Shown piece after piece: positions 1 through 62,352 of a DNA stretch of 62,352 nucleotides. The position numbers were made by a program, and so were the translations under genes. The stretch spans positions 1-62,352 of IMG/VR virus record IMGVR_UViG_3300050821_003061. The stretch is one strand, 5' to 3'. Below the pieces are notes generated by a model that ran no database searches, was not told where the DNA came from, and saw only the letters and a program-made list of their open reading frames with translations. Source of the stretch: a virus. Numbering within the stretch: the first letter of the stretch is position 1; each line of letters opens with the position of its first letter.

Positions 1-9
1 CTCATCCAA

Positions 10-198
10 ATGCCGGCGCCAAATAATCTTATCCTCAACCCAATGTTGCGTGGCTCGCCAATCATCGGCGGCGATTACACTCTGATCAACATGCGAACCG
101 TCATCTGGATTAACGAGCCAACGGCTGGTCTGCACAAGGCCTATCATGCCGCCCGCGCTGGGCTTGTTTTGGCTGCGGCGCAGTCGGTGAACCAGTAG
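10..198 (+). CDS. Hypothetical protein, possibly the C-terminal end of a larger gene
   Basis: The 62-residue product is not recognised. The frame is open from base 1 (three codons precede the first ATG), so it may be the tail of a gene cut by the window edge. The last third is Ala-rich and mildly hydrophobic. It stops a few bases before the next gene, in the same direction as the appendage genes that follow. A link to the open gene at the far end of the window is not supported: the frames do not match if the ends are joined. Confidence 0.5.
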   Translation: MPAPNNLILNPMLRGSPIIGGDYTLINMRTVIWINEPTAGLHKAYHAARAGLVLAAAQSVNQ

Positions 199-201
199 AT
201 C

Positions 202-414
202 ATGATGGCAAGGCCGAAGAAGCAGAAGACGATCTTCGAGATGGAATTCGCGAAACCGGAGCCGCCGGTTCGGCTAAGCCAAGAACAAAACTTCGCGTTC
301 CTACGCGCGCTTCTGGAGGAACAAGGAAATGCCCTGGACGCCGGACGACGCGACGCGGCACACGAAGAAGGCGAAGTCGGCAAAGTCCAAACGCGCGTTT
401 GCGCACGCGGCTGA
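202..414 (+). CDS. Small basic/acidic hypothetical protein
   Basis: A 70-residue protein of unknown function beginning with a Lys/Arg-rich segment (MMARPKKQK) followed by an acidic helix-like region. Two consecutive ATGs (202 and 205) are possible starts. Its last 86 bases overlap the next gene in a different frame, and that part looks like the shadow of its neighbour, so only the first 40 or so residues carry convincing character. Confidence 0.5.
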   Translation: MMARPKKQKTIFEMEFAKPEPPVRLSQEQNFAFLRALLEEQGNALDAGRRDAAHEEGEVGKVQTRVCARG

Positions 415-508
415 TTCCGTCCTTGCGAGGACCGGCGACGAGGGCCGCGCGGTGCGCGCCGGTAACGCGGCGGTGAACAAATCAAACGCGAAGTCGAAGA
501 GAAAATGA
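329..508 (+). CDS. Small conserved-type phage protein (MPW...TGDEGRAVRAGN)
   Basis: A 59-residue basic protein. A good ribosome binding site (GGAGGAACAAGGAA) lies just before the ATG. The pattern of a Lys-rich N-terminal half, an 'AHAADSVLARTGDEGRAVR' stretch and a final Ala/Asn/Lys tail resembles small proteins common in phages of Proteobacteria whose function is unknown. It overlaps the preceding gene in another frame and is followed directly by a tiny membrane protein. The start is set by the strong Shine-Dalgarno sequence. Confidence 0.7.
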   Translation: MPWTPDDATRHTKKAKSAKSKRAFAHAADSVLARTGDEGRAVRAGNAAVNKSNAKSKRK

Positions 509-595
509 ATGATCAGACTTCTGCTTGACATGGGCGGCCTCTGCTTCGGGCTCGCCGCTATCCTCGACCTTATCATGATGATCCGCGCTGGATAG
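509..595 (+). CDS. Tiny single-membrane-segment protein
   Basis: A 28-residue product beginning MIRLLLDMGG that is almost entirely one hydrophobic segment ending in a basic residue. It begins one base after the stop of the preceding gene and ends three bases before the next start, which is typical of translational coupling. No function can be assigned. It is one of several very short membrane ORFs wedged between virion genes in this genome. Confidence 0.5.
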   Translation: MIRLLLDMGGLCFGLAAILDLIMMIRAG

Positions 596-598
596 CCA

Positions 599-1147
599 AT
601 GGCCAATCCCCCGCCCCCGACCCAAGCATCGAGCCGAACCGTAACCTCGATCGCGATCCCCTTCCTGCGGGTTGTGCTCGACCTCGATCCGACCTTCGAG
701 CGCGATAAGCACGACGAAATCTTTTATCCGTTCGGCGAGGCTGGGCATCGCGCGCGGAATTTCTACGGTGATCCTTACGTGTCCGGCGCCTATGCGCCTC
801 CTGTCAGCGGATCGCCGGTCAATATCTCGATCCCGGTCATTTCCGGTTCGCCGACTGTCGGGAAGACACTCCAAGCGTCAACTGGAACATGGTCAGGATC
901 GCCGACGAGCTTCGTCTACCGTTGGTTCCAGAACGGCGTACCGATCATCGGCGCCGTCTCGCAAAGCTACGTTATGACGGTCGGCGATGCCGGCAAAGCA
1001 ATCACGGTCGGCGTCGAAGGCGTGAACAACATCGGGGCCGGGGCCGAGGCGATTAGCGCACCTGCGAGCGGTGGGGCTGGATCACTATTGATCGACGGCA
1101 GCGGACGGCTTCTTGAGACTGGCGCGGGAGGCTTGGAGACGACATGA
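599..1147 (+). CDS. Ig-like domain virion appendage protein
   Basis: A 182-residue protein. Residues 75-155 match the bacterial/phage Ig-like fold seen in appended virion domains: 'PVISGSPTVGKTLQASTGTW' followed by a central YRWFQNG strand and a final 'VGVEGVNNIGAG'. The C-terminal 20 residues are Gly/Ser-rich. Such domains decorate capsids or tails and are thought to bind surface carbohydrate weakly. It overlaps the following fibre-like gene by four bases (ATGA). A related Ig-like module opens the beta-helix protein at 32517. Confidence 0.7.
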   Translation: MANPPPPTQASSRTVTSIAIPFLRVVLDLDPTFERDKHDEIFYPFGEAGHRARNFYGDPYVSGAYAPPVSGSPVNISIPVISGSPTVGKTLQASTGTWSGSPTSFVYRWFQNGVPIIGAVSQSYVMTVGDAGKAITVGVEGVNNIGAGAEAISAPASGGAGSLLIDGSGRLLETGAGGLETT

Positions 1148-2493
1148 GACGATCTGCTTTCGCAGTCTTTTTGGTTGCGATCGCAGTTGTTATAGGACGC
1201 CCCGCATGGGCACAGGCTGTCTTCCCGCAAAACAACTCTGCCGCCTCCGCGCTTACTGGCCTCGAACAGTTCCCGTGCATTCAATCCGCTTCCACCAAAA
1301 TATGCACGATTACTCAGGCCGTCACCTTTACCTACTCGCTGCTTTCTGGTGATCTTTCCTGCACGAGCGGCGGGGCGTGTACCGTAACGAAGACCAACGG
1401 GGCGGCTTTCGGTTCGCTGGCTACAGCGGGCACACCGCTCTCAGTGGCCAACGGTGGCAATGGCACCGCATCGCCTGGAATTACCGCGGGCACGGGAATA
1501 GCGGTAGGAGGAAGCTGGCCCGCGCAGTCGGTGTCCATCACAACGCCAGTTTCTATCGCCAACGGCGGCAATGGAACGGCGAGCCCCGGCATCACGGCTG
1601 GCACTGGCATAACGGTAGGGGGCTCGTGGCCAACTCAATCTGTGGCCCTCACGACGCCCGTATCAGTGGCGAATGGCGGCAATGGCACGGCGACACCTGC
1701 CATCACGGCTGGCTCCGGCATAACCGTTGGGGGATCGTGGCCGGCTCAGTCAGTAGCACTGACGACACCCGTCTCAGTCGCGAATGGTGGAACCGGAACC
1801 TCTACCCCGTCGCTTATCGGCGGGACCAACGTTACGATCACCGGCACGTGGCCAAATCAGACAGTAACGGCGAGCGGCGGCAGCGGAAGTGCGCAAGGTG
1901 ACTATTCAACTGGCAAAATATATCTACCTTATGGAGTTATTCCTAGCATTTCCGCAGGAGCAACCAACGCTAATGTAATCAAGTGCATCCAAGGTAGGGT
2001 TCTACAGAAGCTTACCATCCCGGCACTCGGATTTAACTTTACAACGTTGTCCGCCGGGGGGAATGCCCAAGCCGCCATATACAAGTCTGTTGCAGGTGTC
2101 CCGGATGCGAAAATCGACTCCACTGCCAGTATAAGCACTGCGGCTACAGGATATGTGACCGGCAATCTCGGCGTCTCACGGCAAGTAGGACCAGGTGGCA
2201 CTGATGGAGATCAAGTTCTTTGGTGGTGCTCCAACTTTGACAACAGTGTGGCTGTTGCCACTCCTGGAGCGATAGTACCTGGATTGCAGGACGGCATAAT
2301 TGGGTCTGCCACCGCCGCAAATTTATTCTCTGCCGCATCTAACGTGAGCGGCATTAGTTGCAGCGCTGCGGCCTGTAATGGGGGCTCTTCCACCTTTGGT
2401 ACATGGCCTGCCACCTTGGCAGGATCAACATGGACCGATGTCGTAGCCAGAACTACGGCTATCCCAGGGTTCCAACCAAGCTCGATCCCTTAA
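1144..2493 (+). CDS. Fibre-like protein with signal peptide and four 37-residue repeats
   Basis: A 449-residue protein. The N-terminus is a Sec-type signal peptide: positive start (MRR), hydrophobic core, and an AWA/Q cleavage site near residue 23. Residues 97-244 hold four tandem 37-residue repeats containing a GGNGT or GGTGT motif typical of phage tail-fibre shafts. The C-terminal 200 residues look like a separate globular beta domain with paired Cys residues. A fibre with an export signal is unusual, because virion proteins normally assemble in the cytoplasm. Either this is a secreted phage product or the leader is a membrane anchor used during assembly. Confidence 0.7.
   Translation: MRRSAFAVFLVAIAVVIGRPAWAQAVFPQNNSAASALTGLEQFPCIQSASTKICTITQAVTFTYSLLSGDLSCTSGGACTVTKTNGAAFGSLATAGTPLSVANGGNGTASPGITAGTGIAVGGSWPAQSVSITTPVSIANGGNGTASPGITAGTGITVGGSWPTQSVALTTPVSVANGGNGTATPAITAGSGITVGGSWPAQSVALTTPVSVANGGTGTSTPSLIGGTNVTITGTWPNQTVTASGGSGSAQGDYSTGKIYLPYGVIPSISAGATNANVIKCIQGRVLQKLTIPALGFNFTTLSAGGNAQAAIYKSVAGVPDAKIDSTASISTAATGYVTGNLGVSRQVGPGGTDGDQVLWWCSNFDNSVAVATPGAIVPGLQDGIIGSATAANLFSAASNVSGISCSAAACNGGSSTFGTWPATLAGSTWTDVVARTTAIPGFQPSSIP
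1432..1875 (+). repeat. Four tandem 111-bp coding repeats
   Basis: Four in-frame units of 37 codons each start with a TP(V/L)S motif and carry ANGG(N/T)GT and GSWP or GTWP. The first three are near-identical; the fourth is diverged. They form the shaft of the fibre-like protein. Copy number could change by slippage or recombination. Confidence 0.85.
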
Positions 2494-2514
2494 CCTAAGC
2501 AAAGGATTAAATAA

Positions 2515-3360
2515 ATGAGAACGGCATTAGTGTTGCTGATTCTACTCAGCACTGCGGCTATCGCACATGCTTACACGATCCAGGGTAGGACGTACGTTTC
2601 CACTTCCGGGACAGACATCAATAACAACTGTACAGTCCAAACAAACCCGTGCAAGACGATCACCCACGCAGTCGCGCAATCCGGTGGTGCAGGCTGGGAC
2701 GTTATCCCTGCGTCCGGCACGTATCATGAGAACGTGGTGGTCGCGAAGTCAGGGAGCGCAGCGGCGCTGCTCAGGATCATTCCGGCATCCGGTTCGCATG
2801 TTTATATTGACGGCACGGGCATGGGTCCGATTGGCATGGACGTTACCGGCAGCTACGTGACGATGATCGGGGGCTATGTCCAGAACTTCTCCGGCGACTG
2901 CATTTATGTGCACGGAGCGGATGCGACTCATCATCAGGTCAATATGCATTTCGATCTTGTCGGCGCGTTGAATTGCGGCGGCTACGTCGTTCATGCCGAG
3001 CACACGGACCTGTTTGATGATGGTTACGGACGCATCTTCAACGGCAAGAAGGGTCCGGTTTATCTTAACGATAGTCCGACGTTTCACATTCACGATCAGA
3101 ACATTTACAATCTGCCACAGGATGGCTATCCTTCTACGATTGGTGCGCTGATCGTCGATAGCGCGAATGGTAGTTTTGAGGGCGTGAACGGGAAGATCAG
3201 CGGCGTCTCGCCGACGCTGGACGCCGAGAGTTCGGCTTATATGTCGATCATCAACAACAATCCACCCGCGCCGTTGTCGAACACTTTTACGTGTGTGATC
3301 AATCCTTCGACGGATCGCGCGACGGATACGATCTCAGGCAACGGGACTGGTTGCCAATAA
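2515..3360 (+). CDS. Secreted beta-helix (pectate-lyase fold) protein, tailspike-like
   Basis: A 281-residue protein with a signal peptide ending AIAHA/Y near residue 19. The mature part begins with 'YVSTSGTDINNNC...NPCKTI', the start typical of DUF1565/parallel beta-helix proteins, and continues with short repeating beta-rungs rich in Gly, Asp and Asn. The fold is common in tailspikes and polysaccharide lyases. No catalytic site can be identified by eye. It follows the repeat-fibre gene at a 21-base gap and probably belongs to the same appendage cassette. Confidence 0.65.
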   Translation: MRTALVLLILLSTAAIAHAYTIQGRTYVSTSGTDINNNCTVQTNPCKTITHAVAQSGGAGWDVIPASGTYHENVVVAKSGSAAALLRIIPASGSHVYIDGTGMGPIGMDVTGSYVTMIGGYVQNFSGDCIYVHGADATHHQVNMHFDLVGALNCGGYVVHAEHTDLFDDGYGRIFNGKKGPVYLNDSPTFHIHDQNIYNLPQDGYPSTIGALIVDSANGSFEGVNGKISGVSPTLDAESSAYMSIINNNPPAPLSNTFTCVINPSTDRATDTISGNGTGCQ

Positions 3361-3367
3361 ATCAGCC

Positions 3368-3736
3368 ATGATCGCCAATCAAATATCGCAAGGCGCGGCG
3401 GACGCGTGGGTAGGCGCGCGGGAAATCGAAATGGCGCGCCGCATCCTGGAATTCATCGATCGCGAGTACCCCGGATTTATCTGGACGGTGAAGGTGGACT
3501 TGGGAAAATACCAAGGCGCCGCGATCTCGCTACCTGTTCTGCTTCCGCCGCATACCTACAACGTCGTGCCGGCGCGCTTTCTCTGCACTGAGAACGACAT
3601 GAAGCGGTATTGCCTCGAAGCGGCCGGAAATCTTCTCGAACGCTACAAGGTCCCGCGTTCGTCGATGAAGATGTCCGAGGTCGCGTTCCTTGAGGCGCGC
3701 GCCAAGGCCGGGCGCAAATCCATCGTTCCTGCATGA
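3368..3736 (+). CDS. Hypothetical protein upstream of the portal
   Basis: A 122-residue soluble protein without recognisable motifs. It has a helical N-terminal half (AREIEMARRILEFIDREY) and a mixed C-terminal half. It is the first gene of the head block, coupled by ATGA to a tiny membrane protein and then to the portal. Position suggests a late role in head assembly or regulation, but there is no direct evidence for either. Confidence 0.7.
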   Translation: MIANQISQGAADAWVGAREIEMARRILEFIDREYPGFIWTVKVDLGKYQGAAISLPVLLPPHTYNVVPARFLCTENDMKRYCLEAAGNLLERYKVPRSSMKMSEVAFLEARAKAGRKSIVPA

Positions 3737-3822
3737 CCTCGTACGAATGGTTCTCGGTCGGATGGGCGGCAGCTTCGATCGTGTGGCTGATCGTGATCGT
3801 TTTCGTATGGCGGTATTTTTGA
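3733..3822 (+). CDS. Tiny membrane protein before the portal
   Basis: A 29-residue protein beginning MTSYEWFSVGW that is one transmembrane segment ending WRYF. Its ATG overlaps the previous stop (ATGA) and its stop abuts the portal start, so it is translationally sandwiched. Function unknown. Confidence 0.6.
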   Translation: MTSYEWFSVGWAAASIVWLIVIVFVWRYF

Positions 3823-6495
3823 ATGATCCCAACCCTTGCGGGCAACTTTCCGGTCGATGGCTCAGACACAACGACCGCTGGGTTCAGAGGGACGCAAGGA
3901 GGCACGTCTGGCGGCCCAACGTCTTCGAGCGGAGACGAAGACCAGCGCGTGCTGCTCGAACAGGAAGCGCTGCGCGAGGGCAATATGCTGCGTCTCGCGC
4001 AGGAAGCCGAAAGCCAGGGCTCGACTTTCTTTCAAACTGCGGTGCGTTCGTTCTGGGCACGCAACTACCGCGCGTATCGCTCTCAGCACTTCGAGGGATC
4101 GAAATATCTGTCTCAGCGCTTTGCCGGAAGGTCAAAGACCTTCCGCCCCAAAACGCGCGATGCCGTCCGCAAGAAAATGCAAGCCGCCGCAACGGCCCTT
4201 TTCTCGACTGGCGATGTCGTTTCAATCACACCGGAAAACGAAGCCGATCAGGTCCAGGCGGCAAGCGCGGCCCTCAAACAAGAGCTGATAAATTATCGTC
4301 TGTCTCGGGAAACCAAACGGAACGGCATTAAGTGGTTCTTGATTGCCTCCGGTGCCGTCCAGACGATGCAAATCACCGGGGTCTGCGTTTCAAAGCAGTC
4401 ATGGATTTTCAAAGAGGAGAAAACCGACAAGCGCGGCGAGAACGAGCGCCGTAACGAACAGAGTTTTGCTTTGTCCCAAAGCATTCCTCAGGGGCCTGCC
4501 ATGGGGCCTGGAGGAGGTATGCCAGGGGCAAACCCCGGGGGCGTCGCGGCCCCCGGGCCGACCCAAGTTCCAGGGGGAGCGCCTGTTGCTCCGCCGGCGC
4601 CGTCCAGCCCAGCAGGTTTGACGCCGAGCGGCGGTGCTCCTCCTGGACCGCCCCAAGGTCTCAGTAATGGGCCTCAAGCTCCAAGTATGGGGCCTCAAGC
4701 TCCAAGTAGCCCTCCGCCGCCGCCAAATCCGCCAGGTCAATTGCAGGCGTCGATCCAATCGCCGCCGTTCGAGCCGGAGGAGCGGAAAAAGACACGGATC
4801 ATCGTGGACCGGCCGGATATCGACTTAATCGCGCCGGAGAACGTCATCTTCGATCCCAATTGCAATTGGACCGATCCGGCGCAATCGTCACAGTATCTCA
4901 GGATCGCCCGCCCAATGTCCGCGGATGAGGCTTGGCTGCACGTCTCGCGCTCGCAGGGGCAAGATAAAAAAATCCCTTTCCTCGATACGCCGATCGAAGT
5001 CTTCCGATCCGCTGTGTCGCCGACATCCGGGCCTTCCGACAGCATCGCAAGCCGTGTGTCTCGTAACGAGGGCACCGACCCGATTATGATGGTCAGCGGG
5101 ACATTCGGGAGGGTCTGGCTTTACGAATGGTACATGCGGATCGCCGGAGCAGACTACACGTTTTGGACGCTCGGCATACAGCGGATGCTATCGACACCGG
5201 TCTTGACCGCCGATGCCTACCCTGAGCAGGGCGGCGCGCGGCCGGTCGTCATCGGCCTTGGAGCCATTGAGGCGTTCCGCCCCTATCCCATGTCGCCGGT
5301 CGAGAGCTGGCAGCCGCTCCAACTCGAATTGAATGATCAGGTCAATTTGAGATTGGACCATCTCAAGCAATGCATTGCGCCTCCTGCGTTGGTCAAGCGG
5401 GGCGCCGATGTCGATCTCAAGGCGATCCAGAAACGCGGCGCCGATCGCATCATCATGATCACCAACCAGGGCGATGTCGAATGGGCGCAAATCCCCGATA
5501 TCCCGCAATCCGCAGCCCAGCAAGACGCGCAACTGAACAGCGATTTTGACAGTCTTGCCGGCGTCATGAACATGGGGACCGTGCAGACGAACCGGCAGCT
5601 CAATGAGACCGTTGGCGGGATGAACCTGCTCGCCGGGGATGCGTCGTCAACCTCCGAGTTCGACCTGTCGGTCGAAACAGAGACATGGGTTGCCCCCGTC
5701 CTTGAGCAGGTTATGAAGCTTGAGGAATATTACGAGAGCGACGAAACCGTGTTGGCGATTGCCGGCGAAAAGGCGAGACTGTTTCAAAGGTTCGGTATGT
5801 CGGAAATAACCGACAGCCTTCTGACGGCGGAAACAAGCCTTACGATCAAAGTTGGGGTTGGCGCGGCAAATCTGCCGATGCAGCGGTTGCAGAAATTCCA
5901 AATGGCGGCGCAGACCGTTGGGCAAGTGCTTGAACCGTTCGTCGTGGCCGGCGTGATCAAGCCGCCAACTCCAAACGTCGAGGAAATTGTTAACACCGTG
6001 TTCGGTGCGGCAGGCTTCCGCGACGGAGGCGATCGATTCTTTACCGATCTTGGCGGTGCGCAAGACCAGGCGCCGGACCCGAAGGCGCAAGCCATGATGG
6101 CCGAGCAGGACACCAAGAAGCAGGCCAACGTGATCGCCGCGCAGAAGATACAGTCGGACGCGCAAATCAAGCGCGAGGAACTCGCCCAAAAGGATCGCCA
6201 GGACGCGGCGAAGATCGAACTCGAAAGAATGCGCTCGCGTACCGAACTCTCCAAAAACGTGGTCTCTATGGGCCACGATCGCGGCAAGCAAGCCGCCGAT
6301 CACGTCCACAACCTGCACAAGCAGGCACAGGATCATGCGCACCAGGCGCGCACGGCACAAAATTCAGACCTTGCAAAGCTCTTTGGCAACGCCATGAGCG
6401 GCGCGAGTGGAGGCCAGGGTGGTCAGAGCGGCGAGATGCCAGGAGGCACCCCTGCCGCGCCGCCAACGCAGCCTGACATGGTGCCCGCCGCATGA
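3823..6495 (+). CDS. Portal protein
   Basis: An 890-residue protein, in the size range of large podovirus portals. It forms the dodecameric ring at the unique capsid vertex through which DNA is packaged and ejected. An N-terminal helical region (about 40-200) is followed by a Pro/Gly/Gln-rich insert (about 225-320), then the alpha/beta core (about 330-690). A long charged coiled-coil C-terminus (about 740-850) resembles the barrel of P22-type portals. It is followed by the scaffold and capsid genes in the expected order. The Pro-rich insert is odd and may be a surface-exposed linker. Confidence 0.85.
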   Translation: MIPTLAGNFPVDGSDTTTAGFRGTQGGTSGGPTSSSGDEDQRVLLEQEALREGNMLRLAQEAESQGSTFFQTAVRSFWARNYRAYRSQHFEGSKYLSQRFAGRSKTFRPKTRDAVRKKMQAAATALFSTGDVVSITPENEADQVQAASAALKQELINYRLSRETKRNGIKWFLIASGAVQTMQITGVCVSKQSWIFKEEKTDKRGENERRNEQSFALSQSIPQGPAMGPGGGMPGANPGGVAAPGPTQVPGGAPVAPPAPSSPAGLTPSGGAPPGPPQGLSNGPQAPSMGPQAPSSPPPPPNPPGQLQASIQSPPFEPEERKKTRIIVDRPDIDLIAPENVIFDPNCNWTDPAQSSQYLRIARPMSADEAWLHVSRSQGQDKKIPFLDTPIEVFRSAVSPTSGPSDSIASRVSRNEGTDPIMMVSGTFGRVWLYEWYMRIAGADYTFWTLGIQRMLSTPVLTADAYPEQGGARPVVIGLGAIEAFRPYPMSPVESWQPLQLELNDQVNLRLDHLKQCIAPPALVKRGADVDLKAIQKRGADRIIMITNQGDVEWAQIPDIPQSAAQQDAQLNSDFDSLAGVMNMGTVQTNRQLNETVGGMNLLAGDASSTSEFDLSVETETWVAPVLEQVMKLEEYYESDETVLAIAGEKARLFQRFGMSEITDSLLTAETSLTIKVGVGAANLPMQRLQKFQMAAQTVGQVLEPFVVAGVIKPPTPNVEEIVNTVFGAAGFRDGGDRFFTDLGGAQDQAPDPKAQAMMAEQDTKKQANVIAAQKIQSDAQIKREELAQKDRQDAAKIELERMRSRTELSKNVVSMGHDRGKQAADHVHNLHKQAQDHAHQARTAQNSDLAKLFGNAMSGASGGQGGQSGEMPGGTPAAPPTQPDMVPAA

Positions 6496-6602
6496 AGCGT
6501 GATTTGCCGGCTTTGTGCCTCGTTTTCATCGTCGTCGTTATATTGAGTGCGGTGATATTCCACTGGATGATGACGTACGTTCCTTTTCGACACGATCTAT
6601 GA
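6492..6602 (+). CDS. Tiny membrane protein after the portal
   Basis: A 36-residue protein beginning MKRDLPALC with a single hydrophobic helix. Its ATG overlaps the portal stop (ATGA), and its own stop overlaps the next ATG in the same way. Function unknown. Confidence 0.6.
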   Translation: MKRDLPALCLVFIVVVILSAVIFHWMMTYVPFRHDL

Positions 6603-6952
6603 GCCGTGATTACTCGGTCGAAATGGCCGAGCGCGCCATTCAGGCTTTCTCTGACAACTACTTCGCAGAAGCCGTGCTGCCAAAAGGCGGTCCGATCCTG
6701 CACCTGCTTGCTTGCTCAAGGGCCGAGGCCGCGGAAGCTCTTCTCGCCTTGATCGATGCCGACGCGGAAGAGCCAAAGATCATCCGCAGTCTGCAAAACA
6801 AGATCAAGATGCACCTTAATTTGCTGGAATGGTCGAAAAAATCGATCAACGAAGGTGAGCAGATTTACCAGAAAATGAAGATCGAGGAGCGCGAGGACAT
6901 GCAATTGGCGGTGCTGACGCGTCACGGCGACGCAATGATGCTGGACGATTGA
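6599..6952 (+). CDS. Hypothetical helical protein in the head operon
   Basis: A 117-residue protein. The start at 6599 is preferred over an upstream in-frame start because it overlaps the previous stop as ATGA. It is predominantly helical and acidic, with a Lys-rich middle. It lies between portal and scaffold, so an assembly role is possible, but no family is recognised. Confidence 0.65.
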   Translation: MSRDYSVEMAERAIQAFSDNYFAEAVLPKGGPILHLLACSRAEAAEALLALIDADAEEPKIIRSLQNKIKMHLNLLEWSKKSINEGEQIYQKMKIEEREDMQLAVLTRHGDAMMLDD

Positions 6953-7233
6953 TGATGGATGACTGGTGGGGGCGCCTCAGAACCGCACCTGAATACTCGC
7001 GTGAGCAGCAAGAGGCGCTGCGAGCCGATGAGACGCGCATCGGTGGCCTCCTACGGACAGAGACTCGTCAGGCGATAGCAATGGTCCAATTTGCGCGACC
7101 AGGATGGATCATCGAGTTGATCAACAACCAAAGAAAATGGAACACAGAATTAGACAACAAGCGCGACAGGATAGTCGCTCTGTATCGAAATGATCGACCT
7201 CCTGGACGGGCGCTTAGAACCACGGAAATGTAA
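6952..7233 (+). CDS. Hypothetical protein in the head operon
   Basis: A 93-residue protein beginning MMDDWWGRLR, charged and probably helical. The ATG at 6952 shares its A with the preceding TGA. It ends exactly at the scaffold start. No homology is evident by eye. Confidence 0.6.
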   Translation: MMDDWWGRLRTAPEYSREQQEALRADETRIGGLLRTETRQAIAMVQFARPGWIIELINNQRKWNTELDNKRDRIVALYRNDRPPGRALRTTEM

Positions 7234-8603
7234 TGGCCGAAACAGACAAACTTGCCGGATATAGAGGCGACCCAAAGTCAATTCCGCAGCCTGTGGAAGA
7301 TGGAACCGCTGCGCCTCCGGCTATGCCCCATGAGGGCGAAGACGCCGCCGCTCGAAACATCGCGACAGCACCACCTGTCGCGTCGCCGCTCGTCACTGGT
7401 GATCGCACGCCCGCATTCCAAGACCGTCAGCGTCAGGCAATCGCCAATCGGTTCAAAGCAGAGAGGGCAGCCGAGCGCAAAGAGTCTGTCCCGGCAAGCC
7501 ATGTTCCATTCATCGACGGCGACAACCCGGCTATCCCGGGCGCAATTCCGGTCGAAGGCGCCGCCGAACCGGCAGCGCCCAGCGAACCTACCGAACCTGC
7601 CGATCTTGATGCCGCGGCCAGAGAGAAAGAGCGCATCGAGGGTGAGGAACTCGCCGCCCGCGCCGCTGCGGAGCGGCAGGCCACCACCAAAACATATTTG
7701 CTCAAAGTAGACGGCAATCAATTCAGCGTCTCCCGCGAGGAGCTGCTTCGCTACGCGGAGGTCGATCCGGCCGACGCCGAGCAATTCAGCGAAGTTGCCC
7801 TCCAGCGGCTCGCGCAAAAGCAAATCGCGTTCTCAAATCGTCTTGCGGAAGCCAATGCTCTCAAGGATCAAGCGCGCAGACAGACGCCGCCAGCGCCGGC
7901 TCAGACTGTTGCTCCGGCTCCAGCGGCCTCGCCTACGCGACCTGATCCGGCGCTCATCAGCGCAATCGAGAAAATTCAGTTAGGCGACCCGGAAGAGGCT
8001 GCGCGCGCCCTTCAAGAGGTCTTCGACGCTGGCGTTAGCCATGCCCTCCGTACCAATGACCACACGCGCGCGATGGGCTCCGTGCAGCAAGAATACGCCA
8101 GAGCCGTCGAGAACTTTGCAGCCGATAACCATCACATCATTGCGAGTCCGTATCTATCCAGGGCGCACATCTCGTTCGTCGCTGGAGAAATCGCCGATGA
8201 CATAAAGGCACTCGGGCTCGTGGATGACAACCAGTATGCGGCCATCGCGACCAACCCCAGGCTTGCAGCGGATGTTTTGACCGCCGCGCTAGTTGAGGGA
8301 AGACCGGTTCGCTCTCCGGATAAAATTTTTCGTGCAGCGAGTGACAAGCTTGCTGAAACTTTTGGGATCGCAGACGCAAATATTGGCCAGACAAGGCCAA
8401 ATTTCACGCCGGTCCCGCCCCAACCCCGAGTCGCGCCATCCCGCATCGAGGAGAAGCGCGCGCTCATGCCCCAACTTGCACGCAGCGGAATTTCTAATAT
8501 CGGAACGGGCGCCCCCGAACCGGCTCCGGCAGACGACCGGATCGCTGTCCATTCGGCAGCCATTCAAAAAATGCGAAAGGCGAGGTTCCAACCGACATCT
8601 TAA
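7233..8603 (+). CDS. Probable scaffolding protein
   Basis: A 456-residue protein located between portal and major capsid genes, where scaffolding proteins of this phage type lie. The first 150 residues are low-complexity Ala/Pro/Glu-rich. A middle segment has a short beta motif (TYLLKVDGNQFSVSREELLRYA), another linker is Pro-rich, and the rest is helical ending in a basic tail (QKMRKARFQPTS). A long disordered acidic front with a basic C-terminus that docks on the shell is typical of scaffolds. Assignment is by position and composition, not by a diagnostic motif. Confidence 0.7.
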   Translation: MAETDKLAGYRGDPKSIPQPVEDGTAAPPAMPHEGEDAAARNIATAPPVASPLVTGDRTPAFQDRQRQAIANRFKAERAAERKESVPASHVPFIDGDNPAIPGAIPVEGAAEPAAPSEPTEPADLDAAAREKERIEGEELAARAAAERQATTKTYLLKVDGNQFSVSREELLRYAEVDPADAEQFSEVALQRLAQKQIAFSNRLAEANALKDQARRQTPPAPAQTVAPAPAASPTRPDPALISAIEKIQLGDPEEAARALQEVFDAGVSHALRTNDHTRAMGSVQQEYARAVENFAADNHHIIASPYLSRAHISFVAGEIADDIKALGLVDDNQYAAIATNPRLAADVLTAALVEGRPVRSPDKIFRAASDKLAETFGIADANIGQTRPNFTPVPPQPRVAPSRIEEKRALMPQLARSGISNIGTGAPEPAPADDRIAVHSAAIQKMRKARFQPTS

Positions 8604-8645
8604 GGAAATCCGTCCTGCTTGCTCTACGAGCAAAGGACAACGCCA

Positions 8646-8750
8646 ATGGCCGGACAACTATGGACGGTCTCAAGCGAGGGCGGCTTTGCATATTCAGATG
8701 AACTTTCTGACTATATGCGCATCGTCACTCAGCCACTTACTAAATTCCGT
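8646..8750 (+). CDS. Major capsid protein, exon 1 (N4-gp56 family)
   Basis: Thirty-five codons starting MAGQLWTVSSEGG and ending QPLTKFR. This is the usual N-terminus of N4-gp56-type major capsid proteins, which normally continue directly into QFV or similar. Here an in-frame TAA follows at 8751, exactly at the predicted 5' splice site of a group I intron. Without splicing only a 35-residue peptide would be made. The last eight exon bases pair with the intron guide sequence at 8760-8767, ending in the diagnostic U-G pair. Confidence 0.85.
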
Positions 8751-9573
8751 TAACAACTGGCGGAATTAGGAACGTATCGCAAAATGCAGTTCTGCGATGC
8801 TCCCGATGGAGAACAGAAAGGTCTCAATCGTGGAGATTTGTTCCACTGGAATGTTTCGCGAAAAGTGTAGGCATTCCTTAAAGCCTGCTATATGCTGGAA
8901 CAGCTTCAAAAGACCGGCTCTCCTGATCATGGAAGAATGAGCGGTACACGGAGCCAATCAGCAGGAAACCTTAATGGTAAGCGAAGCAGAAATGGGATGG
9001 CTTGCCGGGATTATCGACGGAGAGGGAACGATTGTTCTTTTTGTCGGCTTTAGGAAAGGCGGCAAACTTAACACAGCCTCTCCCCAGGTTATCATCGGCA
9101 ACACGGAAAAGGTAATGATCGAGAAGGTGGCCGATATCTACGGTCGCCTTGGCGTAGGTGTCCATATTTATCACCATGAGCCAAAATCAGCCTGTGGTGT
9201 TCCTGGCCGCGTCTTGTCAAAATACAAGACAATGTATCACGCAAGCGTCGTCGGCTTCCAACGGACACAGAAGCTCCTAACCGTGATTTCTCCATATCTA
9301 ATTACGGTCAAGCGGCAAAAGGCCGAGGCCGTACTTCGCTTCATCGAGCAACGCGGCAAGAAAATCTTCAAGGACGGGAAATTCCGGTGCGGCCAATTCC
9401 AAGGCAGCAAATACGACATCGATGATCTAACTATGATCAGAGATATCGTCGCAAGCGGATCACGATCCAAGAAATTGCCGCTCATCGAAGGGCTCCTCAG
9501 AGACTACACGCAGGCGCGAGACGCACAACCTCGCATGATATAGTCCGAACTCCCGCGAAATCGGGAGAGCGCG
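8751..9573 (+). ncRNA. Group I intron in the major capsid gene
   Basis: The 5' splice site follows T8750. Exon bases 8743-8750 pair perfectly with 8760-8767, with U8750-G8760 wobble (P1). A hairpin ATCGCA/TGCGAT (8776-8781, 8793-8798) suits P2. P4 is formed by TGCTG (8893-8897) and CAGCA (8959-8963), within the conserved P and Q elements. The R element (TCAGAGACTACA, 9497-9508) and S element (GATATAGTCC, about 9537-9546) pair as GACTA/TAGTC in P7. A CTCCCG/CGGGAG hairpin (9550-9555, 9562-9567) fits P9. The 3' end is placed after G9573 because that keeps the capsid frame; G9574 would not. The intron carries a homing endonuclease gene. Confidence 0.85.
8974..9543 (+). CDS. LAGLIDADG homing endonuclease, intron-encoded
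   Basis: A 189-residue protein with the motif LAGIIDGEG at residues 10-18, the metal-binding dodecapeptide of LAGLIDADG enzymes, in a single-motif architecture that should act as a homodimer. It would cut intronless capsid genes at the exon junction and spread the intron by repair. The Shine-Dalgarno sequence (CAGGAAACC) lies inside the Q element, and the TAG stop lies inside the S element, so translation and intron folding must compete. Only this gene separates the two capsid exons. Confidence 0.9.
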   Translation: MVSEAEMGWLAGIIDGEGTIVLFVGFRKGGKLNTASPQVIIGNTEKVMIEKVADIYGRLGVGVHIYHHEPKSACGVPGRVLSKYKTMYHASVVGFQRTQKLLTVISPYLITVKRQKAEAVLRFIEQRGKKIFKDGKFRCGQFQGSKYDIDDLTMIRDIVASGSRSKKLPLIEGLLRDYTQARDAQPRMI

Positions 9574-10443
9574 GCAGAAATGACGCGCCGCCAGCACCCC
9601 GCTGGTCAACAAGCAACAGCAAGCTACACCAATATCGGCACTCAAGGGCGCCAGCTCGACGAGCGCCAGGCAATGCCCGAGGGCGGCTTTACGATCCTAC
9701 AGCGGACGCTGACGATCACCGAAGCCGGTATCTCGGTGCCATTCACCGGCAAACTGATGGACCTCGCCAAGCATGACATCATGGCGATCATCAATCAGAC
9801 GCTGAAAAACGACGCCAGGAAATACTTCGACATCCAGGCCTTCTTGCAGTTCAAGCAGACCCCGCTTCGAGCTGCACCAACAGGCGGAACTTCCCTCACG
9901 TCAGTCACGGTCTCAACGGCTGGCTCAACGGCGATCACCAACAACGTCGGCCTGAACACCGGGCATATCAAGGCTCTTTCAGACTACATGAAAGAAGCCA
10001 ACATCCCGCCGTTCAAAGACGACGACTACATGATGATCTCGCGGCCGACGACATACCGGCCGTTTAAGAACACCCTCGAAGGCATCAAGCAGTACACGGT
10101 CCTTGGCATCGCCGAAATCTTCTCCGGCGAAATCGGACGCTACGAAAACACCCGCTTCATTGAACAGACGTTCATCCCGGCGGGCGGTTCCGATGCTTCG
10201 GTTCTCTTCGATCCTTACGCGCAAGTAGCCGATCCATGGGCGAACGGACAATCCTCATGGGCCTTCCTGTTCGGCGCCGATACCGTGACGGAAGCGATTG
10301 CTCTTCCCGAGGAAATCAGGGCGAAAATCCCCGACGACTACGGAAGATCGCGCGGCGTTGCTTGGTACTACCTCGGCGGCTTCGGCATCGCCCATCCCGA
10401 CGCGGCAAACGCCAAAATCGTCATGTGGGATTCCGCAACTTAA
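9574..10443 (+). CDS. Major capsid protein, exon 2 (N4-gp56 family)
   Basis: The bulk of the capsid protein. It contains 'MPEGGFTILQRTLTITE', 'SVPFTGKL', 'LPEEIRAKIPDDYGRSRGVAWY', and the final 'GGFGIAHPDAANA', all characteristic of N4-gp56-type shells. The natural N-terminus is exon 1; spliced length would be about 324 residues, normal for the family. An ATG at 9580 could be mistaken for a gene start, but no good ribosome binding site precedes it and the family N-terminus would be missing. It is followed by two hairpins. Confidence 0.9.
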   Translation, partial: AEMTRRQHPAGQQATASYTNIGTQGRQLDERQAMPEGGFTILQRTLTITEAGISVPFTGKLMDLAKHDIMAIINQTLKNDARKYFDIQAFLQFKQTPLRAAPTGGTSLTSVTVSTAGSTAITNNVGLNTGHIKALSDYMKEANIPPFKDDDYMMISRPTTYRPFKNTLEGIKQYTVLGIAEIFSGEIGRYENTRFIEQTFIPAGGSDASVLFDPYAQVADPWANGQSSWAFLFGADTVTEAIALPEEIRAKIPDDYGRSRGVAWYYLGGFGIAHPDAANAKIVMWDSAT

Positions 10444-10446
10444 AAT

Positions 10447-10505
10447 AGAGAAAGGGGACTTTCTCTAACTGACAACCTATTGATGGCGCGTCACTATTTC
10501 GCGCC
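10447..10505 (+). terminator. Paired hairpins after the capsid gene
   Basis: Two inverted repeats lie just after the capsid stop: AGAGAAA/TTTCTCT (10447-10453, 10460-10466) and GGCGCG/CGCGCC (10485-10490, 10500-10505). Neither has a proper T-run. They may protect or attenuate the abundant capsid mRNA rather than fully terminate it. Confidence 0.45.
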
Positions 10506-10538
10506 GTCCCCCCTTATCTCTAGCCACAGGAGGGCGCG

Positions 10539-11054
10539 ATGCCCGGTGCAGCTTACAACGTAAATAGTCCTTTGCTGATTACCATGCGGTATCCAGCCTT
10601 GGCTTTCGGCGGCGCCATCACGGCGCTGAATATCCCGGTCCCGGCCGGGTGGGTTGCGTCAGTGCGCGGTATCATGGCGATCTGCACGACGACCTTCGTG
10701 GGCGCCACGACCAATTGGGGCGTCATCCAAGTCGGCGATGGCACGACCGTCAATAAGTTCGGGCAGCTACAAACGAACCTGACGGCCGCGCCGTTTACGG
10801 CTGGTCAGACCAAGATGATCTTGGACAAGCCACCGCCGCTCGCCGGCCTTACGGCCGCGGGCCTCGGCACGTCGGACCAAAGCGGCATGACCGGGCGCAA
10901 TCCGGCTAATGCGCCGGTCTCCGGCGTTTCAGGATCGTTCTTGTTCGCGAGTTCGACGACCGGTCTCGTTGTGTCGTTCGTTGTCCCGTCCGGCGCCGGG
11001 AATGCTGGCGTGGCCGATGTTGCCATCGTCTACGAACTATCCGACGTAGGCTGA
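10539..11054 (+). CDS. Probable virion structural protein next to the capsid gene
   Basis: A 171-residue beta-rich protein rich in Ala, Gly, Thr and Val with no charged clusters, preceded by a strong ribosome binding site (CAGGAGGGCGCG). Location directly after the major capsid gene and this composition fit a minor capsid or decoration protein. No specific family is recognised. Confidence 0.6.
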   Translation: MPGAAYNVNSPLLITMRYPALAFGGAITALNIPVPAGWVASVRGIMAICTTTFVGATTNWGVIQVGDGTTVNKFGQLQTNLTAAPFTAGQTKMILDKPPPLAGLTAAGLGTSDQSGMTGRNPANAPVSGVSGSFLFASSTTGLVVSFVVPSGAGNAGVADVAIVYELSDVG

Positions 11055-11068
11055 AACAGGAGGCTCAA

Positions 11069-11347
11069 ATGAGCTTTAACGCACGCGCCCCGATCTACAT
11101 TCTTAAGCCGCTAGGCCGTAACTCGGCTACGCGGCACGAAGAGGACCGGACGGGAGACGACCGCCTGAACCAAACCGGGATGGAGGTTGCGCGAGCCGGG
11201 TACGAAGTGCTCGACCGCACGACGCGCGCCGAGCCCTTCTTCCCATTTGGCGTTCCTCGCGCGCCGAGCAAGGCGCCGGCCATCCCGTCGAACACTAGCG
11301 CCGATCCGCATTGGGATCGCACCACCATAAAAGTTGGAGAACTCTGA
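11069..11347 (+). CDS. Hypothetical protein after the capsid gene
   Basis: A 92-residue basic/acidic mixed protein (MSFNARAPIY...) with a Pro-rich C-terminus. A GGAGG-type site lies upstream. It overlaps the next start (TGATG). No function can be inferred beyond membership of the head operon. Confidence 0.6.
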   Translation: MSFNARAPIYILKPLGRNSATRHEEDRTGDDRLNQTGMEVARAGYEVLDRTTRAEPFFPFGVPRAPSKAPAIPSNTSADPHWDRTTIKVGEL

Positions 11348-11655
11348 TGAAAAGAACGAAGAGCAACGGCATCGACGACAAGGTGCCTGACATGACCGAA
11401 ACCGGCCATTCCGGCAAGACGAATGGCGGCACGTACCGTACAAAGGCGGATTTTGGGCAAACGATCATCTGCTATCATCCGCTCGATCGCTCGACGATGT
11501 ACGGCAAAGAGAGCGAGGAATGCGGGCGAGAACTCGCGGGCGCCGACGATGATCTCGGGCATTCGCTCGACGGAGCCAAGGTCTCGCGCGCGGCCGTGAC
11601 CGGCCCGGATCGGCGCGGCGCGAAGGACACCACGATCAAATCAGCGACAAGGTAA
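11347..11655 (+). CDS. Hypothetical protein in the head operon
   Basis: A 102-residue, Lys/Asp/Gly-rich, probably poorly ordered protein beginning MKRTKSNGID. The ATG at 11347 shares a base with the previous stop and is preferred over an in-frame start 36 bases upstream. Function unknown. Confidence 0.6.
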   Translation: MKRTKSNGIDDKVPDMTETGHSGKTNGGTYRTKADFGQTIICYHPLDRSTMYGKESEECGRELAGADDDLGHSLDGAKVSRAAVTGPDRRGAKDTTIKSATR

Positions 11656-11659
11656 GCCG

Positions 11660-12139
11660 ATGCCTACCGTTCCCTCAGACCAGCTCGTCAAGCTGGACAA
11701 AGGCAAGCCGTTCTCTGTGGTCGTTCCCCCCGAAAATGGAGCCCATTTTTTCCAAGATGGGTTCTATTTCACTCACCATGGAGAACTCGCTCCAGACATG
11801 CTAGACGCCGATGCCCACGAGCGATTACGCAAGCTGGAAAACCGCAAGATGGCCGATGCCGCCGCGAACGAGGCGCGCAGGAAATTCATGGAGCAATCGG
11901 GTCTTTCCGCTGCCGATCTTGAGGGCGAAGACGCGCTCACGAACGTCATGCAAGCCGCGACCGTGGACACTGGTGTCATCGATCTCATCGGCTGGGCGAA
12001 GGGCGAGAAGCAGTACCCGTTCTTCGCCGTCCGCAAGGCCGTCAAAGATCAATACGCCTATGCTGGCGATACAAGGGACGCGATCCTTACCTGGATGGTG
12101 GACAACAAAAAGATCGCGGAGCAGGACGTGAACCGATGA
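11660..12139 (+). CDS. Hypothetical protein, head/neck region
   Basis: A 159-residue protein with an N-terminal beta segment (FSVVVPPENGAHFFQDGFYF) followed by helical Ala-rich sequence. Proteins with this order of elements often precede the adaptor in related phage genomes, but no function is established. It overlaps the next tiny gene by ATGA. Confidence 0.6.
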   Translation: MPTVPSDQLVKLDKGKPFSVVVPPENGAHFFQDGFYFTHHGELAPDMLDADAHERLRKLENRKMADAAANEARRKFMEQSGLSAADLEGEDALTNVMQAATVDTGVIDLIGWAKGEKQYPFFAVRKAVKDQYAYAGDTRDAILTWMVDNKKIAEQDVNR

Positions 12140-12234
12140 TCTTAGATTTTGCGGACCTAAACCTACTCAATTGTGGTTTAGCGGGCATCATCTGGTTGTT
12201 GGCCTTATGGCACCAGGACATCACGGAGGTATGA
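12136..12234 (+). CDS. Tiny membrane protein in the neck region
   Basis: A 32-residue protein with a hydrophobic stretch (LAGIIWLLALW) near its centre. Start overlaps the preceding stop. The GGAGG inside its own end serves as ribosome binding site for the following tiny gene. Confidence 0.5.
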   Translation: MILDFADLNLLNCGLAGIIWLLALWHQDITEV

Positions 12235-12235
12235 A

Positions 12236-12358
12236 ATGCGGACCGAATCCACCGGCATAAGCTGGCGCGAAATGCTGATCATCGGGTCACTCGGTGTAAT
12301 GGCGATCGTGTTGCAGGCGATCATGTTCGTGTTCAGCGTTTTTAACGCGGCACAATGA
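12236..12358 (+). CDS. Tiny membrane protein before the adaptor
   Basis: A 40-residue protein, one hydrophobic helix preceded by a short charged N-terminus (MRTESTGISWREM). It has a GGAGG ribosome binding site and its stop overlaps the adaptor ATG. Function unknown. Confidence 0.55.
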   Translation: MRTESTGISWREMLIIGSLGVMAIVLQAIMFVFSVFNAAQ

Positions 12359-13077
12359 ACTACACTGACCTGATCGGGCCGAAGACGACCCCTGGCTCGA
12401 TCGCCAACTACGCCAATTACGGGCTCGCGCCAGCAACGGAAGTCCTGCTCGACGCCCAGGCGCTTATCTATCAAAGGTTGCGCGTTCGCGAAATGCGCGT
12501 CGGCCCATATCCGATCTCGCTTGTCGTCGGCGCGATCACCGCCCCTTTGCCGCCCGGCTTCCTCGATCCGATTTCGGTGCATGATTCGTTTTTCTCTCCT
12601 GTCCGCATGAAGGACCCGGAGTCGCTGCTAAGACGTCGATTTGTGACCCCTCAGACAGGCGATTTTGCCTTCCCTGACTTCAATCCCCTAGACTTTTCGA
12701 CGACCGCGATTTGGCAGCAGGGCGTACCGCGCTTCGCTTCCATCTTCGGCGAACAACTTCAATTCGATGTCGCTGCCAATGCGCCGATGATCTATTGGAT
12801 GATTTATTACGGCGCTCCCCCCGTGCTCGGAACGACCGCGCCATCGACGAACACCAACTTTCTAACCAACCGGTATCCGCACATCTTGCGCGCCGCAGTT
12901 CTCGCCGCGGCGGCTGACTTCCGCAAGGATGACGCCGACTATCAAAGGTCTATGCAGCGTCTCACCGGTCTCATCCAAGACGCGAAGACGCAGGATGACC
13001 TCGCGAACCGCGGCATCGAGGTTGATGCCGATTACTCGCACGTGCACAGCGGCCATTACAACGGGGCATCCTTCTAA
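12355..13077 (+). CDS. Head-tail adaptor / tail tubular protein A-like
   Basis: A 240-residue protein. The N-terminal half is beta-rich; the C-terminal region 'LTNRYPHILRAAVLAAAADFRKDDADY' is the helical signature of adaptors of the T7 gp11 / P22 gp4 class, which form the ring below the portal. It sits between capsid and tail genes, exactly where the adaptor belongs, and is followed at a one-base overlap by a tail-collar protein. Family placement rests on that helical motif and position. Confidence 0.65.
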   Translation: MNYTDLIGPKTTPGSIANYANYGLAPATEVLLDAQALIYQRLRVREMRVGPYPISLVVGAITAPLPPGFLDPISVHDSFFSPVRMKDPESLLRRRFVTPQTGDFAFPDFNPLDFSTTAIWQQGVPRFASIFGEQLQFDVAANAPMIYWMIYYGAPPVLGTTAPSTNTNFLTNRYPHILRAAVLAAAADFRKDDADYQRSMQRLTGLIQDAKTQDDLANRGIEVDADYSHVHSGHYNGASF

Positions 13078-14042
13078 TGGCAGTCGTTGATTCCATTTCG
13101 CCGCTCCTCGGTATGACACTGATGGGCGACGGGCTCGATTTTAATACGTGGGGTGACACCGCCAACGCCAATTTTACTACCATCGAGAACGCGATTGCCG
13201 GCGTCAGCGTCATCCCAATCATAGGCCCAACCCAAACTCTAACGATCGCCCAAGCTAGCGCGGCGATTCTTGCTTTCACCGGGGCGCTGACCTCGAACTC
13301 GCTGGTCACGCTTCCGCCGGTATCCAGAAAGTTCATCGTTTCCAATCAGACCACTGGTCCGTTCACGCTGAGTTTGCAGGCAGGCGCGAATGTGCCGGTC
13401 GTAATTCCGGCGGCGTCGAACCAGACCAATATCTATTGGACTGATGGCCAGAATATTTTCAATGCATCGACGAGCGTGGCCGCTGTTACCGCGGCAATCG
13501 CGGCGTATTTGCCGCCTGGTGTAATGCTGCCATTTTCCGGTCAGGTAGCACCTTCCGGGTGGCTGTTTACCAATGGAGCCGCATATCTGATCTCGACATA
13601 TCCGGCGCTAGCGGCGGTCCTTGGAACAACCGGAACGGACGGCGTGTCGTGGAATCAAACCGCGCCGCCCCCAACTGGCTCTTTCCATGTGCCGGATATT
13701 CGCGGTGTTGGAATTCGCGGATGGGACAACGGGAAAGGACTCGACCCGGGGCGTGCTTTTGCATCCTACCAGCCGGATATGTTTGCGTCGCACACCCACG
13801 TTCAAAATCCTCATGCTCACGGGACGACGGAAGCTGGCCATTCGCATAGTTATGGCTCCATCGTTACGTCTAATAGCTTTGGAGCAGGTGGGTCTACCGC
13901 CGTAAATTCCAGCACTCCAGCCAGTACTGGCGCAACGGCGACAGGTCTCTCGATTAATAATGCCACCGCCGTCAACCAAAATACCGGATCGACGGAAACT
14001 GTCGGGAAAAACATAGCCGCTCCTTTCATCATAAGGACGTGA
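13077..14042 (+). CDS. Tail collar-domain fibre protein
   Basis: A 321-residue protein. Residues 155-235 match the phage tail collar domain: 'PPGVMLPFSGQVAPSGWLFTNGAAY', then 'FHVPDIRGVGIRGWD' and 'PDMFASHTH'. The His-rich stretch (HTHVQNPHAH...HSH) fits the metal-coordinating trimer interface seen in several fibre tips. The C-terminus is Ser/Thr/Asn-rich with a final hydrophobic strand typical of trimeric fibres. It lies between the adaptor and the tubular protein. Confidence 0.8.
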   Translation: MAVVDSISPLLGMTLMGDGLDFNTWGDTANANFTTIENAIAGVSVIPIIGPTQTLTIAQASAAILAFTGALTSNSLVTLPPVSRKFIVSNQTTGPFTLSLQAGANVPVVIPAASNQTNIYWTDGQNIFNASTSVAAVTAAIAAYLPPGVMLPFSGQVAPSGWLFTNGAAYLISTYPALAAVLGTTGTDGVSWNQTAPPPTGSFHVPDIRGVGIRGWDNGKGLDPGRAFASYQPDMFASHTHVQNPHAHGTTEAGHSHSYGSIVTSNSFGAGGSTAVNSSTPASTGATATGLSINNATAVNQNTGSTETVGKNIAAPFIIRT

Positions 14043-14043
14043 C

Positions 14044-15681
14044 GTGGGAACCAAATACGATCCGATCCCGCTCGTTGCGCCGCCTGGCTTTCTACTCACC
14101 CAATCGCCACTTGCCTCAAAGGGACGGTTCACCGCTGGCTTCGGGGTTAGGTTCAGAAACAACTTCCCGGAAAAAAGGGCCGGGTTTTCGGCGCTCACCA
14201 CGACGCCGCTCACGGGGGTCCCACGCGGGTCATTCGCATGGAACGACCTGACCGGGCGCGAATTGATCGGCGTCGGAACCGCCTCTAACCTCTATGCCAT
14301 CCCGGACACGAATTTTGTTCCGATGGACATCACGCCGCCGGGGCTAGTGGCCGGGAACACCTATCAGACGCAACTGTTCGGCTGGGGCACTGGATATTTT
14401 GGAAAAGGGGCCTGGGGCAGATCGCAGCCAGGTCAATTCATCATCGGACAGCCACGCATCTGGTCGATGGGGAATTTCGGCAGGATAGGGTTGTTTTGTC
14501 CTGGCGGTCCTGGCGGCATTTATTTTTGGGACCCGGCTGCACTTGTCGGCCAAGCGGCCATTGTGCCGACCGCTCCGACTGCGGCCGGAATTGTATCGAC
14601 ATCAGATAATCTCGTCATTGCCTATGGCACGAACTTCAATCCCGCCACGCAACTTGCCGGCGGCCCAAGCGATCCGTTGCAAATATGGAATGCCGCGCAA
14701 GGCGATTACACGAATTGGAACACGACCGCGATTGCGGGCGAGTCCGGCGCGCCATCGCAAGTTCGCAGGATAAACGAGGGCAACGCAATCATCGCGGCGG
14801 CCGATCTCGGCACGCACATCACGCTTTTCTGGACAGATTTCTCGCTTCACGCGCTCCAGTACACCGGATCACAGTTCGTCTTTGATGAATATCCCGTGGG
14901 GCTTCAATGTGGCCTCATCGGACCAATGGCTTTTGCTGTGGTGAATTCGACGGCGTACTGGATGAGCACGCAGGGATTTTTCGTTTATTCCGGCGGCGTG
15001 TCGGCCATTCCAAATCAGGACGACATTCGAGAGTTTGTGTTTGGTGCAAACGCGGCGACTCCTGGGGCTCTCACCGCGTCCGCGGTTGCCAATGTCGTAT
15101 GCTGGTACGATCAATTCTTCAACGAAGTGTCTTGGGCGATCCCGATCAACGGCAGCTTAGAGAACTCGGTCATCGTTATCTACAATATCTCTGGCCAGTT
15201 CTGGTACACCGACACGATGATTGTCGAGCGGACATCCGCGGCGAGCCTATCGAGCCCGATAACAAACCCGTTGTTTTTCGGTACTGATGGACTGCTCTAC
15301 GAGGACAATGTTGGTCTCGATGCAAACGGCGTCGATAAGCCGTGGTCGCTCACCTACGGCTTGGTTGAGGCAGGCTCCTTTGGAACCTCCCAAGTGGCCG
15401 TGATTGCCGGCCAGGCGTGGATCGAAGCGCTTGGAATTTTCCTCGATATGCAACGGCAAATCGGGAACGTGACGGCAACCATGACGGCATTCGATAGGAC
15501 ACAACCAGGCTCGCCAATCGTCGATACCGCGATCGGAACCGCTGACCCAACAACGTCATTGATCGACATGCGCGTATCTGGAAGACAGCTCGCCTTGACC
15601 ATTTCCGGCGACGGGCTCGGTTGCGATTTCAGGCTCGGCGTGCCGCGGATCGAAATGGGCATCAGCGGGACTAGAAGGTAA
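14044..15681 (+). CDS. Tail tubular / DNA stabilisation protein (gp10- or gp12-like)
   Basis: A 545-residue protein with a GTG start. It is beta-rich throughout, with repeating strand-turn units and aromatic/Gly motifs ('LFGWGTGYFGKG', 'NTTAIAGESGAPSQVRRINEGNA', 'VNSTAYWMSTQGFFVYSGG') typical of the beta-propeller nozzle proteins of podoviruses. These include T7 gp12 and P22 gp10, which plug and extend the tail tube. Position after the adaptor and before ejection proteins supports this. No catalytic residues are expected. Confidence 0.65.
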   Translation: MGTKYDPIPLVAPPGFLLTQSPLASKGRFTAGFGVRFRNNFPEKRAGFSALTTTPLTGVPRGSFAWNDLTGRELIGVGTASNLYAIPDTNFVPMDITPPGLVAGNTYQTQLFGWGTGYFGKGAWGRSQPGQFIIGQPRIWSMGNFGRIGLFCPGGPGGIYFWDPAALVGQAAIVPTAPTAAGIVSTSDNLVIAYGTNFNPATQLAGGPSDPLQIWNAAQGDYTNWNTTAIAGESGAPSQVRRINEGNAIIAAADLGTHITLFWTDFSLHALQYTGSQFVFDEYPVGLQCGLIGPMAFAVVNSTAYWMSTQGFFVYSGGVSAIPNQDDIREFVFGANAATPGALTASAVANVVCWYDQFFNEVSWAIPINGSLENSVIVIYNISGQFWYTDTMIVERTSAASLSSPITNPLFFGTDGLLYEDNVGLDANGVDKPWSLTYGLVEAGSFGTSQVAVIAGQAWIEALGIFLDMQRQIGNVTATMTAFDRTQPGSPIVDTAIGTADPTTSLIDMRVSGRQLALTISGDGLGCDFRLGVPRIEMGISGTRR

Positions 15682-15687
15682 AGGCCG

Positions 15688-17772
15688 GTGCGCGCGCTTT
15701 CCTTAACCGGGATGCCGCCGCCAAACGCTTCGACCGATGCCAAGCTCGCCTGGTGTATGCAGGCGCTTACGACGATCGCCGCGTTCTCCCGGCAAGAGGG
15801 AAGCACGCTAGCCGACGCTTATACCATAAAGGCTCCTACCCCGCCGCTCAGAAAACTCGATGTTACCAACAACACGCCTACGCAAACGGCGGAGGTTCTC
15901 GCCACCTTTCTTCGCGACATGCAGAAGCGCGGCGTGCAGGGTGGCGACGGAGTTACCGCCGAAGACGAAGGCGGCGGCGGCCCGCCAGGACCGCCCGGTC
16001 CCACGGGGCCTTCCGGTCCGGCAGGTTCCTCGGGTCCGGCAGGTCCTACGGGGCCTGCGGGTGCTGCCGGTCCGACAGGTTCCTCCGGGCCGGCAGGTGC
16101 TTCTGGGGCAAGCGGGCCTCCAGGTCCGATACTCTTCTTCGATCCGGCCGAGCCCGATGAACCGGCCATGGTGCCAGGTCAGGCGGGTGCGGCTGGCCTG
16201 CCAGGCTCCCCTGGCTCTCCGGGCGCGCCCGGTCCGCAAGGCGCCACTGCGTACCTTGAGGGGCCGGAGGCGGACGAGCCGATCGTCATTCCCGGCGCAC
16301 CAGGCCAGTCAGGCGCGCCAGGTCTGACGGGCGCTCCGGGGCCTATCGGACCTCCAGTCTATTTAGAGGCTCCCGAGGCTGACGAACCGCTTCCTGGTCC
16401 GCCAGGCGCGCCTGGCTTGCAGGGCATACCAGGCATTCCGGGGCCGGTCGGTCCACCAGTCTATTTGGAAGCTCCAGAAGCCGACGAACCGGTGATGTTC
16501 CCCGGTGTGGCGGGAGCCGCAGGGGCTCCTGGCATTCAGGGGCCTGCCGGGCCGCAGGGCGCGACGGCGTTCCTTGAGGGACCAGAGGCTGATGAGCCTC
16601 TAGTAATACCAGGTCCGGCTGGTTCCCAGGGCTCGCAGGGAACCACTGGTGCGACCGGCGCGCAGGGTCCTCTCGGCCCTGCCGTCTACCTTGAAGCACC
16701 CGAGGCGGATGAGCCTATAGTTCAGCCGGGGCCGCCGGGTTCCCCGGGCACGTCAGGCACGACGGGAGGACAAGGCCCCGCTGGTCCTGCCGTCTATCTC
16801 GAAGCGCCAGAGGCTGACGAACCGATAATCACGCCGGGAGTTGCTGGAACCCCTGGCTCGCCGGGTACGACCGGCGCTCAAGGACCTCTCGGGCCGCCGG
16901 TCTATCTTGAGGCACCGGAGGCCGATGAGCCGATAACGCAGCCAGGCCCCACTGGTTCGCAGGGCATCCAGGGCATCCAGGGCGTACCAGGACCGGTGGG
17001 CCCCCCTGTCTATCTTGAAGCCCCGGAAGCCGACGAGCCCGTGGTTATCCCGGTTGTCGGGCCACAGGGCATTCAGGGAATAACCGGCGCGCAAGGACCT
17101 CTTGGGCCGGCCGTTTACCTTGAGGCTCCAGAGGCGGACGAGGCCGTTGCACTTGGTCCGGTTGTCGGACCGCAGGGCATCCAGGGCATAACGGGCGCGC
17201 AAGGGCCGCTCGGACCGGCAGTCTACCTCGAAGCGCCGGACGCCGATGAGCCGGTAGTCCAGCCAGGTGGACCATCCATTCCAGTGCTGGGATTGGTAGG
17301 GGTGCCTCTGTCAACCGGCGCCGTGACAATCGCCGCGACGGTTACCCCAACTAGTTGTGGAGTATCTTATTCAACACCACCATGTAATACAACGCAAATA
17401 TATAGACTGACAGCCATTGGTACATACACGGCTGTGTCGAGTGCCACGGCTAGGAGCGCTGAGGCGATAGTTAAATGGGGGGCTAATCTTGGCGGCATTA
17501 CATTGCCGGTCGCATTATCCACTGCTCAAACTACTAACTTCCGTCTTGAGTTTTTTGTTGTTGGTGCTTCTTCTTCAACAGCATATCTAACAGGCTCAAT
17601 ATTTACATCTTTAAATTCTACTACCGGGGTGTTTTCACAGATTAACATAGCACCGGTAACCAGTAGTACAACAGGGGCAACGACTAACATCTTCCTCGAA
17701 TTCGCGATGACTGTCGTTGTGACCGGCGACATATGGACTATTCAGCAGGCAATAATCGAAAGGCTTCAGTGA
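15688..17772 (+). CDS. Collagen-like fibre with [10 protein letters not shown] spacers
   Basis: A 694-residue protein (GTG start). The first 95 residues are a helical head. Residues about 96-530 consist of Gly-X-Y collagen triplets broken by eleven copies of an acidic spacer, consensus (V/A)[10 protein letters not shown], most preceded by GP(P/A). The C-terminal 165 residues form a beta-rich Thr/Ser domain likely to be the trimerising, receptor-binding tip. The last part (from about 17320) is visibly more AT-rich than the shaft, suggesting exchange of the tip by recombination. Confidence 0.8.
15979..17265 (+). repeat. Collagen-like and acidic-spacer repeat tract
   Basis: Gly-X-Y coding tract with eleven acidic spacers at roughly 80-120 base intervals. 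Spacers 3-11 are almost identical at protein level, while the triplet blocks between vary in length. Confidence 0.85.
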
Positions 17773-17773
17773 A

Positions 17774-18145
17774 ATGGCATCGAACAAAATCATCCGGCTC
17801 GGCCCGGTCATCCTATCGGCCACACTCACAACCAATGTCGTCAACCCGGCAATCGCCGGCACTGGCGCCGTTGGCTACACGGCGACGGCTGATTATCTCC
17901 TCATCCGGCACATCAGAATCACGAACAAGACGGCGTCGGCCGCTACCTTCTCATTCTGGATTGGCGCCACTGGCGGCAACGTGGCCGGCACCGAGGTTAT
18001 CGGGCAAGGCCTCTCCGTCGCTGCGAACTCGGCATTTGACTGGTTCGGCTTGCTGCGGCTCGATGCGGCAGACTTTCTCGTCGGTGGTGCTGGCACTGCG
18101 ACCGCGCTTACCTTCGAGGGAGAGGCCGAGGTCGGCAAGGTCTAA
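17774..18145 (+). CDS. Small beta-rich virion protein
   Basis: A 123-residue protein rich in Ala, Thr, Gly and Ile, with the look of a jelly-roll accessory protein (YLLIRHIRITNKTASAATFSFWIG). It starts two bases after the collagen-like gene and precedes the GNAT gene. Function unknown; a tail or fibre accessory protein is likely. Confidence 0.6.
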   Translation: MASNKIIRLGPVILSATLTTNVVNPAIAGTGAVGYTATADYLLIRHIRITNKTASAATFSFWIGATGGNVAGTEVIGQGLSVAANSAFDWFGLLRLDAADFLVGGAGTATALTFEGEAEVGKV

Positions 18146-18147
18146 TC

Positions 18148-18645
18148 GTGAAAAACGGCCTGACCTCGCGTCCGGCGACGCAGGAGGACGAAGAGGCAAT
18201 CGCGAAATTACTGTTCTGCATGTACCAAGAAGTCGGCAGATGTCCTCTCAATCCTCAGAAGGCGTGCATGGAGATCGTCGATACGGTCAGAAATCACGCC
18301 TGTTTCGTCGTCGAGCACAACGGCATGATTGTCGGGACTGTCGGGATTTCTCCTTTGCCCGGGGGCTTATTTTACAGTGACGCGCCGTGGCTGATCGACA
18401 AATGGTTTTACATCATGCCCTCGTATCGCCCAGAGAACCTCGATGGTGGCGCGTTCAGTCTTCTCCTGGACGAGGTAAGGACGCTTTGCACACGCACGCG
18501 AATCCCCTGCTTTTTGCGCATATTCAACGACAAGCGGACACGCGCACGAGACGATACAGACCGGATCGGCCGCTCGTTTTGTTGTTATCCAGCAGGAGCG
18601 ACGATTGAAATTCATCCTGCGCAACCGAAGGTGCTGATGCAATGA
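18148..18645 (+). CDS. GNAT-family N-acetyltransferase-like protein
   Basis: A 165-residue protein (GTG start). The order of elements fits GNAT enzymes, which move an acetyl group from acetyl-CoA to an amine: an N-terminal helix pair, then 'CFVVEHNGMIVGTVGISPLP' (beta4 region), 'WFYIMPSYRPENLDGGAFSLLLDEVRTLC' (cofactor loop and helix) and a C-terminal 'RIFNDKRTRA'. The pyrophosphate-binding loop is degenerate (RPENLDGG). Such genes occur in podovirus tail operons, with unknown substrate. Confidence 0.65.
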   Translation: MKNGLTSRPATQEDEEAIAKLLFCMYQEVGRCPLNPQKACMEIVDTVRNHACFVVEHNGMIVGTVGISPLPGGLFYSDAPWLIDKWFYIMPSYRPENLDGGAFSLLLDEVRTLCTRTRIPCFLRIFNDKRTRARDDTDRIGRSFCCYPAGATIEIHPAQPKVLMQ

Positions 18646-19730
18646 GCGGGCAATCCACAAGCACCCAACAGCAAAACACTTCCTCATCGCAGAACTTTCC
18701 GCAATGGACGCAAAACGCTGGCCAAAATCTCTATCAAGGCCTCGCGTCGCAGTATCCAAGTTGGACGCCATACAGCGGCCCTACTTCCGCCGCCCCAACG
18801 AGTGCCCAGAATACCGCGCAGAATTACGCGACCGGGGCGGCCACCGGACAATCAGGCCCGCTTGCATCGGTCATCAATTCGATCAATCCGTCGCTTGGCC
18901 CTGGCCAGTACATGAATCCTTATGTACAGGCGACGCTCAATCCGACACTGCAAAATCTCCAGACCGCAAATGCCCAGGAAAACCAGCAAACCGGCGCCGC
19001 CGCGACGCTATCAGGAGCATATGGCGGGACCGGTCAGGGGGTGCAAACCGCGCTCAACAACTATTTCACTGGCCAGAATGTCGCCAACGCTTCTGGGCAA
19101 GCCTACTCCAATGCCTACAACAGCGCCATCCAACAACAACAAAACAGCCTCCAGGACCTTCTTGGGGCGGCCGGCGCTCAGACGAGTGCCGCCGGATTGC
19201 TCTCTGGCCTCGGCGCGCAGGAGCAAAATGTTGGCCAGACCGGTATCCAGAACGCGATCAATCTAAATCAGCAAAATCAGACGATGCCGCTGTCGCAGGG
19301 GTTGTCGCTCGCCAGCATTCTGTCGGGCATCCCAAAGGATACTTGGGGAAATAGCCAAAGTTTCAGTCAGACCCAAACGCCGAATAACGTGCTCTACGCG
19401 CTCATGGGCTCGCTGTTGGGCAATTCCGGCCTTGTCGGCGGCAGCAACCCGACTACCGGTGCCTCGACCGGCCTTACAGGATTGTTGAGTTCAGACGTGC
19501 GCCTGAAAACCGACATCGCGCCAGTCGGAAAGCTTTACGACGGTCAAAACGTCTATGCGTTCCGCTACAAGGGCGATCCTACGCCGCGCATCGGCCTTAT
19601 GGCTCAGGAAGTCGAAAAGACGCGCCCAGACGCGGTGCACACGGCGCCGAGCGGCCTAAAAGCCGTTGATTATGGGAAGGCGACGGAAGGGTCTCGTCTG
19701 ATCGACATTATCAATCGGATCGCCGCGTAA
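18642..19730 (+). CDS. Gln-rich virion protein with S74 intramolecular chaperone domain
   Basis: A 362-residue protein. Residues 1-280 are Gln/Asn/Ser/Ala-rich and probably form a helical, elongated segment. The last 80 residues match the Peptidase_S74 self-cleaving chaperone: 'SSDVRLKTDIAPVGKLYDGQ' then 'FRYKGDPTPRIGLMAQEVE' and 'GLKAVDYGKAT'. The Ser of SSDVRLK is the usual cleavage position. This domain trimerises its client and is then cut off. It overlaps both neighbours (ATGA and one base), linking it to the ejection proteins. Confidence 0.75.
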   Translation: MSGQSTSTQQQNTSSSQNFPQWTQNAGQNLYQGLASQYPSWTPYSGPTSAAPTSAQNTAQNYATGAATGQSGPLASVINSINPSLGPGQYMNPYVQATLNPTLQNLQTANAQENQQTGAAATLSGAYGGTGQGVQTALNNYFTGQNVANASGQAYSNAYNSAIQQQQNSLQDLLGAAGAQTSAAGLLSGLGAQEQNVGQTGIQNAINLNQQNQTMPLSQGLSLASILSGIPKDTWGNSQSFSQTQTPNNVLYALMGSLLGNSGLVGGSNPTTGASTGLTGLLSSDVRLKTDIAPVGKLYDGQNVYAFRYKGDPTPRIGLMAQEVEKTRPDAVHTAPSGLKAVDYGKATEGSRLIDIINRIAA

Positions 19731-21160
19731 TGGCTCTCTCGGACCTTCTCAACCAGGCCGGCAGCGGTGGACCAAATCCGCTCGCATTTCTCGCACAATT
19801 AGGGCAGCCACAGCCACCGCCCGCGCCGCCTCAGACTGGCGTTCCACAAGCTGCTCCGATCGATCCAACCGGCGCGACAGTTCTGCCCGCCGCCGCGCCG
19901 GGGAACGTTCTCGCGCGATTGCAATCCGGCTCGGCTCCAACACCACCAGCCATAACGACGCCTCACCTATTCTCCGGTGTGCCGGACGTGAAGGGCATGT
20001 CGCGCGGTGCCGCATTCGCCAGCGGTCTTTCCGGCGGCCTCGGAGACGCCTCGAAGCAGGCGCTTCTCGCCCAGCAAGCGCAAAGCCAGAATTTTCAAAA
20101 CAATCTCGAACTCTACAAGACGCTGTGGGGACAGAAGAATACCGAGGCCTCGCAGGCGGAAACAGCCAAGCGCGATCAAGCACTACAAAGTATGTGGGCC
20201 GCGCAGTCGGACCCGGAATTGCAGGGCAAGCTGGCCAAGGCGAAAGCCGAGAATGCCGAGCCTGATGAAGTGGCCAATGCCGCCGAGCGCGGGAAAATCC
20301 TTGCCGCCATCGATGCGGCTCATGGGAACCCGGAGGGCACATTTTTAAAAACCCCGGAAGGATCGCAGTTCTATGCGGAAGGGAAATTCCCCACCAAGGC
20401 CCAATCGAGTGCGGCCGGGTCCTTAAACAAAACGGAAGAAGACGCCGTTATAAAAGGTCAAACGAAGATAGATGCTCTTAGCAATTCGCTCGATACGTTG
20501 AAGCAGGCTCGCGGCGTCATCGCAAATGGCGATATCTACAGCGGGTACACCGGAGACGTGGCGCAATGGATCGCCAATAAGCTCCCCGGCAATGTTTCGT
20601 CGGCCATGCAAGTCGATCAGGACAAAGCCGCCCGTACGACGGCCTATAATAACGCGATCCAGAGTGCGGTCTTGCCTCAAGCCAAGGACAACTTCGGGGC
20701 GCGGGTGAGCAACTATGAAGAGCGGATTATGCAAAATCTCGCGCCGACATCGGCGGTTTCGCCACAGGCGCGCCAGCAAATTCTAGATACCATCATTCAC
20801 AGACGAGAAGCAGCACTTGCCGGCGAATATCAGACCATAGACGACATCAAATCGCGGAAAATGTTCCAGCCTGGCTACCGCGCGCCAAACCCTTACGAAA
20901 ATTGGGACCCGGATAAAGATTTGACCCCTGCTGGGAAGACAATCCCAGCGACCGCGCCAGCGGCTCCCGCGCCGCCTCAGACCCCCGGCAACAGAGCTGC
21001 CGCCGCGCCGCCGCCGCGCGTGGTGGGTGCTGGCATCGTGTCTCCGGCCGCCGCCGCCACGGCCCAGAGGGTGAAAGTAAGTACACCGGCCGATCTCGCG
21101 AAACTCCCGTCCGGCACACCGTTCATTACCGATGACGGGCGCACCGGAACAAGGCAATGA
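19730..21160 (+). CDS. Internal virion / ejection protein candidate
   Basis: A 476-residue protein with Pro/Ala-rich ends and a long charged helical centre (about 90-370). It is coupled by overlap to the next, larger ejection candidate. Composition and place after the tail tube and before the giant polyvalent protein fit the class of proteins stored in the head and injected with DNA. No enzymatic motif is visible. Confidence 0.55.
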   Translation: MALSDLLNQAGSGGPNPLAFLAQLGQPQPPPAPPQTGVPQAAPIDPTGATVLPAAAPGNVLARLQSGSAPTPPAITTPHLFSGVPDVKGMSRGAAFASGLSGGLGDASKQALLAQQAQSQNFQNNLELYKTLWGQKNTEASQAETAKRDQALQSMWAAQSDPELQGKLAKAKAENAEPDEVANAAERGKILAAIDAAHGNPEGTFLKTPEGSQFYAEGKFPTKAQSSAAGSLNKTEEDAVIKGQTKIDALSNSLDTLKQARGVIANGDIYSGYTGDVAQWIANKLPGNVSSAMQVDQDKAARTTAYNNAIQSAVLPQAKDNFGARVSNYEERIMQNLAPTSAVSPQARQQILDTIIHRREAALAGEYQTIDDIKSRKMFQPGYRAPNPYENWDPDKDLTPAGKTIPATAPAAPAPPQTPGNRAAAAPPPRVVGAGIVSPAAAATAQRVKVSTPADLAKLPSGTPFITDDGRTGTRQ

Positions 21161-23319
21161 ATGACGACCCTTGGGCTGGCCTCGCCAATTGGGACGCAAC
21201 CGCGCCACCGCCGGCACAAACGCCGCTCGAAAGCCGGCTAGCGGCACTAAAAGCATCGAATATCCCGGCTTCCGGCTCATTTTTGCAAGGCACCCTGCAA
21301 GGCGGCAGTCAAAATTGGTATGACCGGATCGCGGCTATGTCGGCCGCGTCGCCGCTTCAAGAAGAGGGGCAAGCCTATGGGCCAGGAAATTCGGCGATCG
21401 GCGCCGCAAGGCTCGCTGGCGAAAATCTCTTGCCCAAGCTTTTCGGAACCGGAGGAACACAAGCCTACGATAAGGCCCTCGAAGAGCAACGCGCCGAAAG
21501 TGAACTTTTCAACAAGGCGCATCCTGGGGCGTATGGTGCTGGCGAACTTGCAGGCGGTTTCGGAACAGGGCTGGCGCTTCCTCTAGCCGAGCCGTTCGAA
21601 CTCGCAAAGGGCGGTAGCACAATCGCGAACGCGGCGCGCACCGTTGGCAATCTCGGCGCGACCGGCGCGACCTATGGCGCCGTGAATGCGGCGGGCGCGG
21701 CCCCATCGAGCGCCGATATGCCGTCCGCTGCCGCCAGCGGCGCGCTAACCGGCGGAGCAACGACCGCGGGTCTTGGCGGGGCGTTGGGCCTCGGCGGCAA
21801 TCTTCTCGGGAACCTATTCGGGCACATAGGCGCAACGTTTAGGCCCGAAGCGGCAGGCGAAAGGCTCGTCCAAGATAAATTGCAGCAAGGAGGCGCCGAT
21901 CCGCAGGCGTTGGCCGATAAGGTCGCGGCCATGCACGCAGCCGGGCAGACGAATTACACCCTGGCTGACGCCGCGCAAGATCAGCTCGGCGGCTTGGCGG
22001 GCACGATATCAAGACAGCCGGGGGAAGGCCGGGCTGCGGCGCGCGAGTTCATCAACGAGCGGCAATTCGGAAATGCCCTCGATACCGGCGCCCGGGTGCG
22101 CAATGATCAGGCGCTCTCTGATTTTCTCGGGTCTGACGGCAGTCTCGCGACGGAAAACGCCCTGACCGCAAGGCAAAAGGCGGCGGCGGCGCCTCTTTAC
22201 GAGGCGGCGAACCAAGACCCGATCGAAATGAACGACACGTTGGCGAAATTGGTCCCTCGCCTCCAGGCGACTGGCGCCTATCAGGATGCCACGCGCCGAA
22301 TGGCGATCCGGGGCACCGGCCCGGCCGATCTTTCGACGCTAGAGCCCTGGCAGGCCATGAAGGAAGACCTAGACGCGACAATTAATGCCCGCCAAGCGTC
22401 CGGCGACAAGAGCGCGGCGCGCGATGCGACGATGCTGAAAAACGAACTCACAGGCGAGCTTTACAAGCAAAGTCCAAATTACCAGCAGGCAAATGCCGTT
22501 TGGAAATCTGACGCGGATATGAAGGACGCCCTCGAACTCGGGCGCAAGACCGCCAATCCAACCTATACTCGCGAACAGCTCACGTCGGATTTCAATGGTC
22601 TCTCTCCTGGCGAACAAAATATGTTCCGCCTCGGCGCCGCCAACGCGCTGCGCGAAAAGCTTGCCAATCAATCCGGGACCGGCGGGTTGCCCACCGCTGC
22701 AACGGGCGGAACGGCCCTCGGGCAAAAGCTCAAGATCATCGCTCCCGACGAGGATAGCCATAACCTCTTCATGCAACGGATGCAGGGCGAAGCGGACATG
22801 GCAAGAACGCGGCAGGCGGCTACCGGCGGCTCGCAAACAGCCGAGCGTCTCGCGGAGGATCAGGGTTCAGCCGGAGACGTCGGGAAATCGATCATGCTCG
22901 GCGCGTCGGTCGGCATGGGTCACGCGCATTGGGCGCTTCGCGAGGCCGTGCGCTATGCGAAGGAACTCGATCCGAAGATGCGCGGGCCGGTCCTGAATGA
23001 AGCGCGCAAGATCATCCTGAACCCCGATCCCGGCGCGGCGCAGCAATTTGCCGCCAAGATGCACGACATTGGCGCGCCGCCGGAGCCGACATCGAAAATC
23101 TTGAACCTCGTCTCGCGCGCGCCGCAGTCGTTGCAGGGCACGCCTGGCAGCGCCTCGATCCGGGCCATGACGCCAGTGGAAATGCAACAAGGCGAACCGC
23201 AGCAAGCGCAGCCACCGGCCCCGGCCACTTGGAAACTCATTCGCCGCCAAAACGACGGCGCAACATTTCTGCACAATCCGAATACCGGCGAAATGCAACC
23301 ATATGCGACAGGGCAATAA
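21157..23319 (+). CDS. Ejection protein candidate with DPWAGLANWD leader
   Basis: A 720-residue protein starting MNDDPWAGLANWD. It has Gly/Ala-rich hydrophobic segments around residues 125-230 that could insert in the host membrane, a long helical region (240-560), and a disordered Pro/Gln-rich end. Membrane-active Gly/Ala segments are typical of podovirus ejection proteins. The ten-residue leader recurs exactly in the polyvalent protein at 25469, which suggests a shared packaging or ejection signal. Confidence 0.6.
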   Translation: MNDDPWAGLANWDATAPPPAQTPLESRLAALKASNIPASGSFLQGTLQGGSQNWYDRIAAMSAASPLQEEGQAYGPGNSAIGAARLAGENLLPKLFGTGGTQAYDKALEEQRAESELFNKAHPGAYGAGELAGGFGTGLALPLAEPFELAKGGSTIANAARTVGNLGATGATYGAVNAAGAAPSSADMPSAAASGALTGGATTAGLGGALGLGGNLLGNLFGHIGATFRPEAAGERLVQDKLQQGGADPQALADKVAAMHAAGQTNYTLADAAQDQLGGLAGTISRQPGEGRAAAREFINERQFGNALDTGARVRNDQALSDFLGSDGSLATENALTARQKAAAAPLYEAANQDPIEMNDTLAKLVPRLQATGAYQDATRRMAIRGTGPADLSTLEPWQAMKEDLDATINARQASGDKSAARDATMLKNELTGELYKQSPNYQQANAVWKSDADMKDALELGRKTANPTYTREQLTSDFNGLSPGEQNMFRLGAANALREKLANQSGTGGLPTAATGGTALGQKLKIIAPDEDSHNLFMQRMQGEADMARTRQAATGGSQTAERLAEDQGSAGDVGKSIMLGASVGMGHAHWALREAVRYAKELDPKMRGPVLNEARKIILNPDPGAAQQFAAKMHDIGAPPEPTSKILNLVSRAPQSLQGTPGSASIRAMTPVEMQQGEPQQAQPPAPATWKLIRRQNDGATFLHNPNTGEMQPYATGQ

Positions 23320-23323
23320 AACA

Positions 23324-24979
23324 ATGCGCAAAATGGCCGTTCTCAAGGCGTTCTTTCCGCTTATTGTCCTCGGCGGAGGCATCGCGAATGCCCAGACGCC
23401 AAACTCCGTTCCACTTTCGCCGACGCAAATACAGGCCGCGACCAATGCCGCCATCGCGCCGGCCGTTCCAGGCGGCCTCACCGCTGCCACCCTCAACGGA
23501 ATATTCAACCAATTTGATCCCTTCACAAACTTGTGGTTCGACGCGAGCAACGCGCAGAATGGATTGCTGAATAAATGGAACGGAACGGCGTGGGTTCCTC
23601 TGATCATCACGGCCGCCAATGGCGGGTCCGGCGTGACGACCGCGACGGCGAATACGTTCCTTGCCGGCCCGGCGACAGGAAGCCCGGCCGCGGGTGCGTA
23701 TAGGGCGATCGTACCGGCTGATATTACGACCGCGCTCACGACCTCTCTCACTTCACCGCCGCCGATCGGCGCGACGGCCCCGAACAGCATCGCTGCAACC
23801 ACACTCTCGGCCAGCGGCGCGACAACCCTCACCGGCGCAATATCCGGGGCCGGGGTAACGGCTCTTCTCGCGGCGCCTTCGCCTATCGGATCGACAACAC
23901 CAAGTACCGGGGCATTTACCAGTTTATCCTCAACCCTGGCCTCACCCATTGCCGGAATTCCGTTCAATCCGAGCGTTCCAGTCTCAAGCACTTTTTCGGG
24001 TCCAAATGAACCGGGAATATTGCTGACAGGCGGCATCCCGCTCAATATCGCGAGCACATTTACGACTGCGGGGAGCCAAACACCGGCAGGCGTGGCCTAT
24101 TTCAGCAGCACCGAAACTTATGTTGGCGCGCCAGGCGCTGGGACGTTCCCAGCGGTTTACGGGTTTAATAAGATTGGCGGTGGCGCCCAGGGGCCGCAGG
24201 CTGGGTTGCTCGGCGTTGCGTTCAACGGCAATACCGTGGGCAGCCAGCCATCTGGTCCCTCTGGCGCGATCGGAACCTATGGGCAGGGTATTTGTGGCGT
24301 TTCCGGCTGTACCGCGACATGGGGAGGCGTCATGGCCGCGTATGGCTTTGGCGCCGCTAATCCAACTAATCCCTCGATAGGTTTGGAGGTTGATAATTAC
24401 GACATTGGGACAGATAATAACGGGGTTAGAGTAGACCTGCAATTAGTCTGCGCGAAAGGTAGTTTTGTAGGAACAGCACCTACCTGTACTAATATAATTC
24501 TAGCAAGTGGAAATGCAGGGAATGTCTTTAATTATACAGGCACGGCAACAAACGGAATCAATTTCAATGGCGCGTCGTTAACAAATGTAATTATATCGCC
24601 AGCGTTCACCGTAAGTGGCTTAGGTGATATTACAGGTCGCAACATCGTCGCGAATACACTGAACTTAAGTGGCGCCGTGTTTTGGGGAACAGATACAGGA
24701 ACAAGCGGCGGACAAATCCTACTTGATTCGGGTTCAGGAAATTTTTTCTTTGATGATCTCACTGGCGGCTCGTGGGTTTTCCGCACAACGGCAGCCGCCG
24801 AGGTTGCGAGAATCACGAACACCGGAATACTCAACATAACCGCCGCTGGCGGTTTCGCGGCCAATGGCTCGGTTGCTACGGTGCTCGGATCGTTGGGGCC
24901 ACCGGGATCGCACACGACGGTTCAACAATGGTTGGTCGTTCAAAAGAGCGGCACGACTGGCTGGATTCCTATGTTTTGA
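23324..24979 (+). CDS. Fibre-like protein with signal peptide
   Basis: A 551-residue protein. The ATG at 23324 gives a clean signal peptide (MRKMAVLKAFF..., cleavage near IANA/Q) and is preferred over one 21 bases upstream. The mature part is Gly/Thr/Ser/Ala-rich with tail-fibre-like phrases ('ANGGSGVTTATANTFLAGPATGSPAAGAYR', read in two parts) and no catalytic motif. Bases from about 24400 are more AT-rich than the front, a sign of a separately acquired C-terminal domain. Confidence 0.6.
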   Translation: MRKMAVLKAFFPLIVLGGGIANAQTPNSVPLSPTQIQAATNAAIAPAVPGGLTAATLNGIFNQFDPFTNLWFDASNAQNGLLNKWNGTAWVPLIITAANGGSGVTTATANTFLAGPATGSPAAGAYRAIVPADITTALTTSLTSPPPIGATAPNSIAATTLSASGATTLTGAISGAGVTALLAAPSPIGSTTPSTGAFTSLSSTLASPIAGIPFNPSVPVSSTFSGPNEPGILLTGGIPLNIASTFTTAGSQTPAGVAYFSSTETYVGAPGAGTFPAVYGFNKIGGGAQGPQAGLLGVAFNGNTVGSQPSGPSGAIGTYGQGICGVSGCTATWGGVMAAYGFGAANPTNPSIGLEVDNYDIGTDNNGVRVDLQLVCAKGSFVGTAPTCTNIILASGNAGNVFNYTGTATNGINFNGASLTNVIISPAFTVSGLGDITGRNIVANTLNLSGAVFWGTDTGTSGGQILLDSGSGNFFFDDLTGGSWVFRTTAAAEVARITNTGILNITAAGGFAANGSVATVLGSLGPPGSHTTVQQWLVVQKSGTTGWIPMF

Positions 24980-24990
24980 AGGTGTGACGC

Positions 24991-25461
24991 ATGAAAAAAA
25001 TGTTGCTTGTCGTATCGACGCTGCTCTGTTGCTCTCCAGCGTTCGCGAACTCCTTCAAGATGACCTTCAATCAAGTCATGGCACTTCGAGGGGCGCTCGC
25101 GGCGCTCGACGGCGCGCCGCAGATCATCAAGGACGGCTCGCGGGAAACATCGGTGATAGTGCCCTACAAACTTGGAGCAGGTATGCGACTTCTGATCGCT
25201 CGTGATATTGCGAGCGCGGACAAGCTCATCAGCACGGTCAGAACCGCAGCCAAGCCGGTCGCCGAAGAATTGCAAAGGTTGCAAGGCGCCAACGCTAGCC
25301 AGGGTGAGATTGGCAAAGCCACGGCGGCCATCAATGCCCTTGGCGAAGAAGAGCAAACGATCGATCTCGAACCGATCAACACCAAGGAACTTGCGCTCGA
25401 CCAAAATCAAGTCCCAGCCTCCAATCTCGCGGCCTTAGCCCCAATCCTAGTGGACAATTAG
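24991..25461 (+). CDS. Small secreted protein of unknown function
   Basis: A 156-residue protein with a signal peptide (MKKMLLVVSTLLCC, cleavage near AFA/N). Cys residues lie in the leader but there is no clear lipobox. The mature part is helical ('MTFNQVMALRGALAALDG', 'KPVAEELQRLQGAN'), ending in an acidic tail. It sits between a fibre-like gene and the polyvalent gene. A periplasmic role during infection is possible but unproven. Confidence 0.6.
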   Translation: MKKMLLVVSTLLCCSPAFANSFKMTFNQVMALRGALAALDGAPQIIKDGSRETSVIVPYKLGAGMRLLIARDIASADKLISTVRTAAKPVAEELQRLQGANASQGEIGKATAAINALGEEEQTIDLEPINTKELALDQNQVPASNLAALAPILVDN

Positions 25462-25468
25462 ATTTGAA

Positions 25469-28400
25469 ATGACGGACGCAGCAGCAGCGGACCCGTGGGC
25501 CGGCCTTGCTAATTGGGACCATCCACTCCCTCCCGGCTTTGAATATGTCGATGACAAGAACTATCCCCCGCCTCCGCGCCAAACCTCGGCGCGCAGCGTC
25601 CTAGGCGCCGGAGCATCCGGCATCAACGCCGGCCTTGCGGGAACGCTTGGGCTCCCCGTCGATGTCGCCAACACGGCGCTGCGCGGGGTTGGCCTGCAAA
25701 CCAACCCAGCCCCGATCATGGGCTCGGCATGGCTGCGCGGAATCGAGCGCAGCGTCGGGATCAATCCCGATCTCGCGTCCGACGCGACGACGGCCGAGAA
25801 GATCGCCCACGCTGGCGGTTATGGCGCGGCGGCCGCAACCGTGCCAGCCGCGGGCGTTGGGCTTGCCGGCGAGGCTGGTGCACTCACCGGACCGGCCTTA
25901 GAGACGGCGCAGGCGATTACCGGTGCACCGACCGCCACGACAGCAGGATTGGGCGCCGTAGCCGGCGCGGCCGGCGGGGCCGCCGCCGAAGCGGCGCCGA
26001 AGGGATTTGAGACAGCGGCTTCACTCGCTGCTCAATTGGCGGCCGGACACGGCTTTGGGAAAGGGGTATCGAGCCTTACCTCGACACCCCCCCCAAGCGA
26101 TATCGAGCAGTTCCTGAACGAGGCTGACGTTGCCTCGGCGCGCGCGGCCGGCGCAAAGACGCGGGTAGAGATCGATGAATTTATCCGAAACAAAGAGGCT
26201 GGTACGACGGCCGCCCTCCCGGCTCCTGCAAGCATGGTGGGAGAGGGTGCCCCCGCGAATGCGCCTCATGTCGCAGAGCCTCCACAAGCCGAAGCGCAAG
26301 CTCCTCCCAACATTGTGGCCCCCGAGAATGCGCCTCCTGTCGCAGAGCAAGCCGGAGCCGCTCAGGCCGGAACTCGCCAAGCGCCCGTCAAGGTACAAGC
26401 CCCCGACGAAATCGAGCCTGCTCGCAATGTGGCGGACACTGCACCTTCGCCTGCTCAATCCGAGGCCGGTAACTATCAGAAGGGCCACGCGAATTTCGAC
26501 GGGTTGCCCGTCACGATCGAAAATCCAAAGGGTTCGATCAGATCAGGCACCGATCCGAATGGCACGCCATGGAGTTCCGTCCTTCCGGCGGACTACGGCT
26601 ACGTAAAAGGCTCGGTTGGCAAGGACGGCGATCATGTCGATATTTTCCTCGGCGACAAGGGGCCGAACGGAAAAGCCTTCGTCATCGACCAGAACGACCC
26701 AGCGACCGGTAAGTTCGACGAGCACAAGATCGTCGCTGGCGTCGATAACGTAGCAGAAGCGGCGCAAATCTACCATGGCGCCTTCCAGGATGGCTCCGCG
26801 CCGCAGCGCATCGGCGGAATTACCGAAGTTCCGATTGATCAGCTCAAAACCTGGCTCGCGAGCGGGCCGGTAAAGAAGCCGTTCGCCAAACCGGCTCCGC
26901 TACCGGAGGGGTTCGTTCCTTACACTGGTTTTGAAGATGGGACCGACCGGCCGGTCACTGCAACAAAACCCGCGCAAAATATTCCTGAAAATATTACCGC
27001 GGGCCTGACGGCGGAACAGGAAGCCGTCGTCACATCGCACCTAAAAGCATCGGGACTCACGCAGGCCGATATCGGCCAATTGTGGCCGCTTGGCCTCCGT
27101 CCGATCGATATCGATCCGCAGGCCGCTGCCGCTGCCAAGCAGCATGAGGCGGCGGGCGCGCCGCCGGACACAGCGTACGAGAGAGCCGTCATCGAGGCGG
27201 CGCTCGCCGATCCGAAAGTTCAAGGTATTAACGATGGCGAACAGCTCCCCGCTGCCCCCGAACCAATACAAAGTTCTGTTGCGACGGCTCCAGAGCCTCG
27301 CCCGCCTGTCGCGGGGGCCGGACCAGTTACGCTACCAGCGCTGGGCAAAAGCCCTGCTCCTGGCGCACCGGAAACGGCACCCACAAGCCTAACAGACGCC
27401 GCCGGGCGCCAGCATGTTCTCGATACATCGCAGCCATCGGACGCGATCGCGAAGCATCTCCTGGAAAAAGGTTCTCTTTCCAGAGAAGACGCCGCAAAGC
27501 TCACCGGCCACAATCTCAGCGATCCGAACCAGCTAAAGGCTTTCGAGGAAAATGTCGAGCTTGGCGTCGTCAAGGCCGCGCGGCACATCATTAGGGCAAT
27601 AGCCCAACCGGAAGTCTTCGACCGGCTCGTCAAACTCTACGGCGATCAGCCCAAGCTCGGCACACGAACCTCGACCTCGATGCGCGATCAGGCGTACAGC
27701 ACGCCCATACCGCTGGCCTATGCCGCTTCGAGGCTTTCCGGTGTCGCGCCGGACAAAACTGTTTACGAGCCGTCCGCGGGCAACGGTGCGCTTTTGATCG
27801 AGGCGCACGCCGTCGATACCGTCGCCAATGAATTGAATCCTGGACGGCTAAATGCATTGAAAAGCCAAGGCTTCCTTGCTATGAACAAGGATGCCTCGAA
27901 ACCAACTACAGCCGAAGCGGCGGTCAAGCAAAACGATGGTCCGTTCGATATTGTATTGCTCAATCCTCCTTTTGGAGTGCGTCACGGCGAAGGTGGTGCA
28001 GGGGACCGTTTTGACCTATCGCGTTTCCAGCCTGGCTATGAGACTGGCGAGATCGATCATGCTATCGCGCTGAACTCGCTTGCCGCGATGAAGCCGGACG
28101 GGCGCGCCGTCCTGATCCTCGGCGGCCCATCGCCACTTGCGAAATCGGACGAGGCCCGCACCAAGGCTTACGGAGCGAAGGCCAAGCGCGAGTTTTACAA
28201 GACCCTTTACGATAAGTTCAACGTCGATGGACATTTCACGGTCTCCGGCGACCTCTACGAAAAGCAGGGCGCCGGCTGGCCGGTTGATGTAATTACGATT
28301 TCGGGAGCCGGAAAGTCCGCGCTCCTCTACCCTATGATGACCGCGCCCCCCATGTTGAATACGTGGGCCGCAGTGAAGGAGAAGGCTCTTGCCGAGCAAC

Positions 28401-31400
28401 CAAGCCATCCGCAGCCAGTTAGCGAGCCACGCGGCGAAGCTCATGCACCGAGTCCCACAGTCGGAGCGCCCGGACATGATATTGAGGATCAACCGCTCAA
28501 TGGCGGACTCGGGAATGCTGGACCCCCTAATCGACCCGAAGGCGAACCCGGAGCACTTCGGCCAACAGGCGTTCCTCAACAACATGAGCATCGAGAACCA
28601 TCTGCCGCACCTGAACCTACCGAACATCCTGTGCGCGGAGAACCCGGAGGACATGGCCAACCGCGTCCTACCGAACGACGGCCACCTGGAGTAGAGAACC
28701 GCATTTCGGCTGTCCTTGGCGATCTTGCAAACTATGATGGCAATCGCGTGTACCTATCGACGGTGCGCGCCGCGCTTTCTGACTTGCCACGCGCCGAGCA
28801 AGACGCTGCGATCAAGAGCTATGCGGCCAGCCACGACGTTGGGCTTTATCCAAACGACAATAGGATAACAATTACGCAAGATCAGCGCGACAACGCCGTT
28901 CACATCGGCAATGAGCCTCGACATTTCTTTTTTGTTGGGAACCCACCACCGCCACGCCATGCCGCGCCAGCACGCCAACCGCGCGCGGCTCCGGCGCCCC
29001 CTTCGCAGCCAGAAGCGCCGAAGGAAGCCGAAACCGAAAATCAGGTCGCATACTCGCCAAAGTCCACGGCAGGCACCAAACTTGGCACCCTCGCCCCCCG
29101 CAATATGCGTGACGCTTCTGACGCCGCTCTCGCCAGCGTGGAAAGCCGGCATGGCCCAATCGCCAAATACGTCTCAAGCGAGCTTGGCTACAAAGCCGCC
29201 GATCTTGGCAAGCATTACTCGGCCGAGCAGGTTGACGCTCTCGGCCTCGCAATCGACAACATCGAGCGCGGCGGATCGTTGATCCTCGGCGATCAGACCG
29301 GCATCGGCAAGGGCCGCGTCCTCGCTGGGCTCATTCGGTATGGCCTGCGCAAGCGTATGACGCCGATCTTCGTTACCGAGAAGGCAAACCTCTATGCCGC
29401 CATGTTCGACGACATGACGGACATCGGTATGACGGACATGCTCGGCCGCGAGCCCCGCATTCTACCCACCGACAGCAACTTGAAGCTCCCGATCGGCAGC
29501 CAAGGAACAATTCTGAAAACGCCGGACGGTCCAGAGCAGGAGAAGCAACTTCGCGATGTCGCCGCCAATGGCAAGTTGCCCGATCACGACATGATCATGA
29601 CCACCTACTCGCAAATGCAGACGGTCAAGGGCCAAGACACGGCGCGCCGTGGATTTCTGCGGTTGATGGCACCGAATGCCATCATCCTTTTCGACGAGAG
29701 CCACAATGCCGGCGGCGCGGCAGTCGAGAAGCGCATTGCTAAGGGTAAACCACCGCCGCCGCCAGACCGCGCCGAATTCGCCCGCGAGCTCGTTCAGAAG
29801 GCCAAGGCCGTAGTCTATTCCTCGGCGACCTACGCCAAGCGGCCGGACAGCATGCGGCTCTATTCGAAGACCGACATGCGCTACGCCGTCGCCGACATGA
29901 AGGACCTCGGCGAAGCGATCAAAAAGGGCGGCGTGCCGATGCAGCAAGTCGTTGCATCCGCGCTTGCCGAAAGCGGCCAGTATCTTCGCCGCGAACGATC
30001 CTTCGACGGTATCAAGTACGATATGGAAGTGACGCCGATCGATCGCGCGCTCTACAGCGGGTTCTCCAAGGCGCTGCGGGCGATCAACGATTTCTCGAAG
30101 AAAGCCGGGAAATCCGTCAAAGACATCGACAAGGAAGTCAAGGCCGAGGCGGCAATCGCCGGCCAGGACGCCTCGGTTGGGGCGGCTGGCGCGGAAAGCA
30201 CGAATTTTACCTCCCTCATGCACAACGTTGTCTCGCAGTTCCTGCTCGCCTCGAAGGCGGAGCGCGCGGGCCAGCTTGCGGTCGAGGCGATCAACAGAGG
30301 GGAGAGGCCGGTCATCGCCGTCGCGAACACGCTGGAAAGCTTCGTGTCTGACTATATGGAGCAGACTGGCGCGAAGACCGGCGATCTCATCAGGGCGAGC
30401 TTCGGCGATCTTCTCTCACGCTACCTCGATCGCTCGCGTGTCGTGACGATCAAGAAGCCGTTCGGCGCCGTGACCGACAAGCACACGATGACCGACGAGG
30501 AACTAGGACCCGAAGGGCTGGCGGCCTACCATGCCGCGCAAGCCGTCATCAACGGTCTGGATTTCGGCAAACTCCCGATTTCCCCGATCGACAAAATCCG
30601 CCAGGTGATTTCGCAAGCCGGCCATGCGGTTTCCGAGATCACCGGGCGCAACAATGTGCTCGATTACGGCAAAGGCAACATTCCGCAGATCGGCACGCGA
30701 TCCGGGAAGGAAAGGTCCGTCGCTGGGCGTACGCAGACGGTAAAGGATTTCAATTCAGGAAAGTTGAAAGCGCTAATTCTCAATGAAAGCGGTGCGACCG
30801 GCATATCGCTCCACGACAGCGAGGCGTTCCCGGAAAGCGGACGCGGCCAGCGGGCCATGATCATCGCCCAGGCGCATCCGAACATTGACACGCACATGCA
30901 AATGCTCGGGCGCGTCAACCGCACCGGCCAGGTATCCAAACCGCGCTATGCCCAGCTCGGCGCCGATGTCGCGGCGGAAAAGCGGCCGATGGCCGTGCTC
31001 GCCAAGAAACTCGCCTCCCTCAACGCCAATACGACGGCGAGCGCGAAGAGTGGACTTTCCGGCAAAGGAGCGGTCGATTTCCTGAACCGCTACGGCGATG
31101 AAGTGGTAACGCAGGTCATGCTGGATGACATGCGGGCTCATATCGACATGGGCGAGCCGCTCAAGGAGTCGCTCAGTCCAACAGAACCGATGGAGGACGC
31201 CGCGCGCCGGGCGACCGGCCGCATCGCGTTCCTGGAACCGGATATCCAGGACCGTATCATGGACGCGATCGAGAGCCAGTATAAGGCCAAGATCGACGAT
31301 CTCGACGAGCGCGGAGAAAACGCGCTTGAGGCGAAGCACCTTGACTTACAGGCCAAATACGAGGGTGGCGCGGACATCTCTCAAAAGACCGGCGATAGCC

Positions 31401-32449
31401 CCTTCCAAGACGCCGTGCATGTCGGCACCTACGACGTAAAGAGCGACCGCAAGCCGCCGAAATTCGACGACGTGATGAAATCGGCCTATGCGATGCTCGG
31501 GCGCGAGATCGTTCCGAAATATGCGCCGCTCGAAGCGCTGCAAACGGCTGGCGGGAAGACAGTCTCAGCGATGATGACCCGCGCCGATCAGGCGTTCGCC
31601 GAGTACAAGAGCGCGATGCGAGCGATTACCAAAGACCCGGATATCGCGGCAGAGCAAGCCAATCGATTGGCGGACGGCAGAGAGGCAATGCGGGCCAAGC
31701 TCGCCGTCGTCTATCCTGGCTCAATTTTGCATCTCGACGAGAACGATCAAGTCCCGCTGCCCTATGCGATTGTGATGGTGGTGAAACACGAGGGAAAGGC
31801 GCTCAATCCTTATGCGCCGTCGAGTTGGCAGGCCACGATGGCATTCCCCGGTTACGGCATGAGAACGGTTCCGTTTTCGCAGTTGGGAACGAGGGAAACC
31901 GCCGAACCGGATGCGATGCAGGTAGCGCCAGCATCTATGAAACCGGATGAACTCGCCAAGATGTTCGACAGCTTCAAGAGCGAGCTTCGCGAAAAGCGGG
32001 TGATCGCCACGGGCAATCTACTTACGGCCTTCGATCTCCTACGCCATGCTGGCCAGATCGCGCATTTCACGATGGACGACGGCACGGTTCGCCAGGGCAT
32101 CATTCTCCCGCGCAAGCAGACCTCATTCAAGGACGTTGCCGGCGGGGCCGTCAAGAAACTTCGAGAGCCGAGCGACATCATCAAATTTCTGGAGAAACCC
32201 GGGGGAACCGCGGTTTCCGCGGATGGAGCGATCACGATAAGCCGCCTATATGGCGGCTTTCTTATTTCCGTCGTTGGCGCGCGATCCATAGGCGGAAAAT
32301 ACTTCCTCGATCCCGGCGTTCTTGAGGCGCTAGGCCGTGACGAATTCATCAAACGCGGCAGCGAAATGCGTGCGTCTGCGCCCCCCGACAGAGCCACGGC
32401 TGTCTTCGAGGCCCTGATCAAAGCCGGCGCGAATTTCCAGCAGAAGTAA
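25469..32449 (+). CDS. Giant polyvalent protein: InPase-like, N6-methylase and SBNO-type helicase
   Basis: A 2326-residue protein. The leader DPWAGLANWD (8-17) matches the ejection protein at 21157. An InPase-like domain spans about 338-470 (IENPKGSIRSG...GKDGDHVDIFLG...FDEHKIV). An N6-adenine methylase follows with EPSAGNGA (767-774) and NPPF (832-835). A Strawberry-notch-like SF2 helicase has GDQTGIGKGR (1274-1283), DESH (1409-1412) and MLGRVNRTGQ (about 1812-1821). This is the architecture of phage polyvalent proteins related to P1 DarB, injected with DNA to protect it from host restriction. The Pro/Gly linker at about 974-1075 overlaps another gene. Confidence 0.85.
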   Translation: MTDAAAADPWAGLANWDHPLPPGFEYVDDKNYPPPPRQTSARSVLGAGASGINAGLAGTLGLPVDVANTALRGVGLQTNPAPIMGSAWLRGIERSVGINPDLASDATTAEKIAHAGGYGAAAATVPAAGVGLAGEAGALTGPALETAQAITGAPTATTAGLGAVAGAAGGAAAEAAPKGFETAASLAAQLAAGHGFGKGVSSLTSTPPPSDIEQFLNEADVASARAAGAKTRVEIDEFIRNKEAGTTAALPAPASMVGEGAPANAPHVAEPPQAEAQAPPNIVAPENAPPVAEQAGAAQAGTRQAPVKVQAPDEIEPARNVADTAPSPAQSEAGNYQKGHANFDGLPVTIENPKGSIRSGTDPNGTPWSSVLPADYGYVKGSVGKDGDHVDIFLGDKGPNGKAFVIDQNDPATGKFDEHKIVAGVDNVAEAAQIYHGAFQDGSAPQRIGGITEVPIDQLKTWLASGPVKKPFAKPAPLPEGFVPYTGFEDGTDRPVTATKPAQNIPENITAGLTAEQEAVVTSHLKASGLTQADIGQLWPLGLRPIDIDPQAAAAAKQHEAAGAPPDTAYERAVIEAALADPKVQGINDGEQLPAAPEPIQSSVATAPEPRPPVAGAGPVTLPALGKSPAPGAPETAPTSLTDAAGRQHVLDTSQPSDAIAKHLLEKGSLSREDAAKLTGHNLSDPNQLKAFEENVELGVVKAARHIIRAIAQPEVFDRLVKLYGDQPKLGTRTSTSMRDQAYSTPIPLAYAASRLSGVAPDKTVYEPSAGNGALLIEAHAVDTVANELNPGRLNALKSQGFLAMNKDASKPTTAEAAVKQNDGPFDIVLLNPPFGVRHGEGGAGDRFDLSRFQPGYETGEIDHAIALNSLAAMKPDGRAVLILGGPSPLAKSDEARTKAYGAKAKREFYKTLYDKFNVDGHFTVSGDLYEKQGAGWPVDVITISGAGKSALLYPMMTAPPMLNTWAAVKEKALAEQPSHPQPVSEPRGEAHAPSPTVGAPGHDIEDQPLNGGLGNAGPPNRPEGEPGALRPTGVPQQHEHREPSAAPEPTEHPVRGEPGGHGQPRPTERRPPGVENRISAVLGDLANYDGNRVYLSTVRAALSDLPRAEQDAAIKSYAASHDVGLYPNDNRITITQDQRDNAVHIGNEPRHFFFVGNPPPPRHAAPARQPRAAPAPPSQPEAPKEAETENQVAYSPKSTAGTKLGTLAPRNMRDASDAALASVESRHGPIAKYVSSELGYKAADLGKHYSAEQVDALGLAIDNIERGGSLILGDQTGIGKGRVLAGLIRYGLRKRMTPIFVTEKANLYAAMFDDMTDIGMTDMLGREPRILPTDSNLKLPIGSQGTILKTPDGPEQEKQLRDVAANGKLPDHDMIMTTYSQMQTVKGQDTARRGFLRLMAPNAIILFDESHNAGGAAVEKRIAKGKPPPPPDRAEFARELVQKAKAVVYSSATYAKRPDSMRLYSKTDMRYAVADMKDLGEAIKKGGVPMQQVVASALAESGQYLRRERSFDGIKYDMEVTPIDRALYSGFSKALRAINDFSKKAGKSVKDIDKEVKAEAAIAGQDASVGAAGAESTNFTSLMHNVVSQFLLASKAERAGQLAVEAINRGERPVIAVANTLESFVSDYMEQTGAKTGDLIRASFGDLLSRYLDRSRVVTIKKPFGAVTDKHTMTDEELGPEGLAAYHAAQAVINGLDFGKLPISPIDKIRQVISQAGHAVSEITGRNNVLDYGKGNIPQIGTRSGKERSVAGRTQTVKDFNSGKLKALILNESGATGISLHDSEAFPESGRGQRAMIIAQAHPNIDTHMQMLGRVNRTGQVSKPRYAQLGADVAAEKRPMAVLAKKLASLNANTTASAKSGLSGKGAVDFLNRYGDEVVTQVMLDDMRAHIDMGEPLKESLSPTEPMEDAARRATGRIAFLEPDIQDRIMDAIESQYKAKIDDLDERGENALEAKHLDLQAKYEGGADISQKTGDSPFQDAVHVGTYDVKSDRKPPKFDDVMKSAYAMLGREIVPKYAPLEALQTAGGKTVSAMMTRADQAFAEYKSAMRAITKDPDIAAEQANRLADGREAMRAKLAVVYPGSILHLDENDQVPLPYAIVMVVKHEGKALNPYAPSSWQATMAFPGYGMRTVPFSQLGTRETAEPDAMQVAPASMKPDELAKMFDSFKSELREKRVIATGNLLTAFDLLRHAGQIAHFTMDDGTVRQGIILPRKQTSFKDVAGGAVKKLREPSDIIKFLEKPGGTAVSADGAITISRLYGGFLISVVGARSIGGKYFLDPGVLEALGRDEFIKRGSEMRASAPPDRATAVFEALIKAGANFQQK
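28389..28694 (+). CDS. Probable nested gene inside the polyvalent gene, other frame
   Basis: A 101-residue ORF in the +1 frame with a TTG start. AAGGAG (28376-28381) lies seven bases before it. Of its 101 codons, about 89 end in G or C, like genuine genes here, whereas the polyvalent frame over the same bases has mostly A/T third positions and reads as a Pro/Gly/His-rich linker. The predicted protein has ordinary composition (LASHAAKLMHRVPQSERPDM...NLPNILCAENPEDMA). An overprinted gene is the simplest reading; two compensating frameshifts in the big gene are the alternative. No function is known. Confidence 0.6.
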   Translation: MPSNQAIRSQLASHAAKLMHRVPQSERPDMILRINRSMADSGMLDPLIDPKANPEHFGQQAFLNNMSIENHLPHLNLPNILCAENPEDMANRVLPNDGHLE

Positions 32450-32470
32450 ACGGACCCTAACCCCATCGAG

Positions 32471-32492
32471 AGCCGCCTTCGGGCGGCTTTTT
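32471..32492 (+). terminator. Rho-independent terminator after the polyvalent gene
   Basis: A perfect seven-base stem AGCCGCC/GGCGGCT with a TTCG tetraloop, followed by TTTT. It lies 22 bases after the polyvalent stop and before the tailspike-like gene, ending the long virion operon. Confidence 0.9.
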
Positions 32493-32516
32493 CGCGAGCA
32501 CTGAAAGGATTCCACG

Positions 32517-34361
32517 ATGACCGAAATGATCATGATCTCAACCACGCCGCCACAGGTCGGACAGACCCTTACGGCGACGGGCGGCAGCGGCGGCTATCAG
32601 TGGTACAACGAGGGGTCTGCGATATCCGGCGCGACTTCCGCCACCTATACGCTTCAAAACAGCGATATCGGTTGCCTGATAAGCGTCGAGAGCGCGAGCG
32701 GCGTTTTCAGCTCGCTCGTTGGGCCAGTGCTTGGGTCAACTGTCCGCTACGTCAGCATGACGGATGGGCTCGATACCAACGACGGCACGACCTCGATTCC
32801 CGGGGCTCCACACGGCCCATGGAAAACGCTCGCGCATGTGAATGCGCAAACGTTCGCGGCAGGCACGTCGATCTTGTTCAAGCGCGGCGACACATGGCGC
32901 ACAGATGGGAACGCCGGCAATTCCCTCGGTGCGCAGCTGCGCCCGCCATCGAGTGGCACGGCCGGTAATCCAATCGTATTTGACGCTTATGGGACCGGCG
33001 CAAATCCGATCATCGATGGATCATGGGACGCAAGCCAAACAAGCCAATGGACGCTCACCACGACCTCCAACGTCTGGCAGAGCAATCAACAATTTTCGCC
33101 GGCAACTGGTAACGGGCTTCCCAACAACCAGGCAAACGACGTCGGAAATATCCTTTGGGGGTTTTCTCCTATAGGCGGAACTAATGTTCCACCTGCTTTA
33201 CAAAACGCCAGTTTTGGACAAATGAGGGGAGGAGGAGCAGGCGGAATTTTCTATAAAGCGGGCGACGCTCAGGCAAACATTGGAACGACACAAGGAAATT
33301 GGAATTTCAATACTGATAATTTCAGGGTGCAAATTTATTCAACATCGAACCCTGCCACGGCAATGCCCGGCCTAAGTCTCGCGATCGACACCGCTTGTAT
33401 TTACATCGTCGGACAGAGTTATTTAATATTCCAAAACCTGACCCTGAATAATTGCGGTATGTCGCCGATCATGTCTCAACAAGCCGGGACAACCGGGGCG
33501 AATAATATCATCATCCGTGATTGCGTCATTCAATGGTATGGCGGCGGAAATCAAAATGGCGGCAACATCGTCAGGTTTGGCGACGGTATCGATATCGAGG
33601 GCAGTGCGCAACACTGGCTGATCGAGCGTATTTGGTTTTATCAAGGATGGGATATTTGCGTCGGGCCTCAATGCGGCGGAGCGCATCAGGATGATATCAC
33701 CGTACGCAATTGTGTTTGCACAAAGACCGGTGGGTTCTTTGTTACCTTTATTTTTGGCACTCCAACTACGGTAGGTTTAAAGCTGTATAACAATACATGC
33801 TATTGCGCGCCAGATAGTTGGTCCGTTAATCAAAGATCAAACGGAAATGCAAATAACCTTGGTCTTTTCCTTGGAGCCCTAGCTCAAACCAGCATGATCA
33901 TAGAGAACAATATCTTTGCTGGCATCGGTGGGCAAGGTACGAACCCCGGCTTTGGCATTAATGGCGCGGGAGCACATTGGAGTACAACCGGTAACTATGC
34001 AAATCCGTTCAACTATATGTGGCTAGACTATAATTTCTGGCCGAAAAATACAGAGACCGGCAACTCGCAGCAGATCGCTCTCACCGTACCGGGGGGGGGC
34101 GGGAACTTCAATCTGAAGGATTGGGTCAAGGGCGTTAACACTCCTACCGGGGCGGGAACCTTCACTCCTGCCCTTGAGGTGCACGGCATATTCGATCAAG
34201 ACCCGCTGTACACGAATCAGGGGGCGCTCAATTTCGTTCTTCAAACAGGCTCGCCCTGCCGCAACGCTGGGCTGAACCTCTATAGCGCTGGCGTGGTCTG
34301 GGACATCAACAAGAACCCCCGCCCGGCTACCGGGGCCTTTTCGATGGGCGCGTTCCAATGA
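32517..34361 (+). CDS. Tailspike candidate: Ig-like head and parallel beta-helix
   Basis: A 614-residue protein. Residues 8-72 form an Ig-like module ('PPQVGQTLTATGGSGGYQWY...'). From residue 77, 'RYVSMTDGLDTNDGTT...GPWKTLAHVN' begins a right-handed beta-helix, with many short rungs ('LIFQNLTLNNCGMSP', 'NIIIRDCVIQWYGGG', 'LIERIWFYQGW'). The fold is usual for capsule- or LPS-degrading tailspikes. Asp-rich turns near residue 360 could be catalytic, but this cannot be settled by eye. A ribosome binding site GAAAGGA precedes it. The centre is AT-richer than the flanks. Confidence 0.75.
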   Translation: MTEMIMISTTPPQVGQTLTATGGSGGYQWYNEGSAISGATSATYTLQNSDIGCLISVESASGVFSSLVGPVLGSTVRYVSMTDGLDTNDGTTSIPGAPHGPWKTLAHVNAQTFAAGTSILFKRGDTWRTDGNAGNSLGAQLRPPSSGTAGNPIVFDAYGTGANPIIDGSWDASQTSQWTLTTTSNVWQSNQQFSPATGNGLPNNQANDVGNILWGFSPIGGTNVPPALQNASFGQMRGGGAGGIFYKAGDAQANIGTTQGNWNFNTDNFRVQIYSTSNPATAMPGLSLAIDTACIYIVGQSYLIFQNLTLNNCGMSPIMSQQAGTTGANNIIIRDCVIQWYGGGNQNGGNIVRFGDGIDIEGSAQHWLIERIWFYQGWDICVGPQCGGAHQDDITVRNCVCTKTGGFFVTFIFGTPTTVGLKLYNNTCYCAPDSWSVNQRSNGNANNLGLFLGALAQTSMIIENNIFAGIGGQGTNPGFGINGAGAHWSTTGNYANPFNYMWLDYNFWPKNTETGNSQQIALTVPGGGGNFNLKDWVKGVNTPTGAGTFTPALEVHGIFDQDPLYTNQGALNFVLQTGSPCRNAGLNLYSAGVVWDINKNPRPATGAFSMGAFQ

Positions 34362-34435
34362 CCCGGGAAGAACACTTTCTCCAGTGGATTATCGTTCTTG
34401 ATGCCGCGCTGTTCATCCTTTGGATAGTTACATGA
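34358..34435 (+). CDS. Tiny membrane protein before the lysis gene
   Basis: A 25-residue protein (MTREEHFLQW...) that is nearly all one hydrophobic helix. It overlaps the tailspike stop and the endolysin start by ATGA at both ends. It might influence lysis, given its place, but this is only inference. Confidence 0.55.
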   Translation: MTREEHFLQWIIVLDAALFILWIVT

Positions 34436-35556
34436 CGACGGTCCATGTCACTGCGCCGATGCTCGCGGCGTACAACCATTTCCTTGCAGTCGGCTTCACG
34501 GAAAACGGCGCGGCGGCCCCGGTCGGAAACGGCTGCCAGGAAAGCGGCGAGTTCCTGGTCGCCACAATGTTCCGCGCGCATCCCGACTGGTCCGGCGGTG
34601 TCCCTGAGGCTTTGAAGTCCGGCGGCTTCGAGGAATGGATGGGCGATCGAAAGACCGCCTGCATTGCGTTCATCGGACGGGCGGAAACCCGGCTCGGCGT
34701 CGCCAAGGGATCGCTTTTGAATGATTTAGGAACGCAGTGCGATTTCGTGGTTTACGAACTCCAGACCAACCCGAGATATCTCACCCTCTACAGGCAATTG
34801 ACCACCGGATCGCGGTCGATAACGAACCTTACCGCGAACTTCATGGCGATCTATGAGGTTCCGGCGCTCAGGACCGCCAATTTGGACAATCGGATAGCCC
34901 ATGCCGAGGCGGTGGCGGCGCGGGCGAGAGAAATGAAAGCGGCCGTTCCAGTGCCTCAGCCGCGCGCGCCCGCAACCGTTCCGCAAGCGGCGGCACCGGA
35001 GGCGCCGATACCAGTTCCCACGGCCCCAGCGTCTCCGCCCAGCCTCCCCACGATATCACCGCCCGCGGCCGGCAGGATCACCGCCGTTCTCGACAATCTC
35101 ATGGCGCTGCATACGACCTATCTCGCCGAGCGCGCGTCTATTGACGCGGAAATCGCCATCCTCGAAACAACTATCGCAGATTTTGGAAAATTGCAGGGAG
35201 CGGCGCCGAATCCGATTCCTCCACTTTTGCAGAAACCGGCCGCCAAACCGGCGGTAACACCACAACCACAAGGAAACCCAATAATGAATCCGCAAGTTTT
35301 GGCAACAATTAGGTCCATTCTCCTGGCCTTCGGCGGCGCCGCTGTCAGCAAAGGCGTAATCGATGAATCCACGATGACGAGTTTGGTTGGTGGTGCGACC
35401 GCCGCAGCATCATTTGGATGGTCGTTATGGACCCACAGCACGACCAATACCATCGCCGCGGCTGCTTCTCTGCCGGAGGTCCAAAAGATCGTGACAACTC
35501 CGGCGATCGCTAATTCTCCGAAGTTCGCCGCGAACGACACGGTCGTAGCCCACTAA
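34432..35556 (+). CDS. Endolysin-holin fusion protein
   Basis: A 374-residue protein. Residues 1-165 resemble phage tail lysozyme-type muramidases: 'FTENGAAAPVGNGCQESG' with E37 as likely catalytic acid, then 'GGFEEWMGDRK' and 'ANFMAIYEVPA'. A Pro/Ala linker (170-230) and a helical stretch follow. The last 90 residues ('NPQVLATIRSILLAFGGAAVSKGVID...FGWSLWTH') match Pam3-gp28-type holins. Muramidase and holin are usually separate genes. An internal ATG at 35284 with AGGA upstream may release the holin alone. The start at 34432 overlaps the preceding stop (ATGA). Confidence 0.75.
   Translation: MTTVHVTAPMLAAYNHFLAVGFTENGAAAPVGNGCQESGEFLVATMFRAHPDWSGGVPEALKSGGFEEWMGDRKTACIAFIGRAETRLGVAKGSLLNDLGTQCDFVVYELQTNPRYLTLYRQLTTGSRSITNLTANFMAIYEVPALRTANLDNRIAHAEAVAARAREMKAAVPVPQPRAPATVPQAAAPEAPIPVPTAPASPPSLPTISPPAAGRITAVLDNLMALHTTYLAERASIDAEIAILETTIADFGKLQGAAPNPIPPLLQKPAAKPAVTPQPQGNPIMNPQVLATIRSILLAFGGAAVSKGVIDESTMTSLVGGATAAASFGWSLWTHSTTNTIAAAASLPEVQKIVTTPAIANSPKFAANDTVVAH
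35284..35556 (+). CDS. Possible free holin from an internal start
   Basis: In frame with the endolysin fusion. The ATG (codon 285) is preceded by AGGA at 35271-35274, a nine-base spacing. The product (90 residues, MNPQVLATIRSI...) would be a complete Pam3-gp28-like holin with one or two membrane segments. In-frame nested starts are known for other lysis genes. Proof requires detection of both proteins. Confidence 0.5.
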   Translation: MNPQVLATIRSILLAFGGAAVSKGVIDESTMTSLVGGATAAASFGWSLWTHSTTNTIAAAASLPEVQKIVTTPAIANSPKFAANDTVVAH

Positions 35557-35940
35557 ATGAACGACGAAGACTTCAAACAGACCGTTCTCGATTATTTCGG
35601 GATGGTCGCACCACGGAGGCACGAGGAAATTATGGCTACACTAGCAGATATCAAAGCGCAGAACGAGGCAAACGGCAAAGCACTCGACGGCAAGATCACC
35701 GCAATTGCGGCAGCGCAAGCGGCCCATCACGCGGCGGTCGATAAGGCGCTCGCCGATCTGGCGGCAACCGGCGCGGCAGGTCATTCTGCCGTACTCGATG
35801 AGATCGCCGCCGACAACTCTGCCATGGCGAAGAAGATCGACGCCATCGACGCGCCGACAACGATGGCGGCAATGACGGATGAGATTGTCAAAGCCATTGG
35901 CGCGAACCCGACGCCATCCCTATCCACGCCCCCCGCATGA
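35557..35940 (+). CDS. Helical hypothetical protein in the lysis region
   Basis: A 127-residue Ala-rich, probably coiled-coil protein starting MNDEDFKQTVLDYFG. It directly follows the lysis fusion stop with no gap. No membrane segment is seen, so it is not an obvious spanin. Function unknown. Confidence 0.6.
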   Translation: MNDEDFKQTVLDYFGMVAPRRHEEIMATLADIKAQNEANGKALDGKITAIAAAQAAHHAAVDKALADLAATGAAGHSAVLDEIAADNSAMAKKIDAIDAPTTMAAMTDEIVKAIGANPTPSLSTPPA

Positions 35941-36263
35941 CCACGCCGACTGTCGGCCAGGTCAAAGCGCACGCCGTCACGCTCGCCGCGATGGCGTCCG
36001 CGCTGCTCACGGCTCTGGAGAGCGGGAAATACGCGCCCGAGATCGCCTTGACCGAAAAAGTCCTTGGCGAACTCGGTGTCGTCCTGCCGCCACCAGAGGA
36101 TGCGGAAATGGCACTCAAGGCGTTCTCATTCTTGAATGCCCTGACCGCGCCGCGCGGGCGCATCGTGCCGGATGGACGCGGCGGCGAAGCGAACATTACG
36201 AACAGCCGCGTCATGCCGGACGGGTCTTTTCGCGCTTATGATCCGGCGATCGACGGGACATGA
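35937..36263 (+). CDS. Hypothetical protein in the lysis region
   Basis: A 108-residue protein, helical in the first two thirds and Gly-rich at the end (RGRIVPDGRGGEANITNSRVMPDGS, read in parts). It overlaps the preceding gene by ATGA. No family recognised. Confidence 0.6.
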   Translation: MTTPTVGQVKAHAVTLAAMASALLTALESGKYAPEIALTEKVLGELGVVLPPPEDAEMALKAFSFLNALTAPRGRIVPDGRGGEANITNSRVMPDGSFRAYDPAIDGT

Positions 36264-36278
36264 CAGATGGTGGGCTGA

Positions 36279-36401
36279 ATGACGCAGGTCGATGAGGAAA
36301 TGTGGATGGTCATCCACATCGGGCTCGCCATTATCTACGGCCAAGCGGCTGTTTCGGCGGTTGCCGTTATTGTGATCATTGTCGAGATGGCGTTCTCATG
36401 A
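36279..36401 (+). CDS. Small membrane protein
   Basis: A 40-residue protein with a long hydrophobic segment (IIYGQAAVSAVAVIVIIVEMA). It overlaps the next gene by ATGA. It could be an accessory holin or spanin component given its neighbours. Confidence 0.55.
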   Translation: MTQVDEEMWMVIHIGLAIIYGQAAVSAVAVIVIIVEMAFS

Positions 36402-36667
36402 AAACCAAGATCATGTGGGATGCGCTTGTCGGCGTGGCCGTCGTGCTGATGATTGCGGCGGCGATTATCGCTTTCACGGTGGCCCATGACCCAAAGGGAG
36501 GCGTGCAAGCCCCATGGCGGATGGGCGATTGGGCGACATGCCGCGACGGAATCCAAGTCTATTCGCGCAATCCGCTCTATCCGCTTGAGCCGCCCGCGGA
36601 AGAGCCATGCGTCGGGCACGGTGGCGTGCGGGCTTACGGCATAGGTAAACGCCTGAACGAGAGATAG
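36398..36667 (+). CDS. Small membrane-anchored protein
   Basis: An 89-residue protein with an N-terminal transmembrane helix (residues 8-28) followed by a soluble Pro-rich domain with two Cys residues (TCRDG, EEPCVGHG). An upstream in-frame start is possible, but the ATG at 36398 is coupled to the preceding stop. The layout (in, one span, periplasmic tail) would suit an envelope-disrupting or exclusion protein; neither is shown. Confidence 0.55.
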   Translation: MKTKIMWDALVGVAVVLMIAAAIIAFTVAHDPKGGVQAPWRMGDWATCRDGIQVYSRNPLYPLEPPAEEPCVGHGGVRAYGIGKRLNER

Positions 36668-36677
36668 GAGACTGAAA

Positions 36678-36854
36678 ATGCCAATCGGAATGATTTTCTG
36701 GATGCTGATGATTCTGTGGTTTTTCTTCGGAATCGCATGGAACTCGAATTCGACGATGTTCGGGACATGGGGTCTATGGGGCAACTGGCTCTTGCTGTTC
36801 GTCCTGTTCTTCATCCTCGGCTGGAAAGAGTTCGGCTTCGTGGTTCACGGCTGA
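36678..36854 (+). CDS. Two-span hydrophobic small protein
   Basis: A 58-residue Trp/Phe-rich protein with two hydrophobic helices separated by a Gly/Asn/Ser turn, beginning MPIGMIFWML. AGGAG lies eight bases upstream. Size and topology are compatible with an antiholin or small holin. Confidence 0.6.
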   Translation: MPIGMIFWMLMILWFFFGIAWNSNSTMFGTWGLWGNWLLLFVLFFILGWKEFGFVVHG

Positions 36855-37038
36855 ACCCAATGGGCGACGTGCTCCGCCATTCTCGCTGCACGGGCATAAG
36901 ATTTTTATGGCGATGCACGCGCGCCGGCATGTGGCGATTGCCGTGGGCAAGACGCATCGCGCTTCGCCATATTGTTCCGCGCTACCGAATGCGTGAGCCA
37001 ACCGAAATCATGCGCGCGGCGGCGGCGGTACGTGAGCC

Positions 37039-37061
37039 GGGACCGGCAAAGCGCCGGCCCC
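37039..37061. terminator. Hairpin between convergent genes
   Basis: GGGaCCGGC/GCCGGcCCC with a five-base loop forms a nine-pair stem with one mismatch. It lies between the rightward lysis genes and the leftward gene ending at 37074. It may stop transcription from both sides. The rest of 36855-37073 shows only Arg-rich frames that I do not believe to be genes. Confidence 0.5.
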
Positions 37062-37073
37062 GATTCCTTCATT

Positions 37074-37295
37074 TCAGCCTTCAATTCGGCAGACGGTCGC
37101 GCCAATCCGAATAATTGCGCGAGAGCCTTCGCCGGAAAATAGGAATTCGGCGAAGTCCGCAGATCGCGCCCGCTTTTCGGATTCGGCCAAAGCCTTCTTC
37201 GCCATCGTCTCAACCGCTCCCCAAGTTGCTAGATCAGTTTGCGGTGAAAGCCTCGCGGCGATTGCAAGAGCTTGTCTTTCTTTGCCTTTTGCCAT
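37074..37295 (-). CDS. Small helical protein, leftward
   Basis: A 73-residue protein beginning MAKGKERQALAIAARLS, with charged helices and a short hydrophobic end. The ATG at 37295 has GGAG eight bases upstream and is preferred over an ATG inside the operator palindrome at 37325. Its promoter region carries a perfect inverted repeat, so it is probably regulated independently of the lysis genes. Function unknown. Confidence 0.6.
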   Translation of the reverse strand: MAKGKERQALAIAARLSPQTDLATWGAVETMAKKALAESEKRARSADFAEFLFSGEGSRAIIRIGATVCRIEG

Positions 37296-37320
37296 GGTTA
37301 TTACTCCATTAGTGTGTTTA

Positions 37321-37390
37321 TTCATACCTTATTGGTATGAACAATTCCTATAATTAGAGTATATCAAAGCAAACGTCAAGTATCTCGTCG
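37321..37390. promoter_or_regulatory. Divergent promoter region with operator palindrome
   Basis: TTCATACC-N5-GGTATGAA (37321-37328, 37334-37341) is a perfect inverted repeat. On the minus strand, TTGACG (37375 region) and TAATTA are spaced by 17 bases, reading towards the gene at 37295. On the plus strand TATAAT (37349-37354) faces the gene at 37417. This AT-rich island stands out from its GC-rich surroundings. Confidence 0.5.
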
Positions 37391-37416
37391 TAAAACGTTC
37401 TGGGAATGGTAGAAAA

Positions 37417-37812
37417 ATGGGTGAAAGCGGCTATCTCATCATCGCGGCAATCATCGGCCTCTTTGGGAATATCATCGCAACGGTCGGCGCCTCCTTTTTA
37501 AATCAGCGGGCCAACAGGAAGGCTCAGGAGGCCGCACGCGATGCGGCAGAGGCCGCCGCAAAGGCGCAAATCGCGACGGAGCACGCAGCTCGCGATGCGG
37601 CCAATGCGGCGCGGGCGCTGGTCGAGGCGGCGAAGACGACCGATGCGCGATTGACCGGCCTCCAAAAATCGGCCGATGAAAATATGGACGTGACCCGAGG
37701 AACCCACACGATCGTCAACAGCCAGCGAACGGCGATGGAGGAACAAATTGATGCACTGAAAGGGACTGTGGCCGGTCTCGTCAAGAAACTGGAAAAATTA
37801 CAGGGACCTTAG
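37417..37812 (+). CDS. Membrane-anchored coiled-coil protein (spanin-like topology)
   Basis: A 131-residue protein: hydrophobic segment at 6-28 (LIIAAIIGLFGNIIATVGAS), then a long Ala/Glu/Lys-rich coiled coil with an Arg-rich start. One N-terminal span plus periplasmic coiled coil is the layout of inner-membrane spanins, but no outer-membrane partner with a lipobox was found nearby, so this remains a suggestion. It has its own promoter region upstream. Confidence 0.55.
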   Translation: MGESGYLIIAAIIGLFGNIIATVGASFLNQRANRKAQEAARDAAEAAAKAQIATEHAARDAANAARALVEAAKTTDARLTGLQKSADENMDVTRGTHTIVNSQRTAMEEQIDALKGTVAGLVKKLEKLQGP

Positions 37813-37814
37813 AC

Positions 37815-37988
37815 GTGACGAAAGAAAAGCCGTCTGAGCGCGTCATGATCAGCGCGCGCGATCTCAAGGACATAATTCGCGATGAGCTTTACGCTCTGCA
37901 ATCTCGGCCAGATACGGCGATCCCGAATGAACTGGTCAAGGAAATCGCGAAGGCGATCGTGAAGCGCGCGCTCCTGTCGCCGAGGTAG
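37815..37988 (+). CDS. Small charged hypothetical protein
   Basis: A 57-residue protein with a GTG start ([11 protein letters not shown]...), helical and rich in charged residues. It lies two bases after the preceding stop. Its last 53 bases overlap antisense with the end of the ClpX-finger gene. Function unknown. Confidence 0.5.
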
Positions 37989-38196
37989 CTATCATTCTCG
38001 CGTGGAACCCGCGCCTCTGCTCTTCGTCTATGATTACAGGCACCAATAATGCCCGGTTCTCGCGTATGATCTTTACGCAAATGTCCACACATTCATCACA
38101 AATGAAAACGCACGGACCGGCAATGAGTTTGCCCACGTCACGAACGTTCTTACCGCAAAATGAACAATATAGTTTATCCGCCTCAGCAGGTGTCAT
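37936..38196 (-). CDS. Stand-alone ClpX-type zinc-finger protein
   Basis: An 86-residue protein. Residues 8-45 ('[20 protein letters not shown]...[12 protein letters not shown]') match the N-terminal zinc-binding domain of ClpX, with C11, C14, C33 and C36 as ligands; the ATPase is absent. In ClpX this domain dimerises and recruits adaptors and substrates. A free copy could compete for adaptors or redirect ClpXP (inference). It starts inside the end of the LuxR-type gene (14-base overlap), so the two are translated together. Confidence 0.75.
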
Positions 38197-38425
38197 TTTG
38201 CAGCTCCATTCTGACGACAAACGCGGCGATCGCGCTTTGCCGGCGCAGACCGGTCTTGTCGCGAATGCTTGTAAGGTGCTTGCGCACGGTTTCATGAGAG
38301 CGGCCGATTATCACTGCGACCTGCACGGCGTTCTTGCCCTGCGCGATGATTAAGGCGACGCGGATTTCGGCTGGCGAAAGGCCGAGGGTTTGGAGTTTCG
38401 CTTCCGTGATACGGGGAGGGGTCAT
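38183..38425 (-). CDS. LuxR/GerE-type HTH regulator, minimal
   Basis: An 80-residue protein that is almost only a GerE-type helix-turn-helix: '[45 protein letters not shown]', with no receiver or autoinducer domain. It should bind DNA as a small activator or repressor. A palindrome made of the same half-site as the phage operators (GTAGCC-GA-GGCTAC) lies 13 bases upstream of its ATG. It forms an operon with the ClpX-type finger gene and lies beside attP. Confidence 0.75.
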
Positions 38426-38437
38426 GGCGCCGCGCTT

Positions 38438-38451
38438 GTAGCCGAGGCTAC
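38438..38451. promoter_or_regulatory. Palindromic operator GTAGCCGAGGCTAC
   Basis: A perfect 14-base palindrome immediately upstream of the LuxR-type gene. Its half-site GTAGC/GCTAC is the same as in the immunity region at 47334-47373 and 47923-47964, and TTGTAGCCG occurs in both places. Likely target of the phage repressor or Cro-like protein. Confidence 0.55.
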
Positions 38452-38556
38452 ATCGCGTCCCGCATTCGCCCCGAATACTCGCGAATCGATGCGTGTTGAA
38501 CCGGGGCTATTCGTTTCGATCTGCGTTGATTTCATTCGATTATCCACCTAGGTTCG

Positions 38557-38605
38557 TCCCTTCACACGGGAGGGGTCACAGGTTCAATCCCTGTCGCGCC
38601 CACCA
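38557..38605 (+). other. attP core: 3' half of tRNA-Val(CAC)
   Basis: The bases from the anticodon arm to the 3' CCA of a tRNA: anticodon loop TTCACAC with CAC at 38563-38565, T arm ACAGG-TTCAATC-CCTGT (38578-38594), acceptor strand CGCGCCC, then ACCA. The 5' half (acceptor, D arm) is absent, so this is not a functional tRNA gene. The integrase gene ends about 390 bases away. Such a fragment restores the host tRNA on integration. Only one copy is present and phage genes lie on both sides, so the site looks unrecombined. Confidence 0.85.
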
Positions 38606-38700
38606 ATGTTTTCATATAGTTAGTTGACAATTTGGCGATCCATTTCGGGGCCGATTTCAGGGGCCGCTCCTAGAACTGTGTCGATGTTGCCAGCTCGCCA

Positions 38701-38799
38701 TCAGCCAAGTAGATGCCAAAGCGACCAAAAGGCTATTCCGAAGCCAAATCCAGATAAGAAAAAACTTGCACATGCGAGCCAAAGCCAAAAATTTTCCAT
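38701..38799 (-). CDS. Tiny membrane protein near attP
   Basis: A 32-residue protein beginning MENFWLWLAC, mainly hydrophobic with Phe/Trp residues. GGAAAGG lies just upstream and its ATG overlaps the preceding stop (ATGA). Last gene of the integration operon. Function unknown. Confidence 0.55.
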   Translation of the reverse strand: MENFWLWLACASFFLSGFGFGIAFWSLWHLLG

Positions 38800-38987
38800 C
38801 ACCTTTCCTTCCCCGAAACAAGCCGCTCCACGTCTTTCGAAAGGTCAAAGTCGATCACGATAGGCTGTTCGTCTGGGTGCGTCTCGTTCCAATGGTCAAT
38901 GTCGTCCTTCATTTGGCGAAGCTCTCTGAGAATTGCGTTGCGGCGGCGCGCAAATAGGACTGAAGCGTTACCTGTGGCCAGCTTCAT
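38799..38987 (-). CDS. Small charged protein downstream of the integrase
   Basis: A 62-residue protein beginning MKLATGNASVLFARRRNAIL, helical and highly charged. It starts five bases after the integrase stop, so it is probably co-expressed. Function unknown. Confidence 0.6.
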   Translation of the reverse strand: MKLATGNASVLFARRRNAILRELRQMKDDIDHWNETHPDEQPIVIDFDLSKDVERLVSGKER

Positions 38988-38991
38988 CAGA

Positions 38992-40164
38992 TCATCTTCT
39001 CTTTCCCGACACGCTGGCCACAAGTCCGCGCAGCGCGCTTGGCGAAAGATGCGCGTAGGTCGCTTCCACCACCCTTTCCGTCGTTCCAATCGCGCTCGCG
39101 ATCATCGCGAACGAATAGCCCGCCTGAACAGCCCAAGATGCGAAGGTGTGGCGAAGAATATGAGGCGTCACTTCCGGCCCGAGTGCAGCCTTGACGCGCG
39201 CGGTATGCCAGGCCCGCCGCATCTTGGCGATCGGCAAGCCGCCCCATTCGATGACATGGACGCAATTTCGGGAATCTGGTTGACTGACTTCAAGCCCGGG
39301 TTTCCACCTTCGCAAATGCGCGGCAAGCCGTGGCGAGATCGGAACCGGCGGGCGCCGCTTGCTGGACTCGCTCTCCCCGGCGCCGCGGCGGTAAATCAGC
39401 CCAGCGTCGAGATCGATCCAGCCAGCGTCCACGGACGGCAGCCAGCGAAGCCGCAGAATGGCATCGTGACGCGTCCCGGTGTAGAGGCCCAGCAAGATGA
39501 ACCTGGCGACGTGGCGGTGCCCGGAGCGCCATGCAGCCCATAGCAAACGCGCGGCCTCGGATCTAGTGAGCCAGCGCAGCCGAGCGGGCGAGGGCTTCGG
39601 CAGATCCACCGGCACCGGATATTTCAGCTTGCCTTCGCGATGCGCGTAATTCAGCGCCGCGGCAAGGAGACCAAGTTCCCTACGCGCGGAAGATGGTGTG
39701 ACGGTGCGAATGCGCGACGCAAAATTATCCTCCGAGCTAAATTTAGTCGAAGTACTAACAAACTCTAATTTTGTCTTGAAACTGGCAATTGGCTGCGCGG
39801 TGCGCCATGTGGCGTACTCTCGGCTGCGGCCTGCCGTCACGTCGGACACCATCTTGTCGCCCCACCATCTGGCGAGCGGCGCCATCGTATAGGCTGCGAG
39901 TTCTGGACGGCGCATCATTGGCGCGTGTTCTTTGAGGTAGAGAGTAAGGACGTCGGCGACGGGAATTCTGGCCGGATCACCGTCGCCGAAGGCCGGTCGG
40001 TATTTTGCGGCGAGATATTCCGAGAGCCTTTTTTCAGCTTCTCCATGCTGGCTTGCAGCTGAGCCCGTGCCGATCTCATGCCCTCCGTCTCTAATTGACC
40101 ATTGCGGCTGTCGTCCTTTTCTTTTCCGCAAATATAAGTGCGCTCCCTTACTAGGGCGGGGCAT
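38992..40164 (-). CDS. int: Tyrosine recombinase integrase
   Basis: A 390-residue protein. The catalytic set is visible: R232 (TGTRHDAILRLRW), H335-x-x-R338 (PHILRHTFASW) and nucleophile Y370 (VVEATYAHLSP). An N-terminal arm-binding region and a central core-binding domain (about 65-190) precede it. It joins attP and attB at a tRNA-Val gene by strand exchange through a 3'-phosphotyrosine. Its first 250 bases overlap the excisionase gene in another frame. The ATG at 40164 is kept because residues 8-50 resemble the usual N-terminus of alphaproteobacterial phage integrases. Confidence 0.9.
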   Translation of the reverse strand: MPRPSKGAHLYLRKRKGRQPQWSIRDGGHEIGTGSAASQHGEAEKRLSEYLAAKYRPAFGDGDPARIPVADVLTLYLKEHAPMMRRPELAAYTMAPLARWWGDKMVSDVTAGRSREYATWRTAQPIASFKTKLEFVSTSTKFSSEDNFASRIRTVTPSSARRELGLLAAALNYAHREGKLKYPVPVDLPKPSPARLRWLTRSEAARLLWAAWRSGHRHVARFILLGLYTGTRHDAILRLRWLPSVDAGWIDLDAGLIYRRGAGESESSKRRPPVPISPRLAAHLRRWKPGLEVSQPDSRNCVHVIEWGGLPIAKMRRAWHTARVKAALGPEVTPHILRHTFASWAVQAGYSFAMIASAIGTTERVVEATYAHLSPSALRGLVASVSGKRR

Positions 40165-40373
40165 ATTGGGTAAGCTCCTTCAATCGCGGAAAGGGTTGTA
40201 TAATATCTTTTCCCGACACATGTAAACGCTAGTTTCCCTTGGCGGATAGCAGCCCTAAGCGTGCTCGCAGTCGTTGTGCCGTCCGGGAAGGCCAATGCTG
40301 CGGCGACTTCCAAGCTCAATTTATCGTCGCGAGAAATCTCCGGCCGCACGATGTTGATTGTCCGGCGGCTCAT
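39915..40373 (-). CDS. Excisionase-like protein
   Basis: A 152-residue protein. The front (SLEVAAALAFPDGTTTASTLRAAIRQGKLAFTCVGKRYYTTLSAIE, in parts) has the winged-helix layout of alphaproteobacterial excisionases encoded before integrases, and the tail ('ARAQLQASMEKLKKGSRNISPQNT') resembles their conserved C-terminus. It would bend attachment-site DNA and favour excision. It overlaps the integrase by 250 bases in another frame, with both frames looking genuine. It begins four bases before the end of the HNH gene. Confidence 0.65.
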   Translation of the reverse strand: MSRRTINIVRPEISRDDKLSLEVAAALAFPDGTTTASTLRAAIRQGKLAFTCVGKRYYTTLSAIEGAYPICPALVRERTYICGKEKDDSRNGQLETEGMRSARAQLQASMEKLKKGSRNISPQNTDRPSATVIRPEFPSPTSLLSTSKNTRQ

Positions 40374-40891
40374 CGCACCCTCGCAAATTCGTCAAATTCC
40401 TTATTCGCAGCGGCACAATAGGCCGCGTGCGCTTCCTCTTTTGTGGTGTAATATCCAAGCCAACGCTTTTGGCCTCTGACACCGATTTGGGCCTCCCATT
40501 TTCCTGTCTTCTTGCAGAACTTAGCTCCTTTCAAGCCGCTGGTATTATTCGATTGAGCTAATCTGTTTGCCATGTTCTGTGAGCGCGTTGCGCATCTTAG
40601 GTTGCTCCACCTATCATCGGCGCGGATCATGTTGCGATGGTCAACCATGTTGCCGGTCATGTAGAGAAACGCGAGTCGAGATGCCCGATATCTTTTGCCG
40701 TCGATCATAATATCTCGATAGCCAGTTTGATTAATCCGCCCTGCGATCTCTCCGGCTAGATAATGCGATGTGCTGATAAGACGAATGGACACGCCAGTGT
40801 CTGGATCGTAATGCAATACCTCACGCAACCTCTCCGCAGTAAGCGTATCCCTGGTCACGTCCGATCGCGGGAAGATGGCGCGGGTGGTCAT
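40370..40891 (-). CDS. HNH-AP2 endonuclease
   Basis: A 173-residue protein. Residues 75-110 carry an HNH nuclease motif (VDHRNMIRADDRWSNLRCAT), and the C-terminus ('TSGLKGAKFCKKTGKWEAQIG' onward) is an AP2 DNA-binding domain. This pairing is typical of free-standing homing endonucleases in phages. The start at 40891 overlaps the DUF4326 gene. It is a second, independent homing-type nuclease besides the intron-encoded one. Confidence 0.8.
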   Translation of the reverse strand: MTTRAIFPRSDVTRDTLTAERLREVLHYDPDTGVSIRLISTSHYLAGEIAGRINQTGYRDIMIDGKRYRASRLAFLYMTGNMVDHRNMIRADDRWSNLRCATRSQNMANRLAQSNNTSGLKGAKFCKKTGKWEAQIGVRGQKRWLGYYTTKEEAHAAYCAAANKEFDEFARVR

Positions 40892-41298
40892 TTGTTTGCC
40901 AGCTCCAAGAGAACGTCGGCGTGGCACGCTCGATCGAAAGGGCAAAAGCAAGCCAAATTTTTCCCGCGCAGTTCTGCAACTTTGCTCGCGCTGTAGAATC
41001 CGGTATCCGCTAATTTTCGAAATAAATTGACGGCGATCTCTTGGTTCGCAACGAACGTGAAAGCTGGAGTTGCATATTCTTCCGTCGTTTCGCACCAAGC
41101 CATTCTAAAAAAAGATCGGCCGGATGGGTCAGGATCGCCGACTTTGAAGTATGCCCCAATCCTAGCTGGATTGCCCCATCCGCTCGGCCGCGCGACATTG
41201 ACCGCCGGAAGCCCGTTCGTCGCGCGAGAATGAGCTTGCAAGTTGAAACCCTTCGCGCGTGAGAGATGAAGGCGCACGGGGCGCTGCTCGGCGGTCAC
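40888..41298 (-). CDS. DUF4326-family protein
   Basis: A 136-residue protein. 'VRLHLSRAKGFNLQ' near the start and 'GKNLACFCPFDRACHADVLLELAN' at the end are the two conserved blocks of DUF4326, with Cys residues in the second block probably binding metal. Function in phages is unknown. The GTG at 41298 overlapping the previous TGA is preferred over an ATG at 41331. Confidence 0.75.
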   Translation of the reverse strand: MTAEQRPVRLHLSRAKGFNLQAHSRATNGLPAVNVARPSGWGNPARIGAYFKVGDPDPSGRSFFRMAWCETTEEYATPAFTFVANQEIAVNLFRKLADTGFYSASKVAELRGKNLACFCPFDRACHADVLLELANK

Positions 41299-41474
41299 GG
41301 CTTCGGCTCCGCAATCATGTATTTTCGGCATATATCGAGCAATTCAATCAACCTCGTCATGCTTTCGGGAGACGAGACCAGCGCATTTAACAAGAGGCGG
41401 CGCCCTTCATCTTCAAAGTTGATGCGAAAATAATCATCAGGGAGAATTACAGGCTCGTCAGTCACGGATGTCAT
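41295..41474 (-). CDS. Small acidic hypothetical protein
   Basis: A 59-residue protein beginning MTSVTDEPVILPDDYF, acidic and helical. A strong AGGGAGGA lies upstream. It overlaps the DUF4326 gene by its stop codon. Confidence 0.6.
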   Translation of the reverse strand: MTSVTDEPVILPDDYFRINFEDEGRRLLLNALVSSPESMTRLIELLDICRKYMIAEPKP

Positions 41475-41875
41475 TCCTCCCTGAGTCTTTCCGCTTGCTC
41501 TGGAGACGGCCAGTTTTCGTTCTCCTGCGGGTTGGGGAACTCGCGAATGGTATGGATCAATCCGCGATCCTCGATGGTTCCGATAATGCGCCCGCTGCTC
41601 TCCGGCGGGTTGGTGAGATCGCCGCGCGCGGCCATGGCGCGGAAGATATCCTCATACTCGGCGCTTCCGCAATGAAAGGCCGCATCGACCATCTCCTCCG
41701 TCGCCTCGATCGGATTGACGCGCGCGATGCCGTGCAGGGAGTCGAGAATGTGGGCGGCCTTTTCTTTGGCTATGGCAATGGTCTGTGGGGAGAAAGTCAC
41801 GAGGCCATGTTCGTAGCGCAGCTCCTCCAAAGCCATCGCCTCGATGCACTGCGCGCGGTCTTCGGCGGGAGTCAT
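41471..41875 (-). CDS. Hypothetical protein, early leftward operon
   Basis: A 134-residue soluble acidic protein beginning MTPAEDRAQCIEAMALEELR. It is coupled by ATGA-type overlaps to both neighbours. No domain recognised. Confidence 0.65.
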   Translation of the reverse strand: MTPAEDRAQCIEAMALEELRYEHGLVTFSPQTIAIAKEKAAHILDSLHGIARVNPIEATEEMVDAAFHCGSAEYEDIFRAMAARGDLTNPPESSGRIIGTIEDRGLIHTIREFPNPQENENWPSPEQAERLREE

Positions 41876-42063
41876 TGGACCTCCACGGGAGGCTCTTGAG
41901 GCTTCAATGGAATGTTTGACTCTGGCCAGTTCTGCGGGTCTGCCTTCTGCGGCGCAATCGGCACAGTCCAGATAGTTCCAAACTCATCACGACATTCGAA
42001 GTGCGTAGTGACTTGGACGCATGTGATACAAAGAACAGCCAAAATGAGGTAGTCGCTGGTCAT
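41872..42063 (-). CDS. Small membrane or exported protein
   Basis: A 63-residue protein with an N-terminal hydrophobic helix (LILAVLCITCVQV) and a Pro-rich soluble tail. Cys residues occur at the end of the helix, but the lipobox is not clear. Possible envelope or exclusion function; unproven. Confidence 0.55.
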   Translation of the reverse strand: MTSDYLILAVLCITCVQVTTHFECRDEFGTIWTVPIAPQKADPQNWPESNIPLKPQEPPVEVQ

Positions 42064-42290
42064 GACCCGGCCTCCTCGGCGGCGATGGCGGCTTGCAGAT
42101 TCTCAAGTTTAGCCGATCCCCAAACTGAAATAACTTCCTTCGCCGCCGCGAGCAGCCGGGCGTGCGATTTAAAGAGACGCCGAAATTGTGCTTCGGCGGC
42201 GGCGGCGCGTGCTCTTTCGAATTCTTCGTTGGTGCGAAGGCGCTGCAACTCCGCTTCAAATTCCTCTTGCGCGCGCTCTACCCCGTTCAT
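42060..42290 (-). CDS. Coiled-coil hypothetical protein
   Basis: A 76-residue, Glu/Arg/Ala-rich helical protein (MNGVERAQEEFEAELQRLR). Overlaps both neighbours by four bases. Function unknown. Confidence 0.6.
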   Translation of the reverse strand: MNGVERAQEEFEAELQRLRTNEEFERARAAAAEAQFRRLFKSHARLLAAAKEVISVWGSAKLENLQAAIAAEEAGS

Positions 42291-42586
42291 GAGATCGCTT
42301 TCATCTGTTTCTTGATGTCATCCATCGCCGCTCCTGTGTCGGTCTTGCCGTCCTTTTTTTTCTTGCGCCGCAACTCGCCGCTCTCGCGACGCTTGTCCGC
42401 AATGATGTTGCCGGCGCGCTCGATGGCGTTGGCGAGTGGTATGTCGAGCCGAGCTAGTGCGTTACGAACTTGTTCCTCTGTCCGGCCGATCAAAAGATCA
42501 ATCATCGCCAGTTGTTGCTCGTACTCCCGGCAGTCGGCGGCCGTGTAGAACGTGCTTCCGTCGTCGGCTTCAAAGGTCGTTTTCAT
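42287..42586 (-). CDS. Hypothetical protein, early leftward operon
   Basis: A 99-residue protein beginning MKTTFEADDGSTFYTAADC, with a Lys-rich C-terminal part. It resembles small early phage proteins acting on host functions only in general composition. No family recognised. Confidence 0.6.
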   Translation of the reverse strand: MKTTFEADDGSTFYTAADCREYEQQLAMIDLLIGRTEEQVRNALARLDIPLANAIERAGNIIADKRRESGELRRKKKKDGKTDTGAAMDDIKKQMKAIS

Positions 42587-42593
42587 ATCAGCC

Positions 42594-42797
42594 TCATTTG
42601 TTGGCTAGGTCAAAAAGCGTGTCCTTCTGCGCAAGCGCGCGGTAGTCTTCGACGATCGCAGACATTAGCGCGATCTCTCGGTCTGACTTTTCTTTCGAAA
42701 AGCGGCCGTTCTCAACAAACCTTGGATACACCTGGAGGCGTAATTTCAGCTCACGCTCGGCGCACTTCAATTTTTCCTCGGCGGTGAACGCGGTCAT
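42594..42797 (-). CDS. Helical hypothetical protein
   Basis: A 67-residue protein beginning MTAFTAEEKLKCAERELKLR. The ATG at 42797 overlaps the stop of the preceding gene and is preferred to upstream starts. Function unknown. Confidence 0.6.
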   Translation of the reverse strand: MTAFTAEEKLKCAERELKLRLQVYPRFVENGRFSKEKSDREIALMSAIVEDYRALAQKDTLFDLANK

Positions 42798-43000
42798 TTG
42801 ATCCTCATTCTCGCATCGGTGGCCGCCTTCCAGACGTTGCGAAGTAGGCGGGCCTCGTCGCGGAGTTCGATGGCCTCGTCGCGCAAGTCCTGCAATTCCT
42901 CGAAGGCACGCCACGCGCGAACAAGCATCCACACAGCGGCGCCAATTAGGATCACAATGACCACCGTCGCCAACCAATCGAAATATCCCGCGTTGCACAT
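42794..43000 (-). CDS. Membrane-anchored coiled-coil small protein
   Basis: A 68-residue protein (start MCNAGYFDWL) with one transmembrane helix (VVIVILIGAAVWMLV) followed by a charged coiled coil. The ATG shares a base with the preceding TGA. Function unknown. Confidence 0.6.
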   Translation of the reverse strand: MCNAGYFDWLATVVIVILIGAAVWMLVRAWRAFEELQDLRDEAIELRDEARLLRNVWKAATDARMRIK

Positions 43001-43755
43001 CAGATCAGCCCATTTCCCCACGGCGATGCCTTGATCTCGGATGCGGGCTCCACCGCGTCGTGCGCCGACTGCGGGGGATTAGCTTCGGCCTTCACGCCGG
43101 AGAGCGCGCCTTCGACAAAATCATTTTCGTCTTGGGTCAAACCACCGCGGTCTGCGTCGGCGGCCGTACGTTTCCATGATTCGAGCTGCGCGGCGCCGCC
43201 CGCATCGCGCTTTTGATCAGGGGGTAGCTTCCGCCAGAAATCCGAGAGAGCAGCCATTCCTTTTTCAGCCGCGCGATGCCCGTGCTCAATGGTAGTTTCG
43301 GCTCGCGCCGCCATATCATTAAGCTGCCCCAATAGCTCTCCTGCTCGGCCCCGTTGCGTGAGCGGGTGAACGGTGAACGGCTTGCGATTGCTGCGTGAGG
43401 CGGTCAAGGCCAGCGTGACCTCGTTCTTGATCCCTGACATATGCGAAATGCGAATGCCCCCCACTTCTGCCCCGGCGAAAAGGACGTGCTCGTCGCGATA
43501 GATCGTCATCGATCGCCCGACCCATGCGCCTGTGTCCGGCCCCCACACGAACACCAAAACGCGCCGCATGGATTTTCCCGGTTTATATGGTCTGCCCTCG
43601 TCGCCATCGAAGTAGACGGTGACCGGCTGATCTCCCTTGCCGCCCTCGCTGACCGTCACTTTCTTAACCGTTATCGTGAGCGTGCGGCCGAGCAGACTAT
43701 CGGCGTTGAGCTGATCCGATTTTGGCTCGATCGTTTTCAGGATGTCGTCGTTCAT
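43000..43755 (-). CDS. Hypothetical protein linked to phage recombination genes
   Basis: A 251-residue protein. The first 115 residues contain conserved-looking blocks ('GRTLTITVKKVTVSEGGKGDQPVTVYFDGDEGRPYKPGKSMRRVLVFVWG', read in parts; 'GRSMTIYRDEHVLFAGAEVGGIRISH') found in phage proteins of unknown function that sit beside exonucleases and annealing proteins. The C-terminal half is helical and acidic, ending SPWGNGLI, like the acidic tail of single-strand-binding partners. A role in recombination is inferred from context only. Confidence 0.6.
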   Translation of the reverse strand: MNDDILKTIEPKSDQLNADSLLGRTLTITVKKVTVSEGGKGDQPVTVYFDGDEGRPYKPGKSMRRVLVFVWGPDTGAWVGRSMTIYRDEHVLFAGAEVGGIRISHMSGIKNEVTLALTASRSNRKPFTVHPLTQRGRAGELLGQLNDMAARAETTIEHGHRAAEKGMAALSDFWRKLPPDQKRDAGGAAQLESWKRTAADADRGGLTQDENDFVEGALSGVKAEANPPQSAHDAVEPASEIKASPWGNGLI

Positions 43756-43982
43756 AGCGTAATCTCGATCTTCTTCGCGCCCGCGTGTTTTAAAATAAGC
43801 CGTGCGAATTCAATTGCCTCTGGAGGATAGAGCCCAAGCCACGCAACCGGCTTTCCAAATTCTATGCGCACAATGCGAGCGGACGGATCAAAGGTCACCG
43901 CAAAACGAAGTTCGCCTTCATCGGACTCGTCCAAATGACCCTTCGGAAATTTTCCTGTGGCTCCTAGTTTCTCGTCATTCAT
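43752..43982 (-). CDS. Small hypothetical protein beside the exonuclease
   Basis: A 76-residue protein beginning MNDEKLGATGKFPKGHLDE, ending in an alpha/beta segment with Lys. Its ATG shares a base with the exonuclease stop. Function unknown. Confidence 0.6.
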   Translation of the reverse strand: MNDEKLGATGKFPKGHLDESDEGELRFAVTFDPSARIVRIEFGKPVAWLGLYPPEAIEFARLILKHAGAKKIEITL

Positions 43983-44890
43983 TATATTGCCTCCATCGGC
44001 GTGCTGACCATCAGCTCTAATTCCCGATCGAGCCACGCCGTCTCGGCCCATGCCGGATACTTTGGCCGCTCGATCTTGCGCGGATAGCCAGGCCAGCGAT
44101 TTTCGGTGAGGCACTTGTGCCATTTGTTGATTGCGTACCTGGCTTTCCTGTCGCCGAAGTCGCGCGTAATTCCGTCCATTTCGAAAACTCGGGCCTCGAA
44201 AGGCGCCCCGCTTTCGACGAAAATCCAACGGTAGACAAAGCGTCCTGGGGGCACCTCCTCAAGCTGTTCGAGCCCGCGAAGATAAAAGGCCGCGCGCATG
44301 TCGAACGCGGTATCCGCGGCGGCGATCAGGTTGTTCAAGGACCGATCATCGAGCCCAGTTCCGGTCGTCTTGAGATCGTAAATCGCGCCGTCGTCGAGAT
44401 CGAGCCAGTCAGGCATCGCGCGGCAAAGCGGACCATCGCCATTATCACGCCAGATCACTACGGTTTCGGCGATGCCCATGCCTCCCATGACCGCGCGTTC
44501 GGCGCCTGGGATTTCGGCAAGCGCGGCACGGACGGCGTCGGCGACGTGGATGGCAGCGATAAGCTCCGGTTGCTTTAGCGGGATTTTCCCACGCAGAGTA
44601 ACATCATCGCGCCAGTCGCGTGCCTTCTGTGTCGTGTAATTGTCGAATGGACAAATTTCGAGGCCGCTTCCTCTGCCAAGTAAGATTTCGTGCGCCGCGG
44701 AGCCAAAGTCCATTGCCTTCGTTCCAACCCGCGTTGCCTCTGGATTGAGCCTCGGGTGAGCGGCGCGCGCATGGCGTGGTGTCTTTTGGATCAGCAATTT
44801 TGCGATCGAACTCGAAAGGCTCGGCTCATCCGCCGGGTCTGCATGATATTCGGCCGCTGGCATGTCGCGGTAAAGCCCTGGTCCGGTCAC
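43982..44890 (-). CDS. PD-(D/E)XK exonuclease, RecE/lambda-exo-like
   Basis: A 302-residue protein with a GTG start. The N-terminus 'YHADPADEPSLSSSIAKLLI' and 'AMDFGSAAHEILLG' fit the RecE-type PD-(D/E)XK exonucleases. The active site is seen as D in 'CRAMPDWLD' and D-x-K in 'IYDLKTTG'. It would resect double-strand ends for phage recombination. No annealing protein of RecT or Erf type is recognised nearby; the gene at 43755 is the best candidate partner. Confidence 0.75.
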   Translation of the reverse strand: MTGPGLYRDMPAAEYHADPADEPSLSSSIAKLLIQKTPRHARAAHPRLNPEATRVGTKAMDFGSAAHEILLGRGSGLEICPFDNYTTQKARDWRDDVTLRGKIPLKQPELIAAIHVADAVRAALAEIPGAERAVMGGMGIAETVVIWRDNGDGPLCRAMPDWLDLDDGAIYDLKTTGTGLDDRSLNNLIAAADTAFDMRAAFYLRGLEQLEEVPPGRFVYRWIFVESGAPFEARVFEMDGITRDFGDRKARYAINKWHKCLTENRWPGYPRKIERPKYPAWAETAWLDRELELMVSTPMEAI

Positions 44891-44899
44891 GCCTTCCTC

Positions 44900-45520
44900 C
44901 TAGTCAACATAAAAGATATTGAGGCGCGCTAACGCTTCGGGAGAATTTGCAGTTTGGCGCAGCAATTCCGCGATCGCGCCATTGCAGACCGTAAAGCCTT
45001 GCTTGCCATACTTGAGCATTCGGCGAACCGAAGCAGTTGGGTAGGTAATTTTGTGAACGGCTAGCCTTTTACGGCCCAAATCCCACAGCGCGTGTTCGCC
45101 ACTCGTCAAAGTTTCTCCGTCGAATGCAAACATGCAAATCGTGAAGTCGAAACTGTCGATAACAGCGGCGGCATTCTCATAAAATGCGATCTTGATCGCC
45201 TGAACATCGCGCTCTTTTTCTTCGTTGCCTATCTTCCCGCGATAGTGGATATGGTGCTCCGTCTCGCGCAGCTTGACCAAGCCTTGCGCGGTTACGTGAG
45301 CCGTGAATGCCTCAAGCTGCCATTCGTCTTTAAAAAAATAATCGAAGTCGGTTTCAAGAGGTTCCGCAATAAGAGTTCGCCGAATGGCGCCGCCTGCGAT
45401 CCATGGGCCTTCTGGCGATATCTGAGGCAGCTTCGTGAGAGCCTTACGAAGGTCCGTTTGCTCTGGCGGAAGATCAGCCGAGCGCGCCAAAAATTGATCC
45501 ATGTTGTGAACGAAGCTCAT
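44900..45520 (-). CDS. Nucleotidyltransferase-like protein
   Basis: A 206-residue protein. 'WIAGGAIRRTLIAEPLETDFDYFF' contains the GG-x-x-RR and D-x-D pattern of the pol-beta nucleotidyltransferase fold (tRNA CCA/poly(A) polymerase and related enzymes). A third acidic position may be the D in 'VIDSFDFTICMF'. Target and nucleotide are unknown: tRNA, RNA or protein are all possible. It is expressed just before the exonuclease. Confidence 0.65.
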   Translation of the reverse strand: MSFVHNMDQFLARSADLPPEQTDLRKALTKLPQISPEGPWIAGGAIRRTLIAEPLETDFDYFFKDEWQLEAFTAHVTAQGLVKLRETEHHIHYRGKIGNEEKERDVQAIKIAFYENAAAVIDSFDFTICMFAFDGETLTSGEHALWDLGRKRLAVHKITYPTASVRRMLKYGKQGFTVCNGAIAELLRQTANSPEALARLNIFYVD

Positions 45521-45651
45521 TGTCTCTTTTCCACTTCGCGCCAGATAGCTCGCTGTTGCCGCAAGTCAGCGCTGTTGATGAAGTATCTGGGAGGATTGTC
45601 GCGGAACTTCCGGCAGTAGATGGTGGCCGATGTTGAACAGGCTGCGCACAC
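45517..45651 (-). CDS. Cys-containing mini-protein, uncertain
   Basis: A 44-residue reading frame with a GTG start (VCAACSTSATIYC...) and C-terminal 'FRDNPPRYFINSADLRQQ'. Its stop overlaps the next ATG. The front carries CxxC plus a third Cys, but no Shine-Dalgarno sequence is evident. A competing frame of 40 codons overlaps it. Confidence 0.35.
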   Translation of the reverse strand: MCAACSTSATIYCRKFRDNPPRYFINSADLRQQRAIWREVEKRQ

Positions 45652-45684
45652 GATTGAGAAATGCGTACATGGCGAGATCGCGCG

Positions 45685-45945
45685 TCATTGCGTCAGCTCC
45701 GGCGTTGGGTGCGTGGCAAGATGCCAATTCACACGGTCTGCGGCGATTTGCTCGCGAGTGCGTTCGAATGCCATCTCAACCACGATGCGCTCGGGGCCTG
45801 GTAGTTCCGCAATCAAAGCCTTCGCATATTTGATTTTCCCGGCGCTATCCGGTGGTAGCGGCAAGCAGCCGAATGGCACCCCCAGGTAGGTGCGCGTCTC
45901 GGCGAGAAGGTGAAAGAGCAGGAATGCTATCTCGTCATCGTTCAT
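45685..45945 (-). CDS. Hypothetical helical protein
   Basis: An 86-residue protein beginning MNDDEIAFLLFHLLAETR, mixed helical, with no domain recognised. It overlaps its upstream neighbour by 11 bases. Confidence 0.6.
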   Translation of the reverse strand: MNDDEIAFLLFHLLAETRTYLGVPFGCLPLPPDSAGKIKYAKALIAELPGPERIVVEMAFERTREQIAADRVNWHLATHPTPELTQ

Positions 45946-46135
45946 GATGCTGGCTCCTCTGTTGCTCTCGTTCCCTTTTCAACTCATCCAGATCGGTAGA
46001 ATATTTATCGAGGGCCGCTGCTGCTTCCTTGAGCCTGTCTTCATAAGAGAGCGCGTCTGCGTGCCGCGCGAGACAACGCAAATAGCCATTCATGAAGGCT
46101 ACTCGTACGTTGGCTAAAACAAGGTCATCGCTCAT
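45935..46135 (-). CDS. Small coiled-coil protein
   Basis: A 66-residue protein beginning MSDDLVLANVRVAFMNGYL, with a charged Gln/Arg/His-rich C-terminal helix. Function unknown. Confidence 0.6.
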   Translation of the reverse strand: MSDDLVLANVRVAFMNGYLRCLARHADALSYEDRLKEAAAALDKYSTDLDELKREREQQRSQHHER

Positions 46136-46239
46136 GGGCGCTTATCCTTGAAGACGAAATCGAGAAGCGCGATTGTGCCGTGGTAAGCGATCTTGGCCGA
46201 CACAATGACGCAGAGAGTTGCAAAGAGCGCTTCTGTCAT
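46132..46239 (-). CDS. Tiny membrane protein
   Basis: A 35-residue hydrophobic protein beginning MTEALFATLCVIVSAK. Overlaps both neighbours with ATGA-type junctions. Confidence 0.5.
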   Translation of the reverse strand: MTEALFATLCVIVSAKIAYHGTIALLDFVFKDKRP

Positions 46240-46439
46240 GGCGCGGCCCTGTTTCGGCGTGTGAGGATGATTTCACGCCTGTGCCTGAACTCCGCCATGG
46301 CCTCGTCGGGGCGTTGCTCATTAGAATTCCGCAGCGCGTAATCCCAAACCATGTCCATCAATGCCGCCTTCGAAAGTTGCTCGATCTCATATTGAAATTC
46401 GAACGGGACAAAGATCGGCTTCCTATTCTTGAGGTTCAT
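46236..46439 (-). CDS. Small basic hypothetical protein
   Basis: A 67-residue protein beginning MNLKNRKPIFVPFEFQYEI, ending in Arg-rich sequence. The ATG overlapping the previous stop is chosen over in-frame upstream starts. Confidence 0.55.
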   Translation of the reverse strand: MNLKNRKPIFVPFEFQYEIEQLSKAALMDMVWDYALRNSNEQRPDEAMAEFRHRREIILTRRNRAAP

Positions 46440-46591
46440 GGCGTGGCCTTGTCCGCGTATGGTGCGTATCCTGGGCCGGTTGAGCCGTCGTGTTTGATGC
46501 CGCCGGTTTCGCATCCGACATATTCACCGTAGGCCATGCCAAGAAGAAACATCCCGAGCGTCCATATTTGGAATAGGACCGTGCGCGTCAT
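46436..46591 (-). CDS. Small exported or membrane protein
   Basis: A 51-residue protein with an N-terminal hydrophobic helix and a Gly/Tyr/Pro-rich soluble end, beginning MTRTVLFQIWTLGMFLLG. Coupled on both sides. Confidence 0.5.
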   Translation of the reverse strand: MTRTVLFQIWTLGMFLLGMAYGEYVGCETGGIKHDGSTGPGYAPYADKATP

Positions 46592-46794
46592 GCCCGTTCC
46601 CCCGCGCGGCCGTGCCAGAATTCATCAGCGGTTGGCTCGCCATGGGCCGCCGCGTCTGCGTCACGGTGCGCCGCGTTCGCAGTGAAAATGTCTTCGATCT
46701 CGGATGAGAGATATTCGAGAGCGATGGCCTCGCGCGACGTCGGGTCCATGACCGGCGCGAACGAAAGAGGGTTGGACGAGGGGCGCGCGGTCAT
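46588..46794 (-). CDS. Small acidic hypothetical protein
   Basis: A 68-residue protein beginning MTARPSSNPLSFAPVMDP, with an acidic helix and a His/Asp-rich centre. ATGA overlap to the preceding gene decides the start. Confidence 0.55.
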   Translation of the reverse strand: MTARPSSNPLSFAPVMDPTSREAIALEYLSSEIEDIFTANAAHRDADAAAHGEPTADEFWHGRAGERA

Positions 46795-46976
46795 GGCGTG
46801 GCCCACCATGGTGGATCGAGGCAAGGCGTGTCTTCATGTGGCTCCGCACGTGCGTGCGCATTATTCCAATCGGCGATGGAGGCGCGGCATTCTTCGATCG
46901 TGTCGAAATAGCCGTCTTCTTGCCAATAGAAGCCGTCCTCGTTCTGCGAGATCGTGAAGCCTTGGAAGTTGGTCAT
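46791..46976 (-). CDS. Small hypothetical protein, beta-type front
   Basis: A 61-residue acidic protein beginning MTNFQGFTISQNEDGFYWQ. The front has the strand-turn-strand look of small phage proteins of unknown function. Coupled to both neighbours. Confidence 0.6.
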   Translation of the reverse strand: MTNFQGFTISQNEDGFYWQEDGYFDTIEECRASIADWNNAHARAEPHEDTPCLDPPWWATP

Positions 46977-47287
46977 GGGCGCCCCCCGGCCGCTTCGATG
47001 GCTTCGGCTATTTGCAAGGCCACGTACTGCAACCCGCTTGGGCTCGTCGCGCGATTGTCGAGATGTTGACATAGGAACAAATGCCATTCATCGGCATTCG
47101 ATCCAGCCGGGCGGCTGAGACGCTTCGTCACCATGTCCGTTAGAATGTCGAGCTGAACGCAATCAAGATCGCCTTGTGTCCAGCCATCAAGAAAGTCGCG
47201 GAGCGCGTCGCCTTCCGGCGCCTTGCGCACGGATTGCTTTAGGAACGCTGCGGCCGCGTCCGCTACGGCTTTAAGGTTCTTGGACAA
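46973..47287 (-). CDS. First gene of the leftward early operon, hypothetical
   Basis: A 104-residue helical protein with a TTG start (preceded by GGAG). It begins about 40 bases after the predicted leftward promoter start. No function recognised. Confidence 0.6.
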   Translation of the reverse strand: MSKNLKAVADAAAAFLKQSVRKAPEGDALRDFLDGWTQGDLDCVQLDILTDMVTKRLSRPAGSNADEWHLFLCQHLDNRATSPSGLQYVALQIAEAIEAAGGRP

Positions 47288-47331
47288 TTTGGCTCTCCAT
47301 TCCCCGGCGAGCGCCGAGGTTGATGGAGAAG

Positions 47332-47373
47332 TTGCTACACTACGTAGCCGCGAAAGTCAACACACCATGTAGC
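47332..47373 (-). promoter_or_regulatory. Leftward early promoter with operators
   Basis: On the minus strand: TTGACT (47360-47355), a 17-base spacer, TAGCAA (47337-47332). The operator GCTAC-N5-GTAGC (47334-47348) covers the -10 and part of the spacer, and a further GTAGC half-site lies at 47369-47373. A bound dimer would block RNA polymerase. The remainder of 47288-47458 includes an AT-rich stretch and no gene. Confidence 0.6.
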
Positions 47374-47458
47374 GATTTTGAAAAAAATATTTTCCCCGTT
47401 CAGGGCGGTGCGACGTTCTTGGACCGCAACATTACCGTATTTTAATAGCTGTTAACCA

Positions 47459-47896
47459 TCATGGATGTTTTCGAGGCGTCAATTTGCTCGGTGATCTTAG
47501 ACCGGGAGACGGAGCTGGTGATGCTCCTTGCCGCTGGGCATCCGGTGCAAGAAGAGCTGGCTGTTGTTCGTGCGCTGCTTCGATTGATCGCTTTAGCAAC
47601 CGCTCCAATTCCGCTAGAGCGGATGCACTGAGCTTGTGGCGCGTTTCCTCGGGAAACATTATGTCGATCGCCGTCACCGTGGCGCCGTGGTGGCTAAAGA
47701 AGGCCGCATATCGCTCCGCGTCGTCCTGCCCGATCGTGCGGCTTCCGCGCTCATGGGCCGTATAGGTCGATGCCTTCCATTTTGCGCGCGCTGAGGAGGC
47801 CTTGACGGCCTTCGCCGCTGAGGTAAAGCCGGCTTCTAGTCGAGCCGCCATAAGGCGCCGTCCTTGCTCGATCCGTATTTTGGCGCGGTCTTCCAT
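47459..47896 (-). CDS. Probable phage repressor (XRE-type HTH)
   Basis: A 145-residue protein. Residues 1-70 ('RAKIRIEQGRRLMAARLEAGFTSAAKAV', 'YTAHERGSRTIGQDDAERYAAFF') have the layout of an XRE helix-turn-helix; the C-terminal half is Pro/Ser-rich and lacks a LexA-type peptidase. It lies between two divergent early promoters, as lysogeny repressors do. The ATG at 47896 is preferred over an upstream TTG. Without an autoprotease domain, induction must work by another route. Confidence 0.65.
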   Translation of the reverse strand: MEDRAKIRIEQGRRLMAARLEAGFTSAAKAVKASSARAKWKASTYTAHERGSRTIGQDDAERYAAFFSHHGATVTAIDIMFPEETRHKLSASALAELERLLKRSIEAAHEQQPALLAPDAQRQGASPAPSPGLRSPSKLTPRKHP

Positions 47897-47922
47897 CGCT
47901 ACGCAACGTAACAAAAAAATTG

Positions 47923-47964
47923 GCTACATGCGGTATTGACAAAAGCTAGCACTCGTTGTAGCCG
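47923..47964 (+). promoter_or_regulatory. Rightward early promoter with operators
   Basis: TTGACA (47936-47941), a 17-base spacer, TAGCCG (47959-47964). Half-sites GCTAC (47923-47927), GCTAGC (47945-47950) and GTAGC (47958-47962) flank and overlap it. It mirrors the leftward promoter: both have a TAGC-type -10 lying inside an operator half-site. Confidence 0.6.
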
Positions 47965-47972
47965 TTTCCAGG

Positions 47973-48221
47973 ATGAAGAACTTTCGGGAAATTATCGATG
48001 CCTTTGGCATCGGAAACTTTGCGAAGCTCCTTGGAGTGGAGAAAAGCCATGTCCGCGTGATGAAAGTCAGGAACGTTATCCCGCCTCAGTATTGGCGGAA
48101 ACTGCTAGAAGCGCCGAGGCCCGCCACGTTGGCCACATTGAGCCTTGCGGACCTCGACGATCTCTATTCGTCGTCGGCGCCACGCCGACAGAACGCCACC
48201 GAACGCGAGGCGGCCGAATGA
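47973..48221 (+). CDS. Cro-like small DNA-binding protein
   Basis: An 82-residue protein. 'IIDAFGIGNFAKLLGVEKSHVRVMKVRNVIPPQYWRKLL' has the pattern of a Cro/C1-type helix-turn-helix, including the phrase 'IPPQYW' seen in Cro-like proteins of alphaproteobacterial phages. It is the first gene rightward, divergent from the repressor. Its ATG lies only nine bases past the predicted -10, so the mRNA leader is very short or absent. Confidence 0.75.
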   Translation: MKNFREIIDAFGIGNFAKLLGVEKSHVRVMKVRNVIPPQYWRKLLEAPRPATLATLSLADLDDLYSSSAPRRQNATEREAAE

Positions 48222-48538
48222 GCCGCTGGACCGGAGAGCGCATCGCCCGTCTTGGGTTCCTTATCGGCCTTGGCTGGAGCGCCAAACTCATCGCCGCTGA
48301 TCCAATCGTCGCTTCGACCGACCACAATGTGCATATCCAAGCGTCCAGATACGGCCTCTCATTTCGCCGGGCTAAAGGCATCGCGACGTTCTTACCAGCG
48401 CGCGCCATCCATCATTTTGAGCGAGCCGCCACCAAGCGCGGGCTTTCTTACGACGCGCTGATTAGGCTCCTGCTTCTCGAAATCGCCGCCGATCCAAACC
48501 TTCTAGACAACATCCTCGATTTTGAGCCCGCGGCATGA
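48218..48538 (+). CDS. GcrA-like N-terminal HTH protein
   Basis: A 106-residue protein. 'WTGERIARLGFLIGLGWSAKLIAADP...HIQASRYGLSFR' resembles the N-terminal DNA-binding helix-turn-helix of GcrA, the alphaproteobacterial cell-cycle activator that reads CcrM methylation. The C-terminal half is different from GcrA. It overlaps the Cro-like gene by ATGA. A second-position regulator of the lysis/lysogeny choice is plausible. Confidence 0.6.
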   Translation: MSRWTGERIARLGFLIGLGWSAKLIAADPIVASTDHNVHIQASRYGLSFRRAKGIATFLPARAIHHFERAATKRGLSYDALIRLLLLEIAADPNLLDNILDFEPAA

Positions 48539-48543
48539 CGCAC

Positions 48544-48681
48544 TCACTTTTTCGCAGCGTGCCGCTTGGCGATTGCGGCCAGGTCCAAGACCTCCGCGGG
48601 GTTGAGAATACCGCGCGCGGCGAGGATCGCAATCAAGCGCGCGAGAATTTGGAACACGGCGCGCAGCGCTGGATCGCTCAT
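48544..48681 (-). CDS. Small helical protein, leftward
   Basis: A 45-residue Ala/Leu-rich amphipathic protein (MSDPALRAVFQILARLIAIL...). It converges with the GcrA-like gene. Its stop lies five bases past that gene's stop. Function unknown; no promoter is evident. Confidence 0.45.
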   Translation of the reverse strand: MSDPALRAVFQILARLIAILAARGILNPAEVLDLAAIAKRHAAKK

Positions 48682-48762
48682 TCAAATCGTCCGGCCGGAC
48701 ATGAAAACTGAATTCGAGTTCGGGTGAAACCTGTGGCCGTACATATGCAGCGATGATCCCGA

Positions 48763-48916
48763 GCCCCTGGTTGGCAGACGGCGCTGGCCAGGGGCACCGT
48801 TTCTGAGCTTCCCCGCGAGGGGAGGGTACGCCGGGGCTGAACCGGCGATTTTGTAGGTAGGTTGGTGGGTATGCCGGGCGGCGCGGATGGTTTGGTTGCC
48901 TCTTTCCGTCCGCGCC
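48763..48916 (+). ncRNA. Structured intergenic region, possible RNA element
   Basis: The gene-free stretch 48682-48958 holds four stems: GCCCCTGG/CCAGGGGC (48763-48795), CCCC/GGGG on a GCGA loop (48811-48822), CGCCGG/CCGGCG (48829-48847, followed by ATTTT), and an 11-pair stem GGCGCGGATGG/CCGTCCGCGCC (48880-48916) with one G-U pair. It lies upstream of a gene with a clear ribosome binding site. It could be a leader, attenuator or small RNA; no known family is assigned. Confidence 0.4.
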
Positions 48917-48958
48917 GTCTCCTTTCGCTGGTGAATAAACCACGGAAGGAGTGGCTAA

Positions 48959-49363
48959 GTGCACAAAGAGTTTTTGGGATCAGAGCAAAACGCGATGGAT
49001 GCAGCGGCATTTGTCGATAGCGCCCGCGAAATGGCGGCGTCCCTCGAAGACCGGGAGATACCGGCGGCCAGGTCGCGCCCGCTCGCACGCTTGCGTGTAT
49101 CTAGGCTAGCCGGGGTGTCGGCGTCCCTTCTCCATTCCCTGCGCTATAGGCCGCCGAAGCAGATCGCGGCGGACGTATTCGAGCGCCTTTGCATTGCCGT
49201 CGAGCGGCAAGCGCTCACTCAAATCAGGACATTGGAGAATGAAATTGCGGCGGCTCATGCGCGCCGGCTTGGCGCTGACGATCGCGATCTCGGGAAGGTT
49301 CAAACTGCGCTGGCTGTCGCTCGCGCGCTTATGGAAGGAAGAGAAAAATGGGCAGACCGCTAG
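48959..49363 (+). CDS. Hypothetical HTH-type early protein
   Basis: A 134-residue protein with a GTG start and AAGGAG upstream. Residues 43-80 ('RLRVSRLAGVSASLLHSLRYRPPKQIAADVFERLCIAV', in parts) look like a helix-turn-helix with a following support helix. The C-terminal half is helical. It overlaps the GapR-like gene by 16 bases. Confidence 0.6.
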   Translation: MHKEFLGSEQNAMDAAAFVDSAREMAASLEDREIPAARSRPLARLRVSRLAGVSASLLHSLRYRPPKQIAADVFERLCIAVERQALTQIRTLENEIAAAHARRLGADDRDLGKVQTALAVARALMEGREKWADR

Positions 49364-49701
49364 GAAGCAAGAATAAGCCGAAAGACGGCAACGGCGACGA
49401 TGTACCGCTGCGGGTCAATACCGTAAGCGGCGATGAACTTCACGCGTACATCGATCGGATCGAATACTGCAACGAGCAGCAGAAAGAGATTTCGTCCGAT
49501 CGCAGTCAAATCTACAGGGAGTTGAAGCAGGCCGGCTACGACCGCGATACCGTACGGGCGATCGTCGCGCGCCGCAAGCTTACGGCCGAGCAATGCGAGG
49601 CGGCTGATACTCTCATGGATCAATACCTGAGCGCCCTTGGCGACTTCGCCAGCACGCCGCTCGGGCAAGCCGGGGCTGAGAGCTTGCACGCTGGCGCGTA
49701 G
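49348..49701 (+). CDS. GapR/DUF2312-like DNA-binding protein
   Basis: A 117-residue protein. The start MGRPLGSKNKPK is AT-hook-like. 'VSGDELHAYIDRIEYCNEQQKEISSDRSQIYRELKQAGYDRDTVRAIVARRKL' (read in parts) follows the DUF2312/GapR pattern of a long helical hairpin that wraps overtwisted DNA in alphaproteobacteria. A phage copy may help replication fork progress or shape phage DNA. Confidence 0.7.
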   Translation: MGRPLGSKNKPKDGNGDDVPLRVNTVSGDELHAYIDRIEYCNEQQKEISSDRSQIYRELKQAGYDRDTVRAIVARRKLTAEQCEAADTLMDQYLSALGDFASTPLGQAGAESLHAGA

Positions 49702-49710
49702 GTGCGCGTG

Positions 49711-49812
49711 ATGCCAGACAAAGATCATAGAGCGGTCCAGAAAGGACCGAAAACGGTCCAAAAAGGACCGCCAAACCGCAAGCTCTTCTCTCCTAAACCA
49801 CTGCCTGAGTAG
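49711..49812 (+). CDS. Short ORF overlapping tandem hairpins, doubtful
   Basis: A 33-codon frame (MPDKDHRAVQKGPKTVQKGP...) between the GapR-like and RuvC-like genes. Its middle codons are formed by two tandem inverted repeats, so the frame may be incidental. Confidence 0.3.
   Translation: MPDKDHRAVQKGPKTVQKGPPNRKLFSPKPLPE
49733..49770. repeat. Two tandem CGGTCC-N5-GGACCG inverted repeats
   Basis: CGGTCC/GGACCG occurs twice with identical arms (49733-49749 and 49754-49770), spaced four bases apart, each with a five-base A-rich loop. This looks like a pair of protein-binding sites or iterons, or RNA hairpins, rather than a terminator (no T-run). Confidence 0.8.
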
Positions 49813-49817
49813 CGGCC

Positions 49818-50408
49818 ATGCGCATTCTCGCTCTCGACCTCGGCAAACGGATGGGCGTCGCGGACGGCGATTCCGCGTTGCTTCGTGGCACGAAGGTGCA
49901 TGGCGTCACCATCGAAGCCGTGACCTTGCGTGGGACGAGCGCGGAAGCGCGGGTGAGGTATCTGGCAAGGTGGCTTGATAAGCAGATATGCGAGCGCGGC
50001 CCTGGTGATCCTTTCCTTATCGTCACCGAAGCGCCGATGAACCCGGCTGCGCAGCGGAGCGATCACGCCACGATCGACATGCAGGCGTACTATTTCTGTC
50101 TCCATACCGTCGCCGGATTGTTGGATATCGACGTTGAACCAGCGCCGGTGATGGCGGTCCGCAAGCATTTCGTAGGAATGGCGTGCGCGCCGAGAATCAA
50201 GGGCCGCAAGAGAACGCAGGCCGAGGCGCAGGAAGCGCGCAAGTTCATCAACGAGGCGGTGCTCAAGCGCGCCATTCTGCTTGGCTATCTCCCGGAAGGA
50301 TCGAAAGATTGGGATCAAGCGAACGCTTGTGCGCTTTGGGACTGGGGTTGCGCCAAATTCGGCCGCGCGCAGCCTAGCGAACTCATCATGTTTGGAGCGC
50401 GGGCATGA
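49818..50408 (+). CDS. RuvC-like Holliday junction resolvase
   Basis: A 196-residue protein with an RNase H-like fold: D7 (ALDLGK), E71 (VTEAP) and late acidic residues (DWDQANA, D166) as metal ligands. Phage resolvases of this type cut branched DNA during recombination and before packaging. It sits in the rightward replication operon and is followed by a basic protein and a nuclease. Confidence 0.8.
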   Translation: MRILALDLGKRMGVADGDSALLRGTKVHGVTIEAVTLRGTSAEARVRYLARWLDKQICERGPGDPFLIVTEAPMNPAAQRSDHATIDMQAYYFCLHTVAGLLDIDVEPAPVMAVRKHFVGMACAPRIKGRKRTQAEAQEARKFINEAVLKRAILLGYLPEGSKDWDQANACALWDWGCAKFGRAQPSELIMFGARA

Positions 50409-50701
50409 GTCGCAATTACCGCAAAGAATATCTGAGTAGGACAAAAACCGAAGAGGATAGGATGCGTATTCGCGAGTATATGCGCGAGTATATGAAAGAT
50501 TACAGGGCCTATATGAAAGAACACCAGCGCTGGCCAGAATCGCGTGCTGCAAATGTTGGACGTGTCGTTGCGTTTAGAGCGCGCAAGGTTCGGCAAGCGG
50601 TCGCGGTAGAAAAATTTCTCGAAGCTTTTGACCACTTCGAGCACATGCGGCGCTGCGCGGAGTTTAGAACGGAAATGCGCGGGCGGAGATCGCTGTCATG
50701 A
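50405..50701 (+). CDS. Basic hypothetical protein
   Basis: A 98-residue protein with Tyr/Arg/Glu-rich heptad-like start (REYMREYMKDYRAYMKEH) and basic C-terminus. It may bind nucleic acid. Overlaps both neighbours by ATGA. Confidence 0.6.
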   Translation: MSRNYRKEYLSRTKTEEDRMRIREYMREYMKDYRAYMKEHQRWPESRAANVGRVVAFRARKVRQAVAVEKFLEAFDHFEHMRRCAEFRTEMRGRRSLS

Positions 50702-51087
50702 GCGACGATCCAGTTTCCTTCAACCGCGATAACAAATTTGATCTTCAATTGAGCCAAGCGCGATTGCGGGAGCACGCGCTAGCGGACATCCTTTGCCACG
50801 GGCGGATCGAACTCAAGAGCGAGACATGGCAGTGGGAGCAGACTGGTAATATTTGCATCGAGTATCTGCAAAACGGTAAGCCTTCGGGGATTGCGACAAC
50901 TACCGCGGACGTATGGGTTCACGAGCTGCGCCGTGAGGATAGCACGCTCGTTTATTTAATGTTTCCAGTAGAGCGACTGAAGGCTCTTGCGCGTTCGGCG
51001 ATCGAGGCTGGTCTATGGCGCAATGGCGCTGGCGATGGCGGCCGGTTCACTGTCGCGCTGATCAGGCTCAAGGACATTTTGAGATGA
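50698..51087 (+). CDS. PD-(D/E)XK-like nuclease, small
   Basis: A 129-residue protein. 'FDLQLSQARLREHALADILC' followed by 'IELKSETWQWEQTGNICIEYLQNGKPSGIATTTADVW' (in parts) is the pattern of small phage PD-(D/E)XK proteins: E-x-K in IELKSE and a following Glu (ICIEY). Probably a junction or nick-processing nuclease; it has not been tested in this family as far as I know. Confidence 0.65.
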   Translation: MSDDPVSFNRDNKFDLQLSQARLREHALADILCHGRIELKSETWQWEQTGNICIEYLQNGKPSGIATTTADVWVHELRREDSTLVYLMFPVERLKALARSAIEAGLWRNGAGDGGRFTVALIRLKDILR

Positions 51088-51947
51088 GCGGATTAGTTTC
51101 GCTTGACGATCTCGCTATGAAGATACGCGAGGCTTACGCGGGTTTGATGGAGACCGCGACCGAGCGGGCTTTGAGAGTTGGTCGTTTACTTTTGGAAGCC
51201 AAGAAGCATGTTTCCGAAGGTAAATGGGAAACCTGGCTTGCCGCGAATGTTCCCTTTGGCGTGCGCTCTGCACAACGATTTATGCAACTTACACGCGCTC
51301 CAAAGTTACACGCGACAAGCTTGTCGTTTCTGGCGAATAACGAAGCAAAAACAATAGAAAAAAAAGAAGCACGCGCGGCACGAGAAGCTGAACTTGGCGC
51401 AGCACAAATGGCTCTGCCAAACAAAAAATACGGCCTTATATACAGCGACCCTGAGTGGCGGTTCGATGTATGGTCGCGCGAAACCGGCATGGATCGCGCG
51501 GCAGACAATCACTATCCGACGAGCGGTATTGAGGCGATTATCGAGCGCGATGTGGCATCCATCGCTGCCGATGATTGCATGCTTTTTCTGTGGGCTACAG
51601 TTCCAATGTTGCCTCAAGCGCTTCGCGTGATGTGCGCATGGGGTTTTGAGTATCGTTCGCATTTCGTCTGGGCAAAAGACAAGATTGGAACAGGGTATTG
51701 GAACCGCAATAAGCATGAGCTTTTACTGATCGGCGTGCGCGGGAACATCCCAGCTCCGGCAATGGGAACGCAGGCTGCGTCGCTGATTGAGGCACCAGTA
51801 GGCAAGCATTCCGCGAAGCCTGAAAAATTCCTTGAAATAATCGAGAGCTACTTTCCGTCACTGCCGAAGATAGAACTAAATCGGCGTGGTTCACCGCGGC
51901 CCGGTTGGGATGCGTGGGGAAACGAAGCCGCGGAGGCTGCCGAATGA
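51084..51947 (+). CDS. MT-A70 adenine methyltransferase with DUF3102-like front
   Basis: A 287-residue protein. Residues 5-75 resemble DUF3102 ('MKIREAYAGLMETATERALRVGRLLLEAKK...'). From about 112 the MT-A70 fold starts, with DPEW (122-125) replacing the usual DPPW and 'LFLWATVPMLPQAL', 'FVWAKDKIGTGYWNRNKHELLLIG' (in parts) following. It would methylate adenine N6 in DNA. The start at 51084 overlaps the preceding stop. It is coupled to a PD-(D/E)XK gene. Confidence 0.8.
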   Translation: MSGLVSLDDLAMKIREAYAGLMETATERALRVGRLLLEAKKHVSEGKWETWLAANVPFGVRSAQRFMQLTRAPKLHATSLSFLANNEAKTIEKKEARAAREAELGAAQMALPNKKYGLIYSDPEWRFDVWSRETGMDRAADNHYPTSGIEAIIERDVASIAADDCMLFLWATVPMLPQALRVMCAWGFEYRSHFVWAKDKIGTGYWNRNKHELLLIGVRGNIPAPAMGTQAASLIEAPVGKHSAKPEKFLEIIESYFPSLPKIELNRRGSPRPGWDAWGNEAAEAAE

Positions 51948-52531
51948 GCAAATTTGTGTTGCCTGGAAATGTGTTGGAAAAAATTATGAACGCTTCATTC
52001 GAAAATGTACAGGCCAACATTTGCGCTCATACTAATGAGGTTGGAGTAGAATGTTGCGATAGTCCAATTGAGGCCATTTTAATCATAGCGTTACAAGCGG
52101 AGACTGAATATGGATTTGGAGCATTTAAGTATGTAAAGTTTGTATGCAAACCACCAGTAGATTTCTATGACGATGATATTTATAATCTCGACCACATCGC
52201 AGAGAATGGATTTAGAACGTTGTTTGTACAACACCAGGCTCAATTAAAGGGTTGGCGTGTAGATTTTTTGATCAATGTTGCTAGTCAGTTCAGCGGAAAT
52301 ATTTATCCTCTCATAGTAGAATGCGACGGGCACGAATTCCATGAAAGGACAAAAGAACAAGCTGCGAAAGATCGCGCGAGAGATCGCGAATTTCAAGCTA
52401 AAGGTTTTACGGTTTTCAGATTTACCGGCGCGGAAATTTACCGAGACCCGTGCAAATGCGCGGTTCAAATTACGGAGTGGGCCGAAGAGAAATTGTATGC
52501 CGATAAACCAAAAAGAGCAGCGGCAGGGTGA
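51944..52531 (+). CDS. PD-(D/E)XK endonuclease, DUF559/Vsr-like
   Basis: A 195-residue protein. 'SPIEAILIIAL' (40-50), 'WRVDF' with D107, and 'IVECDGHEFHERT' with E126 and D128 are the conserved blocks of DUF559-type nucleases. The ATG overlaps the methyltransferase stop. The gene is clearly more AT-rich than its neighbours (bases 51944-52350), a sign of recent acquisition. Together they resemble a modification/restriction pair. Confidence 0.75.
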   Translation: MSKFVLPGNVLEKIMNASFENVQANICAHTNEVGVECCDSPIEAILIIALQAETEYGFGAFKYVKFVCKPPVDFYDDDIYNLDHIAENGFRTLFVQHQAQLKGWRVDFLINVASQFSGNIYPLIVECDGHEFHERTKEQAAKDRARDREFQAKGFTVFRFTGAEIYRDPCKCAVQITEWAEEKLYADKPKRAAAG

Positions 52532-53160
52532 TGACCGACATTCCCGCAATGTTGCTCTGGACCGATGCTTATTTGGGCGACACATCGCATTTATCGACGT
52601 TCGAACATGGCGCGTATTTGCTGATTCTAATGGCCATGTGGCGCGCTGGGGGAACACTGCCTGGGGATGATGAAACGCTGGCCAGATGTGCAAGGGTGAC
52701 ATTCGATAAATGGAGAAAGATATCCCCGCAAATCAGAGCCTTTTTGATACCTGTTGCGGAAATGTCGCAAAAATCCCAATCGGTTTCCAAATCGGTATCC
52801 CAAGCGGATTACAAAGGGATACCGATTGATAATGGCCATTATAGTAAAAACAACGGGTTAGTGACGCAGAAGAGATTATGGCGAGAGTTGAATACAGCCA
52901 AAAGCCGAATGGAAAAAAGAAAGTCTGCAAGCTTTATCGGCAATAGGGCTAAAGCATTGAAAAGACAAGGGCCGACCCCTCCCCATCCATATCCATATAT
53001 TAAAAAAGATTCTTTAAATGGTGAATTAAGGCAAGAGGGCGGATGGGTCCCGACAAAACGGATAGGGTCTAGGCTGTTCAAGGTTGGCGAGTTGGCGCCA
53101 GCTTACGATGGACAGCCGCCAAGTAGTTGGAAAAAACTAGAACCTAAGGATTGCACATGA
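52531..53160 (+). CDS. DUF1376-type replication protein
   Basis: A 209-residue protein. 'MLLWTDAYLGDTSHLSTFEHGAYLLILMAMWRAGGTLPGDD' (in parts) is the DUF1376 signature found at the N-terminus of phage replication/replisome-organiser proteins. The rest is basic with many Lys and Ser and could contact DNA. Several frequently A-rich codons mark it as atypical here. No separate helicase or primase gene is seen, so it probably recruits host machinery. Confidence 0.7.
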   Translation: MTDIPAMLLWTDAYLGDTSHLSTFEHGAYLLILMAMWRAGGTLPGDDETLARCARVTFDKWRKISPQIRAFLIPVAEMSQKSQSVSKSVSQADYKGIPIDNGHYSKNNGLVTQKRLWRELNTAKSRMEKRKSASFIGNRAKALKRQGPTPPHPYPYIKKDSLNGELRQEGGWVPTKRIGSRLFKVGELAPAYDGQPPSSWKKLEPKDCT

Positions 53161-53387
53161 CAACCAACGAACGAGCCCCCGTAAGCACGCTAATCCGCGA
53201 ATTGGCGGCCAGCATGAAGGCGTTTCCAAACGCGAAAAAGCGCGATGCGCAGCGCTACGAACAACATTTGCCATCAGGCGATCTCGAAGCCGAACTCGCC
53301 GCCAAATACCGCGACAAGCCACTACCGCCGCTATCCGCCAAACTGCGCGCGAAGCTCGGCGTCGGCATACCTGAAATCGCGGAATGA
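53157..53387 (+). CDS. Small hypothetical protein
   Basis: A 76-residue protein beginning MTTNERAPVSTLIRELAASM, charged and helical. Coupled to the replication gene by ATGA. Confidence 0.6.
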   Translation: MTTNERAPVSTLIRELAASMKAFPNAKKRDAQRYEQHLPSGDLEAELAAKYRDKPLPPLSAKLRAKLGVGIPEIAE

Positions 53388-53393
53388 TCGCCC

Positions 53394-53888
53394 ATGGACC
53401 TGTGGAACTCAGAGCTTGTGGGTGATGCGCTCGTGGCAGCATTCGTCACGCTCGACCACATGCCGCAAGTTGGGGGGCCGCGCGGTCCTGGCGGAAATTG
53501 GCCAACAACGATGACGGAATGGGCCGATCAACTCGGGATCGATCCGATTGAACGCAAGATGCGTGAAGAGGCCGCAAATCGTGGACGCAGGCCGCAGCCG
53601 AGTGGAGAGGAGATTAAGCGCATGGAAGCGGCGTTCGACTGGCTACGAGAGCTGCGCGTGGAGGATTCCGGCATGGCGCTGGTGACGACCTTGTGGGCTT
53701 TGCGCACGGCGCAGGGCCGATCGATCAAACGGCTGTGTCACGAGAAAAAATGGGCGCCGCGAACGTTTTGGAGGAAGCGGGCAAAGGCGCTCTGCATGTT
53801 GGCGGCGTCCCTCAATGCGCGCGCGGTTCTTGTCTGGGAAGTATGCCAACCACAGCCCATCCGCGTCACACGGATGGGCCTCTATTAG
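53394..53888 (+). CDS. DUF6362-like sigma-type HTH protein
   Basis: A 164-residue protein. 'RMEAAFDWLRELRVEDSGMALVTTLWALRTAQGRSIKRLCHEKKWAPRTFWRKRAKALCMLAASLN' (in parts) follows the DUF6362 pattern, with a sigma region 4-like helix-turn-helix at 'SIKRLCHEKKWAPRTFWRK'. Being the last gene of the early rightward operon and just before the packaging genes, it is a good candidate late-gene regulator. Confidence 0.65.
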   Translation: MDLWNSELVGDALVAAFVTLDHMPQVGGPRGPGGNWPTTMTEWADQLGIDPIERKMREEAANRGRRPQPSGEEIKRMEAAFDWLRELRVEDSGMALVTTLWALRTAQGRSIKRLCHEKKWAPRTFWRKRAKALCMLAASLNARAVLVWEVCQPQPIRVTRMGLY

Positions 53889-54290
53889 CGCAAATATGGC
53901 GGTTTATTTTAGTTCTCAACAAAATAGTTGTGCCAACCCATTGACAAGAGGGGAAAAATGGCGGTCCCGTGCTCGCGCGTGCGGCGGAAAGTCGCGCCTT
54001 GGTATCAGCCTACAATCCTGGCGGATTGCAAACAATCTATCACCTACCTTTCTCCGGGGAGGCTTCGACCGGTGAGAGACTTAACGGGAGCCAAAGTTTC
54101 GCCTCGGTTCATACGCGCCAGCCGGCTCAATCTTGCACAGCATTTTTCAACCGTACTGAGCCATGACCCGAGGCGGACAACCAACCACACGCCCTACTCC
54201 GGGGCAATGTGAAGGCCCCTTGCCCTCTGTCGCGAAGATAGGCAAGGGGCCAAATCATAATAATCCACCAAACTAGTAGAAAAGTGTAAA
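53889..54290. other. Gene-free stretch before the terminase genes
   Basis: About 400 bases without a convincing gene. A TTGACA (about 53941) followed by AGAGGGGAAAA-ATG could start a weak frame at 53958, but its codon usage is not gene-like. A strong 11-pair hairpin sits at 54214-54251. Location between early genes and small terminase makes it a candidate late promoter and pac/cos region. Confidence 0.5.
54214..54251 (+). terminator. Strong hairpin before the small terminase gene
   Basis: GGCCCCTTGCC/GGCAAGGGGCC, a perfect 11-pair stem with a 16-base loop, followed by AAATCATAAT rather than a T-run. It can end the early operon, or mark a DNA packaging signal. Confidence 0.5.
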
Positions 54291-54647
54291 ATGGCCGGCA
54301 AAGGTGCTCCGCCTGGTCACGCCAAGATGGGCGGACGCGCACCAGGAACGCCAAATCGCATCACGACAGACCTCCGCGAAGCGATCATGAACGCCTTCAC
54401 CACCGTAGGTGGCGAAGCTTATCTCGTACGCGTTGCGAAGAAAAATCCAACCGTGTTCTGCGCTCTGCTCGCCCGCATTTTGCCGCTCCAACTTCAAGCT
54501 TCAAGGGAGGGCGGTTCGCAATCGCCGGCGTTGAAGATTGCGGAAACGCTGGAGCTGCTCAGAGCCCGGCTTGGGCCGCCGCAGCTCCCGTATATCGAGG
54601 CTGCGCGCGGTCGAGAAAAGCAAGATATATCTAGTCCACCAAATTAA
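54291..54647 (+). CDS. Terminase small subunit candidate
   Basis: A 118-residue protein. 'GGRAPGTPNRITTDLREAIMNAF' and 'GEAYLVRVAKKNPTVFCALLARILP' follow the pattern of small terminase-like proteins ('GRPKGTPN... Yl..lA..nP..F..Ll.k..P'). A basic front and helical middle suit DNA recognition. It lies upstream of the large terminase, separated by an antisense membrane gene and a hydrolase gene. Confidence 0.65.
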   Translation: MAGKGAPPGHAKMGGRAPGTPNRITTDLREAIMNAFTTVGGEAYLVRVAKKNPTVFCALLARILPLQLQASREGGSQSPALKIAETLELLRARLGPPQLPYIEAARGREKQDISSPPN

Positions 54648-54651
54648 TAGA

Positions 54652-54981
54652 CTAGTTGCAAGTCACCATGCCTCCGGCGAGCGGCTGACAGAAGACTTGC
54701 CGCGGCGGGAGTTCTGGCGGTGGGGCAAACGGCGGTGGCTGTTGGGTGATGATGAACCCATTGCCTAGCGGCTGCGCCATCGATCCGTCGCTACCGATGA
54801 TCGTGTCGCCGAGGCGCTGGTAGGTTTGAGCGTGCGCCGATCCGGTGGCGAGATAAGCGTAAAATCCAAAGGCCGCCAGCAGAACCAGACACAACGCGAT
54901 TGTGCCAATCATGGGATAAACGATCACCGTGACCCACAATGGTTTGGTTATCGCTTCTTTCTCGAACCATATCCTGAACAT
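54652..54981 (-). CDS. Antisense membrane protein between terminase genes
   Basis: A 109-residue protein with one N-terminal transmembrane segment (about 16-42) and a soluble Pro/Gln-rich domain with two Cys near the end. AAGGAAAATCAG precedes the ATG. It is the only minus-strand gene in this late block and could be a lysogeny-conversion or exclusion gene (inference). Confidence 0.6.
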   Translation of the reverse strand: MFRIWFEKEAITKPLWVTVIVYPMIGTIALCLVLLAAFGFYAYLATGSAHAQTYQRLGDTIIGSDGSMAQPLGNGFIITQQPPPFAPPPELPPRQVFCQPLAGGMVTCN

Positions 54982-55052
54982 CTGATTTTCCTTTCGTGTG
55001 TGACGATTAACGATAAACGAAGATCGCGGCAAAATTAGGTTGGGCAAAATAA

Positions 55053-56030
55053 ATGGACCTGTCCGGCAACGACCTCGACAACGTAACGAGGACGATTCTT
55101 GCCGAGGCTGGCCAAAATGCCACACCTGCGTCGATGGCCGCGGTCGCGAGCGTCATTCGTAATCGCCTCGCGGCGGGCGGTTATGGGAACACTCCATCCG
55201 CGATCGTCCACGCGCCAAATCAGTTTGAGCCGTGGAACCCGAATTCCGGCAACGATCCCAGCCGGTTCGATCAGAACAGCCCGGCGTACAAGCAAGCGGC
55301 GGCGCTCGCGCAAGGCGTGTTCAGCGGCGTCGTCAACGATCCAACCGCCGGGGCGACGCATTTTTTCGCCCCGGCGGCGCAGGCGGCGTTAGGCCGTTCG
55401 CGGCCGACATGGGCAGGATCACCACCTACCGCGGAGATCGGCGGCCATCAGTTCTTTGCCCCATCTGGTCCAGTTACCGCCGACGCCATCGGGGCGGTCA
55501 GCGCTACTCCTGGCTACGCTCCTGGCGGTCCTGAGACGGCAACGCCGTATTCCGGTCCCGGCAGCCAGCCCACACCGCAAAACGCCCCGCCGATCACAGT
55601 CCCGCCGACAGGGCAAACGCAACTCGCCGCGCTGCTCGCCGGGATGAAGGGCTCGCAGCCACAAGGCGGCGGCGGTGGCGGCGGCCTGCTCGGCAACCTT
55701 TTGTTCGGCCGGCAAGGCATCATGGGATTGCTTCCGCAGCAAATTCAGCAAAGCGGCCTTGTGGGCTCAGCCATAAATGGGCTGGGAAGCGTGCTGAGAG
55801 GCGGCGCCGGAGGGAATGCTCCAATTCCTCCGGCGCCCCAACAAACGGCGCAGGCGCCTGCCGCTGCCCAGGCGCCTGGCATTATTCCGGGTCAACGCGA
55901 TCCGCATCAACCAGGATTTGACGCTGGTTCGGTGCCATACCTCGGCAAGACCGCGGACGCTGGCCAACCGCCGCCGATTGCGGGTCTTCTCGCGCAACTG
56001 TTCGGAAGTCAACAGGCGTCGGCAGCATAG
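55053..56030 (+). CDS. SleB-type cell-wall hydrolase
   Basis: A 325-residue protein. Residues 8-130 match Hydrolase_2/SleB: 'TRTILAEAGQNATPASMAAVASVIRNRL', 'QFEPW', 'GVVNDPTAGATHFFAP', 'RPTWAG'. The catalytic Glu is E18. The rest is Pro/Gln/Gly-rich and disordered. It is probably a virion-associated hydrolase that opens peptidoglycan for DNA entry. Its place between the terminase subunits is unusual. Confidence 0.75.
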   Translation: MDLSGNDLDNVTRTILAEAGQNATPASMAAVASVIRNRLAAGGYGNTPSAIVHAPNQFEPWNPNSGNDPSRFDQNSPAYKQAAALAQGVFSGVVNDPTAGATHFFAPAAQAALGRSRPTWAGSPPTAEIGGHQFFAPSGPVTADAIGAVSATPGYAPGGPETATPYSGPGSQPTPQNAPPITVPPTGQTQLAALLAGMKGSQPQGGGGGGGLLGNLLFGRQGIMGLLPQQIQQSGLVGSAINGLGSVLRGGAGGNAPIPPAPQQTAQAPAAAQAPGIIPGQRDPHQPGFDAGSVPYLGKTADAGQPPPIAGLLAQLFGSQQASAA

Positions 56031-56039
56031 ATTTCGGAC

Positions 56040-57773
56040 ATGAAGGGCGAGCGATACCTCGATGCGGCTAACCGCCAGCTCGTCGATCTCACCGCTGACC
56101 TCGCCTATGCGGATATGCCAACCGCAATTGCAAGCTACGAGAACCTGGTCGGCTCGGGTAAACTGCGCGCCGCCGACTACGCGCTTCTCGGTTGCCTAGA
56201 CCGCTTCTTTCTCTGCGTCTGCGTCCTCGGCCGGCGCGACATGATCCATCCGTGGGTTTATGATCGATGTCGCGAGGTCGAAGCCGCGCCTGACGGCTAT
56301 CTCGATCTCTGGGCACGAGAGCACTACAAATCGACAATCATCACCTGGGCGGGCACGATCCAGGACGTGGTAAGCGATCCTGAGCAGACGGTCGCGATCT
56401 TCTCATGCACGCAAAAAGCGGCGCGTAAGTTCCTCCATCAGATCAAGCAGGAGTTCGAAACCAACACGCTTTTGCGGTGGGCTTACGCTGACGTAATTTG
56501 GGCTGCGCCGAAGATAGAAGCTCCGCGATGGGGCCTCGACGGACTCGTGTTGCGACGCCAATCAAATCCGAAAGAGGCGACAATCGAGGCGTGGGGCCTC
56601 ATCGACGGAATGCCAACCGGCGGCCACTACACGATCCTGAAATACGATGACGTCGTGACTCTGGAGACGGTTCGCAATCCCGAAATGGTCCAGAAAGCTA
56701 TGGAAGCGTGGGAGCTTTCGGACAACCTCGGCGCCGGTGATGTGCGCAAGCAACACGTAGGCACGCGGTACAGCTTCGGCGACACCTACGGACAAATTCT
56801 AGAGCGGAACATCTTAAAGCCCAGGATTTATCCGGGCAGCGATGACGGAACACCGACCGGCAATCCGGTCATGATGAGCCTTGAGCGGTGGAAGGAAAAG
56901 CTGAAAACCCAGCGCTCGACCTTCTCGGCGCAAATGCTGCAAAACCCGCTCGCCGGCTCGGAACAGATATTCAAGCCGGAGTGGTTCGAGAGCCGCTGGG
57001 AAGTTCGCCCGGCGGTCTTGAACGTCTACATCATGGCGGACCCATCAGCAGGCCGGACGAGATCGAGCGACAATACCGCAATTGCTGTCGTTGGCGTTGA
57101 CAAAGGCGGATCGCGGTACTTCCTCGATGGCTACTGTCATCGGATGTCGCTCACCGAGCGCTGGGATAAATTGAAAAGGCTTCGCCGCAAGTGGAAGTCA
57201 GAGCCCGGCGTCAAGCTCGTAAAGGTTGGCTATGAACGATACGGAATGCAGGCCGATCTTGAATATTTCCAACTCGAAATGCAAAGGACCGGCGAGGTTT
57301 TCGCGATCGAAGAAATCGCGTGGCCGCGCGAAGGCGAGCACTCGAAATGGTCTCGGATTGAGCGCCTCGAACCTGATGTTCGCGACGGGCGGTTCTATTT
57401 TCCTAGTCTCATATCGGTTAAAGGGCTCGGAGATTGTTATTGGCATATGGCCACCGGTGAAGGAAACTCCGGGGGGAGCCGTAACCACGTTGTAACGATC
57501 CCGATGAAAGGCCCGTCGCGAGCGATGCGCACGGCGAAGGAAGTCGGGCGCGACAGCTATATCGTGCGCGGACTTCGACGCCGGGACGCGGACGGCGAAC
57601 CGTACGATCTCACCCGAATGCTGATCGACGAGTTGCTCTACTTCAAGTTCGCCCTGCATGACGACTTGGCGGACGCGACGTCGAGGTTTTACGACATGGG
57701 TCCGGTCGCGCCCGATCTCGACGAGCAGAAGGTCGCGGACGACGTGAACGCGGTTGATTTCGAGGATGCATGA
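56040..57773 (+). CDS. Terminase large subunit
   Basis: A 577-residue protein. 'AREHYKST' (92-99) is the terminase-type Walker A loop and 'YTILKYDDVVTLE' the Walker B region. The C-terminal nuclease carries 'IMADPSAGR' with D334 and a later 'SDNTAIAVVGVD'. It drives ATP-dependent packaging through the portal and cuts the concatemer. Full length; the start has no clear alternative. Confidence 0.9.
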   Translation: MKGERYLDAANRQLVDLTADLAYADMPTAIASYENLVGSGKLRAADYALLGCLDRFFLCVCVLGRRDMIHPWVYDRCREVEAAPDGYLDLWAREHYKSTIITWAGTIQDVVSDPEQTVAIFSCTQKAARKFLHQIKQEFETNTLLRWAYADVIWAAPKIEAPRWGLDGLVLRRQSNPKEATIEAWGLIDGMPTGGHYTILKYDDVVTLETVRNPEMVQKAMEAWELSDNLGAGDVRKQHVGTRYSFGDTYGQILERNILKPRIYPGSDDGTPTGNPVMMSLERWKEKLKTQRSTFSAQMLQNPLAGSEQIFKPEWFESRWEVRPAVLNVYIMADPSAGRTRSSDNTAIAVVGVDKGGSRYFLDGYCHRMSLTERWDKLKRLRRKWKSEPGVKLVKVGYERYGMQADLEYFQLEMQRTGEVFAIEEIAWPREGEHSKWSRIERLEPDVRDGRFYFPSLISVKGLGDCYWHMATGEGNSGGSRNHVVTIPMKGPSRAMRTAKEVGRDSYIVRGLRRRDADGEPYDLTRMLIDELLYFKFALHDDLADATSRFYDMGPVAPDLDEQKVADDVNAVDFEDA

Positions 57774-58201
57774 GCGATGATCTTAACACTTATCAAAGAT
57801 TGAGACGCGAGGAAGGTGACCATTATTTGGAAGGCATTGAAGATACGTTCGATCGAGGAGGATGCGTGATGACAAGTGAGGTAGAGGCTGCGGCGCGCGA
57901 ATATGATGAGCTGCGGCCACAGCAATACGACGGTCCCCTTTCTCGAACAGCTCAATGTCGGAAAGAGGCGCGCGAGAGCGACGACACAGAAGTCATTTCA
58001 AGGATTGAACCGAACACTGCCAGCTTGTCTCAAACCTACACCGAAGACTATTTGGCGTCGATCGCGATCTCGCTCAAGCGCATCGCGGACGTGCTTGAAA
58101 AACTGCACGCGCTTGAAAAACTCCCAGCAATCGTGCGTGCGAACGATGCGGACGCCTCGCCATTGGATCACCTACGCTCGAATACGGGGAAGGAATTTTA
58201 G
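57770..58201 (+). CDS. Hypothetical protein after the terminase
   Basis: A 143-residue acidic protein beginning MSDDLNTYQRLRREEGDHYL, with a helical leucine-rich C-terminus (IADVLEKLHALEKL). ATGA overlap with the terminase gene. Function unknown. Confidence 0.6.
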   Translation: MSDDLNTYQRLRREEGDHYLEGIEDTFDRGGCVMTSEVEAAAREYDELRPQQYDGPLSRTAQCRKEARESDDTEVISRIEPNTASLSQTYTEDYLASIAISLKRIADVLEKLHALEKLPAIVRANDADASPLDHLRSNTGKEF

Positions 58202-58461
58202 TGGGGAACGTCGTTCCGCTGAATGGCAACCTTCCGATCAAAGGCGAGCCTGATCCTGCCATCGTTGAGCAAATAGAGAACTTGTTGCAGGAGGCGAAAG
58301 ATGGCTGGATCGTATCTTTCGCGTATGCCTATTATTGGCCAACCGACTGCACGGGGCACGGTTGGTGCGTCGGTGCTTACGGCTTTCATCTCGCCGCGGC
58401 GATCCTGACGCTGCAACACGCGTTCTGCGAGATGCTAGCAGAGAGAGCCACAGACCAATGA
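58201..58461 (+). CDS. Hypothetical protein with Trp/Tyr-rich core
   Basis: An 86-residue protein with a GTG start; its centre 'WIVSFAYAYYWPTDCTGHGWCVGAYGFHLAAAILTLQHAF' (in parts) is hydrophobic but not clearly a membrane span. It overlaps the next secreted protein by ATGA. Confidence 0.55.
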   Translation: MGNVVPLNGNLPIKGEPDPAIVEQIENLLQEAKDGWIVSFAYAYYWPTDCTGHGWCVGAYGFHLAAAILTLQHAFCEMLAERATDQ

Positions 58462-59834
58462 GAGCCGCGCTTGCGGTTATCTGCTTTGTGATGCTGTGGT
58501 CGCACCTTCACGCACAGACCGTTCAAAACAGCAACCCAAATCCTCGTCCAGCCGGCATCGTCTCAGCGAATATCGCGGCTTGCGATCCGTATAACCCGCC
58601 AAGCTGCCTCATGCCGGCGGCGAGAACGAACGTGATTGCCTCCGGTACAACCGGCGCCGTCACGGCGACAATGCCGGCCGTGGCGGGAAGCACGAATTAT
58701 CTGTGCGCGATCGACGTCGAAGCGTCCGGTGGCACAGCCGCGGTAAGCCCGTTCACCATCATGGGCCTTTTGGGCGGTCCGTTAACGACAATCGGTCCGC
58801 CGCTGATATCTTCCGCGACCGGAGCTGGTGTTCAGAGAATATGGACGCCGTGCCTGCCGGCAACCAATCCGAACGTGCCGATCACCGTCTCGACGACGGC
58901 TGATGCAACGGCGAGTTCGGTCAAAGTCATGGCTTCCGGGTTTACGTCAGCGGATCGGGGGGCAACGCTGACCGAGAACTCGATCCTCTTCGCGTTGGGT
59001 GCGCCACAAGGCCCGGGTTATGTCGGGCTTCTTCAACTGACTAGCGCTGGGCCTCAAACCACAACCATTTCGAATGGGTTCTGCGGGCCGACAAGCACGG
59101 TTTGCTGGCCGGAATGGTCACCGGATAGCACGCGCATCGTCTTTCAAGCGGCGCTGCCCGGTCTCGGGTCCGGCATCTACATCATGAACAGCAACGGCAC
59201 CGGGCTTACTCGCCTCTCGGCCGGCGGCAGCACTGCCGACTCTTCCCCGAGCTTCGATCCCACCGGGCAGAAGATCGTCTACAACATCACCACCACCGGC
59301 AACCGTCCGTCGATAAACATTATGAATGCCGATGGGACCGGCGTTACCGCAGTCACTACACCGTCTGTCTCGACCTACTTTGTAGAGCCTCACTGGTCGG
59401 CCCAGAATCAGATTGTCGCCCTCTCCAACTTAGGAGGCGGGCAAGACGTCTACACGATGAACATAGACGGCTCGAACCAGACACGGCTCACATCAACCGG
59501 AAGTAGCGGCGATCCCGAATGGTCACCGGACGGCAATACGATCGGCTTCAGCCATACCCCGGACGGCGTGCAGTTGAACGTCTACACGATGCACAAGGAC
59601 GGGACCAACGTCGTTCAGGTTACGAACTTTGTGCAACCGCAAGAAGCTGCCGTGCCTTCCTTTAACTATGACGGGTCCCAGATTGCGATGGAGTGGGATA
59701 CCGGCGGCCTTATCGAAACGGTGACAACCGCCAGAACCGAGGTCTGGATCGTAAATTCGGACGGCACGAATCCGCACACGACTGGCCAGCCGTGCCCGAA
59801 TGTCGGCTGCCATCCAAAATGGGCGTGGAGATGA
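58458..59834 (+). CDS. Secreted TolB-like beta-propeller protein
   Basis: A 458-residue protein. Signal peptide ends near LHA/Q at residue 20. Residues 21-165 form a module shared with the next gene. From about 210 to 458, repeats such as 'PEWSPDSTRIVF', 'GIYIMNSNGTGLTRLS', 'SFDPTGQKIVY' and 'DVYTMNIDGSNQTRLT' match the PD40/TolB propeller. TolB couples to Pal and the Tol system in the periplasm. A phage copy may bind host envelope components or act as a fibre tip. Confidence 0.75.
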   Translation: MRAALAVICFVMLWSHLHAQTVQNSNPNPRPAGIVSANIAACDPYNPPSCLMPAARTNVIASGTTGAVTATMPAVAGSTNYLCAIDVEASGGTAAVSPFTIMGLLGGPLTTIGPPLISSATGAGVQRIWTPCLPATNPNVPITVSTTADATASSVKVMASGFTSADRGATLTENSILFALGAPQGPGYVGLLQLTSAGPQTTTISNGFCGPTSTVCWPEWSPDSTRIVFQAALPGLGSGIYIMNSNGTGLTRLSAGGSTADSSPSFDPTGQKIVYNITTTGNRPSINIMNADGTGVTAVTTPSVSTYFVEPHWSAQNQIVALSNLGGGQDVYTMNIDGSNQTRLTSTGSSGDPEWSPDGNTIGFSHTPDGVQLNVYTMHKDGTNVVQVTNFVQPQEAAVPSFNYDGSQIAMEWDTGGLIETVTTARTEVWIVNSDGTNPHTTGQPCPNVGCHPKWAWR

Positions 59835-60376
59835 AACAAGCAATCAGGTTGCTCTTCGCATCGATCATTGCCTATCTGGTTGTCGATTGGACTTTGCCGC
59901 CCGGCATCTTCGTCCTGTTCGGCGACACGGTGGCGGCGCAGACCACGCAGAGCGGCAATCCAAGCCCCGGACCAATAGGGGTCATTGGGGCAAACGTCGC
60001 AGTCTGCGATCCGTACAACCCGCAAAATTGCCTCACCCCGGCGGCTACCACGCTCGTCAATGCGTCGGGGACGACCGGCGTTGTCTCGGCGGGCATGGGG
60101 AATGTCGTCGGCAAGACCAACTACATTTGCGGCGTCGAGGTTGATGCAGTCGGCAGCGCGACCGGCAGCGTTAGTCCGATGACGCTAGCTGGCGTCCTCG
60201 GCGGCACGATCAGCTATCCGGGCTTCCAGGCTCTCGTCGCCCCAGGCGCGACCTTCATCAGAAATTACAACCCGTGTCTACCGGCCAGCGGCCCAAATAC
60301 CAGCATCGCGTTTGCAACCACGGCCGACGCCACAGGAACCGCAATCACCGTCATTTTATGGGGCTTCACCCACTAA
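59831..60376 (+). CDS. Secreted paralogue of the TolB-like protein's head module
   Basis: A 181-residue protein with a signal peptide (cleavage near VAA/Q). The mature part ('AVCDPYNPQNCLTPA', 'SGTTGVVSAGMGNVVGKTNYICGVEV', 'NPCLPASGPNT', 'FATTADATGTAITVILWGFTH', shown in parts) aligns along its length with residues 21-165 of the preceding protein. Conserved Cys pairs suggest disulphides formed in the periplasm. It overlaps the preceding gene by ATGA. Confidence 0.7.
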   Translation: MKQAIRLLFASIIAYLVVDWTLPPGIFVLFGDTVAAQTTQSGNPSPGPIGVIGANVAVCDPYNPQNCLTPAATTLVNASGTTGVVSAGMGNVVGKTNYICGVEVDAVGSATGSVSPMTLAGVLGGTISYPGFQALVAPGATFIRNYNPCLPASGPNTSIAFATTADATGTAITVILWGFTH

Positions 60377-60386
60377 GGAGACAACA

Positions 60387-61046
60387 ATGGTCGCGCCAGT
60401 CGGCACAACCCAGAAATTCATCAACCCGCCAGAAGATAACTACGGCGTCGATGCGGTCTTCACGGACATCTACCAAAATCCGAACTTCGTCGAGCCGTTT
60501 GGCCTTGGCCTCGCAGCGATCGCGCGCGAAGGTAATATCTTCCGGCAAGTTTCGGTAGCGGGCATCAACCCAGGTGCGACCGGCGCGGACAATGTGTTGG
60601 CTGCCTTCGTGTTGCCGGCCAACTCTCTTGATATTGCCGGCCGGGGCATCAGCCTCACGGCATCAGGAAAGACCGGTCCAACGAATGCCACCGGCAAGCT
60701 CATTCGTCTCTGGTGGGGGGCCACGACGGCGGTCGTCGGGAGCACGATAAGCGGCGGCACGCTCATCGCCGATACGGGATCGCAAACGACGGTGAGCGCC
60801 GGCTGGCTATTGATGGCGAACGTCTTCAAGGCCGGCGCCGCCGGCTCCAACACGCAGTATGCGCAATGCACGGGCGCAATTTTAGGGAACTCGCACCTAG
60901 GGTTGGGCGCTGCCGGCGCGCTCGGTATTCCTCTATTCCCGACCGTGGCGGAAAACGCCGCGATCATCATCGCGGTCACCGGGAACGCGACGACGGCTGT
61001 CGCCGATATCGTCCTGAACTTCTTCGAAATCAACGCAATGAACTGA
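60387..61046 (+). CDS. Virion protein candidate, beta-rich
   Basis: A 219-residue Ala/Gly/Thr-rich protein beginning MVAPVGTTQKFINPPEDNYG, no signal peptide, preceded by AAGGAGACAAC. The composition is like the capsid-adjacent protein at 10539. Likely structural; no family recognised. Confidence 0.6.
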   Translation: MVAPVGTTQKFINPPEDNYGVDAVFTDIYQNPNFVEPFGLGLAAIAREGNIFRQVSVAGINPGATGADNVLAAFVLPANSLDIAGRGISLTASGKTGPTNATGKLIRLWWGATTAVVGSTISGGTLIADTGSQTTVSAGWLLMANVFKAGAAGSNTQYAQCTGAILGNSHLGLGAAGALGIPLFPTVAENAAIIIAVTGNATTAVADIVLNFFEINAMN

Positions 61047-61070
61047 TCCAACAAACAAAGGAGACACGTT

Positions 61071-61802
61071 ATGTCTGGAATAAATCGAATCAATATCAAC
61101 ATCCCGCCGTGGTCTTCACAAGCAGCGACATCGCGTGACGAAGCTATTTCCAAGCTCGTCGCCACATACACACTCGTTGGCGATTTCTATAAATGGACAG
61201 ATGTAAATTCAGGGTGGGGCACTTGGACATATTTGTTCATTGGGTATGGCTATCTTGATGGCATTCCGACAATTGCCACAGTTATCTGTTCTGGCATGAC
61301 TCATCCTCCTTCTGGTTCCCCCATTTTAGCGGCGGCTGATCCTGGTGTCGGTTCTAATACGTGGTCGGCGGTTGGCACGTTGCCTCAGATAGGCATATCA
61401 AGTGGCGGTGGCGGCGGCTGGGGGTCAGCGCCAAATCAGAATTCTAGTGGTTATGTCTGGAATATACCTGGCAATTCTTCGACCGCTGCGGCTGACTTTA
61501 CGGCAGCAATTGCGGCGGTAGCAGCTCAAATGCCGAACACTAACATTTTCAAAAACCTATTCAAGTATGTGGACGCGATTTCAGGTGCTTGGCAGGTTTC
61601 GTGCGTGTGGTTTTCACCTGGCATCGCCCCGGTTAGCGGCTCTGCGTCCAACTGGCCAAACAGCAATATGATGTATGTCGTCACTTGTTCCGGTTCGCCT
61701 AATCCTCCATCGGGTAGTGGGATACAGCCTGTGACGATGCCATCATTTACGCAGACGTTCACGACTATAACCGGCCCGCTCTCATTTGGACCAATGCGGT
61801 AA
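61071..61802 (+). CDS. Hypothetical virion protein, Trp/Ser/Gly-rich
   Basis: A 243-residue protein beginning MSGINRININIPPWSS; AAAGGAGACACG lies upstream. Repeated short motifs (SGMTHPPSGSP, CSGSPNPPSGSG) suggest an internal duplication. Bases here are more AT-rich than the surroundings. Function unknown; probably part of the appendage cassette. Confidence 0.6.
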   Translation: MSGINRININIPPWSSQAATSRDEAISKLVATYTLVGDFYKWTDVNSGWGTWTYLFIGYGYLDGIPTIATVICSGMTHPPSGSPILAAADPGVGSNTWSAVGTLPQIGISSGGGGGWGSAPNQNSSGYVWNIPGNSSTAAADFTAAIAAVAAQMPNTNIFKNLFKYVDAISGAWQVSCVWFSPGIAPVSGSASNWPNSNMMYVVTCSGSPNPPSGSGIQPVTMPSFTQTFTTITGPLSFGPMR

Positions 61803-61879
61803 CCGGCTCTCTTAGGTCGATCGATATCGTGCCGCTGGCTTAACAACCGGCGGCATTGCCATTTAAAAAGAGGGTTGAG

Positions 61880-62352
61880 ATGCCTTTCCCTTACGAGTCC
61901 GATCCATCGACCTATACACCAACATACGGCCCCTCCGGTCCGCCTGGGGTTTATCCTTGGGTGCCCGCTCCGTCCGGTGTTCAGAAAGCCGGTTTCACCA
62001 TCTCCAGTATCGAGAATGAGCAGCGTGATTGGCTACCTGGTAATTTGGGCGGCGGTGGCGCGGGCGGAGTGGGAGCCGGCGGCGGCGGGTCGTCAGGACC
62101 CGGGTATGCCGATGGGACACCCTTGGGCTTTTATAATGGCCCTGGCGCCGCGGATGGTGGCCCTGGCGCCGCGTCCGGCGGGCAGGTTACTCCCGGCAAC
62201 GCTCACTATTATTCCGGCTATTGGGCGGGCGTACAGGAAGCCCTCTATGCGTGTGCGATGCCAGGTAGCGCTGCGGTTGCCCATGCGGCTACCAGCGCGG
62301 CTGCCTATGCTTTTGCGGTCGTCGGCGCGGCGGCGGGGGTGTCTCCGGCTAA
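61880..62352 (+). CDS. Gly/Ala-rich protein, cut by the window end
   Basis: An open frame from the ATG at 61880 (after AGGGTTGAG) to the last base; at least 157 residues beginning MPFPYESDPSTYTPTYG. It has Pro/Gly-rich front and Ala-rich end (YACAMPGSAAVAHAATSAAA). It is incomplete at the window edge. A GCCGCTGG/CCGGCGGC hairpin lies just upstream (about 61830-61855). Confidence 0.6.
   Translation, partial: MPFPYESDPSTYTPTYGPSGPPGVYPWVPAPSGVQKAGFTISSIENEQRDWLPGNLGGGGAGGVGAGGGGSSGPGYADGTPLGFYNGPGAADGGPGAASGGQVTPGNAHYYSGYWAGVQEALYACAMPGSAAVAHAATSAAAYAFAVVGAAAGVSPA

Follow-up and report, generated by a model that had tools for sequence, protein, structure and literature searches.

A putatively exported phage protein joining a TolB-type propeller to a phage head module, found within a set of fibre-like genes with predicted signal peptides

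The product of propeller gene P0001 in IMG/VR record IMGVR_UViG_3300050821_003061 is probably a binding protein that is exported, and not a mimic of TolB. We give about even weight to a more specific reading: P0001 is a binding protein made late, exported by Sec and stabilised by disulfides, in which a phage anchor is joined to a C-terminal domain that can be swapped, and it belongs to an exported fibre-like set. The whole 62,352-nucleotide stretch analysed here (the window) is a virus contig; its genes include an integrase, the terminase and portal, and others for head, ejection and fibres. The analysis computed domains, fold and gene order as well as the recurrence of signal-peptide genes.

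The sequence-only reading had described the span 58458-60376 as a secreted propeller built on a duplicated module. Two adjacent plus-strand genes are present in this span, and its end at 60376 is the end of the head-module gene P0002, not of the propeller gene (Table 1). ATGA overlaps link P0001 to the gene before it and to P0002 after it. A scan of 57600-61100 for promoter-like sites gave 0, where shuffled sequences averaged 1.6, and terminator-like sites showed no excess near P0001. A separate promoter for P0001 was rejected because no promoter-like site lies nearby. The linked genes and the empty promoter scan argue for the preferred reading.

Table 1. Features of the window discussed in the text. 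Residue numbers refer to the P0001 product; signal peptides are predicted.
Feature	Position	Strand	Description
Terminase large subunit	56040..57773	+	phrog_38, 7e-40; 93% in relative; upstream border of cargo interval
86-aa ORF	58201..58461	+	ATGA overlap of its stop with the P0001 start
Propeller gene P0001	58458..59834	+	458 aa; signal peptide, phage-type head module, linker, six-bladed PD40/TolB-type propeller
P0001 parts			signal peptide, residues 1-19; head, about 20-168; linker; propeller, about 179-458
P0001 cysteines			head 42, 50, 83, 132; propeller 209, 216, 446, 451
Head-module gene P0002	59831..60376	+	181 aa; signal-like N-terminus and head module only
219-aa gene	60387..61046	+	shares its first 29 residues with the relative's LamG spike-like protein (751 aa)
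449-aa protein	1144..2493	+	signal peptide; VANGGTGT-type fibre-like repeats; 8 mature Cys; C-terminal domain as in two other contigs
281-aa protein	2515..3360	+	signal peptide; 6 mature Cys; resembles a beta-helix, by eye only
Portal protein	3823..6495	+	phrog_1216, 3e-24; downstream border of interval
551-aa fibre-like protein	23324..24979	+	signal peptide; 4 mature Cys
156-aa protein	24991..25461	+	signal peptide; no mature Cys

Both profile searches and structure prediction bear out the PD40/TolB propeller of the sequence-only reading. The proposed check with PF07676 (PD40) gave 26.5 bits on P0001, above the Pfam gathering cut-off of 20.9; in a single-stretch genome search the score was 17.1 bits, below the cut-off. 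Six W-S-P-D-like motifs are found at residues 220, 265, 313, 355, 401 and 454. In our reading these mark six blades, the last of which is closed by strands before residue 210. The fold was predicted from an 82-row alignment, to which 79 of the 80 genome loci contributed parts alongside P0001-P0003; it excluded L022, which carries a stop, and four plasmid loci (L009-L012). The mean pLDDT is 73, with most propeller blocks at 70-95 and most head blocks at 64-85. Residues 1-55 and the linker at 169-207 are under 50 and count as unmodelled. From the single sequence the pLDDT was only 41.5. Foldseek placed TolB in rows 1-19 and a putative TolB in row 20, and VIA-align gave Z scores of 24-26 to the TolB matches, followed by LRP6 at about 22. 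The absence of a propeller from structure prediction had been named as grounds for dropping the claim, and a propeller is predicted. In the model its fold is TolB-like, six-bladed and complete, which supports the preferred reading.

A TolB-like fold match by itself gives no ground for inferring Tol-Pal mimicry. The sequence-only reading had proposed a TolB mimic acting on Tol-Pal; such a protein would bind Pal or TolA and disturb the system, and thereby aid lysis or block colicin-like entry. P0001 shares with TolB the six-bladed propeller fold and, by prediction, an export signal, its best fold matches are TolB, and the TolB equivalog TIGR02800 matches it with an HMM E-value of 9.4e-30. However, the score of 103.9 bits is far below the cut-off of 343.15. 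The TolB N-terminal alpha/beta domain is absent from the Pfam matches of P0001 at E up to 1, and its position is taken by the phage head module homologous to P0002. Nor does P0001 keep the mapped Pal/colicin pocket. At the nine mapped positions, taken from PMC2821528, it keeps one residue, whereas the control, Acinetobacter baumannii TolB, keeps six. HMMER's own alignment likewise gave one of nine for P0001; the control TolB is from Acinetobacter, not from an alphaproteobacterium. The match is moreover to a very wide family, as propeller relatives are encoded in at least 537 of 578 candidate genome stretches. The mimic was rejected on the missing N-domain, the score and the pocket, and we regard it as very unlikely.

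The best 80 of these at least 537 loci belong to Chloroflexota, Armatimonadota, Gemmatimonadota and many other groups. Such PD40 proteins (PF07676) are of the same repeat family as P0001 and 31-41% identical to it; they differ in lying at bacterial or archaeal genome loci. A scan of viral contigs with P0001 returned no matching stretch, and a scan with the propeller returned 0 of 53, the latter being pattern-limited and showing no absence. Only one close relative of the window phage was found, and it is without the propeller. The abundance of PD40 propellers in bacteria and the propeller-free relative would suit a non-functional moron or passenger gene from a bacterium. That origin is extremely improbable for a propeller that is fused to a phage module in a gene overlapping its neighbours. 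In addition, the propeller GC3 of 0.705 falls inside the range of the late genes (0.676 ± 0.06, n = 34 blocks). Recent bacterial acquisition judged by composition was rejected, since this value is ordinary for late genes.

Sequence comparison identified P0002 as the head module alone, as the sequence-only reading had said of the next gene. Residues 10-163 of P0001 are 50% identical to it over 155 aa (blastp 2e-37), and blastp found no third copy within the window. The P0002 homologue in the relative, IMGVR_UViG_3300031718_000009, is 77% identical to P0002 and 52-53% identical to the P0001 head. Because the P0001 head is about equally far from P0002 and from the relative's homologue, the duplication is probably old and predates the divergence of the two phages. 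The earlier idea that the propeller was fused to a duplicated head copy thus stands as to the shared head next door, and is qualified as to the probable age of the duplication. Four head cysteines are invariant across P0001, P0002 and the relative's homologue, in agreement with the Cys-containing head described earlier.

In the viral structure library, Foldseek matched the head to protein A0A384UJB3 of Curvibacter phage P26059B (126 aa, 27% over 122 columns). We take this to be P26059B gp41 (ASJ79317.1), equated by length and match rather than by a record. It scored 23.5 bits against the head profile and 2.5e-5 in blastp against the P0001 head, E-values being for a set of only six proteins. 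The gene is near the lysozyme end of the Curvibacter phage genome and encodes the head module alone. Unlike P0001, gp41 has no signal peptide, no cysteines and no propeller. The match indicates a head of phage type, with cysteines only in the versions that carry predicted signal peptides. The invariant cysteines, set against this Cys-free homologue without a signal peptide, point to the disulfide-stabilised, exported protein that we prefer. Head-module scans matched none of 25 candidate genome stretches, 1 of 7 and 1 of 49 viral contigs, with nothing beyond the one relative, and nothing among plasmids and phages. As a query, the Curvibacter homologue found its own phage only.

Signal peptides were called by visual inspection and with a home-made rule that has loose and stricter settings. 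The P0001 N-terminus is of Sec type, reading MRAALAVICFVMLWSHLHA with a cleavage-like site before the Q that follows. That of P0002 is longer and hydrophobic (MKQAIRLLF...DTVAA, then Q), with putative cleavage after VAA at residue 36. P0001 passes the loose setting, P0002 passes it only at a poorer site, and both fail the stricter thresholds. The signal peptide of the sequence-only reading is thus recovered on P0001 by eye and by the loose rule, and not by the strict one. Sec export of both proteins is likely judging by their N-termini, and signal-type N-termini on both genes favour the preferred reading, whereas their failure at the stricter thresholds counts against it.

The oddity is wider than the sequence-only reading saw, in that several fibre-like genes of this phage carry predicted signal peptides. 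The loose rule flagged 9 of 53 window genes. Six were judged credible, namely P0001, P0002 and four others whose signal peptides are clear (Table 1); those at 10539, 17774 and 35937 were set aside as weak. Mature cysteine counts are even in all six (8 in P0001, 4 in P0002, then 8, 6, 4 and 0), as would be expected on the preferred reading. The 449- and 551-aa proteins look fibre-like by eye, with VANGGTGT and similar repeats, and neither has a PHROGs family at E up to 0.01, a point against the preferred reading. In the relative, the 551-aa homologue is 67-72% identical over the signal peptide and the N-terminal ~200 aa, and the remainder is divergent. A conserved N-terminal part with a divergent C-terminal part is usual for receptor-binding fibres. 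This pattern, with the signal peptide in the conserved part, also favours the preferred reading.

Few or no signal-peptide genes were found in control phages. A single rule, which also misses the relative's P0002 homologue, hit 4 of 43 large ORFs in the window, 0 of 34 in PTXU04, 0 of 39 in Bas95, 1 of 36 in lambda (Lom), 2 of 34 in Vibrio phage 1.232 and 0 of 12 in the relative's locus L006. When the scan was made stricter and a ribosome-site filter was added, it gave four in the window, two and three in the phage contigs L100 and L101, one each in Vibrio phage 1.232 and lambda, and none in the relative, PTXU04, Bas95, the Curvibacter phage or three reversed sequences. One of the four window passes, the antisense ORF 24532-24864, is probably spurious. 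Five rumen phages have 2, 1, 0, 0 and 0 signal peptides according to PMC5723332. In Vibrio phage 1.232, two adjoining signal-peptide genes follow the late genes (L095 33721-34726).

Signal-peptide genes recur in L100 and L101. The C-terminal domain of the 449-aa protein is 43-47% identical to signal-peptide proteins of these contigs, whose genes are located between the portal and major head genes beside further signal-peptide genes; portal and head labels come from gene order and a portal match. This recurrence, together with the few or no hits in control phages, supports the preferred reading. In L100 these runs around the portal gene and the major head gene cover 5133-7898 and 10208-10936, and in L101 they cover 5488-7901 and 10258-10881. 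A 456-aa member appears SGNH-hydrolase-like by eye. In both contigs a signal-peptide gene follows the head protein; its matches to the Pam5 cement protein were only weak, in a two-protein set. A further candidate phage propeller, L102 5995-7872 (MZ188970 gp44, labelled 6-phosphogluconolactonase), was rejected; by match and position it is a portal, and the label seems wrong.

Similarity to the relative continues from the window end (61800-62352) into its start (1-600), so the record seems to be circularly permuted. The interval between terminase and portal holds two tail-fibre genes in coliphage PTXU04, head- and tail-fibre genes in coliphage Bas95, and only two small genes in Vibrio phage 1.232. 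DNA similarity to the relative ends at the terminase end and resumes 22 bases inside P0002; between the terminase end and P0002, its only DNA matches are two of 59-60 bases. The relative matches the P0001 head and not the propeller, and its slot for the propeller holds a spike-like protein of 751 aa that has a LamG domain match of 64 bits and no signal peptide. The first 29 residues of this protein recur in the window's 219-aa protein. The relative, possibly a fragment, has no match to the 449-, 281- or 156-aa proteins. Gene order and these comparisons mark this as a cargo interval in which fibre-like genes have been swapped, and the fibre and spike-like genes in this slot are a further argument for the preferred reading. 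A 243-aa gene is located before the portal in the window (61071-61802) and after it in the relative (L006 12608-13357), with 47% identity.

The same position and the same coliphage fibre genes would also fit P0001 and P0002 as structural parts of a virion fibre or decoration, in which the hydrophobic N-terminus serves as a virion anchor or is vestigial and no export takes place. The head alone, without a signal peptide, near the lysozyme end of Curvibacter phage P26059B agrees with such a role. We nevertheless find it doubtful in view of the cleavage-like motifs before Q, the Cys-rich mature parts with even counts, and the several signal-peptide genes in this phage and two others. The relative's spike-like protein, which has no signal peptide, argues against it as well.

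In the exported reading, P0001 would be made late and leave the cytoplasm by the Sec pathway of the host. Once its signal peptide is cleaved off, it would fold in an oxidising compartment, where its eight mature cysteines would form disulfides. The head, a predicted phage beta-sandwich, would be the anchor or partner-binding part and probably pairs with co-translated P0002. The propeller would be a swappable ligand-binding part facing an envelope protein or a glycan. P0001 would be part of a Sec-exported fibre-like set that is produced with the virion genes and acts beyond the cytoplasm, either late in infection or on release. It may occupy receptors, giving exclusion and progeny protection, or join released particles; its site of action may be the periplasm, the cell surface or the released virion. 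We infer export, disulfides, P0001-P0002 pairing, ligand and role from the computed features.

Tailed phages normally produce and attach their fibres within the cytoplasm. An exported, Cys-paired fibre-like set, if true, would imply an extracytoplasmic assembly step or a late envelope-targeting programme. We tentatively suggest that some tailed phages run a second, extracytoplasmic late arm, a Sec-exported and disulfide-bonded fibre-like set that occupies envelope targets before lysis or is fitted onto virions from outside. It is possible, and no firmer than that suggestion, that the proteins of this arm are built like receptor-binding proteins, with a conserved N-terminal part and a swappable binding domain such as the propeller.

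Phage-coded exported TolB-like propellers are already known, with one printed case found. This is the Thermus phage Tsatsa 'WD40 periplasmic protein' (PQ109078, XKB89983.1), a TolB-like protein with a signal peptide and six WD40/PD40 repeats, for which the authors suggest defence or exclusion (PMC11437467). It is the only match to P0001 in the phage collection, with 29% identity over the propeller part only (residues 216-390). By analogy, the exported propeller may block later phages by binding a receptor in the envelope or a partner in injection, and the integrase in the window, which makes the phage probably temperate, would agree with such superinfection exclusion. P0001 has the six motifs, and the signal peptide under the loose home-made setting only. 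However, the Tsatsa gene lies in a lysogeny module beside a LexA-like regulator, whereas P0001 lies between terminase and portal, among late genes and without a promoter-like site of its own. PADLOC matched none of six proteins at E up to 0.01. Exclusion as the main role is therefore unlikely in our estimate. In partly accessible sources, which do not show absence in print, a literature search did not find the propeller-phage head fusion, its fibre slot or its signal-peptide fibre-like company described, and a search for secreted fibre-like phage proteins likewise found nothing of the kind, again without showing absence in print.

The window phage appears to be a virus of soil bacteria. Its integrase matches 54 plasmid records, five of them from Pseudomonas. 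The ten best, 27-41% identical, are all alphaproteobacterial by genus name, so that the host is probably an alphaproteobacterium. Elsewhere in the window, the families matched by a 2326-aa protein (25469-32449) are endolysin, DarB-like and methyltransferase. A single ORF at 34420-35556 has matches to Phage_lysozyme2 and holin_10 (Pam3 gp28 type), and may be an endolysin-holin fusion.
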